NCBI RefSeq assembly: GCF_900176035.1
Contig: NZ_FWWT01000019.1
Span: forward strand, 1 to 64,000
Length of the DNA: 64,000 bases
Origin: Desulfonispora thiosulfatigenes DSM 11270
GTDB taxonomy: Bacteria > Bacillota > Peptococcia > Peptococcales > Desulfonisporaceae
Direction of reading: 5' to 3'
Shown: one piece after another, positions 1-64,000 of the stretch
Layout: each line of letters opens with the position of its first letter
How positions within the stretch are numbered: the stretch's first letter is position 1
The notes under the pieces: generated by a model
Told to the model about the DNA's origin: nothing
Database searches by the model: none
Seen by the model: the letters and a program-made list of their open reading frames with translations, nothing else
Position numbers and translations under genes: made by a program

Positions 1-205
<205 letters not shown>

Positions 206-325
206 AAATAAAGACGAAAATCTTCACTGTGTAGTTTTGAGAGAGCAAAGTATCATTTAAAGTTTAAGTAGGAAAAATACTTAAACAGATAAAGGATATA
301 TTGTTTGCTCAACAATTACATATTT

Positions 326-442
326 TCTCGGTGATAATAGCGGAGGGGTCACACCCGTTACCATTTCGAACACGGTAGTTAAGTCCTCCAGCGCTGATGG
401 TACTTGGACCAGAGGTCCTGGGAGAGTAGGTCGTCGCCGGGA
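326..442 (+). rRNA. 5S ribosomal RNA
   Basis: A 117-base segment carries the 5S signatures: the CGAACACGG loop, the GTTAAG segment, and the GGGAGAGTAGG arm, with pairing ends (CTCGGTGAT / GTCGCCGGGA). It lies between the 23S gene and two tRNAs, the normal order in a Firmicutes rRNA operon. End positions are set by the terminal stem and may be off by a base or two. Confidence 0.93.
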
Positions 443-455
443 TTTTTCCTATTGT

Positions 456-530
456 TCCTCGATAGCTCAATGGTAGAGCACCTGGCTGTTAACCAGGGGG
501 TTGCTGGTTCGAGCCCAGCTCGAGGAGCCA
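456..530 (+). tRNA. tRNA-Asn (GTT)
   Basis: The cloverleaf closes with acceptor stem TCCTCGA/TCGAGGA. The anticodon loop CTGTTAA is held by CCTGG/CCAGG, so the anticodon is GTT. The T-arm is GGTTCGAGCCC and CCA is encoded. It lies 13 bases after 5S rRNA and is probably cotranscribed with it. Confidence 0.95.
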
Positions 531-543
531 TTTAAAATATTAT

Positions 544-619
544 AGGGGTGTGGCTCAATTGGTAGAGTAGTGGACTCCAAATCCATTGGTTGCGGGTTCA
601 AGTCCTGCCGCCCCTGCCA
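544..619 (+). tRNA. tRNA-Trp (CCA)
   Basis: Acceptor stem AGGGGTG pairs with CGCCCCT. The anticodon loop CTCCAAA gives anticodon CCA. The T-arm is GGGTTCAAGTCC and the 3' CCA is encoded. It is the last gene of the rRNA/tRNA unit, with a terminator directly behind it. Confidence 0.95.
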
Positions 620-621
620 TC

Positions 622-660
622 AAAAAAAGGTAAACCTGAATATTTAGGTTTACCTTTTTT
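622..660 (+). terminator. rho-independent terminator of the rRNA/tRNA unit
   Basis: GGTAAACCT pairs with AGGTTTACC around a short loop, followed by a run of T. It ends the 23S-5S-tRNA transcript. Confidence 0.9.
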
Positions 661-675
661 ATATTAATAATTTAT

Positions 676-704
676 TTGACATCTTATATACTCGTTGATA
701 TAAT
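676..704 (+). promoter_or_regulatory. sigma-A-type promoter of hpt
   Basis: TTGACA (676-681) and TATAAT (699-704) are both perfect consensus, with 17 bases between them. It lies just after the tRNA terminator and ~50 bases before the hpt start. Confidence 0.85.
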
Positions 705-756
705 ATCCCCTGTTAAAGGGGATACTTAAAGATATTGACCCTTAGGAGGATTTATC

Positions 757-1293
757 GTGAAAAATGATATTAAAGAAATTTTATTAACTGAAGAACAAAT
801 TAAAACTAAAGTAGCTGAATTAGGAGCACAAATTAGTAAAGATTATAAAGGAAAAGATTTAATTGTGATTTGTATTTTAAAAGGTGCAACTCCTTTTATG
901 GCAGATTTAATTAGAGAAATAAAAATTCCTATGGCAATTGATTTTATGGCTGTATCTAGCTATGGTGTATCAACTCAGTCATCAGGTGTAGTTAGAATTC
1001 TTAAAGACTTAGATACTGGTATTGAAAATAAGGATGTATTAATAATTGAAGACATAGTAGACTCAGGATTAACTTTAAAATACTTATTAGAAAATTTAAG
1101 TTCAAGGAAAGCAAATAGTGTAAAAGTATGTACATTCCTAGAAAAAACAGAACGCAGAGAAATTAATGTAATTCCTGACTATAAAGGGTATGATATACCA
1201 AATGAGTTTGTCGTTGGTTATGGCTTAGACTTTGCTGAAAAGTATCGTAATTTACCGTACATTGGTGTATTAAAGCCAGAAATTTATTCTTAA
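757..1293 (+). CDS. hpt: hypoxanthine(-guanine) phosphoribosyltransferase
   Basis: A 178-residue purine salvage enzyme that joins hypoxanthine or guanine to PRPP, giving IMP or GMP in the cytoplasm. The PRPP-binding motif VLIIEDIVDSGLTL lies near residues 93-106, and the LKGATPF loop near residue 42 fits the family. Length is normal. The start is GTG at 757, placed by the AGGAGG at 744-749; no nearby ATG competes. It has its own consensus promoter and is followed by a weak hairpin before guaA, so salvage and GMP synthesis genes sit together. In Bacillus hpt is next to tilS and ftsH; that link is absent here. Confidence 0.95.
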   Translation: MKNDIKEILLTEEQIKTKVAELGAQISKDYKGKDLIVICILKGATPFMADLIREIKIPMAIDFMAVSSYGVSTQSSGVVRILKDLDTGIENKDVLIIEDIVDSGLTLKYLLENLSSRKANSVKVCTFLEKTERREINVIPDYKGYDIPNEFVVGYGLDFAEKYRNLPYIGVLKPEIYS

Positions 1294-1303
1294 ATATGAA
1301 GTG

Positions 1304-1338
1304 TTTTAGCTACCTTTAATGGTAGCTAAATTGTTTTG
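1304..1338 (+). terminator. hairpin between hpt and guaA
   Basis: TTTAGCTACC pairs with GGTAGCTAAA around TTTAAT. The tail TTGTTTTG is T-rich but interrupted, so read-through into guaA is likely. Confidence 0.6.
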
Positions 1339-1381
1339 TATTACCTAAGTAGTTTAAATTAAATAATAAGGAGGAAGTAAT

Positions 1382-2923
1382 ATGGATATAAAGAGACATG
1401 ATGTAGTTTTAGTAATTGACTTTGGTGGTCAGTATAATCAATTAATAACTAGACGTGTACGTGAACTTAGTATATATTCTGAGTTAGTTTCTTATAAAAC
1501 ATCTATTGAAAAAATTAAAGAAATTAATCCAAAAGGTATCATCTTATCGGGGGGACCTGCGAGCATTTATGGTGAGAATGCACCAAAATGTGACCCTGAA
1601 ATATTAAATTTAGGTATACCAGTTTTAGGTATATGTTATGGTATGCAATTTATTAATGATAATTTTGGTGGAAAAGTAGAAAGAGCGGAAAAAAGAGAAT
1701 ATGGTAAAGCTACTGCCAAAGTAAATACAAAAGACTTATTTTTTAAAGGCTTAGATGAGAGTCAGCAAGTATTAATGAGTCATGGTGACTATATTACAAG
1801 TATACCAGAAGGTTTTGAAAGTATTTCAAATACTCCGCATGCTCCTTATGCTGCATTTGCAAATCAAGATAAAAAGATTTATGGTGTACAATTTCATCCT
1901 GAAGTAAAACTCACTGTAAATGGACAATCTATGCTTAAAAACTTCTTATTAAACATTTGTAAGTGTAATACAGATTGGACTATGGGTTCATTTATTGAAG
2001 AACAAATTGCTTTAATTAAAAAGCAAGTGGGAGATAAAAAGGTTATCTGTGGCTTAAGTGGTGGAGTTGATTCTTCAGTAGCTGCTGTTTTAGTACATAA
2101 AGCAATTGGTGATCAATTAACTTGTATTTATGTTGACCATGGGTTTATGAGGAAAAATGAATCAGAAGAAGTTAAGGAAACCTTTATAGGAAAATTCGGT
2201 ATGAATCTTGACTTTGTAGATGCTGAAGAAAGGTTTTTATCAAAACTAGCTGGAATTACTGAACCAGAAGAAAAAAGAAAAATTATTGGAGAACAATTTA
2301 TTAGAGTATTTGAAGAAGAAGCAAGTAAATTTGGTGATAGTGAGTTCTTAGTACAAGGTACTTTATATCCGGATATTGTTGAAAGTGGAACAGATACAGC
2401 TGCAGTAATAAAAAGTCATCATAATGTAGGTGGCTTACCTGAGGATATGAAATTTGAACTTATCGAACCTTTAAAAAACCTATATAAAGATGAAGTAAGA
2501 GAAGTTGGTAAAGAATTAGGCTTACCTGAAGCTATCGTTCAACGTCAACCATTTCCAGGACCTGGACTGGCTATTAGAATTATTGGCGATTTAACAAAAG
2601 AAAAACTAGATATCTTAAGAGACGCTGATGCAATAATTCGTCACGAAATCTCAAGTGCTGATTTAGAAGAAACAGTGTGGCAATACTTTGGTGTATTACC
2701 AACTATTAAATCAGTAGGAGTTATGGGCGATGAAAGAACTTATGCTTACCCAATTGTTTTAAGAGCAGTTACTAGTGAAGATGCTATGACAGCTGATTGG
2801 GCAAGATTACCTTATGAATTGTTAGAGAAAATCTCTAATCGTATAGTTAATGAAGTAAATCATGTAAACCGTGTAGTTTATGATATCACTCCTAAACCGC
2901 CAGGAACTATCGAGTGGGAATAA
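1382..2923 (+). CDS. guaA: GMP synthase, glutamine-hydrolysing
   Basis: This 513-residue enzyme converts XMP to GMP using ATP and glutamine. An N-terminal class I amidotransferase domain (about 1-195) shows the nucleophile-elbow motif GICYGMQ near residue 83 and the HPE triad end near residue 172. The ATP-pyrophosphatase domain follows with the P-loop SGGVDSS near residue 227, and the C-terminal dimerisation domain ends with PPGTIEWE, as in the family. Start ATG at 1382 follows AAGGAGG. Full length and intact. It lies downstream of hpt and within 15 kb of the purine biosynthetic operon. Confidence 0.98.
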
Positions 2924-2932
2924 TAAATAATA

Positions 2933-2973
2933 GTCTTGAAACCTTTAGAAATAGAGGGTTCAAGGCTTTTTTT
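2933..2973 (+). terminator. terminator of guaA
   Basis: A GTCTTGAA...TTCAAGGC stem is followed by seven T. One A is bulged near the loop. Confidence 0.88.
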
Positions 2974-3054
2974 ATGTAAAAGAAAAATCCTCTAAATAAG
3001 ATAAACTATAAGTACAATTAGATGAAAATAAAAATCTACATGTAGAAGAAACAA

Positions 3055-3168
3055 GTGAAGGAAGTTGGTAATGATGACCTAGTCAATGCCTTTGAAGAAA
3101 ATCGAGTAAATACGGAAGAAGTAGCAAAGGATATAAAGAAAACTATATACAATTTGAATGAGCATTGA
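3055..3168 (+). pseudogene. short coding-like fragment, unidentified
   Basis: In the 344-base gap between guaA and the zinc-ribbon gene, a 37-codon frame from a GTG at 3055 reads as a charged helical tail (it contains NAFEENRVNTEEVAKDIKK). In-frame stops lie just upstream, and there is no ribosome site. It looks like the C-terminal remnant of a lost gene rather than an active gene. I do not recognise the family. The rest of the gap holds only the guaA terminator and AT-rich DNA. Confidence 0.3.
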
Positions 3169-3267
3169 TTTTTATTTACAATATAAATAATATTGTAGGC
3201 ATATTCTATTTTTAGAATTCATGTTAATTTTAATATTTAACAAAGCAATATAAATGGGGGTGAAAAT

Positions 3268-3564
3268 ATGAAATATAAAAACCCTAAATATAGGAAAAGA
3301 CGAAATACTTTTCCGCTTGAAGTTTCTTGTGGGAATTGTAAAAAGCCGATGGTTATATATGAAAAAGGGGGAAAAGGAAATTTGGTAAAGATGCAAGTTC
3401 CTAGAATAATAGAATCAGATGTAAATCTTGAAGGCTATGAAGGTCATTTATTATGTTCTAATTGCAAAGAAGAACTTGCAAGAAAAGGTACTTATAATGA
3501 AAACATAACTTATTGGATTATTAGAGGAAAAGTAAATACTAAAAGATTAACTAATTATTTTTGA
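3268..3564 (+). CDS. small zinc-ribbon protein of unknown function
   Basis: A 98-residue basic protein with two Cys-X2-Cys knuckles (CGNC near residue 21 and CSNC near residue 63), the layout of a zinc ribbon that could bind nucleic acid or protein. Start ATG at 3268 follows GGGGGTG. It stands alone: the 229 bases downstream hold no gene or clear terminator before the pterin gene. No catalytic motif is visible. The start and the zinc reading are reasonably safe; the function is unknown. Confidence 0.65.
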   Translation: MKYKNPKYRKRRNTFPLEVSCGNCKKPMVIYEKGGKGNLVKMQVPRIIESDVNLEGYEGHLLCSNCKEELARKGTYNENITYWIIRGKVNTKRLTNYF

Positions 3565-3793
3565 TAAAATATAAGGTGGATTTATTTTTTAAATTTAAAT
3601 ATAAAAATCACGATCACAATTTTTATAGATTGCTAACTATTATGATGCCAGATTGGAAAGAAAAGAAAAAATCTTAGATGAAGTGATTGTTTGTCAATTT
3701 TAAAATAAAAGCTGAAAAAAGTTTAACAACTATGGTAAAGTTAATATAAAAACAATTATATCGAAAATATCTAAAAGGAAGGAGTTTTATAAA

Positions 3794-4154
3794 TTGCTTA
3801 CAGTTACTAAAGAATTTACTTTTGATTCTGCGCATTTTTTTGACTCAGTATCATGGAAAGTGTGAAAATTTACATGGTCATACTTATAAACTTCAGGTTA
3901 CAGTAAAGGGAACTTTAAATGAAGAAGATTTAGTTCTAGACTTTATTGTGTTAAAGAATATTGTTAAGGAAAAGGTTTTAAACAAATTAGATCATACTAA
4001 TTTAAATGATCGCTTTACCCAGCCTAGTACAGAAAATATCCTTATTTGGATATGGAATGAAATTAAAGATGAGTTAAAGGGACCTAATTATGAGCTTTAT
4101 GAACTAAAATTATGGGAAACACCAACTAGTTTTGCTACTTATAGAGAAGATTAA
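3794..4154 (+). pseudogene. COG0720 pterin enzyme (PTPS-I/III or QueD type), frameshifted at a T7 run
   Basis: The gene starts at TTG 3794 behind GGAAGGAG and encodes MLTVTKEFTFDSAHF. It then shifts frame at a run of seven T (3835-3841). Removing one T gives the expected join SAHFLTQYHGKCENLHGH and a ~119-residue protein. Zinc ligands are the His of SAHF and both His of HGH. The motif is CExxHGH, with both the PTPS-I/QueD cysteine and the PTPS-III glutamate. Members carrying both residues are reported to replace dihydroneopterin aldolase (FolB). The gene is 13 bases upstream of folP-folK and no folB is present, which supports a folate role. As written the gene is broken; a sequencing error, slippage or true decay are all possible. 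Confidence 0.8.
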
Positions 4155-4167
4155 AGGAGATTTTTAA

Positions 4168-5358
4168 ATGTTAATTCGTCCATTATCAAAAAGACGTAAT
4201 TTAATTAATGAGATAGATTTGATCGGTGCAGATAAAGGCTCGATTCCTTTCTTTAAAGAAAAAGCAGAGATACTTTATTTCAAAATTTATGGAATTAGAT
4301 CAGCTGAAGCTAATATTTTAAAGCAAGAGCTACTTTCAAGGGGTGGAGATTTAGTTATTAGTCATCAATGTGTTGTCTGTAAAACTGAAAAGACAGATGC
4401 TTTAATTTTAGCAACGCGTAAAACGCTAAAACAATTGATTAATAAACTTACATTTTTACCTTATTGGAATTTGCCAAAGATAAAGAAGCAATTAGAGGAT
4501 TATTTGAAAGAAACTAATAAGGATAATTTAAATTTACCTAAAGACCGAGTTTTAAATATTTGGGATAAGCCTTTATTGATGGGCATAATTAATTTAACCC
4601 CGGATTCATTTTATGCAAAGAGTAGAATTAAAAAGGATGACTTGCTCTTAAAGGTAAAAGAATACATTGATAATGGTGCAGATATTTTAGACATAGGGGG
4701 GGAGTCAACTCGTCCAGGGTCAGACTCTGTATCTAAAGAAGAAGAATTAGAACGGGTGATCCCTACAATCCAAGTTATTCGGGAAAATTTTGATATTCCT
4801 ATCTCTCTTGATACCTATAAAGCTGAAGTAGCTAGAGAGGGAATAAAAGTAGGCGCAGATATAATAAATGATATTAGTGGTTTTGAGTTTGATGAAAACA
4901 TGGTGGATGTGATTAAAGAAACAGGTGCACCAATTGTTATTATGCATATGAAAGGTAATCCTAAAAATATGCAAGAAAATCCTTATTATGATGATGTTAT
5001 AAAAGAAGTATGTTCTTATTTTGTAGGAAAAATTGAATATGCTCTGAATAATGGGGTTAAGAGAGAACAAATAATTTTAGATCCAGGTATTGGTTTTGGA
5101 AAACGATTAGAAGATAATCTTACTATTTTAAAATATATGGATGAGTTTAAGATGTTTAATCTACCTATATTAATAGGAGCATCACGTAAATCTGTAATTA
5201 AGGATGTTTTAAATTTGCCAGTTGATGAACGACTTTCAGGTACACTTGCTATCACCGCGCGAGCAGCAGAACTAAATACTAATATTATCCGTGTTCATGA
5301 TATCAGAGAAAATAGACAAGTTATCGATATGATTGAAGCCATAAAAGAGGTTGATTAA
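4168..5358 (+). CDS. folP: dihydropteroate synthase with long N-terminal extension
   Basis: Condenses 4-aminobenzoate with 6-hydroxymethyl-dihydropterin diphosphate to make dihydropteroate. The catalytic TIM barrel begins near residue 136 with GIINLTPDSF. It continues through GGESTRPGS (near residue 176), the DxxIDS-like core, and IGASRKS near residue 343. At 396 residues it is about 125 longer than the E. coli enzyme; the extra N-terminal part has a CVVC pair near residue 68 and no function I can assign. ATG at 4168 follows AAAGGAG. Middle gene of the pterin-folP-folK set, two bases before folK. Confidence 0.93.
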   Translation: MLIRPLSKRRNLINEIDLIGADKGSIPFFKEKAEILYFKIYGIRSAEANILKQELLSRGGDLVISHQCVVCKTEKTDALILATRKTLKQLINKLTFLPYWNLPKIKKQLEDYLKETNKDNLNLPKDRVLNIWDKPLLMGIINLTPDSFYAKSRIKKDDLLLKVKEYIDNGADILDIGGESTRPGSDSVSKEEELERVIPTIQVIRENFDIPISLDTYKAEVAREGIKVGADIINDISGFEFDENMVDVIKETGAPIVIMHMKGNPKNMQENPYYDDVIKEVCSYFVGKIEYALNNGVKREQIILDPGIGFGKRLEDNLTILKYMDEFKMFNLPILIGASRKSVIKDVLNLPVDERLSGTLAITARAAELNTNIIRVHDIRENRQVIDMIEAIKEVD

Positions 5359-5359
5359 A

Positions 5360-5827
5360 ATGAATAAAGAAAGAATTTTTATTGCACTAGGAAGTAATAT
5401 GGGCGATAAAGATAAAAATATAGAACAAGCTCTAGAGTTAATGAATGAAAGAGAAATAAAGGTAATAAAAATATCTTCTTTAATTGAAACTGAACCTTAT
5501 GGATATATGGATCAAGAAAGGTTTGTAAATGCAGTAGCAGAGGTAGAGTATACGGGAGAACCAGAAGAATTATTAAAGAATCTATTAGAAATTGAAGTGG
5601 ATATGAAAAGAATTAGGATTATACATTGGGGACCACGAAATATTGATTTAGATATTGTTCTATGGGGACAACAAATAATTAAACAAGATAATTTAAATAT
5701 TCCACATACTGATATGCATAATCGTGAATTTGTTCTGGATCCATTAGCAGAAATTGCCCCGGAGATTATTCATCCAGTTTATAACTTAAGTATTTCTGAA
5801 CTGTTAGATAACCTAAAACAACAATAA
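5360..5827 (+). CDS. folK: 6-hydroxymethyl-dihydropterin pyrophosphokinase
   Basis: Transfers pyrophosphate from ATP to 6-hydroxymethyl-dihydropterin, the step before FolP. The family start IALGSNMGD and the GPRNIDLDI motif (metal- and substrate-binding) are clear. The protein is ~155 residues, the normal size. I place the start at ATG 5360, behind AGAGGTTGA and 1 base after the folP stop; a start nine bases upstream would overlap folP. Last gene of the folate cluster, followed by a strong terminator. Confidence 0.93.
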   Translation: MNKERIFIALGSNMGDKDKNIEQALELMNEREIKVIKISSLIETEPYGYMDQERFVNAVAEVEYTGEPEELLKNLLEIEVDMKRIRIIHWGPRNIDLDIVLWGQQIIKQDNLNIPHTDMHNREFVLDPLAEIAPEIIHPVYNLSISELLDNLKQQ

Positions 5828-5828
5828 T

Positions 5829-5882
5829 ATATGCTAAAAGGTATTTGAATTTTCGTCAAAACCTTTTAGCATATTTTTTTTT
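5829..5882 (+). terminator. terminator of the folate cluster
   Basis: ATGCTAAAAGG pairs with CCTTTTAGCAT, followed by a run of eight T. Confidence 0.92.
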
Positions 5883-5902
5883 ATTTGGGTCAAAATATAA
5901 AT

Positions 5903-6310
5903 ATGCTTAAGAGGTATGTTTTATACGGATTAATAGGTTGGATTATTGAGGTTATATGGACAGGTTTAGGTTCTTTGTTAGAAGGGAGATGGACTCTAGA
6001 TAGTCAGACGTATCTATGGATGTTTTTTATTTATGGATTTGCTATATTTTTAGAACCTATACATGATCTAATAAGGCAGTACAATTGGTTTTTTAGAGGT
6101 TTGATTTACATGAGTGTAATCTTTCTAATCGAATACACTACGGGTTACATATTAGATTTAGCTATTGGCGCTTGTCCTTGGGAATATGCAGGGAAGATTT
6201 ATGCTGTTAATGGTTATATCAGATTAGATTATGGTCCAGCATGGTTTGGTGCAGGCTTATTATTTGAACATATCCATGATAAATCGGGAAAATTAATAGC
6301 CATCATTTAA
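5903..6310 (+). CDS. small membrane protein, CmpB/putative ABC-transporter type IV family
   Basis: About 135 residues with roughly four hydrophobic segments. The N-terminal LYGLIGWIIEVIWTGLGS is the family-like first helix with a buried glutamate. The end, including the conserved-looking WFGAGLLFEHIHD, fits the same domain family. I prefer ATG 5903 over TTG 5885, because the protein then starts right before the family motif; neither start has a clear ribosome site. It begins ~20 bases after the folate terminator and is followed by its own terminator, so it is probably a single-gene unit. Function unknown. Confidence 0.65.
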   Translation: MLKRYVLYGLIGWIIEVIWTGLGSLLEGRWTLDSQTYLWMFFIYGFAIFLEPIHDLIRQYNWFFRGLIYMSVIFLIEYTTGYILDLAIGACPWEYAGKIYAVNGYIRLDYGPAWFGAGLLFEHIHDKSGKLIAII

Positions 6311-6347
6311 AACAACCATTTGTTTCCACATTAATGGTTGTTTTTTA
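6311..6347 (+). terminator. terminator of the CmpB-like gene
   Basis: AACAACCATT pairs with AATGGTTGTT, followed by six T. Confidence 0.9.
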
Positions 6348-6420
6348 TGCTAAAAATACAATTTATGAGCAATATTGACTTGATTTTTCACTCCTTTTAG
6401 TTTAAGATAAAAACAATTAG

Positions 6421-6460
6421 TGAACATTTGTTTTGTAAAACCAAATATCGTTCGTATATT
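6421..6460 (+). promoter_or_regulatory. candidate PurR box in the xpt promoter region
   Basis: TGAACATTTG (6421-6430) faces AAATATCGTTCG (6443-6454), an imperfect inverted pair that resembles the CGAAC core of Firmicutes PurBoxes. The core promoter (-10 TATATT at 6455-6460) overlaps it. The 9-mer ATCGTTCGT recurs before the PbuG-like gene at ~12131. The spacing differs from the B. subtilis arrangement, so this is tentative. Confidence 0.4.
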
Positions 6461-6467
6461 ATGCTGC

Positions 6468-6592
6468 CTATATAAGTTTGATAATATGGATCAAGCGTCT
6501 CTACTTAGTAACCGTAAATTACTAAACTATGGGTAGTTTATATTATTGCTCCAGGCTTTTAATATAAACTCCCAAACCACTGGGAGTTTTTT
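6468..6592 (+). promoter_or_regulatory. guanine riboswitch with transcription terminator, upstream of xpt
   Basis: The aptamer (6468-6536) has the purine-riboswitch core: CTATATAAG, AATATGG, GTCTCTAC, ACCGTAAA and ACTATGGGTAG. The C in AACTATG is the specificity base of guanine/hypoxanthine (not adenine) aptamers. Behind it, AGTTTATATTA can pair with TAATATAAACT as an antiterminator. That arm overlaps the terminator AACTCCC/GGGAGTT plus T-run (6567-6592). The antiterminator also overlaps the closing P1 strand, so guanine binding should favour termination and lower xpt expression. This is the B. subtilis xpt layout. Confidence 0.95.
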
Positions 6593-6634
6593 GTTTTGTT
6601 AAGGATAAATCATAAATAGAAAGGAATAAAAATT

Positions 6635-7207
6635 ATGAAAATATTACAAGAAACAATCAGAGAAAAGGGTAAAGCTATTGGGAAAGAAATCTTAAAAGTA
6701 GATAATTTTCTTAATCATCAAATAGATGTTAAATTGTTAAATGAAATTGGAAAAGAATTCAAGAGACGTTTTGGCTCGAAAGAAATTACGAAGATTTTAA
6801 CTATTGAAGCTTCTGGAATTGCAATAGCCTGTCTTACAGCTCAATATTTTGATAATGTACCAGTTGTTTTTGCCAAAAAGTTAGAAGCTAGTAACCTAGA
6901 TCAAGATGTCTATGAAAGTGAAGTGCATTCATTTACGAAGAATAAAACATACAAAATTAGAGTTTCTAAGAACTATATTAATAAGGATGATAAAGTATTA
7001 ATTATAGATGACTTTTTAGCTCATGGAAAAGCTGCTAGTGGCTTAATTGAAATCGTGGAACAAGCAGGAGCTAAAGCTGTTGGTGTGGGTATTGTAATAG
7101 AGAAGTATTTCCAAAATGGTCGTAAGTTTATCTTAGATAAAAATGTCCAATTAGAATCCCTTGCAATCATAGAATCCTTAGATAATGGGAAAGTTAACTT
7201 TAAGTAA
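6635..7207 (+). CDS. xpt: xanthine phosphoribosyltransferase
   Basis: A 190-residue salvage enzyme converting xanthine plus PRPP to XMP, which GuaA (at 1382) can then make into GMP. The PRPP motif [16 protein letters not shown] near residue 125 and the N-terminal FLNHQID match Xpt from Bacillus. ATG 6635 follows AGAAAGGAAT. It is directly downstream of a guanine riboswitch. In B. subtilis xpt is paired with pbuX; here the partner is instead a BMP-type ABC importer 200 bases downstream. Confidence 0.95.
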
Positions 7208-7361
7208 TTAAATTTAGGGTCATAAATTAAATCATCAAGAAAGCATAAATTAAGACATAAAAGTAAGCAATGCAATAAGCATTAAATCAAGAACTAAAAT
7301 AAGAAATAATTTAAGCCGTAAATTACGACATGAAAATAAGACTTAAATTAAACAATAAATA

Positions 7362-7393
7362 GGGAAGGTTTGTTATTAAATAAACCTTTCTTA
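7362..7393 (+). terminator. weak terminator-like hairpin between xpt and bmp genes
   Basis: GGAAGGTTTGTT pairs with AATAAACCTTTCTT. The tail is not a clean T-run. It separates xpt from the importer operon but may allow read-through. Confidence 0.5.
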
Positions 7394-7420
7394 AATAAAA
7401 AATAAAAGGAGGAATTTTTA

Positions 7421-8536
7421 ATGATGAAAAAAATTAGCTTATTATTAGTATTAGTAATGTTATTATCTATTTTTATGGTTGGCTGTGATAATAAGCAAGA
7501 AGAAGACAAAAATCAAGAAAAAGCAGGTTTAAGTAAAGAAGATATCAAGGTAGGTTTTATATATGTAGGTCCAATCGGTGATGGTGGATATACATATGCT
7601 CATGATCAAGGAAGATTATACTTAGAAGAAAAATTAGGTGTAGAAACAATTTATGCTGAATCTGTTGAAGAAGGACCTGGATGTGAAAAAGTATTAAATG
7701 ACATGATTGATCAAGGATGTAATGTTATTTTTGCTACAAGTTATGGATTTATGGATTATGTAGAAAAGGTTTCTAAGTCTAACCCAGAGGTAAAATTCCT
7801 ACATTGTTCAGGATATAAGATGACAGAAAACATGGGTAATTATTTTGGAAGAATGTATGAAGCTCGTTATTTATCAGGTATTGTAGCTGGACTTAAAACA
7901 GAAAGTAATGAGATTGGATTTGTGGGTGCTTTTGATATTCCAGAGGTAGTACGTGCTATAAACGCATTTACTTTAGGGGTTCAGTCAGTTAATCCAGATG
8001 CTGTTGTTAAGGTGAAATGGACAAACACTTGGTATGACCCAACTAAAGAAAAAGAAGCGGCAATTGCATTATTGGATGAAGGAGCAGATGTTATAGCTCA
8101 GCATCAAGATACAGCTGGACCACAACAAGCAGCTGAAGAAAGAAATGCGTTTTCTATTGGATATAATACTGATATGAAAGAAAAAGCTCCAAAAGCATAT
8201 ATGACTTCAGCAGTATGGAACTGGGGCCCTTATTATGTAGATCAAGTACAAAAAGTAATGGACGGAACTTGGAGTGCAGAAAGTTATTGGGGATCTATGA
8301 ATGACGATATTATTGGCTTAGCTCCATTAACAGAAAATGCACCTGAAGGAGCAAAGGAAGCTATTGAAAAAGCAAAAGCTGATATTTTAAGTGGTAAGAC
8401 AAAGATATTCGCTGGACCTCTAGTTGATCAAGAAGGTGAAGTTAAGGTAAAAGAAGGCGCAGAAATGACAGATCAAGAACTGTTAGAATTTAACTGGTTT
8501 ATTAAAGGAATAGAAGGAAAAATTGAAACAAAATAA
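7421..8536 (+). CDS. BMP-family lipoprotein, nucleoside-binding component of ABC importer
   Basis: A 371-residue extracytoplasmic binding protein. The signal peptide ends in the lipobox MVGC (Cys near residue 22), so it is membrane-anchored. The mature part begins KVGFIYVGPIGDGGYTYAHD, typical of the BMP/PnrA family that binds purine nucleosides. The first gene of a four-gene ABC operon (binding protein, double ATPase, two permeases). Start at ATG 7421 or 7424 behind AAAGGAGGA. Its place between xpt and the purine permease supports nucleoside uptake over the other possible ligands of this family (riboflavin, autoinducer-type molecules). Confidence 0.88.
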   Translation: MMKKISLLLVLVMLLSIFMVGCDNKQEEDKNQEKAGLSKEDIKVGFIYVGPIGDGGYTYAHDQGRLYLEEKLGVETIYAESVEEGPGCEKVLNDMIDQGCNVIFATSYGFMDYVEKVSKSNPEVKFLHCSGYKMTENMGNYFGRMYEARYLSGIVAGLKTESNEIGFVGAFDIPEVVRAINAFTLGVQSVNPDAVVKVKWTNTWYDPTKEKEAAIALLDEGADVIAQHQDTAGPQQAAEERNAFSIGYNTDMKEKAPKAYMTSAVWNWGPYYVDQVQKVMDGTWSAESYWGSMNDDIIGLAPLTENAPEGAKEAIEKAKADILSGKTKIFAGPLVDQEGEVKVKEGAEMTDQELLEFNWFIKGIEGKIETK

Positions 8537-8562
8537 TAGCTAAAAAGAAAACAGGTGATTAG

Positions 8563-10095
8563 ATGAATAGTAAAGCGTTTATATCAATGCAAGGTATAAC
8601 TAAAACATTCGGTTCAGTCATAGCGAACAAAAATGTAAACTTAACTGTAAATAATGGTGAAATACATGCTTTACTAGGTGAAAATGGTGCTGGTAAAAGT
8701 ACCTTAATGAACATGCTGTCAGGGGTTTATATCCCTGATGGCGGTTCTATTTTTATTCATGGTACGAAAGTTAGTTTTACTTCACCTAAAGATTCCATAA
8801 ATGCTGGGATAGGTATGATTCACCAACATTTTAAGTTAGTAGATGTTTTAACTGCTAAAGAAAATATAATGTTAGGTCAAAAAACAGGATTTTTTCAAAA
8901 CAAGAAAAAGTTATCAGAAAGGATAATGGAATTATCGAATAAATATGGGTTAAATATTGATCCTGATAAAAAGGTATACAATATGTCAGTTGGAGAAAAA
9001 CAAACCTTAGAAATTTTAAAGGTTTTATATAGGGGTGCAAACATTTTAATTCTAGATGAGCCCACTGCTGTTCTTACACCGCAAGAAACCAAAAATCTTT
9101 TCAAAATAATGAAAAAAATGAGAGAGTCAGGTTGTGCGGTTATTTTTATAAGTCATAAAATGAATGAAGTAATGGAAGTAGCTGATAGAGTCACAGTCCT
9201 TCGAAAAGGTGAAACTATTACAACAGTAAATAAGGAAGATACTAATCCTCAAAAACTAACTGAATTAATGGTTGGAAGACCTGTTGTTTTATCAATTGAA
9301 CGAGTTATAAATGAAAATAAAAGCAAAATCCTTGAGGTAGAAAACTTAACCTGTATAGATTCGGAAAATGTAAAAAAACTAAGAGGAATTTCTTTTGATT
9401 TATATAGTGGTGAAATTTTAGGCGTTGCAGGAATTGCTGGAAGCGGTCAAAAAGAGATATGTGAGGCTATAGCAGGACTTTATCCTATTAAAGAAGGGAA
9501 AATCTTATTTAAAGGTGATGACTTAGTTGGTAAGACTCCTAGAGAGATAATTACTAAAGGTGTAAGTATGAGCTTTATTCCAGAAGATCGGTTAGGTATG
9601 GGCTTAATTCCTTCAATGGATATTGTCAGTAATTTAATTTTAAAACAATATCAAAAACAAAAAGGATTTTTAATAAATCGCAAACCTTCTGAACAAAAGG
9701 CTCATGAAATTGTTAAAAAGCTAGAAATAAAAACGCCAGGTATTAATCATCCTATTAAAGAATTATCAGGAGGAAACATTCAAAAGGTACTACTTGGCAG
9801 AGAATTAGATATAAATCCAGATTTATTAATTACAGCTTATCCTGTTAGAGGATTAGATATAAATACCTGTTATAAAATTTATGATCTTTTAAATACTGAA
9901 AAGAAAAAGGGCGTAGGAATTTTATATATAGCTGAAGATTTAGATGCTTTAATTGAATTATCTGACCGCATTATGGTGCTTTCTGGTGGAGAGATATCTG
10001 GAATTGTTGATGCTGATAAGACAACTAAGGAAGAAATAGGATTACTTATGTTAGGAGAAAAATTTACTAAGCGTGAGGGTGTTAATGTTGATTAG
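8563..10095 (+). CDS. double-domain ABC ATPase of nucleoside importer
   Basis: A 510-residue protein with two ABC modules, powering the importer from the cytoplasmic side. Module 1 has Walker A GENGAGKST (near residue 39), signature MSVGEKQ and Walker B ILILDEPT. Module 2 has a degenerate Walker A (GIAGSGQKE), signature LSGGNIQK, and a Walker B ending in ITAYPVRGLD where the usual DEPT glutamate is missing. That asymmetry is normal for YufO/NupA- and RbsA-like ATPases. ATG 8563 follows ACAGGTGATTAG. Overlaps the first permease gene by ~11 bases. Confidence 0.92.
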   Translation: MNSKAFISMQGITKTFGSVIANKNVNLTVNNGEIHALLGENGAGKSTLMNMLSGVYIPDGGSIFIHGTKVSFTSPKDSINAGIGMIHQHFKLVDVLTAKENIMLGQKTGFFQNKKKLSERIMELSNKYGLNIDPDKKVYNMSVGEKQTLEILKVLYRGANILILDEPTAVLTPQETKNLFKIMKKMRESGCAVIFISHKMNEVMEVADRVTVLRKGETITTVNKEDTNPQKLTELMVGRPVVLSIERVINENKSKILEVENLTCIDSENVKKLRGISFDLYSGEILGVAGIAGSGQKEICEAIAGLYPIKEGKILFKGDDLVGKTPREIITKGVSMSFIPEDRLGMGLIPSMDIVSNLILKQYQKQKGFLINRKPSEQKAHEIVKKLEIKTPGINHPIKELSGGNIQKVLLGRELDINPDLLITAYPVRGLDINTCYKIYDLLNTEKKKGVGILYIAEDLDALIELSDRIMVLSGGEISGIVDADKTTKEEIGLLMLGEKFTKREGVNVD

Positions 10096-11158
10096 AATTG
10101 CAAAAAGAAGTGATATGAATAAAAGAAAATATGTAACAATTCAAATAACAGCAGTTTTATTAGCATTATTAACAGCAGCGATTTTTATTGTTTTGTTAGG
10201 TCATAATCCACTAGAAGTATATTCATCTATGCTAAAAGGTGCGTTTGGGTCATCTTATAGATTTAAGGAAACTGTAATAAAAGCTATCCCTCTTGTAATT
10301 ACTTCATTAGGAATAGGTATTGCTTTTAAAATGAAATTTTGGAATATTGGTGCAGAAGGTCAAATTATTATGGGTGCATTTTTAGCTAGTTGGGTAGGAC
10401 TTAGTTTTCCAGATTTACCAAAGTTAGTTTTATTATTATTGATGTTTATTGGTGGATTTATTGGTGGCGGAATGTGGGCTTTAATACCTGCCTTTTTAAA
10501 GGCAAAATGGGAAACAAATGAAACCATTGTTACTCTAATGATGAATTATATAGCTTTAAAATGGATAACTTATTTACAATTTGGGCCTTGGAAAGATCCT
10601 AAAGCAATGGGATTTCCTAAAATACCGTATTTCTCTGATAATGGGATATTACCTGATTTTTTTGGAGTTCATTTGGGCTGGGTAATCACATTAGTCCTAG
10701 TAGTTTTGGTATATATTTTCATGAATCATAGTAAAAAGGGTTATGAGATAGCTGTTTTAGGAGAAAGTGAAAATACAGCTAGATATGCTGGGATTTCAGT
10801 TCCAAAGACAATTATTTTAGCTTTAATTTTAAGTGGTGGATTAAGTGGTATAACTGGATTTATTCAAGTATCTGGAGTAAGCAATAATTTGTCGATTCAA
10901 ATTGCAGGTGGTGTTGGTTACACAGCAATAATAACTACTTGGCTTGCTGGACTTAGTGCTCCCGTGATATTAGTTGTTTCTTTTTTATTTGCAGTCCTTA
11001 TTCAAGGAGGAGCTTTTATTCAAACTGCATTTGGAATACCAGAAGCTGCCGCTAGTATGCTACAAGGTATTATTTTATTTTTTGTTTTAGGTAGTGAGTT
11101 TTTTGTAAGATATAAGGTTATATATGATCATAAACAAGCGGAAAATAAGGGGGTATAA
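10085..11158 (+). CDS. nucleoside ABC importer permease 1
   Basis: About 357 residues with many hydrophobic segments, a BPD_transp_2-type permease (YufP/NupB-like). The central NIGAEGQIIMGA and ETNETIVTLMMNYIA segments are typical. I choose ATG 10085 (MLIRIAKR); an upstream GTG is possible but lies further into the ATPase gene. It overlaps the ATPase stop, which implies translational coupling. Confidence 0.9.
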   Translation: MLIRIAKRSDMNKRKYVTIQITAVLLALLTAAIFIVLLGHNPLEVYSSMLKGAFGSSYRFKETVIKAIPLVITSLGIGIAFKMKFWNIGAEGQIIMGAFLASWVGLSFPDLPKLVLLLLMFIGGFIGGGMWALIPAFLKAKWETNETIVTLMMNYIALKWITYLQFGPWKDPKAMGFPKIPYFSDNGILPDFFGVHLGWVITLVLVVLVYIFMNHSKKGYEIAVLGESENTARYAGISVPKTIILALILSGGLSGITGFIQVSGVSNNLSIQIAGGVGYTAIITTWLAGLSAPVILVVSFLFAVLIQGGAFIQTAFGIPEAAASMLQGIILFFVLGSEFFVRYKVIYDHKQAENKGV

Positions 11159-11160
11159 TC

Positions 11161-12096
11161 ATGGAACTAATAATTTCCTTTTTAGCAAGATCAATAGTTG
11201 CAGGTACCCCATTGTTATTTGCAACACTTGGTGAAATATTTACGGAAAGAGCGGGACACTTAAACCTTGGAGTAGAAGGTATGATGCTAATGGGAGCAGT
11301 AGTTGGCTTTCAAGTAGGACTTGTAACCCAAAGTCCACTTCTTGCTATTTTAGCGGCCATGATAGCTGGAGCGTTTGGAGCATTGATATATGCCTTCTTA
11401 ACAGTAACTTTACGTGCAAATCAAGTCGTTTCAGGTCTAGCTTTAACTATTTTTGGGACAGGCTTTTCAGGATTTTTAGGAAGTAACTTAATTGGTGAAA
11501 TAGCACCAGATAGTATTAAAGTATTTTTTAGCCCTCTTGCCCTTCCTATTCTTTCTAAGATACCAGTCATTGGTCCTATATTCTTTAATCACGATCCTTT
11601 TGTCTACTTGGGATATTTAAGTACAGTTTTATTAGGGATTTATCTTTATAAAACAAGAGTAGGTTTAAATTTACGTGCTGTGGGAGAAAATCCAGCTGCT
11701 GCAGATTCAGCTAGTATAAATGTAAGTAAGTATAAATATTTTCATATTTTACTAGGTGGAGCCTTTGCAGGATTAGGTGGAGCTTATTTATCTTTAGTAT
11801 ATGTACCTGCGTGGCAAGAATATATTACAGCAGGGAGAGGCTGGATAGCTGTAGCTTTAGTTATTTTTGCCGTTTGGAATCCGTATAAAGCAATAGCAGG
11901 AGCTTATCTCTTTGGTGGTTTAGACATAATTGGTTTTCGTATTCAAGGATCAGGAATTATCATATCCCAATATTTTATCGACATGCTTCCATATTTAGTA
12001 ACAATTATTGTGTTAGTTTTCGTTTCTATGCGCAAACTAAAAGAAAATGCGCCACCTAAAGGTCTTGGTAATCCTTACTTTAGAGAAGAAAGATAA
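11161..12096 (+). CDS. nucleoside ABC importer permease 2
   Basis: A 311-residue membrane protein, the second BPD_transp_2 permease (YufQ/NupC-like). It begins with hydrophobic helices and contains LNLGVEGMMLMGA and LRAVGENPAAADSASI, the cytoplasmic coupling segment. The start is ATG 11161, two bases after the first permease's stop, with AAGGGGG upstream. It is the last gene of the BMP importer operon. The next gene has its own promoter at ~12147. Confidence 0.9.
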   Translation: MELIISFLARSIVAGTPLLFATLGEIFTERAGHLNLGVEGMMLMGAVVGFQVGLVTQSPLLAILAAMIAGAFGALIYAFLTVTLRANQVVSGLALTIFGTGFSGFLGSNLIGEIAPDSIKVFFSPLALPILSKIPVIGPIFFNHDPFVYLGYLSTVLLGIYLYKTRVGLNLRAVGENPAAADSASINVSKYKYFHILLGGAFAGLGGAYLSLVYVPAWQEYITAGRGWIAVALVIFAVWNPYKAIAGAYLFGGLDIIGFRIQGSGIIISQYFIDMLPYLVTIIVLVFVSMRKLKENAPPKGLGNPYFREER

Positions 12097-12129
12097 GTAA
12101 AACATGAATTATAAAAGGTTTTATTTGAA

Positions 12130-12230
12130 AATCGTTCGTTAAAATATTGACTTAAACTAGTTTTTTATGCTAATATTCATATATCAAGCAGGGAACATCA
12201 TAGGTAGTTCCCGAACATTAGATAAGGCAT
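12130..12230 (+). promoter_or_regulatory. promoter, PurBox-like sites and hairpin upstream of pbuG/pur genes
   Basis: TTGACT (12147-12152) and TAATAT (12171-12176) are spaced by 18 bases. ATCGTTCGTT lies just before the -35, and CCCGAACATTAG lies ~35 bases after the -10. CCGAACATT matches the Firmicutes PurBox core well. In the leader, GGGAAC pairs with GTTCCC around a 10-base loop. The site pair flanks the promoter, as expected for PurR control. I did not recognise a purine, ZTP or PRPP riboswitch here. Confidence 0.5.
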
Positions 12231-12249
12231 AATTTGGAGGTCAGAGTAA

Positions 12250-13596
12250 ATGTTTGAGAATTTATTTAAATTAAGAGAAAATGGAACAAATGTTAGAACA
12301 GAAATAGTTGCAGGTTTAACTACATTTATGACAATGGCATATATTATCGCAGTTAATCCTCAAATTTTAGGTGAAGCTGGGATGCCAACTGGTTCTGTTT
12401 TTGTGGCTACTTGTTTATCAGCAGCAATAGGATGTTTTTTAATGGGGCTTTTAGCAAACTACCCCTTTGCATTAGCTCCTGGTATGGGGTTAAATGCTTT
12501 CTTTACTTACTATGTAGTTATGCAAATGGGACTGTCATGGCAAGGAGCCTTAGCGGCAGTATTTATATCTGGAATCATTTTCATTATATTAACGGTTACA
12601 AAAGCAAGAGAAGCAATTGTTAATTCTATTCCTTTAACTTTAAAGTATGCAGTTAGTGTTGGTATAGGACTATTTATTGCTTTAATTGGTTTTAAAAATG
12701 CTGGTATTATTATTCATAATCCTTCAACAGGGTCATTAGGATTAATAACTGGTGAATATTTTACTGATGAAGCATTAAGACAGCTATTACCATTTGGAAC
12801 TAGTCCTGAAAGCATTTTGTTAGCTGTTATTGGATTAGTAGTTACAAGTATTTTAGTGGTTAAAAAGGTACGTGGATCTTTACTTTGGGGGATTTTATTA
12901 ACTACAGTAATCGGAATTCCGTTAGGAGTTGTGAATCTAGGGGCAGGATTTTCGCCAATTAGTATGCCACCAAGTCTTAGTGGGACCTTTTTAGCTTTAG
13001 ATTTTAAAGAAGTATTTAGCTATGGATTAATTCCAGTTATTTTTGCTTTTACTTTTGTGGACTTATTTGACACGATTGGCACCTTGATCGGTGTTTCAAG
13101 TAAAGCAGGGTTTTTAGATGAAAAAGGAGAACTACCTAAGGCAAACAAGGCTTTATTTGCTGACTCTATTGCAACCTTATTTGGAGCAGTACTTGGTACA
13201 AGTACTACTACTACCTTTGTTGAAAGTGCTTCAGGGGTAGCTGAAGGTGGACGTACTGGTTTAACCGCTATTACCACAGGAGTATTATTCTTATTAACTC
13301 TTTTCTTTGCTCCATTAGTTGGAATTATTCCTGCTGCTGCAACTGCTCCAATTTTAATAATTGTTGGTATTTTTATGATGGAACCTGTTACTAAAATTGA
13401 TTTTAGTGATTATGTCGAAGCTATTCCAGCTTTCTTTACTATCTTCATGATGCCACTTGCATATAGCATTGCTGAAGGTATTGTTTTTGGTGTTTTAGCT
13501 TTTGTCATTTTAAGAGTATCTGTAGGAAAAATTAAAGAAGTTAGTTTAACGATGTGGATTTTATTCCTTTTATTTATAATAAGATTCTTTGTATAA
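12250..13596 (+). CDS. pbuG: NCS2-family guanine/hypoxanthine permease (PbuG/AzgA type)
   Basis: A 448-residue membrane protein with 12 or more hydrophobic segments, importing purine bases with protons. The N-terminus ENGTNVRTEIVAGLTTFMT, the NPQILGEAGMP loop, APGMGLNAFF, and TFVDLFDTIGTLIG near residue 272 are hallmarks of the AzgA/PbuG branch. Start ATG 12250 follows TTTGGAGGTC. It is the first gene of the transcript that leads into purE, 25 bases downstream. It is transcribed from a promoter flanked by PurBox-like sequences, so import and synthesis may be co-regulated. Confidence 0.9.
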   Translation: MFENLFKLRENGTNVRTEIVAGLTTFMTMAYIIAVNPQILGEAGMPTGSVFVATCLSAAIGCFLMGLLANYPFALAPGMGLNAFFTYYVVMQMGLSWQGALAAVFISGIIFIILTVTKAREAIVNSIPLTLKYAVSVGIGLFIALIGFKNAGIIIHNPSTGSLGLITGEYFTDEALRQLLPFGTSPESILLAVIGLVVTSILVVKKVRGSLLWGILLTTVIGIPLGVVNLGAGFSPISMPPSLSGTFLALDFKEVFSYGLIPVIFAFTFVDLFDTIGTLIGVSSKAGFLDEKGELPKANKALFADSIATLFGAVLGTSTTTTFVESASGVAEGGRTGLTAITTGVLFLLTLFFAPLVGIIPAAATAPILIIVGIFMMEPVTKIDFSDYVEAIPAFFTIFMMPLAYSIAEGIVFGVLAFVILRVSVGKIKEVSLTMWILFLLFIIRFFV

Positions 13597-13620
13597 AATT
13601 AGATTAAGGAGTGATATAAA

Positions 13621-14121
13621 ATGGCAAAAAATTTAGTCGGAATTGTAATGGGTAGTGACTCAGATTTAAAGATTATGAAGCCATGTATTGAAATTTTAAA
13701 AGAATTTAACATACCTTATGAGGTAATTGTGGCTTCAGCTCATCGCACACCACATAGAGCATTATCTTATGCTGAAACTGCTGATGAAAGAGGATTAGAA
13801 ATTATAATTGCTGGTGCTGGAGCAGCTGCACATTTAGCGGGTGTACTAGCTAGTGTAACTACTTTACCTGTCGTAGCTGTGCCAATTAACTCAACTCCTT
13901 TACAAGGATTAGATGCACTTTATGCAATGGTGCAAATGCCTTCAGGTGTTCCTGTGGCTACAATGGCTATTAATGGTGCAAAAAATGCAGCATTATTTGC
14001 TATGCAAATCTTAGCTGGTAAATATCCTGAGTATAAAAAGTTACTAAAGTCATATAAAACTCAAATGAGTGTTGAAGTAGAATTAAAAGATAAAAAGGTA
14101 GCAGAAGAACTAAGTAAATAA
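13621..14121 (+). CDS. purE: N5-carboxyaminoimidazole ribonucleotide mutase (class I PurE)
   Basis: A 166-residue enzyme moving the carboxyl group of N5-CAIR to give CAIR in purine synthesis. GSDSD near residue 12, the catalytic SAHRTP near residue 41, and [11 protein letters not shown] near residue 70 are visible. The last motif follows the class I form, which needs PurK to make N5-CAIR. No purK lies in this window. ATG 13621 follows AAGGAGTG. A hairpin terminator follows, so purE is partly separated from the other pur genes. Confidence 0.95.
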
Positions 14122-14126
14122 AAACA

Positions 14127-14175
14127 TAGCCCATGTTGTGAATTTTTCTAAGTTCATGCTGGGCTTCTTTTATAC
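14127..14175 (+). terminator. hairpin between purE and purS
   Basis: AGCCCATG...TGCTGGGCT forms a long imperfect stem, followed by TCTTTTAT. It may end the pbuG-purE transcript or attenuate the remaining pur operon. Confidence 0.7.
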
Positions 14176-14226
14176 TTAGTATAAAATTTTGAATTAATTT
14201 TGAAAATAATGAGGAGGTAGAAATTT

Positions 14227-14475
14227 ATGTTTAAAGCGTTAATTCATATTACTTTAAAAGAGAGTATCTTAGATCCACAAGGGAGTGCAGTAAAAAAGGG
14301 TTTAGAATCTTTAGGTTTTTCTGATGTAACAGATGTTAGGGTAGGAAAATATTTAGAAATATCCCTGGAAGCTAGTGGAAAATCTGAAGCAGAAAATAAG
14401 GTATTAGAAATGTGTAAAAAACTTTTAGCCAATCCTGTAATTGAAAACTATGAATACGAATTGGTGGAGGGTTAA
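14227..14475 (+). CDS. purS: phosphoribosylformylglycinamidine synthase subunit PurS
   Basis: An 82-residue small subunit that bridges PurQ and PurL in the three-part FGAM synthase. The family features [20 protein letters not shown] and [10 protein letters not shown] are clear. ATG 14227 follows GAGGAGGTAG. It is the first gene of a compact operon purS-Q-L-F-M-N-H-D where neighbours overlap or nearly touch. Its own promoter is not obvious in the ~50 bases after the hairpin. Confidence 0.95.
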
Positions 14476-14476
14476 A

Positions 14477-15190
14477 ATGAATTTTGCTGTAGTAGTTTTT
14501 CCCGGTTCTAATTGTGATGCTGACTGTTTTCATGTTATTAAAAATGTGTTACATGAAGAGGTAGAATATGTGTGGCATAATGAAAAAAAATTACCTAAAC
14601 AATATGATTGTATAATCCTACCAGGTGGGTTTTCTTATGGTGATTATTTAAGAACAGGAGCAATTGCTCGTCTATCTCCAATTATGGAAGAAGTTAAAAA
14701 ATTTGCAAATAACGGTGGTTTAGTATTAGGAATATGTAATGGCTTTCAAATTTTAACGGAAGCAGGTTTATTGCCAGGCGCTTTAGTAAGAAATAAAAAC
14801 TTAAAATTCATATGTAAAGATTCGTATTTAAAAATAGAAAATAATAAAACAATATTTACAAACATGTACAATTTGGATCAGGTTATAAAAGTACCAGTAG
14901 CCCATGGAGAAGGAAATTTTGTATGTAGTGAAGATACTTTAGCTGAATTAAAGAAAAATGGTCAAATTGTCTTTAAATATAGTTCGCCAAATGGTGAAGT
15001 AACTGAAGAGGAAAATTTCAATGGTTCGCTAGAAAGTATTGCCGGCATAATCAATAAAGAAGGTAATATTCTGGGTATGATGCCACACCCAGAAAGATGC
15101 TCAGAAAATATTTTAGGAAATGATGCGGGTAAGTTATTATTTGCTTCAATTGTAAAAGCTTTTAAGGGAGGTACTTTAAGTGGAAACTAA
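14477..15190 (+). CDS. purQ: phosphoribosylformylglycinamidine synthase subunit PurQ
   Basis: The 237-residue glutaminase subunit, a class I amidotransferase supplying ammonia to PurL. The start is ATG 14477 ([14 protein letters not shown]), one base after purS and behind GGTGGAGG; the upstream in-frame ATG inside purS is not preceded by a ribosome site. Nucleophile motif GICNGFQ near residue 87 and the final MMPHPER carry the catalytic Cys and His. It overlaps purL by 11 bases. Confidence 0.96.
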
Positions 15191-17378
15191 AATATGGCAA
15201 CAAGTAGGGCTTACTGATTATGAATATGGATTAATTACAGATTTACTAGGAAGAGAGCCTAATAATGTTGAATTAGAAGTTTTTGGAGTTATGTGGTCAG
15301 AACATTGTAGTTATAAAAACTCTCGACCAGTACTTAAAAACTTTCCAACTAAAGGGCCTCAAGTCCTACAAGGACCTGGAGAAAATGCTGGCGTAGTAGA
15401 TATAGGCGATAGCTTAGGAATAGCCTTTAAAATAGAAAGTCATAATCATCCTTCAGCAGTTGAACCATATCAAGGGTCAGCCACGGCAGTAGGTGGAATA
15501 ATTAGAGATATCTTTACCATGGGAGCTAGACCAATCGCCCTTTTAGATTCTTTAAGATTTGGATCTTTAAGTAGTGCTAAATCCCGTTATTTATTTAATG
15601 GAGTGGTAGAAGGAATAGGTGGATATGGTAATTGCATCGGTATTCCAACCGTAGGAGGAGAAACATATTTTCATCCATCTTATGAGGATAATCCGATAGT
15701 TAATGCAATGTGCGTAGGTTTAGTAGAACATAAAGATTTAGCTAAAGGTATAGCAACAGGAGTAGGAAACCCTGTAATGGTAGTTGGTGCAAAAACAGGC
15801 AGAGACGGTATTCGTGGAGCAAGTTTTGCTTCTGAAGAGTTAGGTGAAGACACAGAAGAAAAACGTCCAGCTGTACAAGTTGGAGATCCATTTATGGAAA
15901 AATTACTTCTAGAAGCTTGTTTAGAATTAATTAAAACAGGTAACGTTGTAGGCATGCAAGATATGGGTGCAGCAGGACTTACTTCATCTTCTTGTGAAAT
16001 GGCTTCTAAAGGAGATAGTGGAATTGAAATAGATGTAGCCTTAGTACCAAGACGAGAAGAAGGCATGACACCTGATGAAGTCTTAATTTCAGAGTCTCAA
16101 GAAAGAATGTTAGTTGTTCCTAAAAAAGGAAAAGAAGATGATGTAAAAAGGATTTTTGATAAATGGGGCTTAGATGCTGTTGTAGTAGGACGTGTTACAG
16201 ATGATGGCATTTGGAGAATAAAAGAAAATGATAAGGTAGTAGCTGAAATTCCTGCTAAAGCTTTAACTGAGATGTGTCCAATGTATAATCGTGAAGGTAA
16301 AGAACCTGATTATATTAAGGATGTGCAAAATTGCAATTTACAGGACTTAAATGAACCAGAAAACTATAATAAGATATTTATCGATCTTTTAGGCAGAGAA
16401 ACAATTGCAAGTAAAGAATGGGTATATGAACAATATGATCATATGGTAGGAGTAAATACAATTGTAAGACCAGGCTCTGATGCAGCTGTTGTAAGAATAA
16501 AAGGGACCAAAAAGGCCGTTGCTTTAAGTACGGATTGCAATTCTCGTTATGTGTATTTAAACCCATATTTAGGTGGAAAAATTGCTGTTAGTGAGGCAGC
16601 TAGAAATGTAGTATGTTCTGGGGCTAAACCACTTGGCGCAACAAATTGTTTGAATTTTGGTAACCCAGAAAAACCTGAAGTATTTTGGCAATTCAAGGAA
16701 TCAGTTAATGGTATGAGTGAAGCTTGTGCTAAATTAGATACACCTATTACAGGTGGAAATGTAAGTTTATACAATGAAACTAAAGGTGAATCAGTATTTC
16801 CAACGCCAGTAATTGGCATGGTAGGTTTACTGAAAAATGTGGACAAGGCCTGCACCTTAGGTTTTAAAAAAGAAGGAGATGTAATTCTTCTTTTAGGGGA
16901 AAACAAAGATGAACTTGGTGGATCAGAGTTTTTAGCAATGTTCCATGGATTAGAGGCAGGTATGCCACCTAGTTTAGATTTAGATAGAGAAAAAGATTTG
17001 CAAAACTGTACTTTACAGTTAATTGAAAGTGGTTTAGTAAATTCAGCTCATGATACAAGTGAAGGTGGACTTAGTATTGCGTTAGCAGAGTGTGCTATGG
17101 CAACTAATTTAGGAGCAGAAATTAATATAGATAGCAATATAAGACCAAGTGCATTATTGTTTGGTGAAACTCAATCTAGAATTATTATTAGTGTTAACCC
17201 AAAAAATGTAGAGTTAATTAAAGATATTGCCAATGGATTTAACTTACCTGTGAGTACCCTTGGAGTAGTAAAGGGTGATTCTTTAAAGATTAAAGGAAAT
17301 AATTTCGAATTAGATGCTAAGTTAAACGATATGATAGAAAAATATAAGGGGGCAATACCGTGTTTGATGAACGATTAG
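15180..17378 (+). CDS. purL: phosphoribosylformylglycinamidine synthase subunit PurL
   Basis: The 732-residue synthetase subunit converting FGAR, ATP and ammonia to FGAM. The short (PurL, not fused) length matches the PurS/PurQ partners. [10 protein letters not shown] near residue 38, [10 protein letters not shown] near residue 83 (catalytic His) and GVGGIIRD-like glycine-rich loops are present. The start is GTG 15180 with GGGAGG at 15166. It overlaps both purQ and purF, so translation of these three genes is likely coupled. Confidence 0.97.
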
Positions 17379-18802
17379 ACAAAATGGAAGAAGAATGCGG
17401 TGTCTTTGGCATCTATGGTCCAGGAAATGATGTTGCTAGTTTAACTTACTATGGACTCTTTGCACTTCAGCATAGAGGCCAAGAAAGTGCCGGAATTGCT
17501 GTAACAAATGGAAATCATATTAAAATTCATAAAAATGTAGGGCTAGTTACTGAAGTTTTTTCTGAGGAAGATTTAAAAAAACTTAAAGGTGATATAGCAA
17601 TAGGACATGTACAGTACTCTACTACAGGTATAACTTCAGCTTTAGATGCCCAACCAATAGTTTGTAGTTATTTACAAGGAAATATTGCTCTTGCACATAA
17701 TGGTAGTTTAACTAATGCCAAGGAGCTTAGAAATAAACTTGCAAATAATGGATCTGTCTTTCAATCTAGTACTGATTCGGAAGTGTTTGTTAATTTAATA
17801 GCACATTATGGGCAAAATCCTATTGAAGAATCTTTAATGAAATGCATGATTGATGTTAAAGGATCTTATTCTTTAGTAGTTATGACAGAAAATAAACTTT
17901 TAGGAGTGCGTGACCCTTATGGTAATCGTCCTCTTTGTATCGGTAAAATTGGAGACGGTAGTTATGTACTTGCCTCTGAAAGTTGTGCTTTAGATACAGT
18001 AGATGCAGAATTTGTTCGTGATGTTGATCCAGGTGAAATAGTTGTTATTGATAAAAATGGGATTAATAGTATGCGTATTTTACCTAAAGGTAAAAAGGCA
18101 CTATGTATATTTGAATATATATATTTTGCTCGTCCTGATAGTACGATTGATGGGATAAATGTAAATTATGCTCGTTATTTAATGGGATGTGAATTAGCTA
18201 AAGAAAGTCCTATTGATGTTGATGTAGTTGTACCCGTGCCTGATTCAGGAAATGCTTCAGGAATTGGCTATGCTGAAACTGCTAAACTTCATTTTTCCCA
18301 AGGAATCTTAAAAAATAGATATGTAGCGAGAACATTTATTAAACCTACTCAAGCTTTAAGGGAAATAAGTGTGCGCTTAAAGTTAAATCCAATCAAAAGA
18401 ATACTTGAAGGGAAAAGGGTAGCTGTAGTTGATGATTCAATTGTTCGTGGTACTACTAGTAAAAAATTAGTAGAAATTTTACGTAAAAATGGTGCTAAAG
18501 AAGTACATTTATTAATTAGCTCACCACCGGTAAAATTTCCTTGCTACTATGGTATCGATACATCAGAAAGAACAGAATTAATAGCTGCTCTTAAACCTTT
18601 AAAAGAAATCGAAAAATACATTGGTGCTGATAGTTTACATTATTTAAGTCAAGAAGGTTTATATAAGGCAGTAGGTAAAAGTAAAGGCTTTTGTAGTGCT
18701 TGCTTAGATGGTAATTATCCTATACCGATCCCTTCTGGTGAAGGTTTAGGAAAAAACTGTCTAGAAATGTCAAATGATAAGGTGGGAAATCATGCAAAAT
18801 AA
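17360..18802 (+). CDS. purF: amidophosphoribosyltransferase, [4Fe-4S] type with propeptide
   Basis: The first committed step of purine synthesis: PRPP plus glutamine gives phosphoribosylamine. The 480-residue precursor starts at GTG 17360 (AAGGGGG upstream). Cys13, after a 12-residue propeptide, is the expected N-terminal nucleophile once cleaved. The PRPP site [14 protein letters not shown] is at residues 354-367. Cys249, Cys395, Cys445 and Cys448 match the iron-sulfur ligands of the B. subtilis enzyme, which make it oxygen-sensitive. It overlaps purL and purM. Confidence 0.97.
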
Positions 18803-19844
18803 AGGATTAACTTATCAAGAAGCAGGCGTAGATATAGATAAAGGAAATAGAGCGGTAGAATTAATCAAACCTTTAGTAAAAAGTACTTTTCGTAAAGAAG
18901 TTGTTACAGATTTAGGCGGCTTTGGCGGATTATTTGCTTTAGATAATAGTAAATACGAACAACCTGTTTTAGTATCAGGTACTGACGGAGTTGGGACAAA
19001 GCTAAAACTTGCGTTTATGATGAATAAACATAATACCATTGGTATCGATGCAGTTGCGATGTGTGTAAATGATATCTTAGTTTCTGGTGCTGAGCCTTTA
19101 TTTTTCTTAGATTATCTAGCTGTTGGCGGACTTGATCCTGAACAAGTTAAAGAAATTGTAGAAGGAATAGCTGAAGGATGTAAGAGATCAGAATGTGCTT
19201 TAATTGGAGGAGAAACTGCCGAAATGCCTGGGTTTTATTCTCCTGGAGAATATGATGTTGCAGGATTTTCCGTAGGAGTTGTGGATAAGTCTAAAATAAT
19301 TGATGGCAAGAGTATAAAGCCAGGAGATATTGTTTTAGGACTTCCTTCAACAGGAATTCATAGTAATGGTTTTTCATTAGTGAGAAAAGTACTCTTAGAA
19401 AAAGCTAATTTATCTTTAGATGAAGAGATTTCTGAATTAGGGGATAAATTAGGTAATGTTTTACTTGAGCCGACTAAGATTTATGTAAAGTTAATTAAAG
19501 CATTATTAGAAAAGGTAACTATAAAAGGTATGGCACATATTACTGGTGGAGGATTAATTGAAAATATTCCTCGTATATTACCAGAGGGAACAGATGTAGT
19601 TTTAAATAAGGGAAGTTGGCCTAAGTTACCAATTTTTGAACTTATAAAGAAACTTGGTAATATTTCAGAAGAAGAAATGCACCGTACATTTAATATGGGA
19701 ATAGGTATGATTTTAATTGTAGATCCAAGCGAAGAAAAAGTAATTATTGATTTATGTGAAGGTTTAGAGGAAAAAGTATTTAATATAGGAACAGTAACTG
19801 AGGGTCATAAAAAGGTTTCATTTCGAGAGGGTATAAATTTATGA
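18792..19844 (+). CDS. purM: phosphoribosylformylglycinamidine cyclo-ligase
   Basis: A 350-residue AIR synthetase that closes the imidazole ring using ATP. I choose ATG 18792 ([15 protein letters not shown]), preceded by AAGGTGGG; the earlier in-frame ATG would extend into purF without a ribosome site. The motifs [18 protein letters not shown] and [13 protein letters not shown] are typical. It overlaps purF by 11 bases and shares an ATGA with purN. Confidence 0.96.
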
Positions 19845-20431
19845 GCCATAAATTAGCAGTGTTTGCTTCGGGTAGAGGCTCTAATCTGCAATCCATAATA
19901 GATCAGGGATTTAATATTGGTGTAATAATATCCGATAAAAAACAAGCAAAAGCTCTAGAAAAGGCAAAAGAAAAGAAAATTCCTTCATTATTTATTGATC
20001 CAAAAGCATTTTCTTCGAAAACAGAGTATGAAAAAGAACTATTAAAAGTAGTAAATGAGCATAATTGTAATTTGATTTGTTTAGCAGGATTTATGAGAAT
20101 TTTGAGCCCTTATTTTATAAGAAATGCGCAGATGAAAATTTTGAATATCCACCCCTCATTATTACCTTCTTTTCCAGGTTTACATGCACACCAGCAGGCT
20201 CTTGATTACGGAGTCAAGTTTTCTGGTTGTACGGTACATTTTGTAGATGAAGGAATGGATAGTGGACCAATAATTATGCAGGCAGTTGTGCCTGTATCAG
20301 ATGAAGATACAGAAGAAACATTAGTAAATAAGATATTAAAGGAAGAACATCGTATCTATCCTGAAGCGATAAGGTTAGTCGTAGAAGAAAAAATTAAGGT
20401 TCAAAATAGAAAAGTAATTATAAACGAGTAG
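19841..20431 (+). CDS. purN: phosphoribosylglycinamide formyltransferase (folate-dependent)
   Basis: A 196-residue GAR transformylase using 10-formyl-tetrahydrofolate, so it depends on the folate genes at 3794-5827. N-terminal [11 protein letters not shown], catalytic [12 protein letters not shown] near residue 104 and the following [14 protein letters not shown] are diagnostic. ATG 19841 overlaps the purM stop (ATGA), with GAGAGG upstream. Length is normal. Confidence 0.96.
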
Positions 20432-20445
20432 GAAGGTGAGACGAG

Positions 20446-21981
20446 TTGAAAAGAGCATTAATCAGCGTTTCTGATAAAACAGGAATAGTTGATTTTAGTA
20501 AAGAGTTAGTAAAGTTAGGATTTGAAATTGTTTCAACAGGTGGTACATTTAAAACTTTACAAGATAATGGAATTAATGCTATCGGAATATCAGATGTAAC
20601 AGGTTTCCCAGAAATCTTAGAAGGAAGAGTTAAAACTTTACATCCCAAGGTTCATGGCGGAATTTTAGCAAAAGATACAAATGAACATATGGCAGTTTTA
20701 AAAGAGCAAGGAATCACGCCTATTGATATAGTCGTTGTTAATTTATATCCTTTTCAAGCTACTATTGAAAAAGAAGGGGTTACCCTAGAAGATGCAATAG
20801 AGAATATTGATATTGGTGGACCAAGTATGGTAAGAGCTGCTGCTAAAAACTATGAACGAGTAGCTATAGTTGTTAATCCTTTAAGATACTCAGAAATTAT
20901 CGATGAATTAAAAGAGGAAGGAAAAATTTCTCTTAAAAATAGAAAAAAATTAGCTCTAGAAGCGTTTGAACATACAGGTCAATATGATGCAACAATTAGT
21001 CAATATCTTTCAAAAACCTTATATCAAGAAGATTTACCCGAAACATTCTTAATGGGAGGACACAAGATATCTTCCTTACGTTATGGCGAAAATCCACATC
21101 AAAAGGCTGCCTTTTACGCTTTTGATGGTAATATTAAGGGAACAATAGCTGGAAGCAAACAATACCAAGGAAAAGAACTTTCGTATAATAATATTGTAGA
21201 CGTTGAGGCAGCTTGGTCAATGGTTAAAAGCTTTGGGAATCATCTTTGTGCCTCTTCAATAATTAAACATACTAATCCTTGCGGAACAGCATTAGGATCT
21301 AATATTTTAGAAGCTTATCAAAGAGCTTTTAAAGCTGATTCCATGTCTGCATTTGGAGGAATTGTAGGGTTAAATCAAAAGGTCAATAAAGAAACAGCTG
21401 AAGAAATTGTGAAAACATTCATGGAAGCTGTGGTTGCTCCTGAGTTTTCAGCAGAAGCCCTAGAAATATTTACGCAAAAGAAAAACTTACGTGTGATTGA
21501 AATGGGTTATGAACAGCCTAAAAAGGAAATGTGGATAGAAAAAGTTAGTGGTGGATTTTTAGTCCAAGATCGTGATGAAAAAGAAGTTGAAATCGATGAT
21601 TTAGAAATAGTAACAGATAAAAAGCCGACTGAGGAAGAACTTGAAGAACTATTATTTGCTTGGAAAGTAGTAAAACAAGTTAAATCTAATGCTATCGTAG
21701 TCGCTAAAGATAACCAAACAATTGGGGTAGGCGCAGGTCAAATGAACAGGGTGGGTTCAGCTAATATTGCGTTTAACCAAGGTGGTAAAAATTGCAGAGG
21801 CGCGGTCCTTGCAAGCGATGCCTTTTTCCCATTTAGAGATACAATTGATAATGCAGCAAAAGCAGGAATAAAAGCGATCATACAACCTGGTGGATCTGTA
21901 AGAGATGATGAATCAATAAAAGCATGTAATGAACATCATATAGCTATGGTATTTACAGGAGTTAGACACTTTAAACACTAA
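20446..21981 (+). CDS. purH: bifunctional AICAR formyltransferase / IMP cyclohydrolase
   Basis: The 511-residue enzyme for the last two steps to IMP. The N-terminal MGS-like cyclohydrolase domain starts ALISVSDKTGI. The formyltransferase domain contains LRYGENPHQ near residue 207 and KHTNPCG near residue 277. Its start is TTG 20446, preceded by GGAAGGTGAG, and no better start exists. 14 bases separate it from purN. Confidence 0.96.
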   Translation: MKRALISVSDKTGIVDFSKELVKLGFEIVSTGGTFKTLQDNGINAIGISDVTGFPEILEGRVKTLHPKVHGGILAKDTNEHMAVLKEQGITPIDIVVVNLYPFQATIEKEGVTLEDAIENIDIGGPSMVRAAAKNYERVAIVVNPLRYSEIIDELKEEGKISLKNRKKLALEAFEHTGQYDATISQYLSKTLYQEDLPETFLMGGHKISSLRYGENPHQKAAFYAFDGNIKGTIAGSKQYQGKELSYNNIVDVEAAWSMVKSFGNHLCASSIIKHTNPCGTALGSNILEAYQRAFKADSMSAFGGIVGLNQKVNKETAEEIVKTFMEAVVAPEFSAEALEIFTQKKNLRVIEMGYEQPKKEMWIEKVSGGFLVQDRDEKEVEIDDLEIVTDKKPTEEELEELLFAWKVVKQVKSNAIVVAKDNQTIGVGAGQMNRVGSANIAFNQGGKNCRGAVLASDAFFPFRDTIDNAAKAGIKAIIQPGGSVRDDESIKACNEHHIAMVFTGVRHFKH

Positions 21982-22010
21982 TTTTTTGCAAAACAAAAGA
22001 GGTGATTTTG

Positions 22011-23276
22011 ATGCAAGTTTTAATTATTGGTAGTGGTGGTAGAGAACATGCATTAGCATGGAAAATAAGTCAAAGTCCAAAAGTTTCACAAATATATTGC
22101 GCTCCTGGAAATGCGGGTATAAGTGAATATGCGACTTGTATAGAGATTAAAGATAATAATTTAGATGAATTACTATCCTTTGCCAAAGAAAAACAAATTG
22201 ATTTAACTATTGTAGGCCCTGAAATTCCACTTAGTTTAGGAATTGTTGATTTATTTAATGATAACGGACTAAAGATATTTGGTCCTTCTAAATTAGCAGC
22301 AGAAATAGAAGGAAGTAAAGCTTTTTCAAAAGATTTAATGAAAAAATATAATATACCTACGGCAGAATATGAAATCTTTACAGAGGTAGAACCTGCTAAG
22401 GACTATTTACAAGATATAGGAATTCCTTGTGTAGTTAAGGCTGATGGATTAGCTGCAGGAAAAGGAGTAATGGTTTGCTTTACTGAAGAAGAAGCATTAA
22501 AAGCAATATATGAAATTTTATTAGACCAAAAGTTCGGAGATGCAGGAGCAAGACTGGTTATTGAAGAATATTTAGAAGGTCAAGAAGTAAGTATGTTAGC
22601 TTTTTCAGATGGAAAAACTATAGTTCCAATGGTTTCAGCGCAAGATCATAAGCAAGTTTTTGATAATGACAAAGGACCTAATACAGGGGGCATGGGAGCT
22701 TATTCACCAGCACCAATTTACACTGATGAGATACATGACTTTGTCGTTACTGAAGTATTAGAAAAAACGATAAAGGCAATGGAAATTGAAGGCAGAAATT
22801 ATCAAGGTATCTTATATGCGGGGTTAATGTTAACCCCTAAAGGACCAAAGGTTTTAGAATATAATGCACGTTTTGGCGATCCCGAAACACAAGTTGTCCT
22901 TCCGCGTTTAGAAACTGATTTAATTGTTATTATAGAAGCAATTTTAGAAAACACCCTAGATAAGATTACAATTAAATGGTCTCAGGAAGCTGCCGTATGT
23001 GTAGTAATGGCATCTGGTGGTTATCCTGGTGATTATGAAAAAGATAAAGTAATCACAGGTTTAGAAAAGGTTAGTGAACCTACAAGGATTTTTCATGCAG
23101 GAACAGCTACAAAAAATGGGCAAATTGTCACAAATGGTGGACGTGTTTTAGGTGTCACGGCCTTAGGAAAGACTATTCAAGAAGCAATTAATAATGCTTA
23201 TAAAGGAGTAGAAAAAATTAATTTTGCTGATGTTCATTATCGAAAGGACATTGGGGCAAAAGCAGTAAAGGGCTAG
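22011..23276 (+). CDS. purD: phosphoribosylamine-glycine ligase
   Basis: A ~421-residue ATP-grasp enzyme joining glycine to phosphoribosylamine. I choose ATG 22011 (MQVLIIGSGGREHAL) behind AGAGGTGA; the GTG at 22002 overlaps the ribosome site. ATP-grasp residues are in KADGLAAGKGV near residue 145 and NTGGMGAYSPAP near residue 225, with EYNARFGDPE near residue 284. It consumes glycine, which links it in metabolism to the glycine-sensing operon at 34.5 kb. Last gene of the operon. Confidence 0.96.
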   Translation: MQVLIIGSGGREHALAWKISQSPKVSQIYCAPGNAGISEYATCIEIKDNNLDELLSFAKEKQIDLTIVGPEIPLSLGIVDLFNDNGLKIFGPSKLAAEIEGSKAFSKDLMKKYNIPTAEYEIFTEVEPAKDYLQDIGIPCVVKADGLAAGKGVMVCFTEEEALKAIYEILLDQKFGDAGARLVIEEYLEGQEVSMLAFSDGKTIVPMVSAQDHKQVFDNDKGPNTGGMGAYSPAPIYTDEIHDFVVTEVLEKTIKAMEIEGRNYQGILYAGLMLTPKGPKVLEYNARFGDPETQVVLPRLETDLIVIIEAILENTLDKITIKWSQEAAVCVVMASGGYPGDYEKDKVITGLEKVSEPTRIFHAGTATKNGQIVTNGGRVLGVTALGKTIQEAINNAYKGVEKINFADVHYRKDIGAKAVKG

Positions 23277-23299
23277 TAGTTTCTAGCTCTTTTTTTGTT
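23269..23299 (+). terminator. terminator of the pur operon
   Basis: GGGCTAG pairs with CTAGCTC around TAGTTT, followed by seven T. The stem overlaps the purD stop codon. Confidence 0.9.
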
Positions 23300-23314
23300 T
23301 TATATGGTATATTT

Positions 23315-23359
23315 AAAAGAAAAGAAAAGAAAAGAAAAGAAAAGAAAAGAAAAGAAAAG
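23315..23359 (+). repeat. (AAAAG)9 pentanucleotide tandem repeat
   Basis: Nine perfect AAAAG units run directly into AAAAAGGAGG, the ribosome site of the next gene (ATG 23376). The repeat lies in the 5' untranslated region and not in the reading frame, so length changes would alter spacing or leader structure, not the protein. Confidence 0.97.
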
Positions 23360-23375
23360 AAAAAGGAGGTAAATA

Positions 23376-24173
23376 ATGAATAAAGCTATAATATTAGTCA
23401 GCCATGGAAGTGTTAGGCCTGAAACAAGGGAACAATTAGAGGAACTAGCAAATAGGATAAAAGAAAAGTATTCAGATTACGATGTGAATTTATCTTTTTC
23501 AGGGAAAATAATAATAAAGCTCTTAAAAGAAAAATATAATATAATTATGAAGACACCCAAGGAAGAATTAACTAGATTAATCCAAGAAGGCTATACAGAA
23601 ATTATCGTTCAATCTCTACATATTTTACCTGGTCTAGAGTTCCATGGATTATTAAAAGATATTAGTGAATTTAAAGGTGCAAATATTAAAGTGGGTTATC
23701 CATTATTATCAAGTAATACAGATTACTCAAAATCAGCAAAGGCAATACAAATGTTATTTCCGAATTTAGAAGAAAAGCAAGGAGTAGTCTTAATGGGTCA
23801 TGGAACATATCACCCAAGCAACTCAGGTTATGCTTGTTTACAAAACCATTTTTATGATCAAGAAAAGAACTTTTTTATTGCAAACGTAAAAGGGTATCCA
23901 AAGTTGGAACATATTATAGGTAAGCTACATAAGCTAAATATAAACCAAATAGTCTTAATGCCTTATCTTTTAACTGTTGGTAATCATGTTTATGAAGATA
24001 TGATAGGCAATGACAATTCTTTTATTAAAGTACTAGAAAAAGAAGGTATCAAGGTAATTCCATATCTAAAAGGATTAGTAGAAGATGTTAATCATCAAGA
24101 TATATTTATCGAACATATTAATGATGCAATTTCTGGAATAACATTAAAAGATAAGTTTAAATTAGATGCATAA
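23376..24173 (+). CDS. cbiK: CbiK-type sirohydrochlorin cobaltochelatase
   Basis: A 265-residue protein of the anaerobic cobalt chelatase family, which inserts Co2+ into sirohydrochlorin for cobalamin or Ni/Fe variants of the tetrapyrrole. VSHGS near residue 8, MGHGT near residue 143 and VGNHVYEDM near residue 205 hold the metal-binding His residues; the length equals Salmonella CbiK. No other cobalamin or siroheme gene is near. ATG 23376 follows AAAGGAGG and a pentanucleotide repeat that may vary its expression. The fold family is fairly certain; the metal specificity is not. Confidence 0.85.
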   Translation: MNKAIILVSHGSVRPETREQLEELANRIKEKYSDYDVNLSFSGKIIIKLLKEKYNIIMKTPKEELTRLIQEGYTEIIVQSLHILPGLEFHGLLKDISEFKGANIKVGYPLLSSNTDYSKSAKAIQMLFPNLEEKQGVVLMGHGTYHPSNSGYACLQNHFYDQEKNFFIANVKGYPKLEHIIGKLHKLNINQIVLMPYLLTVGNHVYEDMIGNDNSFIKVLEKEGIKVIPYLKGLVEDVNHQDIFIEHINDAISGITLKDKFKLDA

Positions 24174-24177
24174 ATAC

Positions 24178-24211
24178 AAAGACATTCTTAAGATAGAATG
24201 TCTTTATTAAA
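24178..24211 (+). terminator. terminator of cbiK
   Basis: AAAGACATTCT pairs with AGAATGTCTTT around TAAGAT. The T-tail is short (TTATTAAAA). Confidence 0.75.
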
Positions 24212-24345
24212 AAATTGCCAATAAATCAAATTTTCAGAATTTACTAAAAGTTAATTATGTGGTAGAATAAATTCACAGATGAAGGAATTACAGAACGAAA
24301 GATTAACAGCCTAAAGAATAAATAAAGATAAAGGGAGATGATTTA

Positions 24346-25074
24346 ATGACAAGGGAAGAATTTTTAATCAAAATGGATGAAAAGTTAGCAAATAGAGTTA
24401 CCTTTTCTAGAGAAGAACTGAGTAAAATTGGATTAGCCTTTACATTACCTAACTTATCTAGCGAAATTATTGATTGCGAAAAATCACATAAGAGCTCCTT
24501 AATCTTTAAATTTGATGATAAAAATGGTGTTAAATTTTACAAATTATCTGTAGCAAATATCAATGATACTTACATCATACCATTTAATTTCAGTAAATTT
24601 CTTTTAAAAGAAGTAACAGCTGAAGAAGTTTTAATAAAGTTAGACATCTTAAAGAATAATGTGGCTTATCAGTTCTCTATAAGTGAATTTGGTAAATCTA
24701 CCATCAAGCAATTAGAACATGTCAATAATTATAAAAATGTAAGAAGAGATTTACTGCATCCTAAATTCTTATATATTTATCGGGGCAGAACTGATAATGT
24801 AATGGGAGATTATACGTTAACTCATCCTAAGGTTATTTTAAAATGGTTAGCTCGTAGAGAAGATAAAGTGGCTGAAAATAAAGAAAGCGAATTTTTAGAT
24901 AAAGAAAATCCATATGTTGATATAATTATCAATGAATCTGGAGAAGTTTTTAGATTTTATTGGAAAGATAATAATAAAGAGATAAAACAAAGACTATTAG
25001 CAATTTTAAAGAAAAGTAGAGTGTTTTATGGCACTACATTTATTAAAAACGAAGTTGAAGAGCAATGTATATAG
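24346..25074 (+). CDS. hypothetical protein, 242 residues
   Basis: Start ATG 24346 follows AAAGGGAGATG. The protein is soluble, charged and mixed alpha/beta by composition, with no signal peptide, no membrane segment and no catalytic motif I recognise. The middle (RDLLHPKFLYIYRGRTDNV) and the end (DIIINESGEVFRFYWKDNN) look like well-conserved folded segments. It forms a single-gene unit with a terminator behind it, facing the convergent subtilase gene. I cannot assign a function. Confidence 0.7.
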   Translation: MTREEFLIKMDEKLANRVTFSREELSKIGLAFTLPNLSSEIIDCEKSHKSSLIFKFDDKNGVKFYKLSVANINDTYIIPFNFSKFLLKEVTAEEVLIKLDILKNNVAYQFSISEFGKSTIKQLEHVNNYKNVRRDLLHPKFLYIYRGRTDNVMGDYTLTHPKVILKWLARREDKVAENKESEFLDKENPYVDIIINESGEVFRFYWKDNNKEIKQRLLAILKKSRVFYGTTFIKNEVEEQCI

Positions 25075-25088
25075 AGTATTATATTTTA

Positions 25089-25132
25089 AGATGAGAGTCT
25101 TCTAGCTGAGCGCAGAAGGCTCTTTTTTTATG
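25089..25132 (+). terminator. terminator of the 24346 gene
   Basis: GAGTCTTCT pairs with AGAAGGCTC around a 10-base loop, followed by seven T. Confidence 0.88.
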
Positions 25133-25223
25133 TAGATTAAAAACATAAGTTTGTAGATAAAATATAAAATTATAAAAAATATAAAATAAAAAGATAAACA
25201 TCTAAACAAATAAAAATAATAAA

Positions 25224-25259
25224 ACAAAAGGATTCCAAAGATTTGAAATCCTTTTGTGA
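25224..25259 (-). terminator. terminator of the subtilase gene
   Basis: On the minus strand CAAAAGGATTTC pairs with GGAATCCTTTTG, followed by a T-rich tail. It sits directly behind the stop codon at 25260. Confidence 0.85.
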
Positions 25260-26516
25260 TTATTGGTTATTTTTTAAATTTCTTATAGCTGCCTGGGTAT
25301 CAATTAAACCAGATCCTTGAAGATTTGCATCTAAATTATTTACACCCCTAGCAGAATTAATAAGAATAGTCTTAACTTGGTCGGGTGTTAAGGAACTATC
25401 AATTTGTAAAATTTGAGCAACAACACCGGAACATACACCTGAAGCCATGGAGGTACCGGAGAGAGTAGTATAATAATCATCTACCTTTGTGCCTTTAGAT
25501 ACCCCTTTAGATAAAAGAGAAGTGATTTTTACTCCAGGAGCTAAAATATCAGGCTTAGTTAAACCATCTATCGTAGGACCACGACTTGAAAAACTTGCTA
25601 CATCATCATCTCTAGTTTTAACCGTTTGTTTAGTATCTAGAGCACCTACTGTTATTATAGAAGGATGAATTCCAGGTGAATCTATTGTTTTAGGATCAGG
25701 GCCACTATTACCTGCAGCAGCACAAACTACAATACCTGATTTCCAAGCCTTTTCTGCAGCTAAACATAGAGGATCCTTTTCATAAGTTTGAGAGGCAGCA
25801 GTACCTAGGGATAGATTAATAACTCTAATATTCAGTCTTTCTTTATATCTTATACACCATTCGAGTGCTCTAACAATAGTAGAAATATTACCTGAACCAT
25901 CCTTATCTAGCACCTTTACACCGATAATATTTGCTTCAGGAGCGGGTGCAGTATAGCGAAAAGAAGAATGTTTTCCACTAGCAGCTACGTTTCCAGCTAC
26001 ATGCGTACCATGACCATTATCATCATAGGGATATTTTTTTCTCCTGACAAAATCTTTAAAGGCAATAATTCTATCCTCTAGATCAGGATGATTATAGATG
26101 CCTGTATCTAATACAGCTACTCCTACACCTTTACCAGTAATGTTTTTTCTCCACAATTTACTTGAATTAATAGATGGAGAGGCAATATCTAACAAGGCTC
26201 TTACTTTACCATCATGCCAGACATTTTTGACTAAAGGATTTTTCATTAATAATTCAAGATTTTTAGTATTAACAGTAGTAGTGAAAAAGTTAATTAAAGG
26301 TATTTCTGAATCAATAACACATTTTGCAGTTTTGGCAATTTCTCTAATAGCTAATTCTTTATTACGCTGACTTTCAAATTCTACGATAACTGGAATTTTG
26401 TTTTTATGAAATCCTAAGCGAAAAAAAGGCTGATCTATATTAGAAAAATTTGATTTTAAAGTAGGGCATAACTTGTGGGAATACGTTTCAAACCAGTCGT
26501 TATTACTAAATCTCAT
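25260..26516 (-). CDS. S8 subtilisin-like serine protease (AprX-like)
   Basis: A 418-residue protease. The catalytic triad is Asp137 (VAVLDTGI), His169 (NGHGTHVAG) and Ser356 (LSGTSMASG), with oxyanion Asn270 (AAGNSGP). Residues 1-110 form a propeptide-like region. There is no obvious signal peptide, which resembles the intracellular/AprX group. Single gene, transcribed against the neighbouring 24346 gene. On the minus strand ATG is preceded by GGGGGGA. Function in protein turnover is inferred from family only. Confidence 0.92.
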   Translation of the reverse strand: MRFSNNDWFETYSHKLCPTLKSNFSNIDQPFFRLGFHKNKIPVIVEFESQRNKELAIREIAKTAKCVIDSEIPLINFFTTTVNTKNLELLMKNPLVKNVWHDGKVRALLDIASPSINSSKLWRKNITGKGVGVAVLDTGIYNHPDLEDRIIAFKDFVRRKKYPYDDNGHGTHVAGNVAASGKHSSFRYTAPAPEANIIGVKVLDKDGSGNISTIVRALEWCIRYKERLNIRVINLSLGTAASQTYEKDPLCLAAEKAWKSGIVVCAAAGNSGPDPKTIDSPGIHPSIITVGALDTKQTVKTRDDDVASFSSRGPTIDGLTKPDILAPGVKITSLLSKGVSKGTKVDDYYTTLSGTSMASGVCSGVVAQILQIDSSLTPDQVKTILINSARGVNNLDANLQGSGLIDTQAAIRNLKNNQ

Positions 26517-26589
26517 ACTATCCCCCCTAAAGAAAACTATAGGATATAGTATGAAATTAAAATTAAATGGTCACAAATATTGTAGTAGA

Positions 26590-26619
26590 AAAAAAAGCTA
26601 GAACATTAATGTTCTAGCT
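26590..26619 (-). terminator. terminator overlapping the copA stop codon
   Basis: AGCTAGAACAT is a near-perfect inverted repeat with ATGTTCTAGCT, and on the minus strand it runs into seven T. The stop codon TAA (26606-26608) sits at the loop. Confidence 0.85.
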
Positions 26620-29314
26620 GAAAAAGTACATTTTCATATCTTTTTAATAAGAGTGAATTAGTTACAACGGAGACTGATGAAAAGGCCATAGCTAAACCTG
26701 CCCATTCAGGAGGTAGAAGATGACCGGTTAGAGGAAACAGTAAACCAGCAGCGATTGGAATGCCTAATACATTATAAAATAGGGCCCAAAATAAGTTTTG
26801 CTTGATTTTTGTTAAAGTTTTTCTTCCTAAACGAATTGCTCTTTCAACATCTAGTAAATTGTTTTTTACTAAAATAATGTCGCCCGTTTCTTTAGCTACA
26901 TCTGTACCTGAACCAATTGCAATTCCGATATCAGCTTGAGCCAGGGCAGGGGCATCATTAATTCCATCGCCAACCATAGCAACTTTGTATTTTTTTGCTT
27001 GATAGTCTTTAATTATATTTATTTTGTCTTCTGGTAGTATTTCCGCTATTATCTCATCGATCCCAACTTCTTGACCTACTACATTTGCTACCTTTTGATT
27101 ATCACCTGTAATCATAAATGTTTTAATTCCTAATTCATGAAGTCGAGAAATTGCTTCCTTAGTAGTTTCTTTTAAGACATCAGCTAAAGCAATTATACCA
27201 ATACATTTTTGATCTAAAGCTATAAACATAGTTGTTTTTCCTTCGGAGGCAAGTTTATTAAAATCATCTAAAGTATTTTGGTAATTAACCTTATATTTTG
27301 TCATTAATTTAATATTTCCGATAAGTAAGGTTTGTCTGTTATAAGTACATTTGATGCCATGACCACTTTCTTCAAAATAATCAGTAACATCTTCAATTAT
27401 GATATTTTCACGATGAGCTTCTTTTACAATAGCTTGAGCTAAGGGATGAAGAGAAGGTTTTTCACCTGCTGCTGTAATTTTAAGTACTTCATCCCTAGAA
27501 TACTTTTCAAAAGATACTATATCTGTAACTTCTGGAGTTCCTTTAGTTAAGGTGCCTGTTTTATCAAAGCCAATAGCATCTAATGTAGCTATTTCTTCTA
27601 AAACAGCAGCAGACTTAAATAAAATCCCACGGTTTAGCCCAATACCACTACCTACCATAATGGCCGTAGGTGTAGCAAGTCCTAAAGCACAAGGGCAAGC
27701 TATAACTAAGACAGCTATACTTGCAGTAAAGGCAAAAACAAAGTCAGAATCTACAATAAAATACCAAACTAAAAATGTGATAACAGAAATAGTTACAACT
27801 ATAGGTACAAAATACTGGGATATTTTATCAGCAAGTCTCTGAATAGGAGGCTTTACTCCTTGAGCATCTTCGACCATTTTTATAATATTAGAGAGAACGG
27901 TATCTTTACCTGTTTTAGTTGTTTTAACTTTGATACTCCCAGATTTATTAATTGTTGCTCCAATTACTTCGGCACCAACTGATTTTTCGATAGGTATTGA
28001 TTCTCCAGTAAGCATTGATTCGTCTATACTTGTTTGTCCTTCAATAATTTCCCCATCAACAGGAACTTTCTCACCAGGTTTAACTACTACAATATCACCT
28101 ATTTGAAGACTAGAAGCACTAACTTCTTTTTCATCTCCATCTATAAAAATTCGCGCTTTATCAGCTTGTAATTCAAGAAGAGACTTTAAGGCTGTGGTAG
28201 CTTTACCCTTAGCTCTTGCCTCTAAAAATTTACCAAACCGGATAAAGGTGATCAGGATTGCTGAAGTATCAAAGAAGGTAGGCCCTTCAAAGAAAATATC
28301 AGGAAAAGTGGTTAATACACTGTATCCATAAGCAGCCGTAATTCCTAATGAAACAAGCACGTCCATATTCGCGGCTCCATTTTTTAAGGCATGATATGCA
28401 CTTTTATAAAAGGTTAATCCTGCGGTAAATTGAACAATAGTAGCAATAAAGAACATAAAATAGATAACCCCGGGAGTCATTGGTAAAAACCACATAATCG
28501 GCATCAGGGGAAGAGATAAAACAGCACTAAAGATAAGCCAATTTCTTTCTTTGTTAGCTATTTGCAGATCATCTTTATCATCTTTATTTTTTAAAGGTTC
28601 ATAACCAGCATCACGAACTTTTGCAAAAATTGTATCAATATTTATAGTTTCAGGATCAAATTCAACACTTACTGTTTCATTTGCAAAATTGACAGCAGTT
28701 TTTTGAACTCCCTTTGTCCCATTTAACTTTTTTTCAATAGCTAAAGCACAATTAGCACATGTCATTCCATTTACTTTAAACTGCGTTTTATTTTCCTTGG
28801 TCTTTACTCCATAGCCCAGGTCTTTGATTTTATTAATTATTTCTTCATCTTTCACTTTATCTGTATCTATTTCCACAGAAAGTTTTTCAGAGGCAAAATT
28901 AACATTTGCAGTTTTTATTCCATCCATAGTTTTAACCTTTTTTTCAATAGCCATAGCGCAATTAGCGCAAGTCATACCCGTTAGTTCAAATTGCTTTGTT
29001 ACTGTTTTATTTTCTTTTTCACTAGGCGTAATGATTTCAGGTGGCTGAACCTTAGTATCGATCTGTGTTTTTTCTGTATTTGTAGGCTCATCTATGGACT
29101 CCACAGCCTTTGATTCTGTAGGATAGCCTGCTTTAGTAATAGCTTCTTTAATTGCTGTTAAATCAATTTGCTCAGGGTCATAGCTAAAACTAGCTGTTTC
29201 ATCTTCAAGCGTAACTTCTACATCTTTAATACTCGGTAACTTTTCTAAAATAGTCGTAACTCTTTTTACGCAGTGTCCGCAAGTCATATCATAGACTTTG
29301 ATTTTTTCGTTCAT
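26606..29314 (-). CDS. copA: copper-exporting P1B-type ATPase with three heavy-metal domains
   Basis: A 902-residue membrane pump that exports Cu+. Three N-terminal metal-binding domains carry MTCGHC (12/15), MTCANC (116/119) and MTCANC (186/189). The transmembrane CPC site is at residues 540-542, the phosphorylated Asp584 lies in DKTGT, the HP motif at 623-624, and GDGINDAP near residue 775. The first domain is the most divergent and the linker between domains 1 and 2 is acidic/proline-rich. An upstream G-tract fits CsoR control. No csoR or copZ gene is adjacent. Confidence 0.96.
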
Positions 29315-29357
29315 TAACTCAACTCCTCTCTATATTAGTAATTATTTCCGCATTTAA

Positions 29358-29389
29358 AACATAGTATACCCCCCTATCATATGTGTCAA
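29358..29389 (-). promoter_or_regulatory. copA promoter with CsoR-like operator
   Basis: On the minus strand TTGACA (29384-29389) is followed by a G6 tract (ATAGGGGGGTATACT) and TATACT (29363-29368). The spacing to TATACT is 15 bases, shorter than normal. The G-tract flanked by TA-rich arms resembles operators of the CsoR/RcnR repressor family. The regulator itself is not in the window. Confidence 0.55.
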
Positions 29390-29435
29390 GATATGCTAGG
29401 ATTAAAATACTCAATCTTTTATTAGAATTTATAAA

Positions 29436-29474
29436 AATAGAAGCAAGTAACTTTAAAGTTACTTGCTTCTATTT
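29436..29474 (-). terminator. terminator of gdhA
   Basis: AGAAGCAAGTAACTTT pairs with AAAGTTACTTGCTTCT, followed on the minus strand by a T-rich tail (ATTTTTAT). Confidence 0.92.
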
Positions 29475-29507
29475 ATTATTTCAAATTATGTGATTTTAAA
29501 ATTAAAC

Positions 29508-30857
<1,350 letters not shown>

Positions 30858-31101
30858 CTATTGTTTAATCCTTTTATAAGGTCAAAAAGGTTAAAATATT
30901 TTATATTACATCTAATGATTAAAAATTACTTCTATTAATTGTTACGGTTTTAATTTTAGCAAAAGGATATTTTAATACAATAGAGTTAGAGAAAGTATAT
31001 TGTATACTAAGGTGTATGATTAAGTAAATTCATTGCTGTTAACATATTTTAATACATAATTTTTTTAAAAAGGCTAATAATACTATTAGGAGGTGTAATT
31101 A

Positions 31102-31272
31102 ATGCGAAAGAAAAATAATACTACTAGTATGGCGGTTACAGGCGTAGGTACTTTAGTAACAGGTGCAGGAGCATTGTTGCGGGGAAGAGTAGGAGCTGGA
31201 GTAATGGGTTTTGGTTTAGCCCACGTTGTACTGGGTGTATTAGATAATTTTCGACCTAAAAGTCGTTGGTAA
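31102..31272 (+). CDS. small glycine-rich hydrophobic protein, 56 residues
   Basis: A short gene with strong signals: AGGAGGTG at 31089, ATG 31102 and TAA 31270, followed by a strong terminator. The product is MRKKNNTTSMAVTGVGTLVT followed by glycine/alanine/valine-rich sequence and ends RPKSRW. The glycine-spaced hydrophobic stretch could be a membrane hairpin. I do not recognise the family and no operon partner exists. The 256 bases upstream (30846-31101) contain only AT-rich promoter-like DNA. Confidence 0.75.
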   Translation: MRKKNNTTSMAVTGVGTLVTGAGALLRGRVGAGVMGFGLAHVVLGVLDNFRPKSRW

Positions 31273-31298
31273 TTTTGCATTAAGAACCCTTTTAACGC

Positions 31299-31327
31299 CG
31301 TCCTTAGGGACGGTTTTTTATTTTATA
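31299..31327 (+). terminator. terminator of the 56-residue gene
   Basis: CCGTCC pairs with GGACGG around TTAGG, followed by six T. Confidence 0.92.
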
Positions 31328-31564
31328 GTTAAATAAGTATAATTTATTTGTTATACATTTAACAAAACATTAAGTGAATTGTTATCAATATAATGAGAAA
31401 TATATATATTTAATAAATAAAAGAAATAAGATAACAGTATTTTACAAAGTGTTCGTTACTTAATAGAATAGTATTAAAGATTCAGACAATTAGAGGGAAA
31501 GAGATTATAAACTAATTTTAAGGTGTTAAAGTTGATTTAAATGTTAAAGATGGGGGTTGATATT

Positions 31565-32569
31565 ATGGATACTAAAAAAATAATACCGGGTTTATTATTT
31601 ACAACTGCATTAGCTTGGGTTTCAATAAAAATCCAAAACTTAGAAGTATTACAAAATATGCACTTAAGCTCATTAATTGTAGCGATAGTGTTAGGTATGT
31701 TAATCAAGAATATATTGCCAGTTCCTGAAACTTTTTCTGCAGGGATTACTTTTTCAGTAAAGCGTGTTTTAAGATTAGCAATTATATTATTAGGTTTTAA
31801 ATTAAGTTTTGCAGAGGTAACACAAATTGGTGGTAGAGGATTTATTTTAGTATTTTTTGTTACTATCATTACCATTTTATTTACTGTTTGGTTAGGTAAA
31901 AAAATGGGTTTAGATGATAAATTAGCTTTACTAATTGGAGCAGGATCTTCAATATGTGGAGCATCAGCAATTGCAGCCGTAGCCCCAGTCGTTGATGCTG
32001 ATGAAAGAGATACTACTTTTGCAATTGCAACTGTAACCATTTTTGGAACCATAGCAATGTTTGCTTTCCCTTTTATGTATAAAGTATTTCATTTACCAAA
32101 TCTGCTATACGCAGTTTGGGCAGGATCATCTATTCATGAAGTTGCTCAAGTGGTAGCTGCAGGGTTTGCTGCAGGAGATGAAGCAGGACAGTTTGCAACT
32201 TTAATAAAATTAACGAGAGTATTATTAATCATACCGATAGCAATCTTTTTAGGAGTTAAAGAAGCTAAGAAAAAACAAAATGGAAAAACAATTAGCATGA
32301 AGCAAATAACTATACCTTGGTTTGTATTTGGGTTTTTAGCAGTAGTAATAATTAATTCAATTAACATAGTACCTCAAAACTTAACAGGTCAATTTCTTGC
32401 TATCGATGCATTTTTATTAACAATTGCAATGGGTGGTATGGGGCTGTCAACAGATCTAGAAAAAATGAAAAAGGTAGGAATGAAACCTTTTTACCTAGGA
32501 CTTACTACTTCAGTGTTTATCGCAGTTTTAGGATTTGCAGCATCTAAACTATTATTTACTGGATTTTAA
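31565..32569 (+). CDS. YeiH/UPF0324-family membrane protein, copy 1
   Basis: About 334 residues with ~9 hydrophobic segments. GAGSSICGASAIAAVAPV is the family signature of YeiH (putative sulfate exporter family, transport role not settled). I choose ATG 31565, eight bases behind GGGGG; the ATG at 31541 is too far from its nearest ribosome-like sequence. A second paralogue lies at 33363, so this organism carries two in a row with a small gene between. The ~290 bases before the start contain no gene I can see. Confidence 0.85.
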   Translation: MDTKKIIPGLLFTTALAWVSIKIQNLEVLQNMHLSSLIVAIVLGMLIKNILPVPETFSAGITFSVKRVLRLAIILLGFKLSFAEVTQIGGRGFILVFFVTIITILFTVWLGKKMGLDDKLALLIGAGSSICGASAIAAVAPVVDADERDTTFAIATVTIFGTIAMFAFPFMYKVFHLPNLLYAVWAGSSIHEVAQVVAAGFAAGDEAGQFATLIKLTRVLLIIPIAIFLGVKEAKKKQNGKTISMKQITIPWFVFGFLAVVIINSINIVPQNLTGQFLAIDAFLLTIAMGGMGLSTDLEKMKKVGMKPFYLGLTTSVFIAVLGFAASKLLFTGF

Positions 32570-32607
32570 AATGAAATAAATAAATTATTATTCACTGAAA
32601 TGAAGTT

Positions 32608-32650
32608 TATGCCTCCTAGCTAAAAATTTTAATTAGTTAGGAGGTATCTT
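32608..32650 (+). terminator. hairpin behind YeiH copy 1
   Basis: GCCTCCTAGCTAA pairs with TTAGTTAGGAGGTA around AAAATTTTAA, with a weak tail (TCTTTATG). Confidence 0.6.
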
Positions 32651-32776
32651 TATGAGCTTATAAGCATAAGATATTTTTATAATAATGATAATTAGGTTAT
32701 AATAGATTCGATAGTTACATTATTAACAAGGATAAAATTTAAAAGATTGAAAATACTATCTATGGAGGTAAGGTAA

Positions 32777-33175
32777 ATGAAACGAATATTTTGTATTTTA
32801 CTTTGGTTTATAACTTTAGTTGTAATCGCATTTTCTCTATTTAATACTCTTTCTTTCCAATACTTCTGGGCGGTAATTATATTTTTAAGTATTTATTTTG
32901 GTTTAAATACATCTCAAGAAATTAAGATATCAGATGAAATGAGCCATCAAATAATTACATGGGTAAATAAATATAAACAGTATTCGTATTGTGAACGCCA
33001 ATGGTTTTTAGAAAAAGTAGTTAATAGGTCTGTAGCCAGTAATAAATCACAAGAAGCTATTAAATTTTTAAATTATATCCTAAAAGCAGAACCTGATAAT
33101 GATTTAGCTAAAAACTTAATGGTATCAATCTGGGGAATGGAAGTTTTAAATACTTATACTCAAAATAAAAGGTAA
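32777..33175 (+). CDS. small membrane-anchored hypothetical protein
   Basis: A 132-residue protein with two N-terminal hydrophobic segments (about residues 4-22 and 27-44), then a soluble, helix-rich tail that could be a single TPR-like repeat (EAIKFLNYILKAEPDNDLAK). ATG 32777 follows ATGGAGGTAAG. It has its own terminator. It lies between two YeiH paralogues, but the sequence gives no direct evidence of shared function. Confidence 0.6.
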   Translation: MKRIFCILLWFITLVVIAFSLFNTLSFQYFWAVIIFLSIYFGLNTSQEIKISDEMSHQIITWVNKYKQYSYCERQWFLEKVVNRSVASNKSQEAIKFLNYILKAEPDNDLAKNLMVSIWGMEVLNTYTQNKR

Positions 33176-33201
33176 TGACAAAATGTCATTGCCTTTTTTT
33201 G
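33169..33201 (+). terminator. terminator of the 32777 gene
   Basis: GGTAATGACA pairs with TGTCATTGCC around AAA, followed by seven T. The stem overlaps the stop codon. Confidence 0.9.
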
Positions 33202-33362
33202 TCTATAAGCAAAAGGTAAGATATTTCACAAGGTGATTAGTAAATTTTATACCTAATACTTTTTAAAGATGATGTTTGAAATAAAAATAATAGATTTTAC
33301 AGGTGAAGCTTAAATGTTTAGAATATTATTAATAGTTAGATAAATAATAAGGAGGAAATCAA

Positions 33363-34391
33363 ATGAGCGTTAAAAGCAATATTTTACCTGGTCTTGTGTT
33401 AGCAGGTGTAATTGCCGGAGTATCTCAGTACCTGGAAGAATTGATTGTTATAGGAGGACAGCATCCGATAAGTGGAGTAATTCTTGCAATTTTGATAGGT
33501 ATTCTTATTAAAAATACAGTCAAAGTTGGCGATTCATTTCAACCAGGAATTCGTTTTGCATTACAAAAAGTTTTAAAAGGTGCTATTATTTTGTTAGGAT
33601 TAAGTTTAAGTTTTACAGCTGTTCTAAAAACAGGTGCTGATGCATTAATAATTATTTTAATCTGTGTAACTGCTGCTATTTCTTTAACCTTTTTTATTGG
33701 TAAGAAAATGGGATTACCAGATAAGTTAGCAGCCTTAATTGGTATTGGTTGTGCAATTTGTGGATCAACTGCTATCTGTGCAGCAGCTCCTGCAATTGAA
33801 GCTGAAGATGAAGATGTAACATTTTCGGTTGCAACGATTACTCTTTTTGGTGTAGTAGCAATCTTCCTTTATCCAATAATCGGTAAAATGTTATTATTAA
33901 CAGACATGCAATTTGGTACTTGGTCAGGTATTGCTGTACATGAAACGGCTCAAGTTATTGCAGCTGGATTTGCTTATAGCGATGAAGCAGGTAAAATTGC
34001 GACTGTTGTAAAATTAACTCGTACAGTTTTATTAGCACCACTAGTATTAATATTTGGTATTATTTATGCAAGACAAAAGCAAGGTTCAACTACTCAAAAG
34101 GTAAATTATTTAAGAATATTCCCTTGGTTTGTTTTAGGTTTCATTGCATTAGCTATTTTCCGTACTTATGGTGATACAATTTGGATGGATAGCGCTCAAT
34201 GGACTGCATTCTTAGCTCAAGGTAAAACTATTGCAAAATTCTTAATTGTAGTAGCTATGGCTGGTGTTGGACTATTAACAAACTTTGAAGACATGAAAAG
34301 AGTAGGTATTAAACCGTTTATAGTTGGCTTAATTGCTTCAGTAATAATGGCAGTATTTAGTATTATTTTGGTTTATGCTTTAGGTATATAG
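33363..34391 (+). CDS. YeiH/UPF0324-family membrane protein, copy 2
   Basis: A 342-residue paralogue of the 31565 gene with the same layout and the matching signature GCAICGSTAICAAAPAIEAE near residue 140. Shared segments include KVLKGAIILLGLSLSF and AVHETAQVIAAGFA. ATG 33363 follows AAGGAGGAA. The copies are clearly diverged, so they are old paralogues rather than a recent duplication. The substrate is unknown; sulfite/sulfonate export is suggested for the family. Confidence 0.85.
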   Translation: MSVKSNILPGLVLAGVIAGVSQYLEELIVIGGQHPISGVILAILIGILIKNTVKVGDSFQPGIRFALQKVLKGAIILLGLSLSFTAVLKTGADALIIILICVTAAISLTFFIGKKMGLPDKLAALIGIGCAICGSTAICAAAPAIEAEDEDVTFSVATITLFGVVAIFLYPIIGKMLLLTDMQFGTWSGIAVHETAQVIAAGFAYSDEAGKIATVVKLTRTVLLAPLVLIFGIIYARQKQGSTTQKVNYLRIFPWFVLGFIALAIFRTYGDTIWMDSAQWTAFLAQGKTIAKFLIVVAMAGVGLLTNFEDMKRVGIKPFIVGLIASVIMAVFSIILVYALGI

Positions 34392-34405
34392 ATATTAGAA
34401 TAATA

Positions 34406-34440
34406 TGATTAAAAAAGTGCTATTAATAGCACTTTTTTAA
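34406..34440 (+). terminator. terminator of YeiH copy 2
   Basis: AAAAAAGTGCTATT pairs with AATAGCACTTTTTT. The symmetry also allows it to work on the other strand. Confidence 0.9.
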
Positions 34441-34459
34441 TGTAAAAAAATAATACTTT

Positions 34460-34488
34460 TTGACAAATACAATGATTTTATGTAATAT
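34460..34488 (+). promoter_or_regulatory. promoter of the glycine-riboswitch/liv operon
   Basis: TTGACA (34460-34465) and TAATAT (34483-34488) with a 17-base spacer, ~45 bases ahead of the riboswitch. Confidence 0.8.
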
Positions 34489-34539
34489 TTAAACATTGCT
34501 ATATTTGTAATATTAAAACTTAATACTCGTGGGATGAAG

Positions 34540-34790
34540 GTTACAGGAGAAGAACTTAGTTCTGCCGAAGGGTTATGATTTTAAATAATCGAAGATCTCA
34601 GGCTTCCTAACATGGAAAAGTACTGTAACTGGACCAGCCTCTGGAGAGACCTATTAAATTAGGCGCCGAAGGAGCAAATCTATTTTGTAAACCTTTTATT
34701 TTCTTAGTTGAGTAAAGATAATCAATAAGAGAAGAAAAATGGTTATAATTAGATAAACTCTCAGGCAAAAGGACAGGGGATGTGAGAATA
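34540..34790 (+). promoter_or_regulatory. tandem glycine riboswitch
   Basis: Aptamer 1 (34540-34629) is closed by GTTACAG/CTGTAAC and holds TCTGCCGAAGG and ATCTCAGGC with a short inserted hairpin. Aptamer 2 (about 34636-34790) has the classic GGAGAGACC, GCGCCGAAGGAGCAA and CTCTCAGGCAAAAGGACAGG. The two are joined by a short linker, as in glycine-binding tandem riboswitches. A terminator lies ~90 bases downstream at 34874. These switches usually turn on glycine cleavage genes; here the target is a Liv-type ABC importer. Confidence 0.95.
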
Positions 34791-34873
34791 ATAAGATATA
34801 TAAGTTAATATTATATCTTATTTGTGATATATTTTTTTTGAAATATATCTTCGCACTCCTGAGAATTTATCCA

Positions 34874-34907
34874 AAGAGGCTAAGTAGATACTTAGTCTTT
34901 TTTTATT
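34874..34907 (+). terminator. terminator of the glycine riboswitch expression platform
   Basis: GGCTAAGT pairs with ACTTAGTC around AGAT, followed by seven T. The region between the aptamer and this hairpin (34791-34870) holds further AT-rich inverted repeats that could form an alternative structure. Whether glycine turns the operon on or off cannot be read safely by eye. Confidence 0.85.
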
Positions 34908-34972
34908 GGTAAAAAAGGTTGAGGCAGCTTAAATTTAAGTTTTAAAAAACTAAATAATTTGGAGGAATTTTA

Positions 34973-36151
34973 ATGAAAAAGTATTTAGCACTAATTTTAA
35001 TTATTTGTTTATTTGTACCACTAGGATTAACTGGTTGTGGGTCAAATGGTCAATCATCAGATCTTAAAAAAGTAAAAATAGCTTATGTAGGACCAATTAC
35101 TGGACCAAATGCTGCAATTGGACTTGGAATGAGAAATTCAGCGGAACTAGCAGTTAAGCAAGCGAATGCAAAGAAAGATCTACCTTTTGAACTTGAATTA
35201 GTTGTTTTAGACGATCAAAGTGATCCAGCTGTTGCTGTAAATGCAGTTAATATGGCAGCAAGTGATCCAGAAATTTTAGCTACTGTAGCCCATTTTAATA
35301 GTGGATGTGCTCTTGCTACAAAGGATGTATTTAATAAATATGGTCTATCAGCTGTAATTTTATCTGCGATCAATGATAAAATTACTGAGGATGGTTATGC
35401 TGAAATTACGCGTGTTATAGCTGCTTCTAAATTACAAAATACTTTTGCAGGTGATGTAGCAGTAAAAGATTTTGGAGTAAAGAAAATTGCTGTAATTCAT
35501 GACCAAACAGATTATGGTAAAACTAATGCAGAGCAATTTATTGCAAAGGCAAAAGAAAATGGTGCTGAAATGCTGTGTTTTGAAGGAATTGCAGTAGGAC
35601 AACAAGATTTTTCATCATTACTTACAAAAATTAAATCCTTAAATCCAGAAATGATCTTTTTTGGAGGATTAGCTACAGAAGCAGCTTTAATTAAAAGACA
35701 AATGAATGAAAGTGATATTCCAGCTATCTTAATGAGTGACTCTGGTATTCACACGGATACTTTTATAGATATAGCGAAAGACTTAGGAGAAGGTACTTTA
35801 TGTAGTGGATTAATTAGTCCTATTGAAGATTTACCAAAAGGCCAAGATTTTATCAAAGCTTATGAAGAAGCTAAATATAAAGATTATTATGAAGCATTTG
35901 GACCTTTTGCTTACGATGCTACTAATATCGTTATAAAGGCTTTACAAGATGCTGAGAAACTCGATAGAGAAAGTATAACGAAGGCTATCAAGTCAACTAA
36001 AGATTATGAGGGTGTTCTTGGGACAACTACATTTGATGAAAGTGGACAAACAAAATTAAATACAGTTATTACTTATGTAGTTAAGGACGGAAAATGGGTT
36101 CCTTTCAAAGACTCTGGTTTAACTATAACTGAAGGTCAATATAAAAAATAA
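34973..36151 (+). CDS. Liv-type ABC importer, substrate-binding lipoprotein
   Basis: A 392-residue periplasmic-binding-protein type I family member. The signal peptide ends in lipobox LTGC (Cys near residue 22). The mature part has KVKIAYVGPITGPNAAIG, typical of LivJ/LivK-like proteins that bind branched-chain or other amino acids or amides. ATG 34973 follows TTGGAGGA. First gene of the operon, controlled by a glycine riboswitch. A hairpin behind it (36168) would keep it more abundant than the permeases. The glycine control suggests that its ligand is glycine or a glycine-containing compound, which is inference. Confidence 0.9.
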   Translation: MKKYLALILIICLFVPLGLTGCGSNGQSSDLKKVKIAYVGPITGPNAAIGLGMRNSAELAVKQANAKKDLPFELELVVLDDQSDPAVAVNAVNMAASDPEILATVAHFNSGCALATKDVFNKYGLSAVILSAINDKITEDGYAEITRVIAASKLQNTFAGDVAVKDFGVKKIAVIHDQTDYGKTNAEQFIAKAKENGAEMLCFEGIAVGQQDFSSLLTKIKSLNPEMIFFGGLATEAALIKRQMNESDIPAILMSDSGIHTDTFIDIAKDLGEGTLCSGLISPIEDLPKGQDFIKAYEEAKYKDYYEAFGPFAYDATNIVIKALQDAEKLDRESITKAIKSTKDYEGVLGTTTFDESGQTKLNTVITYVVKDGKWVPFKDSGLTITEGQYKK

Positions 36152-36167
36152 TTAAATATTAGTTTTA

Positions 36168-36209
36168 TGAATTGTAGACTTGTTATTAAAGTCTACAATT
36201 CATTTTTTA
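36168..36209 (+). terminator. attenuating hairpin between binding protein and permeases
   Basis: TGAATTGTAGACT pairs with AGTCTACAATTCA around TGTTATTAA, followed by six T. It probably causes partial termination inside the operon. Confidence 0.85.
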
Positions 36210-36225
36210 GAAGGGAGCAAATTAT

Positions 36226-37155
36226 ATGGTTGATACGGCTGTAATTATTCAGCAGATATTAAATGCCTTAAGTTTAGGAGCAATGTATGTATTAGTAGCT
36301 GTGGGCTTTACATTGTTTTTTGGAGTTATAGATATTATCAACTTTTCTCATGGTGAAATTTTTATGTTGGGAGCATTTATTGCTTTAACAACGATAGGAT
36401 TTTTTGCGGGAACTGGTTTTTTAACACAGCACTATATTTTAGTTTTTATTATTGTTTTATTAGTAACTGTTATTTTAAGTGGTCTAGTAGGTAGCGTAAT
36501 AGAACGAACAATTATTAAACCGATGCGTGGAGCATCTGATTTAATGCTGCTATTATTAACCTTAGGTGTTTCTATTATTATTCGTGAAGGTGTAATGATT
36601 TTTTACCCTAATGGGGCTAATCCACAATCATTTCCTGACCTATTTCCGAATGAAAGCTTAACAATTTTTAATGTTGTTATTAAATATGAGCAGATATTTA
36701 TCATTGCTTTATCTTTGTTTTTAGTGATTTTGTTGCATTTATTTGTAACAAAAACAAGATATGGACGATATATGTTAGCAACCTCACAAGATAAAGAGGC
36801 AGCTATGATGATGGGTATTAGTATTGATAGAATTATAATTTTAACCTTTTTTATTGGTTCGGCACTTGGAGCAATTGCAGGTCTTATGAACGGTATTTAT
36901 TATAATATTATAAAATTTAATATGGGCTTCTTAATAGGCATAAAAGGATTTTCAGCAGCGGTAGTTGGTGGCCTTGGTAATATTTATGGAGCTATTGTAG
37001 GTGGATTTTTATTAGGATTTTTAGAAATGTTTGCGGCAGCCTTTATTCCTGGGGGCTCAAGGTATCAAGACGTAATTGGATTTGTAATTGTAATATTATT
37101 TCTTGTTTTTAAACCATCGGGTATTTTTGGTGAAAAGGTGTATGAAAAAGTATAA
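36226..37155 (+). CDS. livH: Liv-type ABC importer permease LivH
   Basis: A 309-residue membrane protein with about eight hydrophobic segments. NALSLGAMYVLVAVGFTLFFG and IINFSHGEIFMLGA near residue 43 are the hallmark LivH segments, and the cytoplasmic loop MLATSQDKEAAMMMGI couples to the ATPase. ATG 36226 follows AGAAGGGAGC. Second gene of the riboswitch operon; livM is 12 bases downstream. Confidence 0.93.
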   Translation: MVDTAVIIQQILNALSLGAMYVLVAVGFTLFFGVIDIINFSHGEIFMLGAFIALTTIGFFAGTGFLTQHYILVFIIVLLVTVILSGLVGSVIERTIIKPMRGASDLMLLLLTLGVSIIIREGVMIFYPNGANPQSFPDLFPNESLTIFNVVIKYEQIFIIALSLFLVILLHLFVTKTRYGRYMLATSQDKEAAMMMGISIDRIIILTFFIGSALGAIAGLMNGIYYNIIKFNMGFLIGIKGFSAAVVGGLGNIYGAIVGGFLLGFLEMFAAAFIPGGSRYQDVIGFVIVILFLVFKPSGIFGEKVYEKV

Positions 37156-37167
37156 GGAGGTGTTTGT

Positions 37168-38379
37168 ATGAATATAAAAATGAAACATATTATTAGCATT
37201 ACGTTAATGGAGATAGTTGCTTATGTATTATTGCTAAGCATTATAGTAGTTGAAGATTATTTAATATCTGCATTTTTAGTTTTAGCGACAACGATAGGTT
37301 TTAGTATGTTTAAAAAGAAACAGGCTAATTCATATGAGAAGATAAAGAATTTATTCGAGGATAATAAAATTTTCTCATATATAGTTTTATTTATTTTAGT
37401 ATGTACCTTTCCAATCTTACAAGCACATAATCCATATTGGATTCAAGTAGCGATAATGGTTTGTTTATATATTATGATGTCTTTAGGTCTAAATGTTATG
37501 GTGGGAAACACTGGACTTACTTGCTTAGGTTATGCTGCCTTTTATGCAATTGGAGCTTATACATATGGAATTTTAGCAAGTAGATTTGGCTTATCTTTTT
37601 GGCTTTGTATACCGATTTCAGCTTTATTTGTAATGGCTTTTGGATTTTTACTGGGTTTACCGGCTCTAAGAGTTAAAGGTCATTACCTTGCTTTGGTAAC
37701 TATTGCTTTTGGGCTTGTAGTCTACCAATTAACTATCAATTTAGAAAATTTAACGGGTGGAGCTAATGGATTAATGAATATTCCTGCTCCAAGTATTGGC
37801 GGATACTCTTTTAATTCTCCTTTAAATTTAGGATTTATTAATTTGCCTTTTCATGCTAATTATTTTTATTTATCTTTAGTTTTTGTTGCAATTGCTATAT
37901 TGGTAGTAAATCGCTTATCACATTCTTTAACAGGTTTAACCTTAAATGCAATACGTGAAGACCAATTAGCCGCACAGTGTTATGGTGTGGACTTAACTAA
38001 AAACAAATTGTGGGCTTTTGCTTTTGGCGCAATCTTTGGTGGAGTTGCCGGAACCATTTATGCAGGAATGGTAGGATTTATTGCTCCAGAGAACTTTACT
38101 TATCATCATTCTATTTTAATTTTAAGTATGATTTTATTAGGTGGAATTGATTCCATTCCCGGTGTCATCTTAGGAGCAATAATTTTAACTATTGTACCGG
38201 AAAAATTTAGAGCCTTTGCAGATTATCGTATGATGTTTTATGGATTAACTATTGTCTTAATTCTCTTATTTAAAAATGACGGTTTAATCCCTGCTCGCAC
38301 ACGCAAGTTTACTTCTAAATGGAAAAGCAGGCCACAGGGGCAGAAAAATCATCTTACTATATATAAAGTAGGGAAGTGA
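37168..38379 (+). CDS. livM: Liv-type ABC importer permease LivM
   Basis: A 403-residue permease with an N-terminal extension of about 80 residues that contains two extra hydrophobic segments, common in LivM. The core includes SLGLNVMVGNTGLTCLGYAAF and LRVKGHYLALVTIAFG. The loop LNAIREDQLAAQCYGVDL is the coupling segment. The end is basic and hydrophilic. ATG 37168 follows AAGGAGGTG. Confidence 0.93.
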   Translation: MNIKMKHIISITLMEIVAYVLLLSIIVVEDYLISAFLVLATTIGFSMFKKKQANSYEKIKNLFEDNKIFSYIVLFILVCTFPILQAHNPYWIQVAIMVCLYIMMSLGLNVMVGNTGLTCLGYAAFYAIGAYTYGILASRFGLSFWLCIPISALFVMAFGFLLGLPALRVKGHYLALVTIAFGLVVYQLTINLENLTGGANGLMNIPAPSIGGYSFNSPLNLGFINLPFHANYFYLSLVFVAIAILVVNRLSHSLTGLTLNAIREDQLAAQCYGVDLTKNKLWAFAFGAIFGGVAGTIYAGMVGFIAPENFTYHHSILILSMILLGGIDSIPGVILGAIILTIVPEKFRAFADYRMMFYGLTIVLILLFKNDGLIPARTRKFTSKWKSRPQGQKNHLTIYKVGK

Positions 38380-38383
38380 AAAT

Positions 38384-39157
38384 GTGGAATTATTAAAGAC
38401 AACAAATCTAACAATGCAATTTGGAGGACTCGTTGCTGTTAATAAAGTTAGCTTTAATTTAAATAGGGCTGAAAATATTGGAATTATTGGTCCTAATGGA
38501 TCAGGTAAAACTACATTTTTTAATTTATTAACAGGAATTTACGAGCCAACTGGCGGTGATATTATATTTGAAGGTAAAAAAATTAATGGCTCTAGACCTG
38601 ATTATAATTATAATTTAGGAATTGCTAGAACATTTCAAAATGGTCGTTTATTTTGGAAATTAAATGTATTAGAAAATGTAATGATGGGGCTACATACAAA
38701 GCAAAAAAGTTTTCTGTGGGATGCTGTTTTCCGGACTAAAAAAGAAAGGCAAGAAGAAAAAGAAGCTGTTGAGAGTGCACGAGAAATTTTAGGGTTTTTT
38801 AGTAAAAAATTATTAGAACAACAAGATAAATTAGCCAGTGACCTTTCATATGCTGATCGCAGAAGACTTGAAATATGTCGGGCTTTAGTTTCTAAGCCTA
38901 AATTACTTATTTTGGATGAACCATCAGCAGGCATGGATCCTAATGAAACCCTTGAATTAGTAGAAGATATAAAAAAGATTAGAAAAATAGAAGAAGATAT
39001 ATCAATTATTGTAATTGAACATGATATGGGACTAATTGAGGGTTTAGCTGATCGGGTAATCTGCTTTAGTTCTGGGGATAAAATTGCTGAAGGAAGTTTT
39101 AACGAAGTAAGTAAAGATAAAGAAGTTATTCGTGCTTACTTAGGGGAGGACGAATAA
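38384..39157 (+). CDS. livG: Liv-type ABC importer ATPase LivG
   Basis: A 257-residue ATPase: Walker A GPNGSGKTT near residue 36, signature LSYADRRR instead of LSGGQ (normal for LivG, which usually reads LSYGxQR), and Walker B LLILDEPSAGM near residue 178. The start is GTG 38384 behind AGGGAAG; the overlapping ATG is out of frame. It abuts livF. Confidence 0.93.
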   Translation: MELLKTTNLTMQFGGLVAVNKVSFNLNRAENIGIIGPNGSGKTTFFNLLTGIYEPTGGDIIFEGKKINGSRPDYNYNLGIARTFQNGRLFWKLNVLENVMMGLHTKQKSFLWDAVFRTKKERQEEKEAVESAREILGFFSKKLLEQQDKLASDLSYADRRRLEICRALVSKPKLLILDEPSAGMDPNETLELVEDIKKIRKIEEDISIIVIEHDMGLIEGLADRVICFSSGDKIAEGSFNEVSKDKEVIRAYLGEDE

Positions 39158-39889
39158 ATGCTAGAACTAAAAAATATCACTACACACTATGGCTCAATTA
39201 GAATTTTAAGGGATGTTAATTTAAAAGTAAAAAAAGGTGAAATCACATGCCTTCTAGGAAGTAATGGAGCAGGAAAAAGTACGACGATTAAAACAATTAT
39301 CGGCCTTGTGAAACCTAGTTCAGGTGAAATATATTTTGAAAATGAACGTATAGATAGTATTAATACACCAGAAATAGTTAAGAAAGGGATAGCTACTGTA
39401 CCAGAAGGCAGGAGATTGTTTCCAAAGTTAACTGTTGAAGATAATTTATTAATAGGGGCTTGTACTTTAAAGGATCAAAAAAAGATCCAAGCTAATCTAG
39501 AAAAATCTTATAGTATCTTCCCTAGATTAAAAGAAAGAAGAAGTCAAACTGCTGGAACATTAAGTGGGGGAGAGCAACAAATGGTCGCTATGTGCAGGGC
39601 TCTCATGAGTGAACCTAAACTAATTCTAATGGATGAACCTTCTTTAGGTTTAGCTCCTATTCTTATTAAAGAAATATTTGAGACTATTGTGAAGGTCAAG
39701 AATGAACTAGGAACATCAATTTTTCTAATTGAACAAAACGCACATAAGGCTATTGAAATAGCAGACCATGTTTATGTAATTCAAAAAGGAGAAATTATCT
39801 TAGAAAGTAGTGGAGATGAAAAAATAAATAAAGAAGAAATAGAAAAGGCTTACTTGCACAAAAACACTGAAAAGTATGGAACGAGGTGA
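39158..39889 (+). CDS. livF: Liv-type ABC importer ATPase LivF
   Basis: A 243-residue ATPase with Walker A GSNGAGKST near residue 36, PEGRRLFPKLTV (the LivF marker), signature LSGGEQQM near residue 136 and Walker B LILMDEPSLGL. It starts at ATG 39158, immediately after livG, with AGGGGAGGA upstream. It completes the five-gene importer (binding protein, LivH, LivM, LivG, LivF). Confidence 0.95.
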   Translation: MLELKNITTHYGSIRILRDVNLKVKKGEITCLLGSNGAGKSTTIKTIIGLVKPSSGEIYFENERIDSINTPEIVKKGIATVPEGRRLFPKLTVEDNLLIGACTLKDQKKIQANLEKSYSIFPRLKERRSQTAGTLSGGEQQMVAMCRALMSEPKLILMDEPSLGLAPILIKEIFETIVKVKNELGTSIFLIEQNAHKAIEIADHVYVIQKGEIILESSGDEKINKEEIEKAYLHKNTEKYGTR

Positions 39890-39894
39890 TAGAT

Positions 39895-41067
39895 ATGAAT
39901 GTTGACGAAATATATAGCTTACTAGAACAAGAAAAGGCTATTAAATTATTACAACAGATGCTACAAATGAATACAACTAATCCACCTGGAAATGAAGAAC
40001 CTTTAGCTAAATTTATCAGTAATTATTTAAATGAGCATGAAATTGAAAGCTATATCGATGAATTAGAAGTAATGCGTGCAAATGTGATTGGTGTTATCAA
40101 AGGAAATGGTGAAAATAAGGATTTATTATTTAATGGACATTTAGATGTAGTGCCTACAGGTGAATCTAAATGGAGGCATGATCCTTTTAGTGGAGTAATA
40201 GAAGATGGAAAAATTTATGGACGTGGGGCATCAGATATGAAGGGTGGCCTAGCTGCCATGATTATAGCAGCGTGCTTAGTGAAAAAAGCTGATATAGAAT
40301 TAAAAGGAGATTTATTAATTACAGGTACAGCTGGAGAAGAATTTGATAGCATAGGAGCTAAAGATTTACTTACAAAAGAATGTCTAAAAAATGTAGGAGT
40401 GGCGGTAATAGCTGAACCAAGTGAATTAAAACTATTTACTGCTACCAAGGGAACCCTATGGTTAAGTTTTGAGACCTTTGGAAAAACTGCACATGGGTCT
40501 ATGCCTGAGTATGGTAATAATGCTATTTTACAGATGAATAAGTTAATTACAAAAATAAATGAATATAAATTTATGTATAAACAGCATCCGTTATTAGGAC
40601 ATCCTACAATTAATATAGGTACATTAGAGGGTGGAGTAAAAACTAATGTTGTGCCAGATCATTGTAAAATAACAGTAGATATACGTACAATTCCTGGGCA
40701 AGATAATGAAACTATTATTACTGATATGCAGAATATTATAAATGATTTAACAAGAGAAAACGAAGGATTTAACTGTTCCTTAAAGGTTATTAATAATCGT
40801 CATCCCGTAGAAACAGATATTAATGATTCTTTTGTTAGTATGGCAATTAAGGCTGCAAAAAAATCTTTAGGTAAGGATTTAATTCCATTAGGGGTGAATT
40901 TTTACACTGATGCCTCAATTTTTGTACATAACTTAAAGATTCCAGCAATTATATTCGGACCAGGAGATGAAAGGCTAGCACATCAACCTGATGAATATGT
41001 CGAAACTCAAAAATATTTAGATTCTATAAAATTTTATATCTCGATAATATTGGAATATTTAACATAA
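39895..41067 (+). CDS. M20-family amidohydrolase/peptidase (ArgE/DapE-like)
   Basis: A 390-residue zinc amidohydrolase. Metal ligands lie in NGHLDVVP (near residue 84) and GRGASDMKGG (near 113); GTAGEEFDS (near 147) holds the catalytic Glu. The dimerisation domain follows, then the C-terminal ligand His in GDERLAHQPDE. I choose ATG 39895 behind GAGGTGA. Last gene in the riboswitch-liv operon, 5 bases after livF. It cleaves N-acyl amino acids or dipeptides in related families; the context suggests release of glycine or another amino acid from an imported conjugate, which is inference. Other M20 activities (succinyl-diaminopimelate, acetylornithine) are not excluded. Confidence 0.88.
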   Translation: MNVDEIYSLLEQEKAIKLLQQMLQMNTTNPPGNEEPLAKFISNYLNEHEIESYIDELEVMRANVIGVIKGNGENKDLLFNGHLDVVPTGESKWRHDPFSGVIEDGKIYGRGASDMKGGLAAMIIAACLVKKADIELKGDLLITGTAGEEFDSIGAKDLLTKECLKNVGVAVIAEPSELKLFTATKGTLWLSFETFGKTAHGSMPEYGNNAILQMNKLITKINEYKFMYKQHPLLGHPTINIGTLEGGVKTNVVPDHCKITVDIRTIPGQDNETIITDMQNIINDLTRENEGFNCSLKVINNRHPVETDINDSFVSMAIKAAKKSLGKDLIPLGVNFYTDASIFVHNLKIPAIIFGPGDERLAHQPDEYVETQKYLDSIKFYISIILEYLT

Positions 41068-41096
41068 AAGATAGGTTTATGCCTATCTTTTTTTAT
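41067..41096 (+). terminator. terminator of the liv-M20 operon
   Basis: AAAGATAGG pairs with CCTATCTTT around TTTATG, followed by a run of T. Confidence 0.93.
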
Positions 41097-41174
41097 AATA
41101 AAGGAAAGTTTTGATCTGTTACAGAATAGTATTAATTGATACAAAAAGTTAATGCTGTTTTGGAGGCTAGTAAA

Positions 41175-43652
41175 ATGTGGAGGTTTCATAAAACTCGGAT
41201 AATCATCATATTTACTGTGGTTATTATGTTGTTTTTTAATTATATAGTAAGCAAAAAATTAATGATTAATAATTTCTCTGAATTAGAAAATGCACAGGCT
41301 GCCGAAGATATTATGCATATAAAAAACTCTTTGAATGAAAAGGCCGAATCATTAAATAATTTAGGTAAATACTGGGCTTCTAAAGAAAAGAGTATAGATT
41401 TTATTCAGAATCCCTATAATCAGTATTTTCAAGATTATATAGAAATAAATTTATTAAAGGATAATAATCTTAATGTTATTATGTATCTAAATGCTAAAAA
41501 TGAAATTGTTTATGCAAAGGAATTAAACCAAGAAAATCAATCAGATAAAAGTATTTATCCGGAGTTATACAAATATATTGAACAAAATCCAAAAATTCTG
41601 GAGTGCAAAAATCCTGATAATGCACCATGTGGTTTGGTGAAACTTGGAAATGAAACACTACTTATTTCTTTGTGTCCTTTAATAAAAAATGGTGCTCAAA
41701 AACCTGCTCAAGGAACATTAATTTTGGGGCGCTACTTAGATAAAGGTATTCTTAATTCCTTAACAAGTAATGATAAAATTAAATGTCAAATTGTAAATTA
41801 TGATAAAGAAGATAATAATTATGGCCTTGACTGGAAAACATTGACAAATAAACCTTCGTTATCCAAAGAAATTAATTCGGAACACATGGTAGGGTACTCA
41901 ATTCTTCATGATATTAATGGAAATGCAAATATGGTACTAAAAACTGAATTACCTAGAGATATTAACTTAAAGGCTAGACAAACTTTGAGATATTTACTAA
42001 TTATTTTAGGTTCCAATTTAATGTTTATAGGTTTTGGAAGTAATCTTCTCCTTAAAAACAGGATACTTAATCCTGGAAAAAGACTTAGTAAGATTATAGA
42101 TAAGTTTTCCAACTATGATATTTATCGTGGTAATATCAATTTAACTACAGAGGACACTAAACTAAAGTCCCCTGATAACTTTAATCATATGCTAAATACA
42201 CTAGATGAAATCCAGGAAAATGTTACAAGTATAAATAAAACATTACAAGATATCATAGACTTTTTACCTGATCCTACTTTTGTGATTGATAATAATCAAA
42301 ATGTCATTGCTTGGAATAGAGCTATTGAAGATATGACAGGTGTACTAAATCAAGAAATATTAGGAACAAGGAATTATTCAATACCCTTTTTTGATAGGAT
42401 TGAACCTATGCTAATTGATTTAATCTTTGATAGTAATTTAAGGCTTAATGGAAACTTTGATAGCCTTAAAAAGGATGGAGATAAGTATTTTGCTACAAGA
42501 TACAATGGAAAGGTATTTAATAACAAAGGAGCATTTTTATGGGCAAAGGCTTCCCCACTCTATGATGAAAGGGGTGAAAAGGTAGGGGCTATTGAATCTA
42601 TACGTGATATTTCTGAACAGAAAGAAATCGAAGAAAAATTAAAGAGTTTAAGTTTTAAAGATCATTTAACTGGCACATATAATCGTACATTTTATGAGCA
42701 AGAAATATCGCGACATCAAACAAAAAATAATCAATCATTAGGAATAATAGTATTAGACCTTGATGGGTTAAAATTAATAAATGATACAATTGGACATCTA
42801 GCAGGAGATATGGTGTTAAAGACTGCTGTAAATATTATAAACAAATCTATACGAAAGCAAGACTTCTTAGCACGTATTGGAGGAGATGAGTTTTCTATAC
42901 TTGTTACAGAAGCTAATCATGAAATTATGGAAAAGATAATTAGGAATATTTTGGAGAATTTAAATGTTTATAATACTAATTATCCTCAAATTCCTCTAAG
43001 TATTTCGCTTGGGTATGCTATAAGTGGAATGGAGAAAAGTATCGAAAGCACTATAAAAGAGGCGGATAATTATTTATATCGCCAAAAAACAAAGCAAAGA
43101 CAAAATGCCAGAAGTAATATAGTTAAAGGTTTAATGGAAGCACAAAGTACTCTAGACTATAATACGCATAGTCATATGAGTAGATTACTAGACTTAGCTA
43201 GTAAATTTGCCCATAAATTAAACTTAACCCAAAACAGGGTAATGGATTTAAAACTATTAGTAAAGTTTCATGATATAGGTAAAGTGGGTATACCCCATAG
43301 AATATTACTTAAGCCTGAGGCTTTAACTAATGAAGAAATTAAAGAAATGCAATTACATACAGATATAGGATGCAGGATTGCTAAAGCAATAAAGGATATA
43401 GAACATATTGCTAGTTTAATTCAACAACATCATGAATGGTACAATGGTAAAGGATATCCTTTAGGATTAAAAGGAGAGGAAATTCCCCTAGAATGTCGGA
43501 TAATTGCCATTATCGATGCGTACGATGCGATGACTAATGATAGACCATATCGTAAGGCATTAAGCCATGAAGAAGCGATTAAAGAAATAAAAAATAATGC
43601 AGGTACTCAATTTGATCCTAATTTAGTTAATGAATTTGTAAAATTATTTTAA
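41175..43652 (+). CDS. membrane-bound c-di-GMP signalling protein: CHASE4-like, PAS, GGDEF and HD-GYP domains
   Basis: About 825 residues. Two membrane segments (about 8-26 and 270-290) enclose an extracytoplasmic sensor resembling CHASE4. Then comes a PAS domain (about 355-470, FVIDNNQNVIAWNRAIEDMTG), a GGDEF domain with intact RIGGDEFS (near 590) and a C-terminal HD-GYP domain with HDIGKVGIP and HHEWYNGKGYP. The GYP motif has N for the usual D (HHExxDGxGYP). It may both make and degrade c-di-GMP. I choose ATG 41175 (MWRFHKTR), eight bases after GGAGG. Single gene. Confidence 0.9.
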   Translation: MWRFHKTRIIIIFTVVIMLFFNYIVSKKLMINNFSELENAQAAEDIMHIKNSLNEKAESLNNLGKYWASKEKSIDFIQNPYNQYFQDYIEINLLKDNNLNVIMYLNAKNEIVYAKELNQENQSDKSIYPELYKYIEQNPKILECKNPDNAPCGLVKLGNETLLISLCPLIKNGAQKPAQGTLILGRYLDKGILNSLTSNDKIKCQIVNYDKEDNNYGLDWKTLTNKPSLSKEINSEHMVGYSILHDINGNANMVLKTELPRDINLKARQTLRYLLIILGSNLMFIGFGSNLLLKNRILNPGKRLSKIIDKFSNYDIYRGNINLTTEDTKLKSPDNFNHMLNTLDEIQENVTSINKTLQDIIDFLPDPTFVIDNNQNVIAWNRAIEDMTGVLNQEILGTRNYSIPFFDRIEPMLIDLIFDSNLRLNGNFDSLKKDGDKYFATRYNGKVFNNKGAFLWAKASPLYDERGEKVGAIESIRDISEQKEIEEKLKSLSFKDHLTGTYNRTFYEQEISRHQTKNNQSLGIIVLDLDGLKLINDTIGHLAGDMVLKTAVNIINKSIRKQDFLARIGGDEFSILVTEANHEIMEKIIRNILENLNVYNTNYPQIPLSISLGYAISGMEKSIESTIKEADNYLYRQKTKQRQNARSNIVKGLMEAQSTLDYNTHSHMSRLLDLASKFAHKLNLTQNRVMDLKLLVKFHDIGKVGIPHRILLKPEALTNEEIKEMQLHTDIGCRIAKAIKDIEHIASLIQQHHEWYNGKGYPLGLKGEEIPLECRIIAIIDAYDAMTNDRPYRKALSHEEAIKEIKNNAGTQFDPNLVNEFVKLF

Positions 43653-43660
43653 AAAAAGGC

Positions 43661-43689
43661 TTGTACAATTTAAAGTGAGGTGCTATAAT
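43661..43689 (+). promoter_or_regulatory. promoter of the tRNA-Thr/tRNA-Ala unit
   Basis: TTGTAC (43661-43666) and TATAAT (43684-43689), 17 bases apart, ~22 bases before the first tRNA. Confidence 0.8.
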
Positions 43690-43710
43690 AATTCTTGGTT
43701 AGAGATTGTT

Positions 43711-43786
43711 GCCGACGTAGCTCAACTGGAAGAGCAGCTGACTTGTAATCAGCAGGTTGCGGGTTCGAGTCCCATCGTCGGCTCCA
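43711..43786 (+). tRNA. tRNA-Thr (TGT)
   Basis: The acceptor stem GCCGACG pairs with CGTCGGC. The anticodon loop CTTGTAA gives TGT. The T-arm is GGGTTCGAGTCCC and CCA is encoded. It is transcribed with tRNA-Ala five bases downstream. Confidence 0.96.
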
Positions 43787-43790
43787 GTAT

Positions 43791-43866
43791 GGGGGTATAG
43801 CTCAGCTGGGAGAGCACCTGCCTTGCAAGCAGGGGGTCAGCAGTTCAAATCTGCTTATCTCCACCA
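43791..43866 (+). tRNA. tRNA-Ala (TGC)
   Basis: Acceptor GGGGGTA pairs with TATCTCC with two G-T pairs. The anticodon loop CTTGCAA gives TGC. CCA is encoded, and a strong terminator follows. Confidence 0.95.
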
Positions 43867-43868
43867 AA

Positions 43869-43900
43869 AAAACCAGAGGATTAATCCTCTGGTTTTTTTA
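43869..43900 (+). terminator. terminator of the tRNA-Thr/Ala unit, bidirectional
   Basis: AACCAGAGGATT pairs with AATCCTCTGGTT, with A before and T after, so it can also serve the minus-strand gene at 43916. Confidence 0.93.
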
Positions 43901-43915
43901 TGTCTCCAGAAATTT

Positions 43916-44131
43916 TTACATTAAGTTTTTGCTATCTACTATCTGTTGTGCTTGCTGAATTTGATTTTGTGCAAATTCTATAACCTTTTTAGCTTCTTTT
44001 ACTTGATCCATATTATTACTATAAATAGCTTGATCAATGGCCTGTCCTGCTTTACTTAATTGCTCCTCGATTTGTTGTTGATATTGTTTCATTTGCATAA
44101 CATCTGCTGAATTTGGCATTTTACCAGACAT
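43916..44131 (-). CDS. small helical glutamine-rich protein, 71 residues
   Basis: A soluble, highly helical protein (MSGKMPNSADVMQMKQYQQQ..., ending VDSKNLM), with Gln-rich coiled-coil-like repeats. I choose the ATG at 44131, six bases after GGGAGGG on the minus strand; the longer frame starts inside that ribosome site. No family recognised. It is convergent with the tRNA pair and divergent from the Hsp20-like gene. Confidence 0.7.
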   Translation of the reverse strand: MSGKMPNSADVMQMKQYQQQIEEQLSKAGQAIDQAIYSNNMDQVKEAKKVIEFAQNQIQQAQQIVDSKNLM

Positions 44132-44290
44132 ATGTATCCCTCCCAAATTTTAAATTCCTTTATAGAATGCGTATTAGCAAAGAAATTATTCATAATAATA
44201 GAAGTTCTAAAATTATAAATTTAATAGAGTATAAAAACTTATAAATTAACCATTATATTAGTGTAAGATATTTTACTAAAATGGGGTGAG

Positions 44291-44614
44291 ATGATGACAT
44301 TATCATCAGGCGAGGGATTAGAAGAAATAAAAGATTCGCCAAAAGGAGCAAATGGAATGTTTACAGATATTTATGAATCACCAACAGAGATAGTTGCAGT
44401 TATTGAAATTCCAGGTGTACAAGATAAAAAGGATATTAAAATTGGTATCGAAAATAATATATTAACTATAAATGGAAAGTTAGAAAAATCATTTAATTTA
44501 CCTTGTCCGATTAATGAAGAAGTTATCAGAACCTATTATGAAAATGGTATTTTAGAAATTAGGTTGCAAAAAACAATTTCAGATAACAAAAATATTGAGA
44601 TAAATATTCATTAA
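44291..44614 (+). CDS. small heat shock protein, Hsp20/alpha-crystallin family
   Basis: A 107-residue ATP-independent chaperone-like protein. The alpha-crystallin core is recognisable: FTDIYESPTEIVAVIEIPGV, the central LTINGKLE strand, and YENGILEIRL at the end of the domain. It is shorter than typical Hsp20 (~145 residues), with a short N-terminal arm. ATG 44291 (or 44294) follows GGGGTGAG. It stands alone. The 190 bases after it, up to tRNA-Gln, are AT-rich with no gene. Confidence 0.8.
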   Translation: MMTLSSGEGLEEIKDSPKGANGMFTDIYESPTEIVAVIEIPGVQDKKDIKIGIENNILTINGKLEKSFNLPCPINEEVIRTYYENGILEIRLQKTISDNKNIEINIH

Positions 44615-44807
44615 AAATAAAATTAATAAGAAGACATACTGAAAAATTAAAATAATTATAAGATATGTTAAAAAAATTATTATAATATATAGAAAACTTA
44701 GCATGAAAATAATATCAAAAATGAGATAATAGTAATGAAAAGTAAAAATTAAATGTATTAAAAGCTCAAAAGAAGGTAATAATAGTTATAGAAAATAATT
44801 TAAGCAA

Positions 44808-44882
44808 TGGGATGTCGCCAAGCGGTAAGGCACAGGACTTTGACTCCTGTATTCGTTGGTTCAAATCCAGCCCTCCCAGCCA
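44808..44882 (+). tRNA. tRNA-Gln (TTG)
   Basis: The anticodon loop CTTTGAC in CAGGA/TCCTG gives anticodon TTG. The T-arm is TGGTTCAAATCCAG. Acceptor TGGGATG pairs with CCTCCCA apart from one mismatch (T6-C67). CCA is encoded and a terminator follows at 44885. Confidence 0.92.
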
Positions 44883-44884
44883 AA

Positions 44885-44916
44885 GAATCTAGAATACTAT
44901 TCTAGATTCTTTTTTG
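44885..44916 (+). terminator. terminator of tRNA-Gln
   Basis: GAATCTAGAATA pairs with TATTCTAGATTC, followed by six T. The ~300 bases from here to the DsrE-like gene at 45215 are AT-rich; I see no gene or structured RNA in them. Confidence 0.93.
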
Positions 44917-45214
44917 AATGGTTTAAAAAATAGAATAATTTTAAAACAAGGTATTTAGCAATTAAATAGTTTAAATATAAGCTATTTAGAAATTAAAATG
45001 ATTTTATATAAAAATATTCTGAAAAAGTTATTTAGATAAAGTTTAAAATTTTAGTAAATGATTACCATAAAAAGACTAGAAGCAAAGATAAAAGGAATTT
45101 TGAATTTATATAAAGAATAGATTCAGTAAAGAAACCTTTTCCAAGAGGCACATTTTATCTACTCAAGAGTATTTAATTTTAATTTTTTGATTTTAGAAAA
45201 GAGGAGGAGGCAAT

Positions 45215-45556
45215 ATGAAAAAATATAAAGCATTATTTCATGTAGATGAAAAGGAAAAAATCATGTTGGTGCTAAAGAATATGGCAAATCTATTAAATGA
45301 TTTAGGAGAAGATGAAGTTGAGGTAGCTTTAGTTGGAAATTCTGAAGGGATAGCTTTAATGTATCAAAGTTCAGAATATAAAGAAAAGGTTGAAGCTCTT
45401 TATAAAAAAGGAATATCTTTTGCAGCCTGCGCCAACACAATGAAAGAAAAAAAATTGAACAAAGAAGATCTTTTAGAATTTGCATATATTGTTCCTTCTG
45501 GTGTTGGAGAAATTGTAAAAAAACAAGCTCAGGGATATTTTTATATACGACCATAA
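45215..45556 (+). CDS. DsrE/DsrF-like small protein
   Basis: A 113-residue protein with the alternating strand-helix pattern of the DsrE fold: N-terminal KALFHVDEKEKIMLVLKNM, middle VEVALVGNSEGI, then FAACANTM, which holds the single conserved-type Cys (near residue 72). Members act in sulfur relay or bind small ligands; the role here is not visible. ATG 45215 follows GAGGAGGAGG. Single gene with its own terminator. Confidence 0.75.
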   Translation: MKKYKALFHVDEKEKIMLVLKNMANLLNDLGEDEVEVALVGNSEGIALMYQSSEYKEKVEALYKKGISFAACANTMKEKKLNKEDLLEFAYIVPSGVGEIVKKQAQGYFYIRP

Positions 45557-45558
45557 AA

Positions 45559-45584
45559 ACAGCCTAAAAGGCTGTTTTCTTTAT
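45559..45584 (+). terminator. terminator of the DsrE-like gene
   Basis: AACAGCCT pairs with AGGCTGTT, followed by TTCTTTAT. Confidence 0.85.
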
Positions 45585-45675
45585 ATAAAATAAAGTAATT
45601 AATTTTATTAATAATCAGTAATCTATTACATAAGTATTTTAGAAAAAATTTTATTTGATAAAAAATATTTAACGG

Positions 45676-45704
45676 TTGACTATACTTAATTGTAATTGTA
45701 TACT
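45676..45704 (+). promoter_or_regulatory. promoter of the ilv-leu operon
   Basis: TTGACT (45676-45681) and TATACT (45699-45704), 17 bases apart. It would give a ~175-base leader before ilvB. Confidence 0.85.
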
Positions 45705-45710
45705 AATAAA

Positions 45711-45885
45711 AAATATAACTGTTACATAATATATAGCCAAACACATAAACTGTTATATATTATAAAAAGATGTTAAACTATAAAAAGCAATATACCCTAG
45801 AATTATTTTGGAGCCAGGGCACCAAATTCTAGGTGCATTATATTTTTAAATGTAATGTACTATATATTAAGAAGGAGGAATTTTT
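45711..45885 (+). promoter_or_regulatory. structured leader of the ilv-leu operon, class unknown
   Basis: Two elements are visible. ATAATATATA (~45731) is an inverted repeat with TATATATTAT (~45758). Further on, CCTAGAATT can pair with AATTCTAGG, and the overlapping GCACC can instead pair with GGTGC, giving two exclusive hairpins next to the ilvB ribosome site. There is no T-box GGTGG/ACCGCG core and no leader peptide rich in Leu/Ile/Val codons. The mechanism is not known to me. Confidence 0.5.
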
Positions 45886-47577
45886 ATGTTAGGGTCTGAA
45901 CTTCTACTTAAGTGTTTAGAAGAACAAGGTGTAGATGATGTTTTTGGTATACCTGGTGGAGTTTTACTTCCTTTATATAATGTTTTAAGAACAAGCAATA
46001 TTAATCATATTCTTACTAGACACGAACAAGGAGCAATACATGCAGCTGATGGTTATTCAAGATCGTCTAATAAAGTTGGAGTATGTTTTGCTACTTCAGG
46101 ACCAGGTGCGACTAATTTATTAACAGGACTTGCAACGGCACATATGGACTCAATTCCTTTAATTGCGATTACGGGGCAAGTAGGAAAAAGTTTTTTAGGA
46201 AAAGATAGTTTTCAAGAGGCAGATACTACTGGCTTTTCTCAGCCAGTAACTAAACATAATTATTTAGTTACTGATGCAAGAGATATCCCTTCTATTGTTA
46301 AGGAAGCCTTTTATATAGCGAAAACTGGGAGACCAGGACCTGTTTTAATTGATATACCTAAAGATGTTTTTACGCAAGAATTAACAAATATCCCTGAAGG
46401 TAAAATCAGAGAGCGGGTAATTAAAAAACTCGCAAAGCCAGAAATTAATGATTGCCAGATACAAAGAGTAGTAGAAGCCTTAAAAAATGCTCAAAATCCT
46501 TTGATTTTTATTGGTGGAGGAGTTACGAGTGATGCAAGTCCTGCTCTAGAAAAAATTGCAACTAAACATCAAATTCCAGTAGCTTGTACTTTAATGGCTA
46601 AAGGATTATTCCCACCAAATAGCCCATTATACTTAGGAATGGTTGGAATGCACGGAATGCCTGGAGCTAATTATGCAATTCAAAATTGTGATCTTTTATT
46701 AGCCGTAGGACTTCGTTTTGATGATAGGGTAACAGGAGATTTAAACCATTTTGCAAAAGGGGCAAAAGTAATTCATGTAGACTTAGATGGTGCAGAGATT
46801 GGAAAAAATAGAAATGTAGAAATACCTGTGGTTGCAGATAGCTCTGATTTCTTTAATTCCTTAGAAAAAAGCTTAAAGAAAGTAAAAAGTACCAAAGATT
46901 GGTTAAGTTTAATTGAAGAAAAATCTTGTAAGTTATATAATAAGAATAATGATTTAATTAGTCCTCAAGAATTATTAGGAAAGATTAATGATTTAGTAGA
47001 TGATGATACAATAATTGTAACAGATGTAGGTCAACATCAAATGTGGTCAGCTTTATTTGTTCATCCCACTAAACCAAAAAGTTTTTTAACTTCTGGTGGT
47101 TTAGGTACTATGGGATATGGATTACCAGCTGCTATTGGGGCGCAAGTAGCTAATCCTAAGAAAAAGGTAGTTTTAATAACAGGAGATGGAAGTTTTCAAA
47201 TGAATCTTCAAGAATTAGCTGTTATAAAACAATGTAAACTACCAATTAAGATATTTATTGTAAATAACGGTTGTTTAGGTATGGTAAGACAATGGCAAGA
47301 ATTATTCTTTGATAAAAATTATGCACAATCAAGCCTTGAGTTTAGTCCGGATTGGGAAATATTAGCTAGTTCTTATGGAATCTTAGGACAGAAAATTACG
47401 AATAATGAGAAAAAAGACAAGGTTATTAAAGAATGTATAGAAAGCGATTTTCCTTGTTTACTAGATGTTAAGGTAGATCCTGAAGCCAATGTCTATCCTA
47501 TTGTACCTGCTGGTTGTAGTATCGATGAAATGTGGGGGAGATGGAATGATGAAGAAAACATTAGCAGTCTTGGTTGA
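45886..47577 (+). CDS. ilvB: acetolactate synthase large subunit, copy 1
   Basis: The 563-residue ThDP enzyme that condenses pyruvate to acetolactate (or acetohydroxybutyrate) for Val, Leu and Ile. The catalytic Glu lies in RHEQGAIHAADGY near residue 47, the ThDP motif GDGSFQMNLQELA near residue 433 ends with NNGCLGMVRQ. The N-terminal, FAD and C-terminal domains are complete. ATG 45886 follows AAGGAGGA. First gene of the operon, overlapping ilvN by ~30 bases. A second large subunit lies at 49055. Confidence 0.95.
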   Translation: MLGSELLLKCLEEQGVDDVFGIPGGVLLPLYNVLRTSNINHILTRHEQGAIHAADGYSRSSNKVGVCFATSGPGATNLLTGLATAHMDSIPLIAITGQVGKSFLGKDSFQEADTTGFSQPVTKHNYLVTDARDIPSIVKEAFYIAKTGRPGPVLIDIPKDVFTQELTNIPEGKIRERVIKKLAKPEINDCQIQRVVEALKNAQNPLIFIGGGVTSDASPALEKIATKHQIPVACTLMAKGLFPPNSPLYLGMVGMHGMPGANYAIQNCDLLLAVGLRFDDRVTGDLNHFAKGAKVIHVDLDGAEIGKNRNVEIPVVADSSDFFNSLEKSLKKVKSTKDWLSLIEEKSCKLYNKNNDLISPQELLGKINDLVDDDTIIVTDVGQHQMWSALFVHPTKPKSFLTSGGLGTMGYGLPAAIGAQVANPKKKVVLITGDGSFQMNLQELAVIKQCKLPIKIFIVNNGCLGMVRQWQELFFDKNYAQSSLEFSPDWEILASSYGILGQKITNNEKKDKVIKECIESDFPCLLDVKVDPEANVYPIVPAGCSIDEMWGRWNDEENISSLG

Positions 47578-48037
47578 AAACAGACCAGGTGTACTCTCTA
47601 AAGTTTCTGGACTTTTCTCACGTAGAGGGTACAATATTGAAAGTTTAGTTGTTAGTGAAACAGAAGATTCTTCTATTTCCCGCATGACAATAGTGGTTTC
47701 GGGTGATGAGATAATCTTAGAACAAGTTACAAAGCAATTAAACAAACTTATTGATGTTATTAAGGTGCATGATATGACAAGAGAAGAAACAGTTGATCGT
47801 CAACTGCTTCTTCTCAGAGTTAATGCTGATAACTCTACAAGAAGTGAAATATTAGAGTTAATAAATATTTTTAGAGCCAGGGTGGTAGACATTGGAAGGA
47901 AATCCATTATTATAGAAACAACTGGTGATATAAACAAAATTGAAGCAATAATAAAACTATTAAAACCATTTGGAATTCAAGAACTTGTTAAAACCGGAAC
48001 TATATCAATGGTTCGTGGAAATAAAGAAAAAAATTAG
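47546..48037 (+). CDS. ilvN: acetolactate synthase small (regulatory) subunit
   Basis: A ~163-residue ACT-domain protein that activates the large subunit and carries valine feedback inhibition. N-terminal [20 protein letters not shown] and [11 protein letters not shown] are the classic ACT segments. I choose ATG 47546 (or 47549) behind GGGGGAG; the longer frame from 47489 begins inside ilvB with a nonsense-like hydrophobic start. Only one small subunit serves the two large subunits of the operon. Confidence 0.93.
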
Positions 48038-48048
48038 GGGGAATAGAA

Positions 48049-49041
48049 ATGGTACAAATGTATTATGATAAAGATGCAAATTTAGAGGTATTACAAGGCA
48101 AAAAGGTTGCAGTAATTGGTTATGGTTCACAAGGTCATGCTCACGCTCAAAGTTTACAAGATAGTGGAGTAGATGTAGTAGTAGGTCTTCGTCCTGGTAG
48201 TAGTACCTTTAAAAAAGTTGAAGCAGACGGTTTAAAAGCATTACCTATTGATGAAGCGAGTAAACAAGCTGATATCATCATGATCCTAATTCCTGATGAA
48301 AATCAAAAAGAAATTTACGATACCTATATCAAGGAAAACTTAGTAGCTGGAAATTCTTTAGTATTTGCTCATGGATTTAATGTTCATTTTGGACAAATTG
48401 TACCTCCAGCAGATGTAGACGTATTTTTAGTAGCTCCTAAGGGACCTGGACATATGGTTAGAAGACTTTATATTGATGGCGTAGGAATCCCAGGATTATT
48501 TGCAATTTATCAAGACGCTAGTGGAAAATGTAGAGATAAAGCATTAGCTTATGCTAAAGGAATTGGTTGTACTAGAGCTGGAGTTTTAGAAACAACATTT
48601 AAGGAAGAAACAGAAACTGATCTTTTTGGAGAACAAGCAGTTTTATGTGGTGGAATGACAGAATTAGTTAGAGCAGGATTTGACACTTTAGTAGAAGCAG
48701 GATATAAGCCTGAAATCGCTTATTTTGAATGTTTACATGAAATGAAATTAATCGTTGATTTAATGTATGAAGGTGGAATCCACAACATGCGTTATTCTAT
48801 TTCTGATACAGCTGAATACGGTGATTTTGTAGCAGGAAAGAGAATTATTAATGATGATGTAAGAGCAGAAATGAAAAAAGTATTAAGAGATATTCAAGAT
48901 GGTACATTTGCTTATAATTGGTTATTAGAAAATAAAGTAGGTCGTCCACGTTATTCAGCAGCAAAGAATGAAGGTAGAAATCATTTAATTGAGCAAGTAG
49001 GAGAAGAATTAAGAAGTAAAATGGCTTGGCTTAAAAAATAA
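48049..49041 (+). CDS. ilvC: ketol-acid reductoisomerase (class I)
   Basis: A 330-residue enzyme isomerising and reducing acetolactate with NAD(P)[14 protein letters not shown] near residue 21 is the nucleotide fold, and the specificity loop [11 protein letters not shown] near residue 47 has Arg and Ser, often NADPH type. The C-terminal knotted helical domain ([14 protein letters not shown]) carries the metal ligands. ATG 48049 follows AGGGGGAAT. It lies between the two ilvB copies. Confidence 0.96.
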
Positions 49042-49054
49042 GGAGTGAGACTTG

Positions 49055-50695
49055 ATGATACACAGTGGGGCACAGATTTTAGTTAAAGCTCTAGAAAAAG
49101 AAGGGGTAGATTTAATTTTTGGATACCCAGGAGGGGCTGTGCTTGAAATCTATGATGAATTAGAGAAAAGCTCTATAGATCATGTTCTTGTTAGGCATGA
49201 GCAAGCAAGTGTGCATGGGGCAAGTGGTTACGCTCGTGCTTCTAATAAAGTAGGAGTAGCGCTAGCAACATCAGGGCCAGGAGCTACTAACTTAGTTACT
49301 GGAATTGCTACAGCTTATATGGATTCAGTGCCCCTTGTGATCATTACAGGTCAGGTTCCACGAATATTAGTGGGTACAGATGCTTTTCAAGAGGTAGATA
49401 TAACAGGGATTACGGCACCAGTAATTAAATATAATTATTTAGTTCAAGATGTAAAGGATTTACCAAAGGTTGTAGCAGAAGCTTTTTATATTGCAAGATC
49501 TGGAAGGCCAGGGCCAGTGCTTATAGATATTCCTAGTGATGTTTCAAGGGATGAATGTGAGTATATCCCCTACAATAAAGTTAATATAAGAAGTTATAAG
49601 CCGACAATAAAAGGTCATCCTGAAATGATAAAAAAGGCAGTTAAGATGATTAAAGAAAGTCAATTTCCTTTACTTTGTGTTGGTGGAGGAGTAATTAGTT
49701 CTAACTGTTATGAAGAAGTAAAAAAATTACAAGAATTAACTCAGGCAAACGTCGTGTCAACGATGATGGGTCTCGGTGGGTTTCCATCAGATGATCAGGT
49801 ACATAAGGGTATGCTTGGAACATATGGGCATAAAAAAGCTAATGAATTTGTCCAAAAGTGCGATTTATTTTTAGCGCTTGGAATGAGATTTGATGATCGA
49901 GTAGTGGGTAATTCAGCAAGATTTGCCCCAAATGCAAAAGTAATTCACATAGATATTGATCCAGCAGAAATTGGCAAAAACATAAATCCGGATTTACCTA
50001 TTGTAGGAGATTTGCAACATATATTGAAAGATATTAATAAGCACTTAGAAAAAGAAAAAAAATCAGATATTGATTGGAATATAGAAAGTATAGAAAAATG
50101 GGAAAATTTAATGGTGCCTGAAATTTTAAGAAAAGTATCTGAATTAGTTCCTAAAGAAACCATTTTTACAACAGATGTAGGACAACACCAATTATGGTCA
50201 GCTTTAAATATTCCTTTTAATTTACCAAGAAAATGGATTTCATCTTGTGGTTTAGGAACTATGGGATATGGAATTCCTGCTGCTGTCGGAGCCCAATTAG
50301 CAATGCCAGATAAATTAGTAATCGCAATTACAGGTGATGGTAGTTTTCAAATGGGGATGACAGAGCTCGGAACCATTTCTGAACTAGACTTACCATTAAA
50401 AATATTAGTATTTAATAATAACTGTCTAGGAATGGTAAGGCAGCTGCAACATCATTATTGCGGAGAAAGGTATAGCCAAGTTCGCTTTAAAAAAGCTTTA
50501 GATTTTATGACTTTAGCTAAAGCCTTTGGAGCAGAAGGTTATAAAATTGAAAACATAGAGGAAAGCGAGAACATTCTAAAAGAAGCTTTCAATAATAATA
50601 AATTTTCGATTATAGAATGTTTAGTAGATCCACAAGATTTAGTCTATCCAATGGTTTTATCAGGTGATGGATTGGATCAAATGACTGGTGTTTAA
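49055..50695 (+). CDS. acetolactate synthase large subunit, copy 2
   Basis: A 546-residue ThDP enzyme of the same family as ilvB at 45886. The catalytic Glu is in [13 protein letters not shown], the ThDP motif is [13 protein letters not shown], then [10 protein letters not shown]. It is clearly diverged from copy 1, so it is not a recent duplicate. I choose ATG 49055 behind AAGGAGTGAG; a TTG directly before it is less likely. There is no second small subunit. It may be the catalytic acetolactate synthase for leucine or work with IlvN. The substrate is inferred from homology only. Confidence 0.9.
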
Positions 50696-50708
50696 GGAGG
50701 GGATATCT

Positions 50709-52232
50709 ATGGATAATATATTTATTTTTGATACTACTTTGCGTGACGGAGAACAGTCCCCTGGAGTAACGTTGAACTTAAAAGAAAAGGTAGCTATAGC
50801 TAAACAACTAGCAAAACTTGGTGTAGATTGCATTGAAGCAGGTTTTCCAATAGCATCTCCTGGTGATTTTGAATCAGTTAAGGCTATAGCCGAATCTGTT
50901 GAGGGACCTGAAATAGCGGGACTTTGTCGGGCTAATAAAAAAGACATAGATAGAGCTTGGGAAGCCTTAAAAGTAGCCAAAAAACCAAGAATTCATATCT
51001 TTTTAGCAACGTCTCCAATTCATATGAAGCATAAACTAAATAAAACTAGCGAAGAAGTTTTAAAAATGGCGGTAGAAGCTGTAAGTTATGCAAAAAGTTT
51101 TACTGAAAATATAGAGTTTTCAGCTGAAGATGCTTTTCGTAGTGAGATGAATTTTTTATGTGAAGTTGTAGAAGCAGTAATTGATGCAGGTGCAACTACT
51201 GTAAATATTCCGGATACAGTGGGGTATGCCACCCCAGATGAGTTTGGGAAATTCATTAAAACTATTCATGAAAAAGTACCTAACATAGATAAGGCTATTA
51301 TTAGTGTGCATTGTCATAATGACCTTGGCATGGCAACAGCTAATTCACTAGCTGCTATGGAAAATGGAGCAAGACAAATAGAAGTAGCTATGAATGGAAT
51401 TGGTGAACGAGCTGGTAATGCTGCTTTAGAAGAAGTCGTAATGAGTATTTATACTCGTCGTCATTATTATAATAAAAAAACCAATATTAATTTGGGTGAA
51501 ATTTATAGAACAAGTAAATTAGTTAGTCATTTAAGTGGGATGCAAATTCAGCCTAATAAATCTGTAGTAGGACGTAATGCTTTTGCTCACGAATCAGGAG
51601 TTCACCAAGATGGAGTATTAAAAGAAAGAGAAACTTATGAAATTATGAATCCTGAAATGATTGGGATACATGTAAATAATATAGTTTTAGGTAAACATTC
51701 TGGTCGTCATGCTTTTAAAACTCAGTTAAAAGATCTTGGTTATGAACTTGAGGGTGAAGGTTTAAATTCTGCTTTTGATAGATTTAAAGAACTTTGTGAC
51801 CGGAAAAAAGAAATATCTGATGAAGATTTAATTGCCTTAGTAGATTCAGAAATATTAAAAGGGCCAGAAACATACAAGTTTGCTTTTATTCATTTTTCTT
51901 CAGGGACAAATGTTACTCCAACTGCAACTATCGGAGTTGAGGTAGAGGGAAAATTAGTCGAGGCAGCTGCTTGTGCGGAAGGTATAGTAGAGGCTACTTA
52001 TGCAGCTATCAATAATATTGTCAAAGAAGAAATTACGTTAGCAGATTATTCTATAAATTCTGTAACTAGTGGAAAAGATGCGCAAGGTGAAGTAATTGTC
52101 AAAGCTCTTTATAAGGATAAAAGCTTTACGGGTAGAGGTATAAGTGTAGATGTCATTGAGGCTAGTGCGAGAGCATATATAAATGCAATTAACAAAGCAA
52201 TCAATATGACTAAAGTATCTGAAGGGAAGTGA
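50709..52232 (+). CDS. leuA: 2-isopropylmalate synthase
   Basis: A ~507-residue enzyme that joins acetyl-CoA and 2-oxoisovalerate. The start [13 protein letters not shown] near residue 6, the metal-binding [14 protein letters not shown] near residue 200 and the allosteric C-terminal domain ([17 protein letters not shown] onwards) are all present, so leucine feedback is expected. I choose ATG 50709 behind AAGGAGGGG. First leucine-specific gene. Confidence 0.96.
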
Positions 52233-52237
52233 GCATT

Positions 52238-53497
52238 ATGGGAATGACAATAACGGAAAAAATATTAGCAGCTCATGCTGGTTTAGATAAGGTGCAAGCA
52301 GGAGACTTAATTACCGCAAAAGTAGATGTTGTTTTAAGTAATGACGTAACAGCTCCAGTTGCAATAAGAGAATTTGAAAAATTAGGTGTAGGTAAAGTAT
52401 TTGATAATTATAAAGTGGTAATGGTGCCAGATCATTTTAATCCTTGTAAAGATATTAAGTCTGCAGAGCAGTGTAAAATAATGAGAGACTTTGCTAGAGA
52501 TCAAGAACTAGAAAACTATTTTGAAGTAGGAAAAATGGGAATCGAGCATTGTTTGTTACCAGAACAAGGTCTAGTAGGACCAGGAAACTTAGTTATTGGA
52601 GCTGACTCTCACACTTGTACTTATGGAGCTTTAGGCGCGTTTTCAACAGGCGTAGGAAGTACAGATGTTGCAGCAGCAATGGCTACGGGAGAAGTATGGC
52701 TAAGAGTTCCTGAATCTATTAAAGTAGTTTTAAAAGGAAAACCAGGTAAATGGGTAGTTGGAAAAGATGTTGTTTTAGCACTCATTGGAAAAATAGGCGT
52801 AGATGGTGCAAGATATCAAGCACTTGAATTTACAGGCGATGGCTTAGAACATTTATCTATGGATAGTAGATTTAGTATTGCTAATATGGCTATTGAGGCA
52901 GGAGCTAAAAATGGAATAATCGCCGTTGATGAAAAAACTAAGGAATATATTGAAAATAGATTGAAAAGACCATGTACAGTATATGAAAGTGATGCTGATG
53001 CTAGTTATGTAAGAGAAATTGAAATAGATTTAAGCACTTTAAAACCACAGGTTGCATTCCCACACTTACCATCAAATACTAAAGATATTGATGATGTAGG
53101 AGAAGTGAAAATTGACCAAGTAGTAATTGGTTCTTGTACAAATGGACGTATGGAAGATTTAAGGACAGCAGCAGCAGTTTTAAAAGGTAAAAAAGTTGCT
53201 CCTTTTATTAGACTTGTTGTATTTCCAGGAACGCAAGACATTTATCAACAGTGTATTGAAGAAGGACTTATTCAAACAATAATCGAAGCAGGCGGAGCAG
53301 TTAGTACACCTACTTGTGGTCCATGTTTAGGTGGTCACATGGGAATACTTGCAAAAGGTGAAAGAGCTATTGCTACTACTAATCGTAACTTTGTAGGTCG
53401 CATGGGTCATGTTGAAAGTGAAGTATACTTATCTAACCCAGCTGTAGCAGCAGCATCAGCAATTACAGGTAAGATCTCTAGTCCGGAGGAGGTATAA
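52238..53497 (+). CDS. leuC: 3-isopropylmalate dehydratase large subunit
   Basis: A ~419-residue [4Fe-4S] hydro-lyase that, with LeuD, isomerises 2- to 3-isopropylmalate. It has the [13 protein letters not shown] segment near residue 127 and the iron-sulfur ligands in SCTNGR and [10 protein letters not shown] near residues 299 and 359. I choose ATG 52238 (MGMTITEKI), with GAAGGGAAGTGAG upstream; GTG 52229 overlaps the leuA stop. leuD begins two bases after it. Confidence 0.95.
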
Positions 53498-53499
53498 TT

Positions 53500-54003
53500 A
53501 TGGCAAATTATGTAGGTAAGGCCTGGATGGTCGGTGATGATGTAGATACGGACGTAATTATTGCAGCTCGTTATTTAAATGATTCTAGTGATGAAAATTT
53601 AAAAGCTCATTGCTTAGAAGCTGCGATTCCAGATTTTCATGAAAAGATAGCACAAGGTGATATTTTAGTAGCAGGTAGAAACTTTGGTTGTGGTAGTTCT
53701 AGAGAACATGCCCCTATTTCTATTAAAGCAGCGGGAATTAGCTGTGTAGTGGCTCATAGTTTTGCTCGTATCTTTTACCGTAATGCAATTAATATAGGTT
53801 TACCTATTGTTACGGCTCCAGATGCTGTAGCTGAGGTAACTGCTGGTGATCAGCTAGAGTTAGATGTTGAAGCAGGCGTATTAAAGAATATTACTAAAGG
53901 CAAAGAATATAAAGCAGAAACATTCCCTCCTTTTATTCAGGAAATTATAAATTCTGGAAATCTACTTAATTATGTAGAAAAGAAGGTGAAAAAGAATGAC
54001 TAA
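53500..54003 (+). CDS. leuD: 3-isopropylmalate dehydratase small subunit
   Basis: The 167-residue swivelling subunit. GRNFGCGSSREHAP near residue 60 is the substrate-binding motif. ATG 53500 follows CCGGAGGAGG. It overlaps leuB by eight bases. Small (archaeal/clostridial) LeuD length rather than the ~200-residue E. coli form, which matches the LeuC length. Confidence 0.95.
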   Translation: MANYVGKAWMVGDDVDTDVIIAARYLNDSSDENLKAHCLEAAIPDFHEKIAQGDILVAGRNFGCGSSREHAPISIKAAGISCVVAHSFARIFYRNAINIGLPIVTAPDAVAEVTAGDQLELDVEAGVLKNITKGKEYKAETFPPFIQEIINSGNLLNYVEKKVKKND

Positions 54004-55045
54004 ATTAGTTATTCTACCTGGAGATGGGATAGGTCCTGAAATAATTGATGCTAGTTTACCTATATTAGAAAAGGTTAGCGAGAAGTTTAACTTAGAATTT
54101 TCTATGGAAACAGCTGATTTTGGTGGAAATGCTTATGATAAACATGGTAATCCTTTCCCGGATGAAACTTGGGAAAAGGTACAAAATAGTAATGCTGTAA
54201 TTTTAGGATCAGTAGGAGGCCCTAAGTGGGATGACCTTCCTAGAGAACTTCGCCCAGAGGCTGCTCTTTTAGGAATCAGAAAACGTTTAGGACTTTACTG
54301 TAATATAAGACCAGTTAAATACCATGATATCTTAGCTTCTAAAGTAGTGTGGAAAGAAGAGTATATCAAAGGTGTAGATATAGTTATTATTAGAGAATTA
54401 ACAGGTGGAGCTTATTTTGGTGCTAAAGGAAGAGATGAGCACAAGGCTTTTGATAATATTGAATATACAGCTGAAGAAGTAGAACGTATTGTACGTCGTG
54501 GTTTTGAAATTGCCATGAATCGTAAAAAAGTACTTCATTCAGTTGATAAAGCAAATGTTTTAGAAAGTTCAAGACTGTGGAGAGAAGTAACTTTAAGAGT
54601 AGCAAAAGAATACCCTGAAGTTAGATTAGAACATTTATATGTAGATAATGCTGCACTTCAATTAGTAATTAATCCTAAACAATTTGACGTAATTGTTACT
54701 GAAAATATGTTTGGTGATATCTTAAGTGACCAAGCGGCAGCTTTAGCAGGATCCCTTGGAATGCTTCCATCAGCTAGTTTAGGCGGAGAAATTGGTGTTT
54801 ATGAACCAGCTCATGGTTCAGCTCCAGATATTGCAGGACAGGATAAAGCAAACCCACTTGCAACGATTCTTTCGCTAGCTATGATGTTAAGGTTTACCTG
54901 TAAAAATGAAGAAGCAGCTAAGGCTATTGAAGTAGCTGTGGAAAAAGTAATGAATGCGGGTTTTGCAACGATAGATATTGCCGGCCCAAATAGCAAATTA
55001 GTAGGTACCAAAGAAATGGCTGAGTTAGTGCTTAAAGAGATATAA
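53996..55045 (+). CDS. leuB: 3-isopropylmalate dehydrogenase
   Basis: A 349-residue NAD-linked enzyme oxidising 3-isopropylmalate. LPGDGIGPEI at the N-terminus, RELTGGAYFG near residue 129, and EPAHGSAPDIAGQ near residue 272 are the family motifs. ATG 53996 is the coupled start overlapping leuD, with AAGGTG upstream. Last gene of the operon, followed by a terminator. ilvD (dihydroxyacid dehydratase) is missing from the cluster. Confidence 0.96.
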   Translation: MTKLVILPGDGIGPEIIDASLPILEKVSEKFNLEFSMETADFGGNAYDKHGNPFPDETWEKVQNSNAVILGSVGGPKWDDLPRELRPEAALLGIRKRLGLYCNIRPVKYHDILASKVVWKEEYIKGVDIVIIRELTGGAYFGAKGRDEHKAFDNIEYTAEEVERIVRRGFEIAMNRKKVLHSVDKANVLESSRLWREVTLRVAKEYPEVRLEHLYVDNAALQLVINPKQFDVIVTENMFGDILSDQAAALAGSLGMLPSASLGGEIGVYEPAHGSAPDIAGQDKANPLATILSLAMMLRFTCKNEEAAKAIEVAVEKVMNAGFATIDIAGPNSKLVGTKEMAELVLKEI

Positions 55046-55051
55046 ATATAA

Positions 55052-55083
55052 AAAGGGCTCCCTTAGGGAGCTTCTTTTGTTTG
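55052..55083 (+). terminator. terminator of the ilv-leu operon
   Basis: GGCTCCC pairs with GGGAGCT around TTA, followed by TCTTTTGTTT. Confidence 0.85.
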
Positions 55084-55115
55084 TAAAATATTAATCTTAC
55101 TCAGGAGGAATAAAC

Positions 55116-56275
55116 ATGATTATTTTAGAAAAACCCTATGTTTCAGAATTACTGATAAATTCATTAATTGAAGATAATATCCCTGTCCTTAAAAATGCTG
55201 TTTTAGAAGAAATGGCAGAAAAGAATAAATTAAAGGTATTAGCTGAACAAGAATTTAAAAATAGAATTACAGTAGATACTAAATTGTATTCTAATTCAGA
55301 AAATGCCTTAGGGTGGATAGCTGCTAATTTACCTGATTATTATGAGGAAAAAAAATAAATATCTTTAAGGATAAAGTAGAATTTAGAAAATTATTAAAAG
55401 ATATTTATCCGGATTTTTTATTTAGGGAAATTGAGACAACGGAAATTGAAGATTTAGATATAAATACATTGAAAACTCCTTTTATTCTTAAGCCGGCAAT
55501 CGGATTTTTTAGTATGGGCGTCTATAAAATAACTTCTGAAAGTGATTTAGAGTTAGCTAAAGAAGATATCCAAAAGAACATTAGAGATGTGCAAAAATTA
55601 TATCCTAAAGATGTTATTGATGGGACAAGATTCATTATCGAAGAATGTATCGCAGGAGAAGAATACGCTATCGACGCTTATTTTGACTCAGAGGGTGAAC
55701 CTGTTATTTTAGATATTTTAAAGCATGATTTTTCCTCGGAAGCTGATGTCAGCGATAGAGCTTATTATACGAGCAAAGAAATCATTGAAGAATATTTAGA
55801 TAAATTCACGAAATTACTTATAACCATCAATGAAAAAACAAATCTTAAAAACTTTCCTTTTCATATAGAAGTAAAGGTAAATAGGGATAGAATAACCCCA
55901 ATTGAAATAAATCCTCTAAGATTCGCGGGCTGGTGTACTACAGATATCGCTTATTATGCTTATGGGGTAAATGTTTATAAATATTATTTAGAAAATCAAA
56001 AGCCTGATTGGAATAAAATTCTAGAGGGTAAGGAAGGTAAATTATATAGCATGATCATTCTAGATCGTCCCCAACACCTAGCAGTTGAAGAAATTAAAGA
56101 ATTTAATTATGATAGGGTTTTAAATAGTTTTGCAAAACCTTTAGAACTAAGAAAAATAGATCACAGGGAATATCCAGTTTTTGGATTTGTATTTACCGAA
56201 ACAGAGCAGGAAAACAAAAGAGAAATAGAAGACATTTTGAAATCGGATTTACTAGAATATATTGAGTTAAGATAA
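55116..56275 (+). pseudogene. ATP-grasp domain protein split by a frameshift at an A8 run
   Basis: ATG 55116 follows CAGGAGGA. The first frame reads 80 codons and ends in a TAA right after a run of eight A (55348-55355). Adding one A restores a continuous frame: KKINIFKDKVEFRKLLKDIY, then KTPFILKPAIGFFSMGVYKI and onward to 56275, about 386 residues. The second part shows ATP-grasp features, including the ATP-lysine segment FILKPAIGFFS and the acidic metal site HIEVKVNRDRITPIEINPLR. The substrate is not visible; ligases of this fold join carboxylates to amines. A -1 ribosomal shift, polymerase slippage on A8, sequencing error or true decay are all possible. A terminator follows at 56279. Confidence 0.8.
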
Positions 56276-56278
56276 GTA

Positions 56279-56319
56279 AAAAACAATGACAACTAGATTT
56301 AGTTGTCATTGTTTTTTTA
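56279..56319 (+). terminator. terminator of the ATP-grasp gene
   Basis: AAACAATGACAACTA pairs with TAGTTGTCATTGTTT, followed by seven T. Confidence 0.92.
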
Positions 56320-56359
56320 GAGATTAAAAGGAAATTTAAGGAACAATGGAGATTTAATT

Positions 56360-56617
56360 CTAATCATCCTCTTTTTCAATTTCAAATATCTGTCCTGTAT
56401 TGGCGTTGATTTTAACTTCATATAAACCATATGTGGTGAGAATATATACTTCATAGACTAATACCCCGTCTTCATAGTCTAATTCAACCTTTACCACTTT
56501 ACCGGGGATTTGTTGTAAAGCAATTTGAATAGCCATTTCGCTATTGACTCGATAACTTCCCCAATAATTATCCCAGATAACAGGAAAACTATTGTTTCTA
56601 TAATAATATTTTAACAA
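56360..56617 (-). CDS. PepSY-domain small protein
   Basis: About 85 residues. After a short N-terminus comes NSEMAIQIALQQIPGKVVKVELD, then GVLVYEVYI and VKINANTGQIFEIEKED, which is the PepSY layout: helix, then strands ending in a VDA-like motif. These domains often inhibit peptidases. I choose the TTG start at 56617, eight bases after AGGTGG on the minus strand; the alternative GTG 12 bases upstream overlaps that site. No signal peptide is evident, which is unusual. Single gene facing the ATP-grasp gene. Confidence 0.7.
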   Translation of the reverse strand: MLKYYYRNNSFPVIWDNYWGSYRVNSEMAIQIALQQIPGKVVKVELDYEDGVLVYEVYILTTYGLYEVKINANTGQIFEIEKEDD

Positions 56618-56757
56618 TATTAAAACCACCTTTTTAATATTTGTAGCTAATATTAAAATATGTATAATATTTTTAAGAGGTACTCAATGTGGAAAATATG
56701 CATTTCTTTATTATGTTTTATTAATTTTATTAATAAAACACTCAGATGAATCAGCAC

Positions 56758-56790
56758 TTTAAGAGCCTTTATAAATAGATGCTCTTTGGT
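56758..56790 (+). terminator. hairpin in the 56.6-57.2 kb gap
   Basis: AAGAGC pairs with GCTCTT, with a weak T-tail. It lies in a 640-base stretch without intact genes. Confidence 0.35.
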
Positions 56791-56878
56791 GTCTAAAATA
56801 TTGACTCGAGTCCACTTGAATTTGTCATAATAGCAAGTATGAAAAACTCATAAAATAGACTAAACAATTGATATGACA

Positions 56879-56911
56879 AGGATAGAGTGTGTTTTGCATT
56901 CTGTCTTTTTT
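56879..56911 (+). terminator. terminator-like hairpin, gene it served is lost
   Basis: GATAGAGTG pairs with CATTCTGTC around TGTTTTG, with TTTTTTAA behind. No intact gene lies upstream, so it may mark the end of a deleted gene. Confidence 0.65.
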
Positions 56912-56987
56912 AATTTTCTTTCTTTGGGTTTGTCATAGTGCATTATATAATAGTGTTATGTAAAACTAAAAATGAAGGTGTAAAAAC

Positions 56988-57074
56988 ATGGAAAGTGTTG
57001 ATCCGATTAGAGATTAAAAGAAGATACAGGATAGGTTTGATGATAAGAGAGAGTCTGTAAATAAAATGACATAA
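56988..57074 (+). pseudogene. integrase/tyrosine recombinase N-terminal relic
   Basis: The frame from ATG 56988 reads MESVDPIRD, a stop, then KKIQDRFDDKRES and another stop. The unbroken reading resembles the start of phage-type tyrosine recombinases (...PIRDKKKI...). Only ~30 codons survive. The resemblance is by eye and the rest of the gene is gone, so this is a weak call. It marks the left side of the Fic-flanked accessory region. Confidence 0.4.
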
Positions 57075-57272
57075 AATAATTTATGAGTGGTTAGTTTATT
57101 TTCGAGTTTCAATGATGAATATAATTTATAATATGAATCGTAGTTATGGTAGACTTCTATTATTCAATATTTAAACCTAACTCAAGTATAAGAGCAAGGT
57201 CAGAGGAAGTAGTATGTATATGTAATGAATTTGCTATATGTTAGAATTTCATAAGTACGAGGAGTGAATTAT

Positions 57273-57874
57273 ATATTTAAAATAATTGATGACAAAAAGG
57301 CCTTGCTAGAGAGTAAAAGACCATTTCCACAACATACTTTAAAAAGTATAAGAAAAAAATACTACTTGAATGGACTTATAACTCAAATGCAATAGAAGGA
57401 AATACTCTTACACTTATGGAAACTAAAGTTGTATTAGAAAGCATTACTGTAGGAGGAAAAACGTTTAGAGAACATTTAGAAATAGTAAATCATAAAGATA
57501 CTATACTTTATATAGAAGATATAGTTAAAAGTAAAGAAGAACTCACGGAGTGGCAGATAAAAAATATTCATAGACTGATTTTAAAGGGAATCGAGGATAA
57601 ATACGCTGGAAGTTACAGAGAGGGCTTCTATCGTCCAATTATATTTGTAGGTATACATCCTTTTATAGATGGTAATGGGAGGACTTCAAGGTTACTTTTG
57701 AACTTAGAATTAATGAAAGCGGGATATCCACCTATAATTATAAGAAAAGAAAATAGATTAGAATATTATAATGCTTTAGACAAAGCACATACAACTAAAA
57801 ACAACAAAGATTTTGTTAATTTAGTCTTAGCAGAAGTAAATTCTATATTAGATTTATATTTAAAGTATTTATAG
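57273..57874 (+). pseudogene. Fic-domain gene, decayed copy
   Basis: Closely matches the intact Fic gene at 59905. Three lesions are seen. The start ATG has become ATA at 57273, though GAGGAG still precedes it. An A7 run at 57353-57359 is one A short, shifting the frame. About 40 codons between SYRE and IIFVGIHPF are deleted, with GGC at both deletion edges. The catalytic HPFIDGNGRTSR motif remains near the end. Fic proteins transfer AMP or related groups to target proteins, but this copy cannot make a full enzyme. The last 150 codons read open from an internal ATG at 57416. Confidence 0.88.
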
Positions 57875-58076
57875 TTAATTTGAATTGATAGAATCATTTG
57901 GAAAAAGTCAGGACCAATAATATACAATCCGCAAAATAAATCTTTAAGTAAAGGAACTAGTATATAAAAATGAAAAATAAAGTAAAAATTATATTATATG
58001 CATTATTTATATTAAATGTTGTACGATAATAAATCGTTTTAAAATTAAATTGGTTAATCAAATAACCTAAAATACC

Positions 58077-58113
58077 AACCTGACTTGGATTTATAATCTG
58101 AGTCAGGTTTTTA
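58077..58113 (+). terminator. terminator in the gap before the XRE regulator
   Basis: AACCTGACT pairs with AGTCAGGTT around TGGATTTATAATCTG, followed by TTTAT. The 320-base gap (57875-58194) holds this, a promoter, and otherwise AT-rich DNA. Confidence 0.75.
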
Positions 58114-58127
58114 TATGGAAAGTTAAC

Positions 58128-58155
58128 TTGACTTTTAGTGTTGAAATGATAGAAT
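58128..58155 (+). promoter_or_regulatory. promoter of the XRE-DUF2178-YcxB cassette
   Basis: TTGACT (58128-58133) and TAGAAT (58150-58155) with a 16-base spacer. The following GGAAAG/CTTTCC dyad at 58163-58178 could be a self-operator for the regulator. Confidence 0.6.
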
Positions 58156-58194
58156 ATCATATGGAAAGGATGCTTTCCTTAGGAGGAGTTTGAC

Positions 58195-58395
58195 TTGAAA
58201 AATAGATTAGAAGAAATCAGAAAGAAACGAGGTATTAAACAAGAAGAATTAGCGTCTGCCCTTGAAGTTTCAAGGCAGACAATTGGCTCATTGGAAAATG
58301 GTAGATACAATCCATCTATTATTTTAGCATTTAAAATCGCCAGATATTTTCAAATGAGCATTGAGGAAATTTTTATTTATGAGGAGGAAAATTAA
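58195..58395 (+). CDS. XRE-family helix-turn-helix regulator
   Basis: A compact 66-residue repressor-like protein. NRLEEIRKKRGIKQEELASA and LEVSRQTIGSLENGRYNPS form the DNA-binding helix-turn-helix of the Cro/CI family. The start is TTG 58195, preceded by AGGAGGAG. Its stop codon overlaps the start of the membrane gene behind it. It is likely to repress its own cassette, which is inferred from similar pairs. Confidence 0.92.
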   Translation: MKNRLEEIRKKRGIKQEELASALEVSRQTIGSLENGRYNPSIILAFKIARYFQMSIEEIFIYEEEN

Positions 58396-58781
58396 TGAAA
58401 AAGATATGGTATATTGGATATGTTTTGGCTCTAACTATAGCAATTATTATTGCTGTAACGGATCTACCAAACTCAGTTGATGCAGGGTTAGGGCTTTTAT
58501 TTACATTTATTCTTTCAATTAGTTATGTACAGTTAAGTCACAGTAAAAGAATGGATACTGATAAGGATTATAAAGTAGATGTACTTGATGAACGAAATAT
58601 TTCTATTAAAGAAAAAGCCGGAAATATTTCTAATGTTATTACGTTGATGCTTTTAGGGTTTGTTACAGTAATATTTATTGTTATGGATTATATAGTGCCT
58701 GCCGTTATACTAGGTAGTATTATTTTCATCCAGCCATTAATTTTAATAGCAGTTAGTACTTTCGTTGAAAAACGTATTTAA
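58395..58781 (+). CDS. DUF2178-like membrane protein
   Basis: A 128-residue protein with four hydrophobic segments. The central cytoplasmic motif DERNISIKEKAGNISN matches the DUF2178 family, in which DERxxxIxxKAG is conserved. ATG 58395 overlaps the regulator stop and follows GAGGAGG. Such genes often sit after a small XRE regulator, which is what is seen here. Function unknown. Confidence 0.8.
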   Translation: MKKIWYIGYVLALTIAIIIAVTDLPNSVDAGLGLLFTFILSISYVQLSHSKRMDTDKDYKVDVLDERNISIKEKAGNISNVITLMLLGFVTVIFIVMDYIVPAVILGSIIFIQPLILIAVSTFVEKRI

Positions 58782-58807
58782 AGTATTTTGAAAAGGAGGA
58801 GATTTAA

Positions 58808-59320
58808 ATAGAGATTAATTTTGAAATAACAGAAGATGATTATATTAAATTTAATTTATATCATGTGTTAAACTCACCTTCACAAAAAAAGACCTATAAC
58901 TTGTTAAGATTTATAGTGCCTTTATTATTTTCAGTGCCTATATATACAATAGGTACGACCGTATTTAAACAGCCTGAGATTTACTGGATGATTAGTGCCC
59001 TATTATTTATTATCTTTTGGATAATTTATTACCCAAAGCAGTTTAGGAAAACAATCAAAAAACAAACAAAAAAGCTATTGCTAGAGGGTGATAATTCTTC
59101 TTTTTTTGGTAAAAAGACTATGATAATTGATGAAAATAATTTAAAGGTTATTAGTGCAGATTCTACAGAGGTAATATCTTTAAAAAGTATAAAATTTGTT
59201 AAGGTTTATGATGACATGATACTTATTTATTTAAGTGCTGTTACGGCTCAGATTATACCTACTAGATATTTAAATGAAAATTCTAAAAGATATCTTTTAA
59301 AAATATTGAGCATCAATTAA
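58808..59320 (+). CDS. YcxB-like membrane protein, with ATA at the expected start
   Basis: The reading frame is open from ATA 58808, seven bases after AAAGGAGGAG. From that ATA it reads EINFEITEDDYIKFNLYHVLNS, typical of YcxB-family N-termini. Two hydrophobic segments and a C-terminal region with RYLNENSKRYLL follow. An internal GTG at 58865 is the first conventional start but has no ribosome site and would remove the conserved N-terminus. So either ATA is used as a rare start, or a former ATG mutated and the gene is silent or truncated. Confidence 0.75.
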   Translation: MEINFEITEDDYIKFNLYHVLNSPSQKKTYNLLRFIVPLLFSVPIYTIGTTVFKQPEIYWMISALLFIIFWIIYYPKQFRKTIKKQTKKLLLEGDNSSFFGKKTMIIDENNLKVISADSTEVISLKSIKFVKVYDDMILIYLSAVTAQIIPTRYLNENSKRYLLKILSIN

Positions 59321-59443
59321 TAAAAACACCTAACTCAAGGGTAGTGGTAAAACCAATATCGAATATTTGGAAAAACTGAGTATGAGAAAAGCATCTAAAA
59401 AAACTTTCTATATATGCGTATAGGGAAAAATGATGTTGGTTAG

Positions 59444-59610
59444 TTATTGAGTAATTTTACAAATATTAGAACTGGAAATAATGATCTGTTTTTTGTGAAA
59501 AGTTAACCAAGTTAAAAGTTTTATAAACGACTCTTTTTGAACATTAGTTGACATATTTAATAAAGCATCATTTACTAATAATGGCATACAACCAAGTCCT
59601 ATTGTATCAT
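59444..59610 (-). pseudogene. possible minus-strand coding relic
   Basis: The minus strand reads a protein-like stretch containing MPLLVNDALLNMS and LTWLTFHKKQIIISSSN, resembling the end of an ATPase-type domain (strand, helix, strand). No ribosome site or start is visible. I cannot name the family; chance is possible. The rest of 59321-59631 looks non-coding. Confidence 0.25.
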
Positions 59611-59631
59611 ATAAGTAGGTAGGTGAACTGG

Positions 59632-59730
59632 ATGAAAATCCAAAATCCTCATGATAAGTTTTTAAAGAAAACGTTTTCAAATATAGAAGTAACAAGAGAT
59701 TTTATAAATAATTATTTGCCAGAATTTTAA
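59632..59730 (+). pseudogene. Rpn/PD-(D/E)XK nuclease family N-terminal relic
   Basis: ATG 59632 reads MKIQNPHDKFLKKTFSNIEV and ends after 32 codons (TAA 59728). The segment matches the start of Rpn family recombination-promoting nucleases (NPHDKFFKxTF). The catalytic domain is missing; the ~170 bases that follow show only scattered short frames. It is a deletion remnant. Confidence 0.65.
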
Positions 59731-59904
59731 TGAAAAAGACATTAAGAAAATAACAAAAGAAATAGAGGGTATTTATCCTGAAGAGAGCTAGCTAATTATG
59801 ATTACTTCTGAAGACTTAGAAGAGAAGGCCTAGAAAAAGGAATATATTGATTCAGTAAGTATAAATAAAAAAACAGGATATGTAATAATTAAGGAGAGAA
59901 AAGT

Positions 59905-60630
59905 ATGTTTAAAGAAATTGATGAAAAAAAAGCCCTAATAGAGAGCAAAAGACCATTTTCCCAACATACTTTAAAAAGTATAAGAGAAAAACTATTACTT
60001 GACTGGACTCACAATTCAAATGCAATAGAAGGAAATACTCTTACACTTATGGAAACTAAAGTTGTATTAGAAGGCATTACTGTAGGTGGAAAAACACTTA
60101 AAGAACATCTAGAAATAATAAATCATAGAGATGCTATACTTTATAGTGAAGATATAGTTAAAAATAAAGAAGAACTTACAGAGTGGCAGATAAAAAACAT
60201 TCATAGACTGATTTTAAAGGGAATAGAGGATAAGTATGCTGGAAGTTATAGAGACGGGCAAGTGATAATAGCAGGAGCTGAACATATATCACCAGAACCA
60301 TTTTTAATAAAAAATGAAATGGAAGGTTTTATTAACTGGTATTATAATGAGGGACAAAAGCTTCATCCCATAGAGATGGCTTCGATGGTTCATATCATAT
60401 TTGTAGGTATACATCCTTTTATAGATGGTAATGGGAGGACTTCAAGGTTACTTTTAAACTTAGAATTAATAAAAGCGGGATATCCACCTATAATTATAAG
60501 AAAAGAAAATAGATTAGAATATTATAATATTTTAGACAAAGCACATACGACTAAAAACAACAAAGATTTTGTTAATTTAGTCTTAGCAGAATTAAATACT
60601 ACATTAGATTTATATTTAAAGTATTTATAG
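59905..60630 (+). CDS. Fic-domain protein, intact copy
   Basis: A 241-residue protein. The catalytic motif HPFIDGNGRTSR (HPFxDGNGRxxR) is at about residues 171-182, with all key residues. The N-terminal helix holds NSNAIEGNTL near residue 36, an inhibitory-type motif ([S/T]xxxE[G/N] in Fic proteins) that keeps the enzyme off. Such proteins transfer AMP to Ser/Thr/Tyr of targets. ATG 59905 follows AAGGAGAG. It is the complete version of the broken 57273 copy. No clear terminator or partner gene; it precedes a PLP decarboxylase. Confidence 0.9.
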   Translation: MFKEIDEKKALIESKRPFSQHTLKSIREKLLLDWTHNSNAIEGNTLTLMETKVVLEGITVGGKTLKEHLEIINHRDAILYSEDIVKNKEELTEWQIKNIHRLILKGIEDKYAGSYRDGQVIIAGAEHISPEPFLIKNEMEGFINWYYNEGQKLHPIEMASMVHIIFVGIHPFIDGNGRTSRLLLNLELIKAGYPPIIIRKENRLEYYNILDKAHTTKNNKDFVNLVLAELNTTLDLYLKYL

Positions 60631-60720
60631 TTAAATGATTCAATTTCCATCTTATATCTTGATTTACCAAGAATAAACTAACGTTTATTCGAATTTAAAT
60701 TATAAAGAGGAAGAATGCTA

Positions 60721-61952
60721 ATGGAGAATATTTATAATATTATTGACAGTCTAATGAAACAATATGATAAGCCTTTTTACTTTTACGATGAAAGTGTCAT
60801 TGCAAAAAATATTAAGATACTTAAAGAAAAGTTTCTAAGATTTGAATTTTTATATTCAATAAAGGCAAACCCCTATACACCCATTGTAGATTTCATAGTA
60901 TCAGAGGGGCTTGGAGCTGATGCAGCATCATCAGAAGAGGTAATTCTTGCTTACAACACAGGTTTAACATCTGAAAAAATATTATATTCAACTCCAGGAA
61001 AAACGCGTAACGATATTGAAAAGACTTATGATAAGTCAATTATAATAGCTGATAGTTATAATGAACTTGTTTTAATTAACGAAGTGGCAAAGGATAAAGA
61101 TATCCAGATAAAAGTTGGTATTAGAATTAATCCGGATTTTGACATAGATAGTGGGGTAGGAGTAAGTAGTAAATTTGGTGTTGACGAAGATACCCTAGTG
61201 AAACAGAAAAGTTTTTTAGATAGTTTAAAAAATTTGAAAATCATAGGAATACATGTTCATCTACGTTCTCAGATAATTGATTATCGGATACTTTATAGAT
61301 ATTATGAAAAGGTATTTCTATTATCTTTATTTTGTAAAGAGGTAATGAAATGGGAACTTGACTTTATTAATTTTGGTGGAGGTCTAGGTATAGTTTATTC
61401 ATCATTAAATGATAGTCCCCTTGATCTAGAACTTCTTAGTGAAAAATGTGAGGTTCTTTTTCAAAGGTTTAAAGATAAAATTAAGGTTAGACTCATTCTT
61501 GAAACAGGTAGATTTGTCGTCTGTGAAGCGGGTCAATATATTACCCAAATTGTAGATATTAAAGAATCTAGAGGTACCAAATACTTAATTGTAAAAAACA
61601 GTCTTAATGGCTTTTTTAGACCTTCTATTGCAGAATTTTTAGCGGCCTATACACCAAAAGAAAAAAATTACAGGGCTGTGAACCACTATTCACGTCGAAA
61701 GATGCTTTTGATTTTACGATAATAAAAAGAGAAAATTATCTTTTAGAAAAAGTAAGTGTTGTAGGCAATTTATGTACTTCAGCTGATATAATGGCAAAAG
61801 ATATAATGCTTCCAAAGGCCGACGTTGGAGATATACTTGTTGTATCAAAGGCAGGAAGTTACGCATTTACATTAACCCCAATATTATTTGCAACCCATCC
61901 TACACCGTTACAATTTTATTTAAAGTCTAATGGTGAATTATATGTAGATTGA
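60721..61952 (+). pseudogene. fold-type III PLP decarboxylase (LysA-like), split by frameshift at an A7 run
   Basis: I choose ATG 60721 behind AAAGAGGAAG. The PLP-lysine motif SIKANPYTP is near residue 45, the glycine-rich phosphate site INFGGGLGIVYS near residue 220, and FRPSIAEFLAAY near residue 298. The frame is lost at seven A (61661-61667). Adding one A restores EKKLQGCEPLFTSKDAFDFT and then CTSADIMAKDIMLPKADVGD, ending YVD at 61952, about 410 residues. GCEPLF supplies the Cys-containing active-site region of this family. The substrate could be a diaminopimelate-type amino acid or a specialised metabolite (BtrK-like); I cannot decide. As written the product loses its last ~80 residues. 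Confidence 0.8.
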
Positions 61953-62061
61953 ACCCTCCTTATGTAGTAGATAGGGAGTGGTTAAGTTTTATCAGAAATC
62001 GTATTTACAGAAATTATTTCATAGGCTCTTTTTTATGATAATTTAATATTAAAACTACGTT

Positions 62062-62300
62062 TTATTCTGCTTTTCTAAGATCTCGTTTAAGTTCAATTAT
62101 CTGTGTATCGCTTTGAGCGACCTTTCTCGTTAATGAATTAATATCAACTTTTATGTCCTCTAATTTTTCAACTACCTCTGTTTTATACTCACTTAACATA
62201 GCTGTTTGCTCATATATAGCATTCATTTGTCTACCAGATTCTCTTTGGAATTATTCAATGTTATCTACTTTGGTATCAAGGCTACCTAATTTATATTAGA
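62062..62300 (-). pseudogene. coiled-coil protein relic
   Basis: On the minus strand a coiled-coil-like frame reads LGSLDTKVDNIE, an in-frame stop, FQRESGRQMNAIYEQTAML and onward to LKRDLRKAE (stop at 62062-62064). The stop looks like a Gln codon mutated to TAA. 54 codons remain open from ATG 62226. The pattern resembles phage or plasmid structural/partition helpers. No other gene lies in 61953-62387. Confidence 0.5.
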
Positions 62301-62387
62301 AAAAAATAGCGGTTTTAAAGAATATGATATAAAATAAGCAAGGTAAATAGGATATTCATGATTAAAATTTAAAAAGGAGGATTAATA

Positions 62388-63278
62388 GTGAAAAAACAAA
62401 TATCTTTATTTTTATCTATTATTTTAGTTGCTGGTTTAATTGTAACTGGGTGTGGAAAACAAGAAGCTGGTCAGGTTTTCAAATCTGAAATTACATATAA
62501 TGGTTCATCTACCTTAGCACCTGTAATATCTGCTCTTGCTACTGAGTTTATGGAAGAATATGTTACCTGGAATAAGGTGGATCCAGATTTCCCAGAGGAG
62601 AATATATCTATATATGTTTCAGCAGGAGGATCTGGGGCTGGGGTTAAGGCAGCTTTAGAGGGAACTAGTGATTTTGGGATGTTGGCAAGAGAACTAAAAG
62701 ATGAAGAAAAGGAGAAACTAGGAGATATAGAAACTTTTACCCTTGGTATTGATGCATTAACTGTTTCAATAAATCCACAAAATCCATTAAATGAAATAAA
62801 AGATAATTTAACTTTAGAAGAGGTTAAGAAAATATTTTCAGGAGAATATAAGTATTGGGATGATGTAGATAATAGTTTAGATCATAAAGAAATAGTAGTG
62901 GTCATAAGAGACTTAGGTGGTGGGGCTCATGGAGTGTTTCAAAAGAAAGTAATGGGAGATACCGAAGTTAGAGAAGATGCTATACAAGCTCCTTCTATGG
63001 GCGCATTAGTCACAAAATTAATGGAAAATAAAGATGCTATAGGATATGCATCTTTCGGTATGGTTAATCAAAATGAAGGAAAGATTATTCCTTTAAAAGT
63101 TGACGGTATAAAGCCAACAGTAGAAACAATAGTTAACGGAACATATAAAATATCAAGACCACTTATAGTAGTTAAAAAGGGTAGTCTTAGTAAAGAAGAA
63201 AAAGCATTTATGGATATGGTTACATCTACTAAAGGGTCAGAAATTATTGAAAAAATGGGTTTTGTACCAGTAAAATAG
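62388..63278 (+). CDS. pstS: phosphate ABC importer, substrate-binding lipoprotein PstS
   Basis: A 296-residue binding protein capturing phosphate outside the cell. Start GTG 62388 follows AAAGGAGGA. The lipobox VTGC is near residue 21. The phosphate-site segments YNGSSTLAPV near residue 37, SAGGSGAGVKA near residue 74 and RDLGGGAHGVF near residue 178 are clear. First gene of a pst operon that continues with pstC. No Pho box was recognised upstream. Confidence 0.95.
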   Translation: MKKQISLFLSIILVAGLIVTGCGKQEAGQVFKSEITYNGSSTLAPVISALATEFMEEYVTWNKVDPDFPEENISIYVSAGGSGAGVKAALEGTSDFGMLARELKDEEKEKLGDIETFTLGIDALTVSINPQNPLNEIKDNLTLEEVKKIFSGEYKYWDDVDNSLDHKEIVVVIRDLGGGAHGVFQKKVMGDTEVREDAIQAPSMGALVTKLMENKDAIGYASFGMVNQNEGKIIPLKVDGIKPTVETIVNGTYKISRPLIVVKKGSLSKEEKAFMDMVTSTKGSEIIEKMGFVPVK

Positions 63279-63308
63279 ATTCAAGGGCTTTTGCTCTTGA
63301 ATCTATTT
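63279..63308 (+). terminator. hairpin between pstS and pstC
   Basis: GATTCAAGGGC pairs with GCTCTTGAATC around TTTT, with a weak tail. It probably keeps PstS more abundant than the permeases. Confidence 0.6.
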
Positions 63309-63349
63309 ATGTATCGAGATATTAGTCAAACATATTATGAGGTGGTTAA

Positions 63350-64000
63350 ATGAGAAAAACAAGAGAAAGGATATTTAACTTTATAATAAAAATATTATCT
63401 TTAATTTCTCTATTTTTACTTGCATTTATAATTATATTTATCTTTAGAGAAAGTTTGTCTTTCTTTATGGAAGTTCCAATACTTAAGTTTGTATCTGGTA
63501 GGGATTGGAACCCCTTGGATTCTCCAGATAAATTATCAATATTACCTATTATAGCTGGCACAATATATACATCTTTGGTAGGAATAATAATAGCATTACC
63601 AATAGGGGTTGGTTTTTCTGTCGTTTTATCAAGTTATACAAGTGATAATATGAGAAGAATAATAAGAGGCATTGTTGATATCTTAGCAGGTATCCCTTCT
63701 GTAGTATATGGATTTATAGGTTTATTAGTTTTGGTGAAATTTTTCGAAATAAGATTTTCATTTCCAACAGGTGAATCTATATTAGCTGGAGGAATAATTC
63801 TTTCTATAATGATGTTACCCTATATTATATCTACTTGTGATGAATCTATGGAAAAGGTGTATAAAGAACACTCGCAGCAATCAAATGCATTAGGTGTTTC
63901 TAAATCATATATGATAAGGAATTTAATATTGCCAAAAAGTAAAAAGTGCATTTTAGCAGCGGTAGTATTAGCACTTGGACGAGGAATGGGTGAAACCATG
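63350..64000 (+). CDS. pstC: phosphate ABC importer permease PstC (partial, runs off window)
   Basis: ATG 63350 follows GAGGTGG. The frame stays open for 217 codons to the end of the window. Hydrophobic segments and the conserved TSLVGIIIALPIGVGFSVVL, AGIPSVVYGF and LGRGMGETM match PstC. The N-terminus is basic (MRKTRERIF), normal for the family. The 3' end, pstA and pstB lie beyond the window. Confidence 0.92.
   Translation, partial: MRKTRERIFNFIIKILSLISLFLLAFIIIFIFRESLSFFMEVPILKFVSGRDWNPLDSPDKLSILPIIAGTIYTSLVGIIIALPIGVGFSVVLSSYTSDNMRRIIRGIVDILAGIPSVVYGFIGLLVLVKFFEIRFSFPTGESILAGGIILSIMMLPYIISTCDESMEKVYKEHSQQSNALGVSKSYMIRNLILPKSKKCILAAVVLALGRGMGETM

Follow-up and report, generated by a model that had tools for sequence, protein, structure and literature searches.

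In a 64,000-nucleotide stretch of DNA from Desulfonispora thiosulfatigenes DSM 11270 (the window), a tandem glycine riboswitch lies upstream of a five-gene importer of the HAAT/Liv type and a gene for an M20 metallo-amidohydrolase, and this riboswitch-importer-M20 unit is conserved across four distantly related Clostridia-like genomes, in one of which it is split over two contigs. Our preferred reading, to which we give a little less than an even chance, is that of a glycine-repressed uptake-and-release operon, in which an amine-free glycine conjugate would be imported and cut by the M20 enzyme to glycine.

Organization of the operon and its leader

The elements of the leader and the operon, in order along the window, are as follows.

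34460..34488, + strand: promoter-like site TTGACA-N17-TAATAT (consensus scan, 10/12 matches)
about 34539..34630, + strand: divergent glycine aptamer 1, with an extra hairpin (CTTCC..GGAA) ahead of AAGTAC (homology)
34631..34786, + strand: glycine aptamer 2 (RF00504), P3 with a long extension (Rfam search: 62.9 bits, gathering score 32, E 1.1e-10)
34636..34642, + strand: 5' strand of the aptamer-2 P1 (AGCCTCT), common to P1 and the antiterminator (complementary to 34875-34881)
34774..34786, + strand: 3' strand of P1 with its extension (CAGGGGATGTGAG), pairing with P1 or with 34849-34861 (partition-function folding by length)
34849..34861, + strand: pairing partner for the 3' strand of P1 and its extension (CTTCGCACTCCTG) (folding)
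34873..34902, + strand: intrinsic terminator of the riboswitch, 13 bp and T tract (predicted -12.6 kcal/mol)
34875..34881, + strand: 3' arm of the antiterminator and 5' arm of the terminator (AGAGGCT) (complementarity and folding; matching arms in other leaders)
34973..36151, + strand: lipoprotein substrate-binding protein (SBP, PF13458), closest solved relative Atu2422
36167..36203, + strand: terminator-like hairpin, 15 bp and T-tract, between the SBP and LivH genes
36226..37155, + strand: LivH-type permease (PF02653)
37168..38379, + strand: LivM-type permease (PF02653)
38384..39157, + strand: LivG-type ATPase
39158..39889, + strand: LivF-type ATPase
39895..41067, + strand: M20 metallo-amidohydrolase (ArgE/DapE subfamily TIGR01910), alternative start GTG 39886
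41066..41091, + strand: intrinsic terminator directly 3' of the M20 gene

An earlier note on this DNA had described a riboswitch followed by a five-gene Liv importer and an M20 gene at short spacings, and the gene calls, domains and spacings (74, 12, 4, 0 and -4 nt in order from SBP through M20) bear this out. The gene set of a HAAT/Liv importer is complete, with a PF13458 binding protein, two PF02653 permeases and two ABC ATPases in one operon. For the M20 gene, the ATG at 39895, which stands behind GAGGTGAT, is the more likely start. The hairpin following the SBP gene is possibly an attenuator that yields surplus SBP, and the terminator at 41066-41091 follows the M20 gene so closely that the operon probably ends there. 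Promoter-like sites were no commoner than chance in the region, and the one at 34460-34488 is singled out solely by its position.

The core positions of aptamer 2 are canonical. Aptamer 1 was below the Rfam threshold in the same search and was recognised by homology only: the leader shares 79% identity with that of the AgcS gene in the same genome, where the first aptamer reached 39 bits, and the first aptamers of the other Liv leaders can be aligned with it, one of them scoring 38.4 bits. Because of this homology aptamer 1 is, on sequence grounds, judged to be genuine and the riboswitch hence tandem, so that the tandem glycine riboswitch with terminator that had been noted upstream of the operon is confirmed in both of its aptamers and in its terminator.

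Conservation of the unit in other genomes

The search of other genomes for the riboswitch-liv-M20 order that the earlier note had proposed returned the complete order riboswitch-SBP-H-M-G-F-M20 in two genomes (G087, locus L004, and G079, locus L024) in addition to the window genome (G000). In a fourth, G071, one contig carries riboswitch-SBP-H-M and a second carries G-F-M20, and we infer that the two contigs belong together. The relatives carrying the unit are Clostridia bacterium MAGs. Orthologs across the units are 62-75% identical for the SBPs and 52-60% for the M20s, and together with the repeated order this identifies the operon as a conserved unit; since the order is kept in other genomes, chance is no explanation for the layout. 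An M20 gene was present in every genome whose operon end could be read, and the nearest importers without a riboswitch (SBP identity 34-42%) were also without an M20. No further orthologs were found in the orders of G087, G079 and G071, where only groups of 1-4 genomes were available.

Shared glycine catabolism was considered as a common denominator of the four genomes and rejected: GDC-P was found only in G000 and G087, GRDB only in G079 and G087, and neither in G071. Given this patchy distribution, the operon is not explained by a common catabolic route.

The pocket of the binding protein

Among solved structures, Atu2422 was the best match of the SBP in both sequence and fold, and its residues F77, S79, Y150 and L202 are retained. 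The picture is different at positions 102, 121 and 226, which we take to be the alpha-amine contacts of HAAT binders. T102, D121 and D/E226 are present in all four solved binders compared (Atu2422, LBP, TM1135 and a Brucella Leu binder) but are replaced by I, S/A/I and S in 4/4 SBP orthologs; the window SBP has I133, S152 (a variable position) and S257 in their place and does not carry these three residues of the free-amino-acid binders. An invariant D256 adjoins the lost acid at S257 and could still hold an amine. The predicted model of the SBP is of moderate confidence (mean pLDDT 77.5, low at 259-265).

These replacements are a difficulty for the possibility that the operon encodes a glycine-repressed importer for small neutral amino acids in free form (glycine, alanine, serine, proline, GABA), with the M20 enzyme as a loosely connected peptidase or deacylase, and the presence of the M20 gene at every readable operon end also argues against it. 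The retained pocket residues speak for such an importer, as do the ligands of Atu2422 (glycine, serine and GABA; PMC6819510, PMC7411573) and the other glycine switch of the genome, which precedes AgcS, a small amino-acid symporter. On balance we consider this explanation unlikely, while giving it serious weight.

The M20 enzyme and related loci

The M20 protein scored above the cut-off for TIGR01910, the ArgE/DapE subfamily (314 vs 217.6 bits), and above that of the subfamily model PRK08588, named succinyl-diaminopimelate desuccinylase (328/289), but below the equivalog cut-offs for DapE and ArgE proper (AcOrn-deacetyl 217/297.7, dapE-gram_pos 150/304), and no NCBIfam equivalog naming its substrate was matched. 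The putative metal ligands H85, D117, E152, E177 and H366 (numbered from GTG 39886) are conserved in the linked orthologs, and the enzyme is apparently intact. Its closest unlinked relative (L164, 52%) adjoins genes for a PucR regulator and an amidohydrolase and lies outside any lysine or arginine cluster.

A group of sister Liv operons (L027-L029) shares I102 and S226 with the window SBP. These operons adjoin genes for dihydroorotase, aspartate carbamoyltransferase, carbamate kinase and a xanthine-dehydrogenase-like protein, and because of these neighbours their ligand is probably amine-free. Together with the surroundings of L164, the sister operons raise the alternative of a cyclic or carbamoyl product of purine or pyrimidine breakdown (hydantoin, hydantoate, formiminoglycine) as the substrate, in place of an N-acyl glycine proper. 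This is improbable, given that the operon holds no cyclic amidohydrolase, that its M20 is of the ArgE/DapE type and that residues 77, 121 and 202 of the SBP pocket are not those of the sister clade.

An ordinary branched-chain amino-acid importer ending with a biosynthetic DapE or ArgE enzyme would agree with the family names given by the Liv and DapE/ArgE models, but every NCBIfam Liv cut-off was missed (score/cut-off: SBP 172/477, H 176/379, M 279/366, G 260/362, F 264/441), the SBP is without the canonical amino-acid contacts, no lysine or arginine genes adjoin and a glycine switch would be out of place, which makes this explanation very improbable.

Predicted direction of the switch

The 5' strand of the aptamer-2 P1 is complementary to the 5' arm of the terminator (34636-34642 with 34875-34881), and length-by-length folding gave P1, then the antiterminator and then the terminator in 5/5 leaders. 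On this basis glycine is predicted to turn the operon OFF: formation of P1 would exclude the antiterminator and favour the terminator, as expected of a transporter-type OFF switch. The P1-5'/terminator-5'-arm signature was found in 6/11 importer leaders and in 0/35 catabolic (Gcv/Grd) leaders (Fisher p = 5e-5); automatic terminator calling chose the wrong hairpin in L004, so that 6/11 is likely an underestimate. When the ungapped match was compared with shuffles of the whole downstream leader, none of the window, AgcS and L024 leaders taken singly gave a significant result (in the window the match was reached by 131/1000 shuffles and alone is thus not rare), and folding by length and the control leader set were therefore used in place of this test. 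At full length the P1-forced fold of the window leader was 4.5 kcal/mol more stable than the fold with the antiterminator forced, which implies that antitermination must be kinetic. The OFF direction had not been part of the earlier note.

An ON switch, with an operon for the use or detoxification of excess glycine, would be in line with the catabolic genes that lie downstream in 69/90 other glycine-riboswitch loci surveyed, such switches being ON in studied cases (PMC11477304), but this is highly improbable given the OFF prediction in all five leaders, the lack of the signature in the 35 catabolic leaders and the unusual situation of an importer turned on by its own product.

A proposed glycine-repressed uptake-and-release operon

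In the uptake-and-release reading, pairing of 34636-34642 with 34875-34881 would form the antiterminator at low glycine, and importer and M20 enzyme would be made. When glycine is plentiful, binding to aptamer 2 would lock P1, the terminator at 34873-34902 would form and transcription would stop, as predicted by folding. The lipoprotein SBP would capture a small carboxylate that has no free alpha-amine, the likeliest candidate being an N-acyl- or N-carbamoyl-glycine. LivHMGF would carry the conjugate inward, and the M20 metalloenzyme made along with them would cleave the amide inside the cell to give glycine, closing the feedback loop. The parts, their order, their conservation and the complementarity within the leader are observed, and the OFF direction in vivo, the substrate and the M20 reaction are inferred.

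The replaced alpha-amine residues and the apparently intact M20 favour a substrate of the N-acyl- or N-carbamoyl-glycine type, as far as can be judged from sequence. The sister Liv operons with I102 and S226, whose ligand is probably amine-free, and the gene neighbourhood of L164 also speak for this reading. The specific proposal of a dedicated HAAT importer for these compounds, with its own M20 deacylase under a glycine OFF riboswitch, is tentative and in our estimate rather doubtful. Dipeptides and glycyl peptides are unlikely substrates because they retain a free amine, for which the SBP has lost the contacts. The earlier proposal of a glycine-yielding import system is thus supported in part, by the conservation in four genomes, the predicted glycine-OFF switch and the second glycine switch before AgcS; of the conjugates it had named, acyl-glycine gains from the lost alpha-amine residues and the co-occurring M20, and glycyl peptides lose ground.

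Comparison with known systems

In our survey and the literature consulted, glycine riboswitches target genes of glycine cleavage, of glycine reductase and of serine/glycine synthesis as well as AgcS symporters. Liv genes were downstream in 0/90 other loci surveyed, and in the literature consulted on glycine-switch targets we found no description of a glycine riboswitch before an ABC importer and an amidohydrolase, nor of a conjugate-salvage route to glycine through a HAAT importer and an M20 deacylase under a glycine OFF switch. The operon widens the regulon, and since the ligand of the switch is known, it offers a starting point for finding what is carried by a large family of transporters that are routinely annotated as importers of branched-chain amino acids. 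Should the N-acyl-glycine reading prove true, it would point to a route by which anaerobes salvage glycine conjugates and to a way of distinguishing HAAT proteins that bind amine-free ligands from those that bind amino acids.

The window operon shares the SBP-H-M-G-F gene set and domains with the Liv/HAAT branched-chain importers but differs in falling under all Liv cut-offs, in the alpha-amine contacts missing from its SBP and in the glycine riboswitch upstream. With Atu2422, the Agrobacterium GABA/Gly/Ser-binding protein that was the template of the glycine sensor GlyFS, the SBP has in common the HFNSG motif with F77 and S79, as well as Y150 and L202, whereas T102, D121 and D226 of Atu2422 are I, S/A/I and S in window-type SBPs. 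In C. difficile a lysine riboswitch precedes a YfcC antiporter and an M20D amidohydrolase (PMC11477304); this locus likewise joins an amino-acid riboswitch, a transporter and an M20 amidohydrolase in one apparent operon, but with a lysine switch, a secondary transporter and another M20 subfamily. Glycine riboswitches before AgcS/sodium:alanine symporters are described in Vibrio cholerae, Streptococcus pyogenes and C. difficile (PMC5829553, PMC11477304). They resemble the window leader in their glycine aptamers, transporter target, terminator and OFF logic (predicted for the window operon), but control a one-gene symporter and not a five-gene HAAT ABC importer with an M20 hydrolase. Transporter-controlling glycine switches are thus already known from AgcS, and the window operon is a new combination of known parts.

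Architecture of the riboswitch and operon

The gene set proposed in the earlier note, namely a substrate-binding protein (SBP), LivHMGF and an M20 enzyme behind a glycine riboswitch, was borne out by gene and domain analysis. For the M20 gene the ATG at 39895 was preferred over the GTG at 39886 and is probably the true start.

Signals within and around the operon (window coordinates)
34460-34488, promoter-like site, framing the operon on its 5' side
34539-34630, + strand, divergent glycine aptamer 1 (motifs and alignment with the first aptamers of related leaders)
34631-34786, + strand, glycine aptamer 2 (Rfam, 62.9 bits; gathering score 32)
34873-34902, riboswitch terminator, between the aptamers and the SBP gene
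36167-36203, terminator-like hairpin, between SBP and LivH
41066-41091, terminator, directly 3' of the M20 gene

In the Rfam alignment the core of aptamer 2 is canonical (GGAGAG, GCCGAAGGAGCAA, CUCUCAGGCAAAAGGAC) with a long P3 extension. The Rfam search reported no separate aptamer in the upstream half (34539-34630), even at E 10. This half contains a P1 stem (GGUUAC/GUAAC), AGGAGA, GCCGAAGG and CUCAGGC and aligns with the first aptamers of related leaders, two of which exceed the Rfam threshold (39 bits for the AgcS leader of the same genome and 38.4 bits for locus L024), and the switch is therefore tandem with a divergent first aptamer. Aptamer 1 carries an additional hairpin, with CUCAGGC on one side and AAGUAC on the other, that seems to lower its Rfam score. 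This hairpin is common to all five leaders compared (window 34595-34625; loci L004, L005, L024 and the AgcS locus L001) and lies in each between CUCAGGC/U and the next G-rich P1 junction.

Elsewhere in the window, just upstream of the operon (31541-34391), a small unknown ORF separates two permease genes of the YeiH family (PF03601). The region 6448-10095 comprises a purine riboswitch and, behind it, genes named from sequence as an xpt-like phosphoribosyltransferase, a binding protein of PnrA/Bmp type and an ATPase; it appears to be an ordinary operon for purine salvage.

Conservation of the operon

The search of other genomes for the same order, proposed in the earlier note, found the complete series riboswitch-SBP-H-M-G-F-M20 at L004 in genome G087 and L024 in genome G079. 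In genome G071 a contig edge terminates a riboswitch-SBP-H-M stretch. Another contig of that genome holds LivG, which runs from the beginning of the retrieved sequence, together with LivF and an M20 gene whose product is 52% identical to that of the window; we infer that the two contigs are neighbours. Among genome contigs, two close relatives of the SBP (75% and 66% identity) are both preceded by a glycine riboswitch, and a third (62-63%) came from the phylum sample. Each of the four genomes (the window's own, G087, G079 and G071) is from a different family, and G087, G079 and G071 fall in orders that contain only 1-4 genomes. Near the next closest importers (L027-L032, 34-42% SBP identity) the stretches read contained no riboswitch or M20 gene of the window type.

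In the window's own genome a second tandem glycine switch lies upstream of an AgcS symporter gene. In pairwise alignment the window leader (34525-34910) is 79% identical to this AgcS leader (L001 1395-1715), whereas its identity to Liv leaders from other genomes is only 60-62%. The Liv and AgcS leaders of the window's genome thus have a recent history in common, which suggests riboswitch duplication or gene conversion inside one genome.

Predicted direction of the switch

The aptamer-2 P1 of the window leader has a 5' strand (AGCCUCU, 34636-34642) complementary to the 5' arm of the terminator (AGAGGCU, 34875-34881) and a 3' strand able to pair with 34849-34861. Partition-function folding of transcripts of increasing length gave P1 at an early length (probability 0.96), then its loss to downstream pairing, an antiterminator once the terminator 5' arm had emerged (0.62) and finally the terminator (0.95). 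Three other Liv leaders and the AgcS leader of the same genome fold alike, with an antiterminator at 0.86-1.00 at the matching length. Given this order, a ligand that locks P1 would favour termination, and a glycine-OFF mechanism is predicted.

Taken alone, the P1/terminator-arm match of the window leader was not rare by shuffling, so the case for an OFF switch rests on the leader set. A pairing score of 18 or more between these two strands was found in 4/7 AgcS, 2/4 Liv and 1/5 SerC leaders and in none of 35 Gcv/Grd leaders sampled (importer versus catabolic leaders, Fisher p = 5e-5, the leaders being partly non-independent). The SerC leader concerned (L049, score 20) may indicate a glycine OFF switch over serine/glycine synthesis too. 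The prediction agrees with the experimental OFF behaviour of the S. pyogenes AgcS switch (PMC5829553) and with a review that describes the Vibrio and S. pyogenes AgcS switches as OFF and reports catabolic glycine-riboswitch operons as ON (PMC11477304).

Binding protein and substrate

Atu2422 is the best solved relative of the SBP in both sequence and predicted fold; its reported ligands are glycine, serine and GABA (PMC6819510, PMC7411573). The four SBP orthologs were aligned with Atu2422, LBP, TM1135 and a Brucella leucine binder, and S79, Y150, F77 and L202 (Atu2422 positions) are kept in all four. S79 and Y150 lie on the carboxylate side of the pocket in this family. Positions 102, 121 and 226 are T, D and D/E in 4/4 solved amino-acid binders and several other homologs (L006-L011), and I, S/A/I and S in the four orthologs.

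I102 and S226 are common to a sister clade (L027-L029) whose importers adjoin genes for dihydroorotase, aspartate carbamoyltransferase, carbamate kinase and Xdh-like (xanthine-dehydrogenase-like) proteins; these neighbours suggest a ligand that lacks an alpha-amine, for example orotate. The window SBP, by analogy, should bind a carboxylate with no free alpha-amine. The sister loci are themselves candidate orotate-type uptake and fermentation islands.

A serious rival is that the SBP binds free small amino acids: D256, which is invariant and adjoins position 226, is a possible substitute amine contact and may stand in for the replaced residues. The best reading is that an N-substituted glycine is imported and glycine is then released by the M20 enzyme.

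The M20 enzyme

The M20 protein passes the subfamily models TIGR01910 (ArgE/DapE) and PRK08588 and fell below every DapE and ArgE equivalog model in the model search. Its putative metal ligands are intact, and its best fold matches are E. faecium DapE and E. coli ArgE. The closest relative outside the operon (52%, locus L164) has an amidohydrolase gene and a gene for a PucR regulator beside it. Some other relatives adjoin nucleoside- or sugar-type importers, and the role of the enzyme looks catabolic rather than biosynthetic. The L164 segment (8111-13744, - strand), which also encodes a 415-aa protein without a Pfam or NCBIfam match, is possibly a hydantoin or ureide island. A paralog on contig C20 of the window's own genome (L074 1267-2424) has altered metal-binding motifs (ITMKGG, DGEDV, CKPTD) and is perhaps a non-catalytic M20 protein.

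Comparison with known glycine riboswitch targets

Glycine riboswitches were present in 221/398 genomes of the phylum. Downstream genes were surveyed at 90 loci, a sample biased to high-scoring aptamers, and were named by similarity to seeds themselves named from sequence: GcvT at 35 loci, GcvPA at 4, TrxB- or GrdE-like genes of glycine reductase operons at 30, AgcS at 7, SerC at 6, an alanine-glyoxylate-type aminotransferase at 3 and unclassified genes at 5. Liv genes followed at none of these 90 high-scoring loci. The targets reported in the accessible main text of open papers are glycine cleavage, glycine reductase, serine metabolism and AgcS-type transporters, and a Liv importer is not named there (PMC3766115, PMC6944388, PMC12452182, PMC11477304, PMC2211319), which is no proof of priority. 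The operon is real and conserved, and as a target of this known class of riboswitch it is apparently undescribed. C. difficile offers a precedent for the riboswitch-transporter-M20 layout in its lysine riboswitch-YfcC-M20D unit (PMC11477304).
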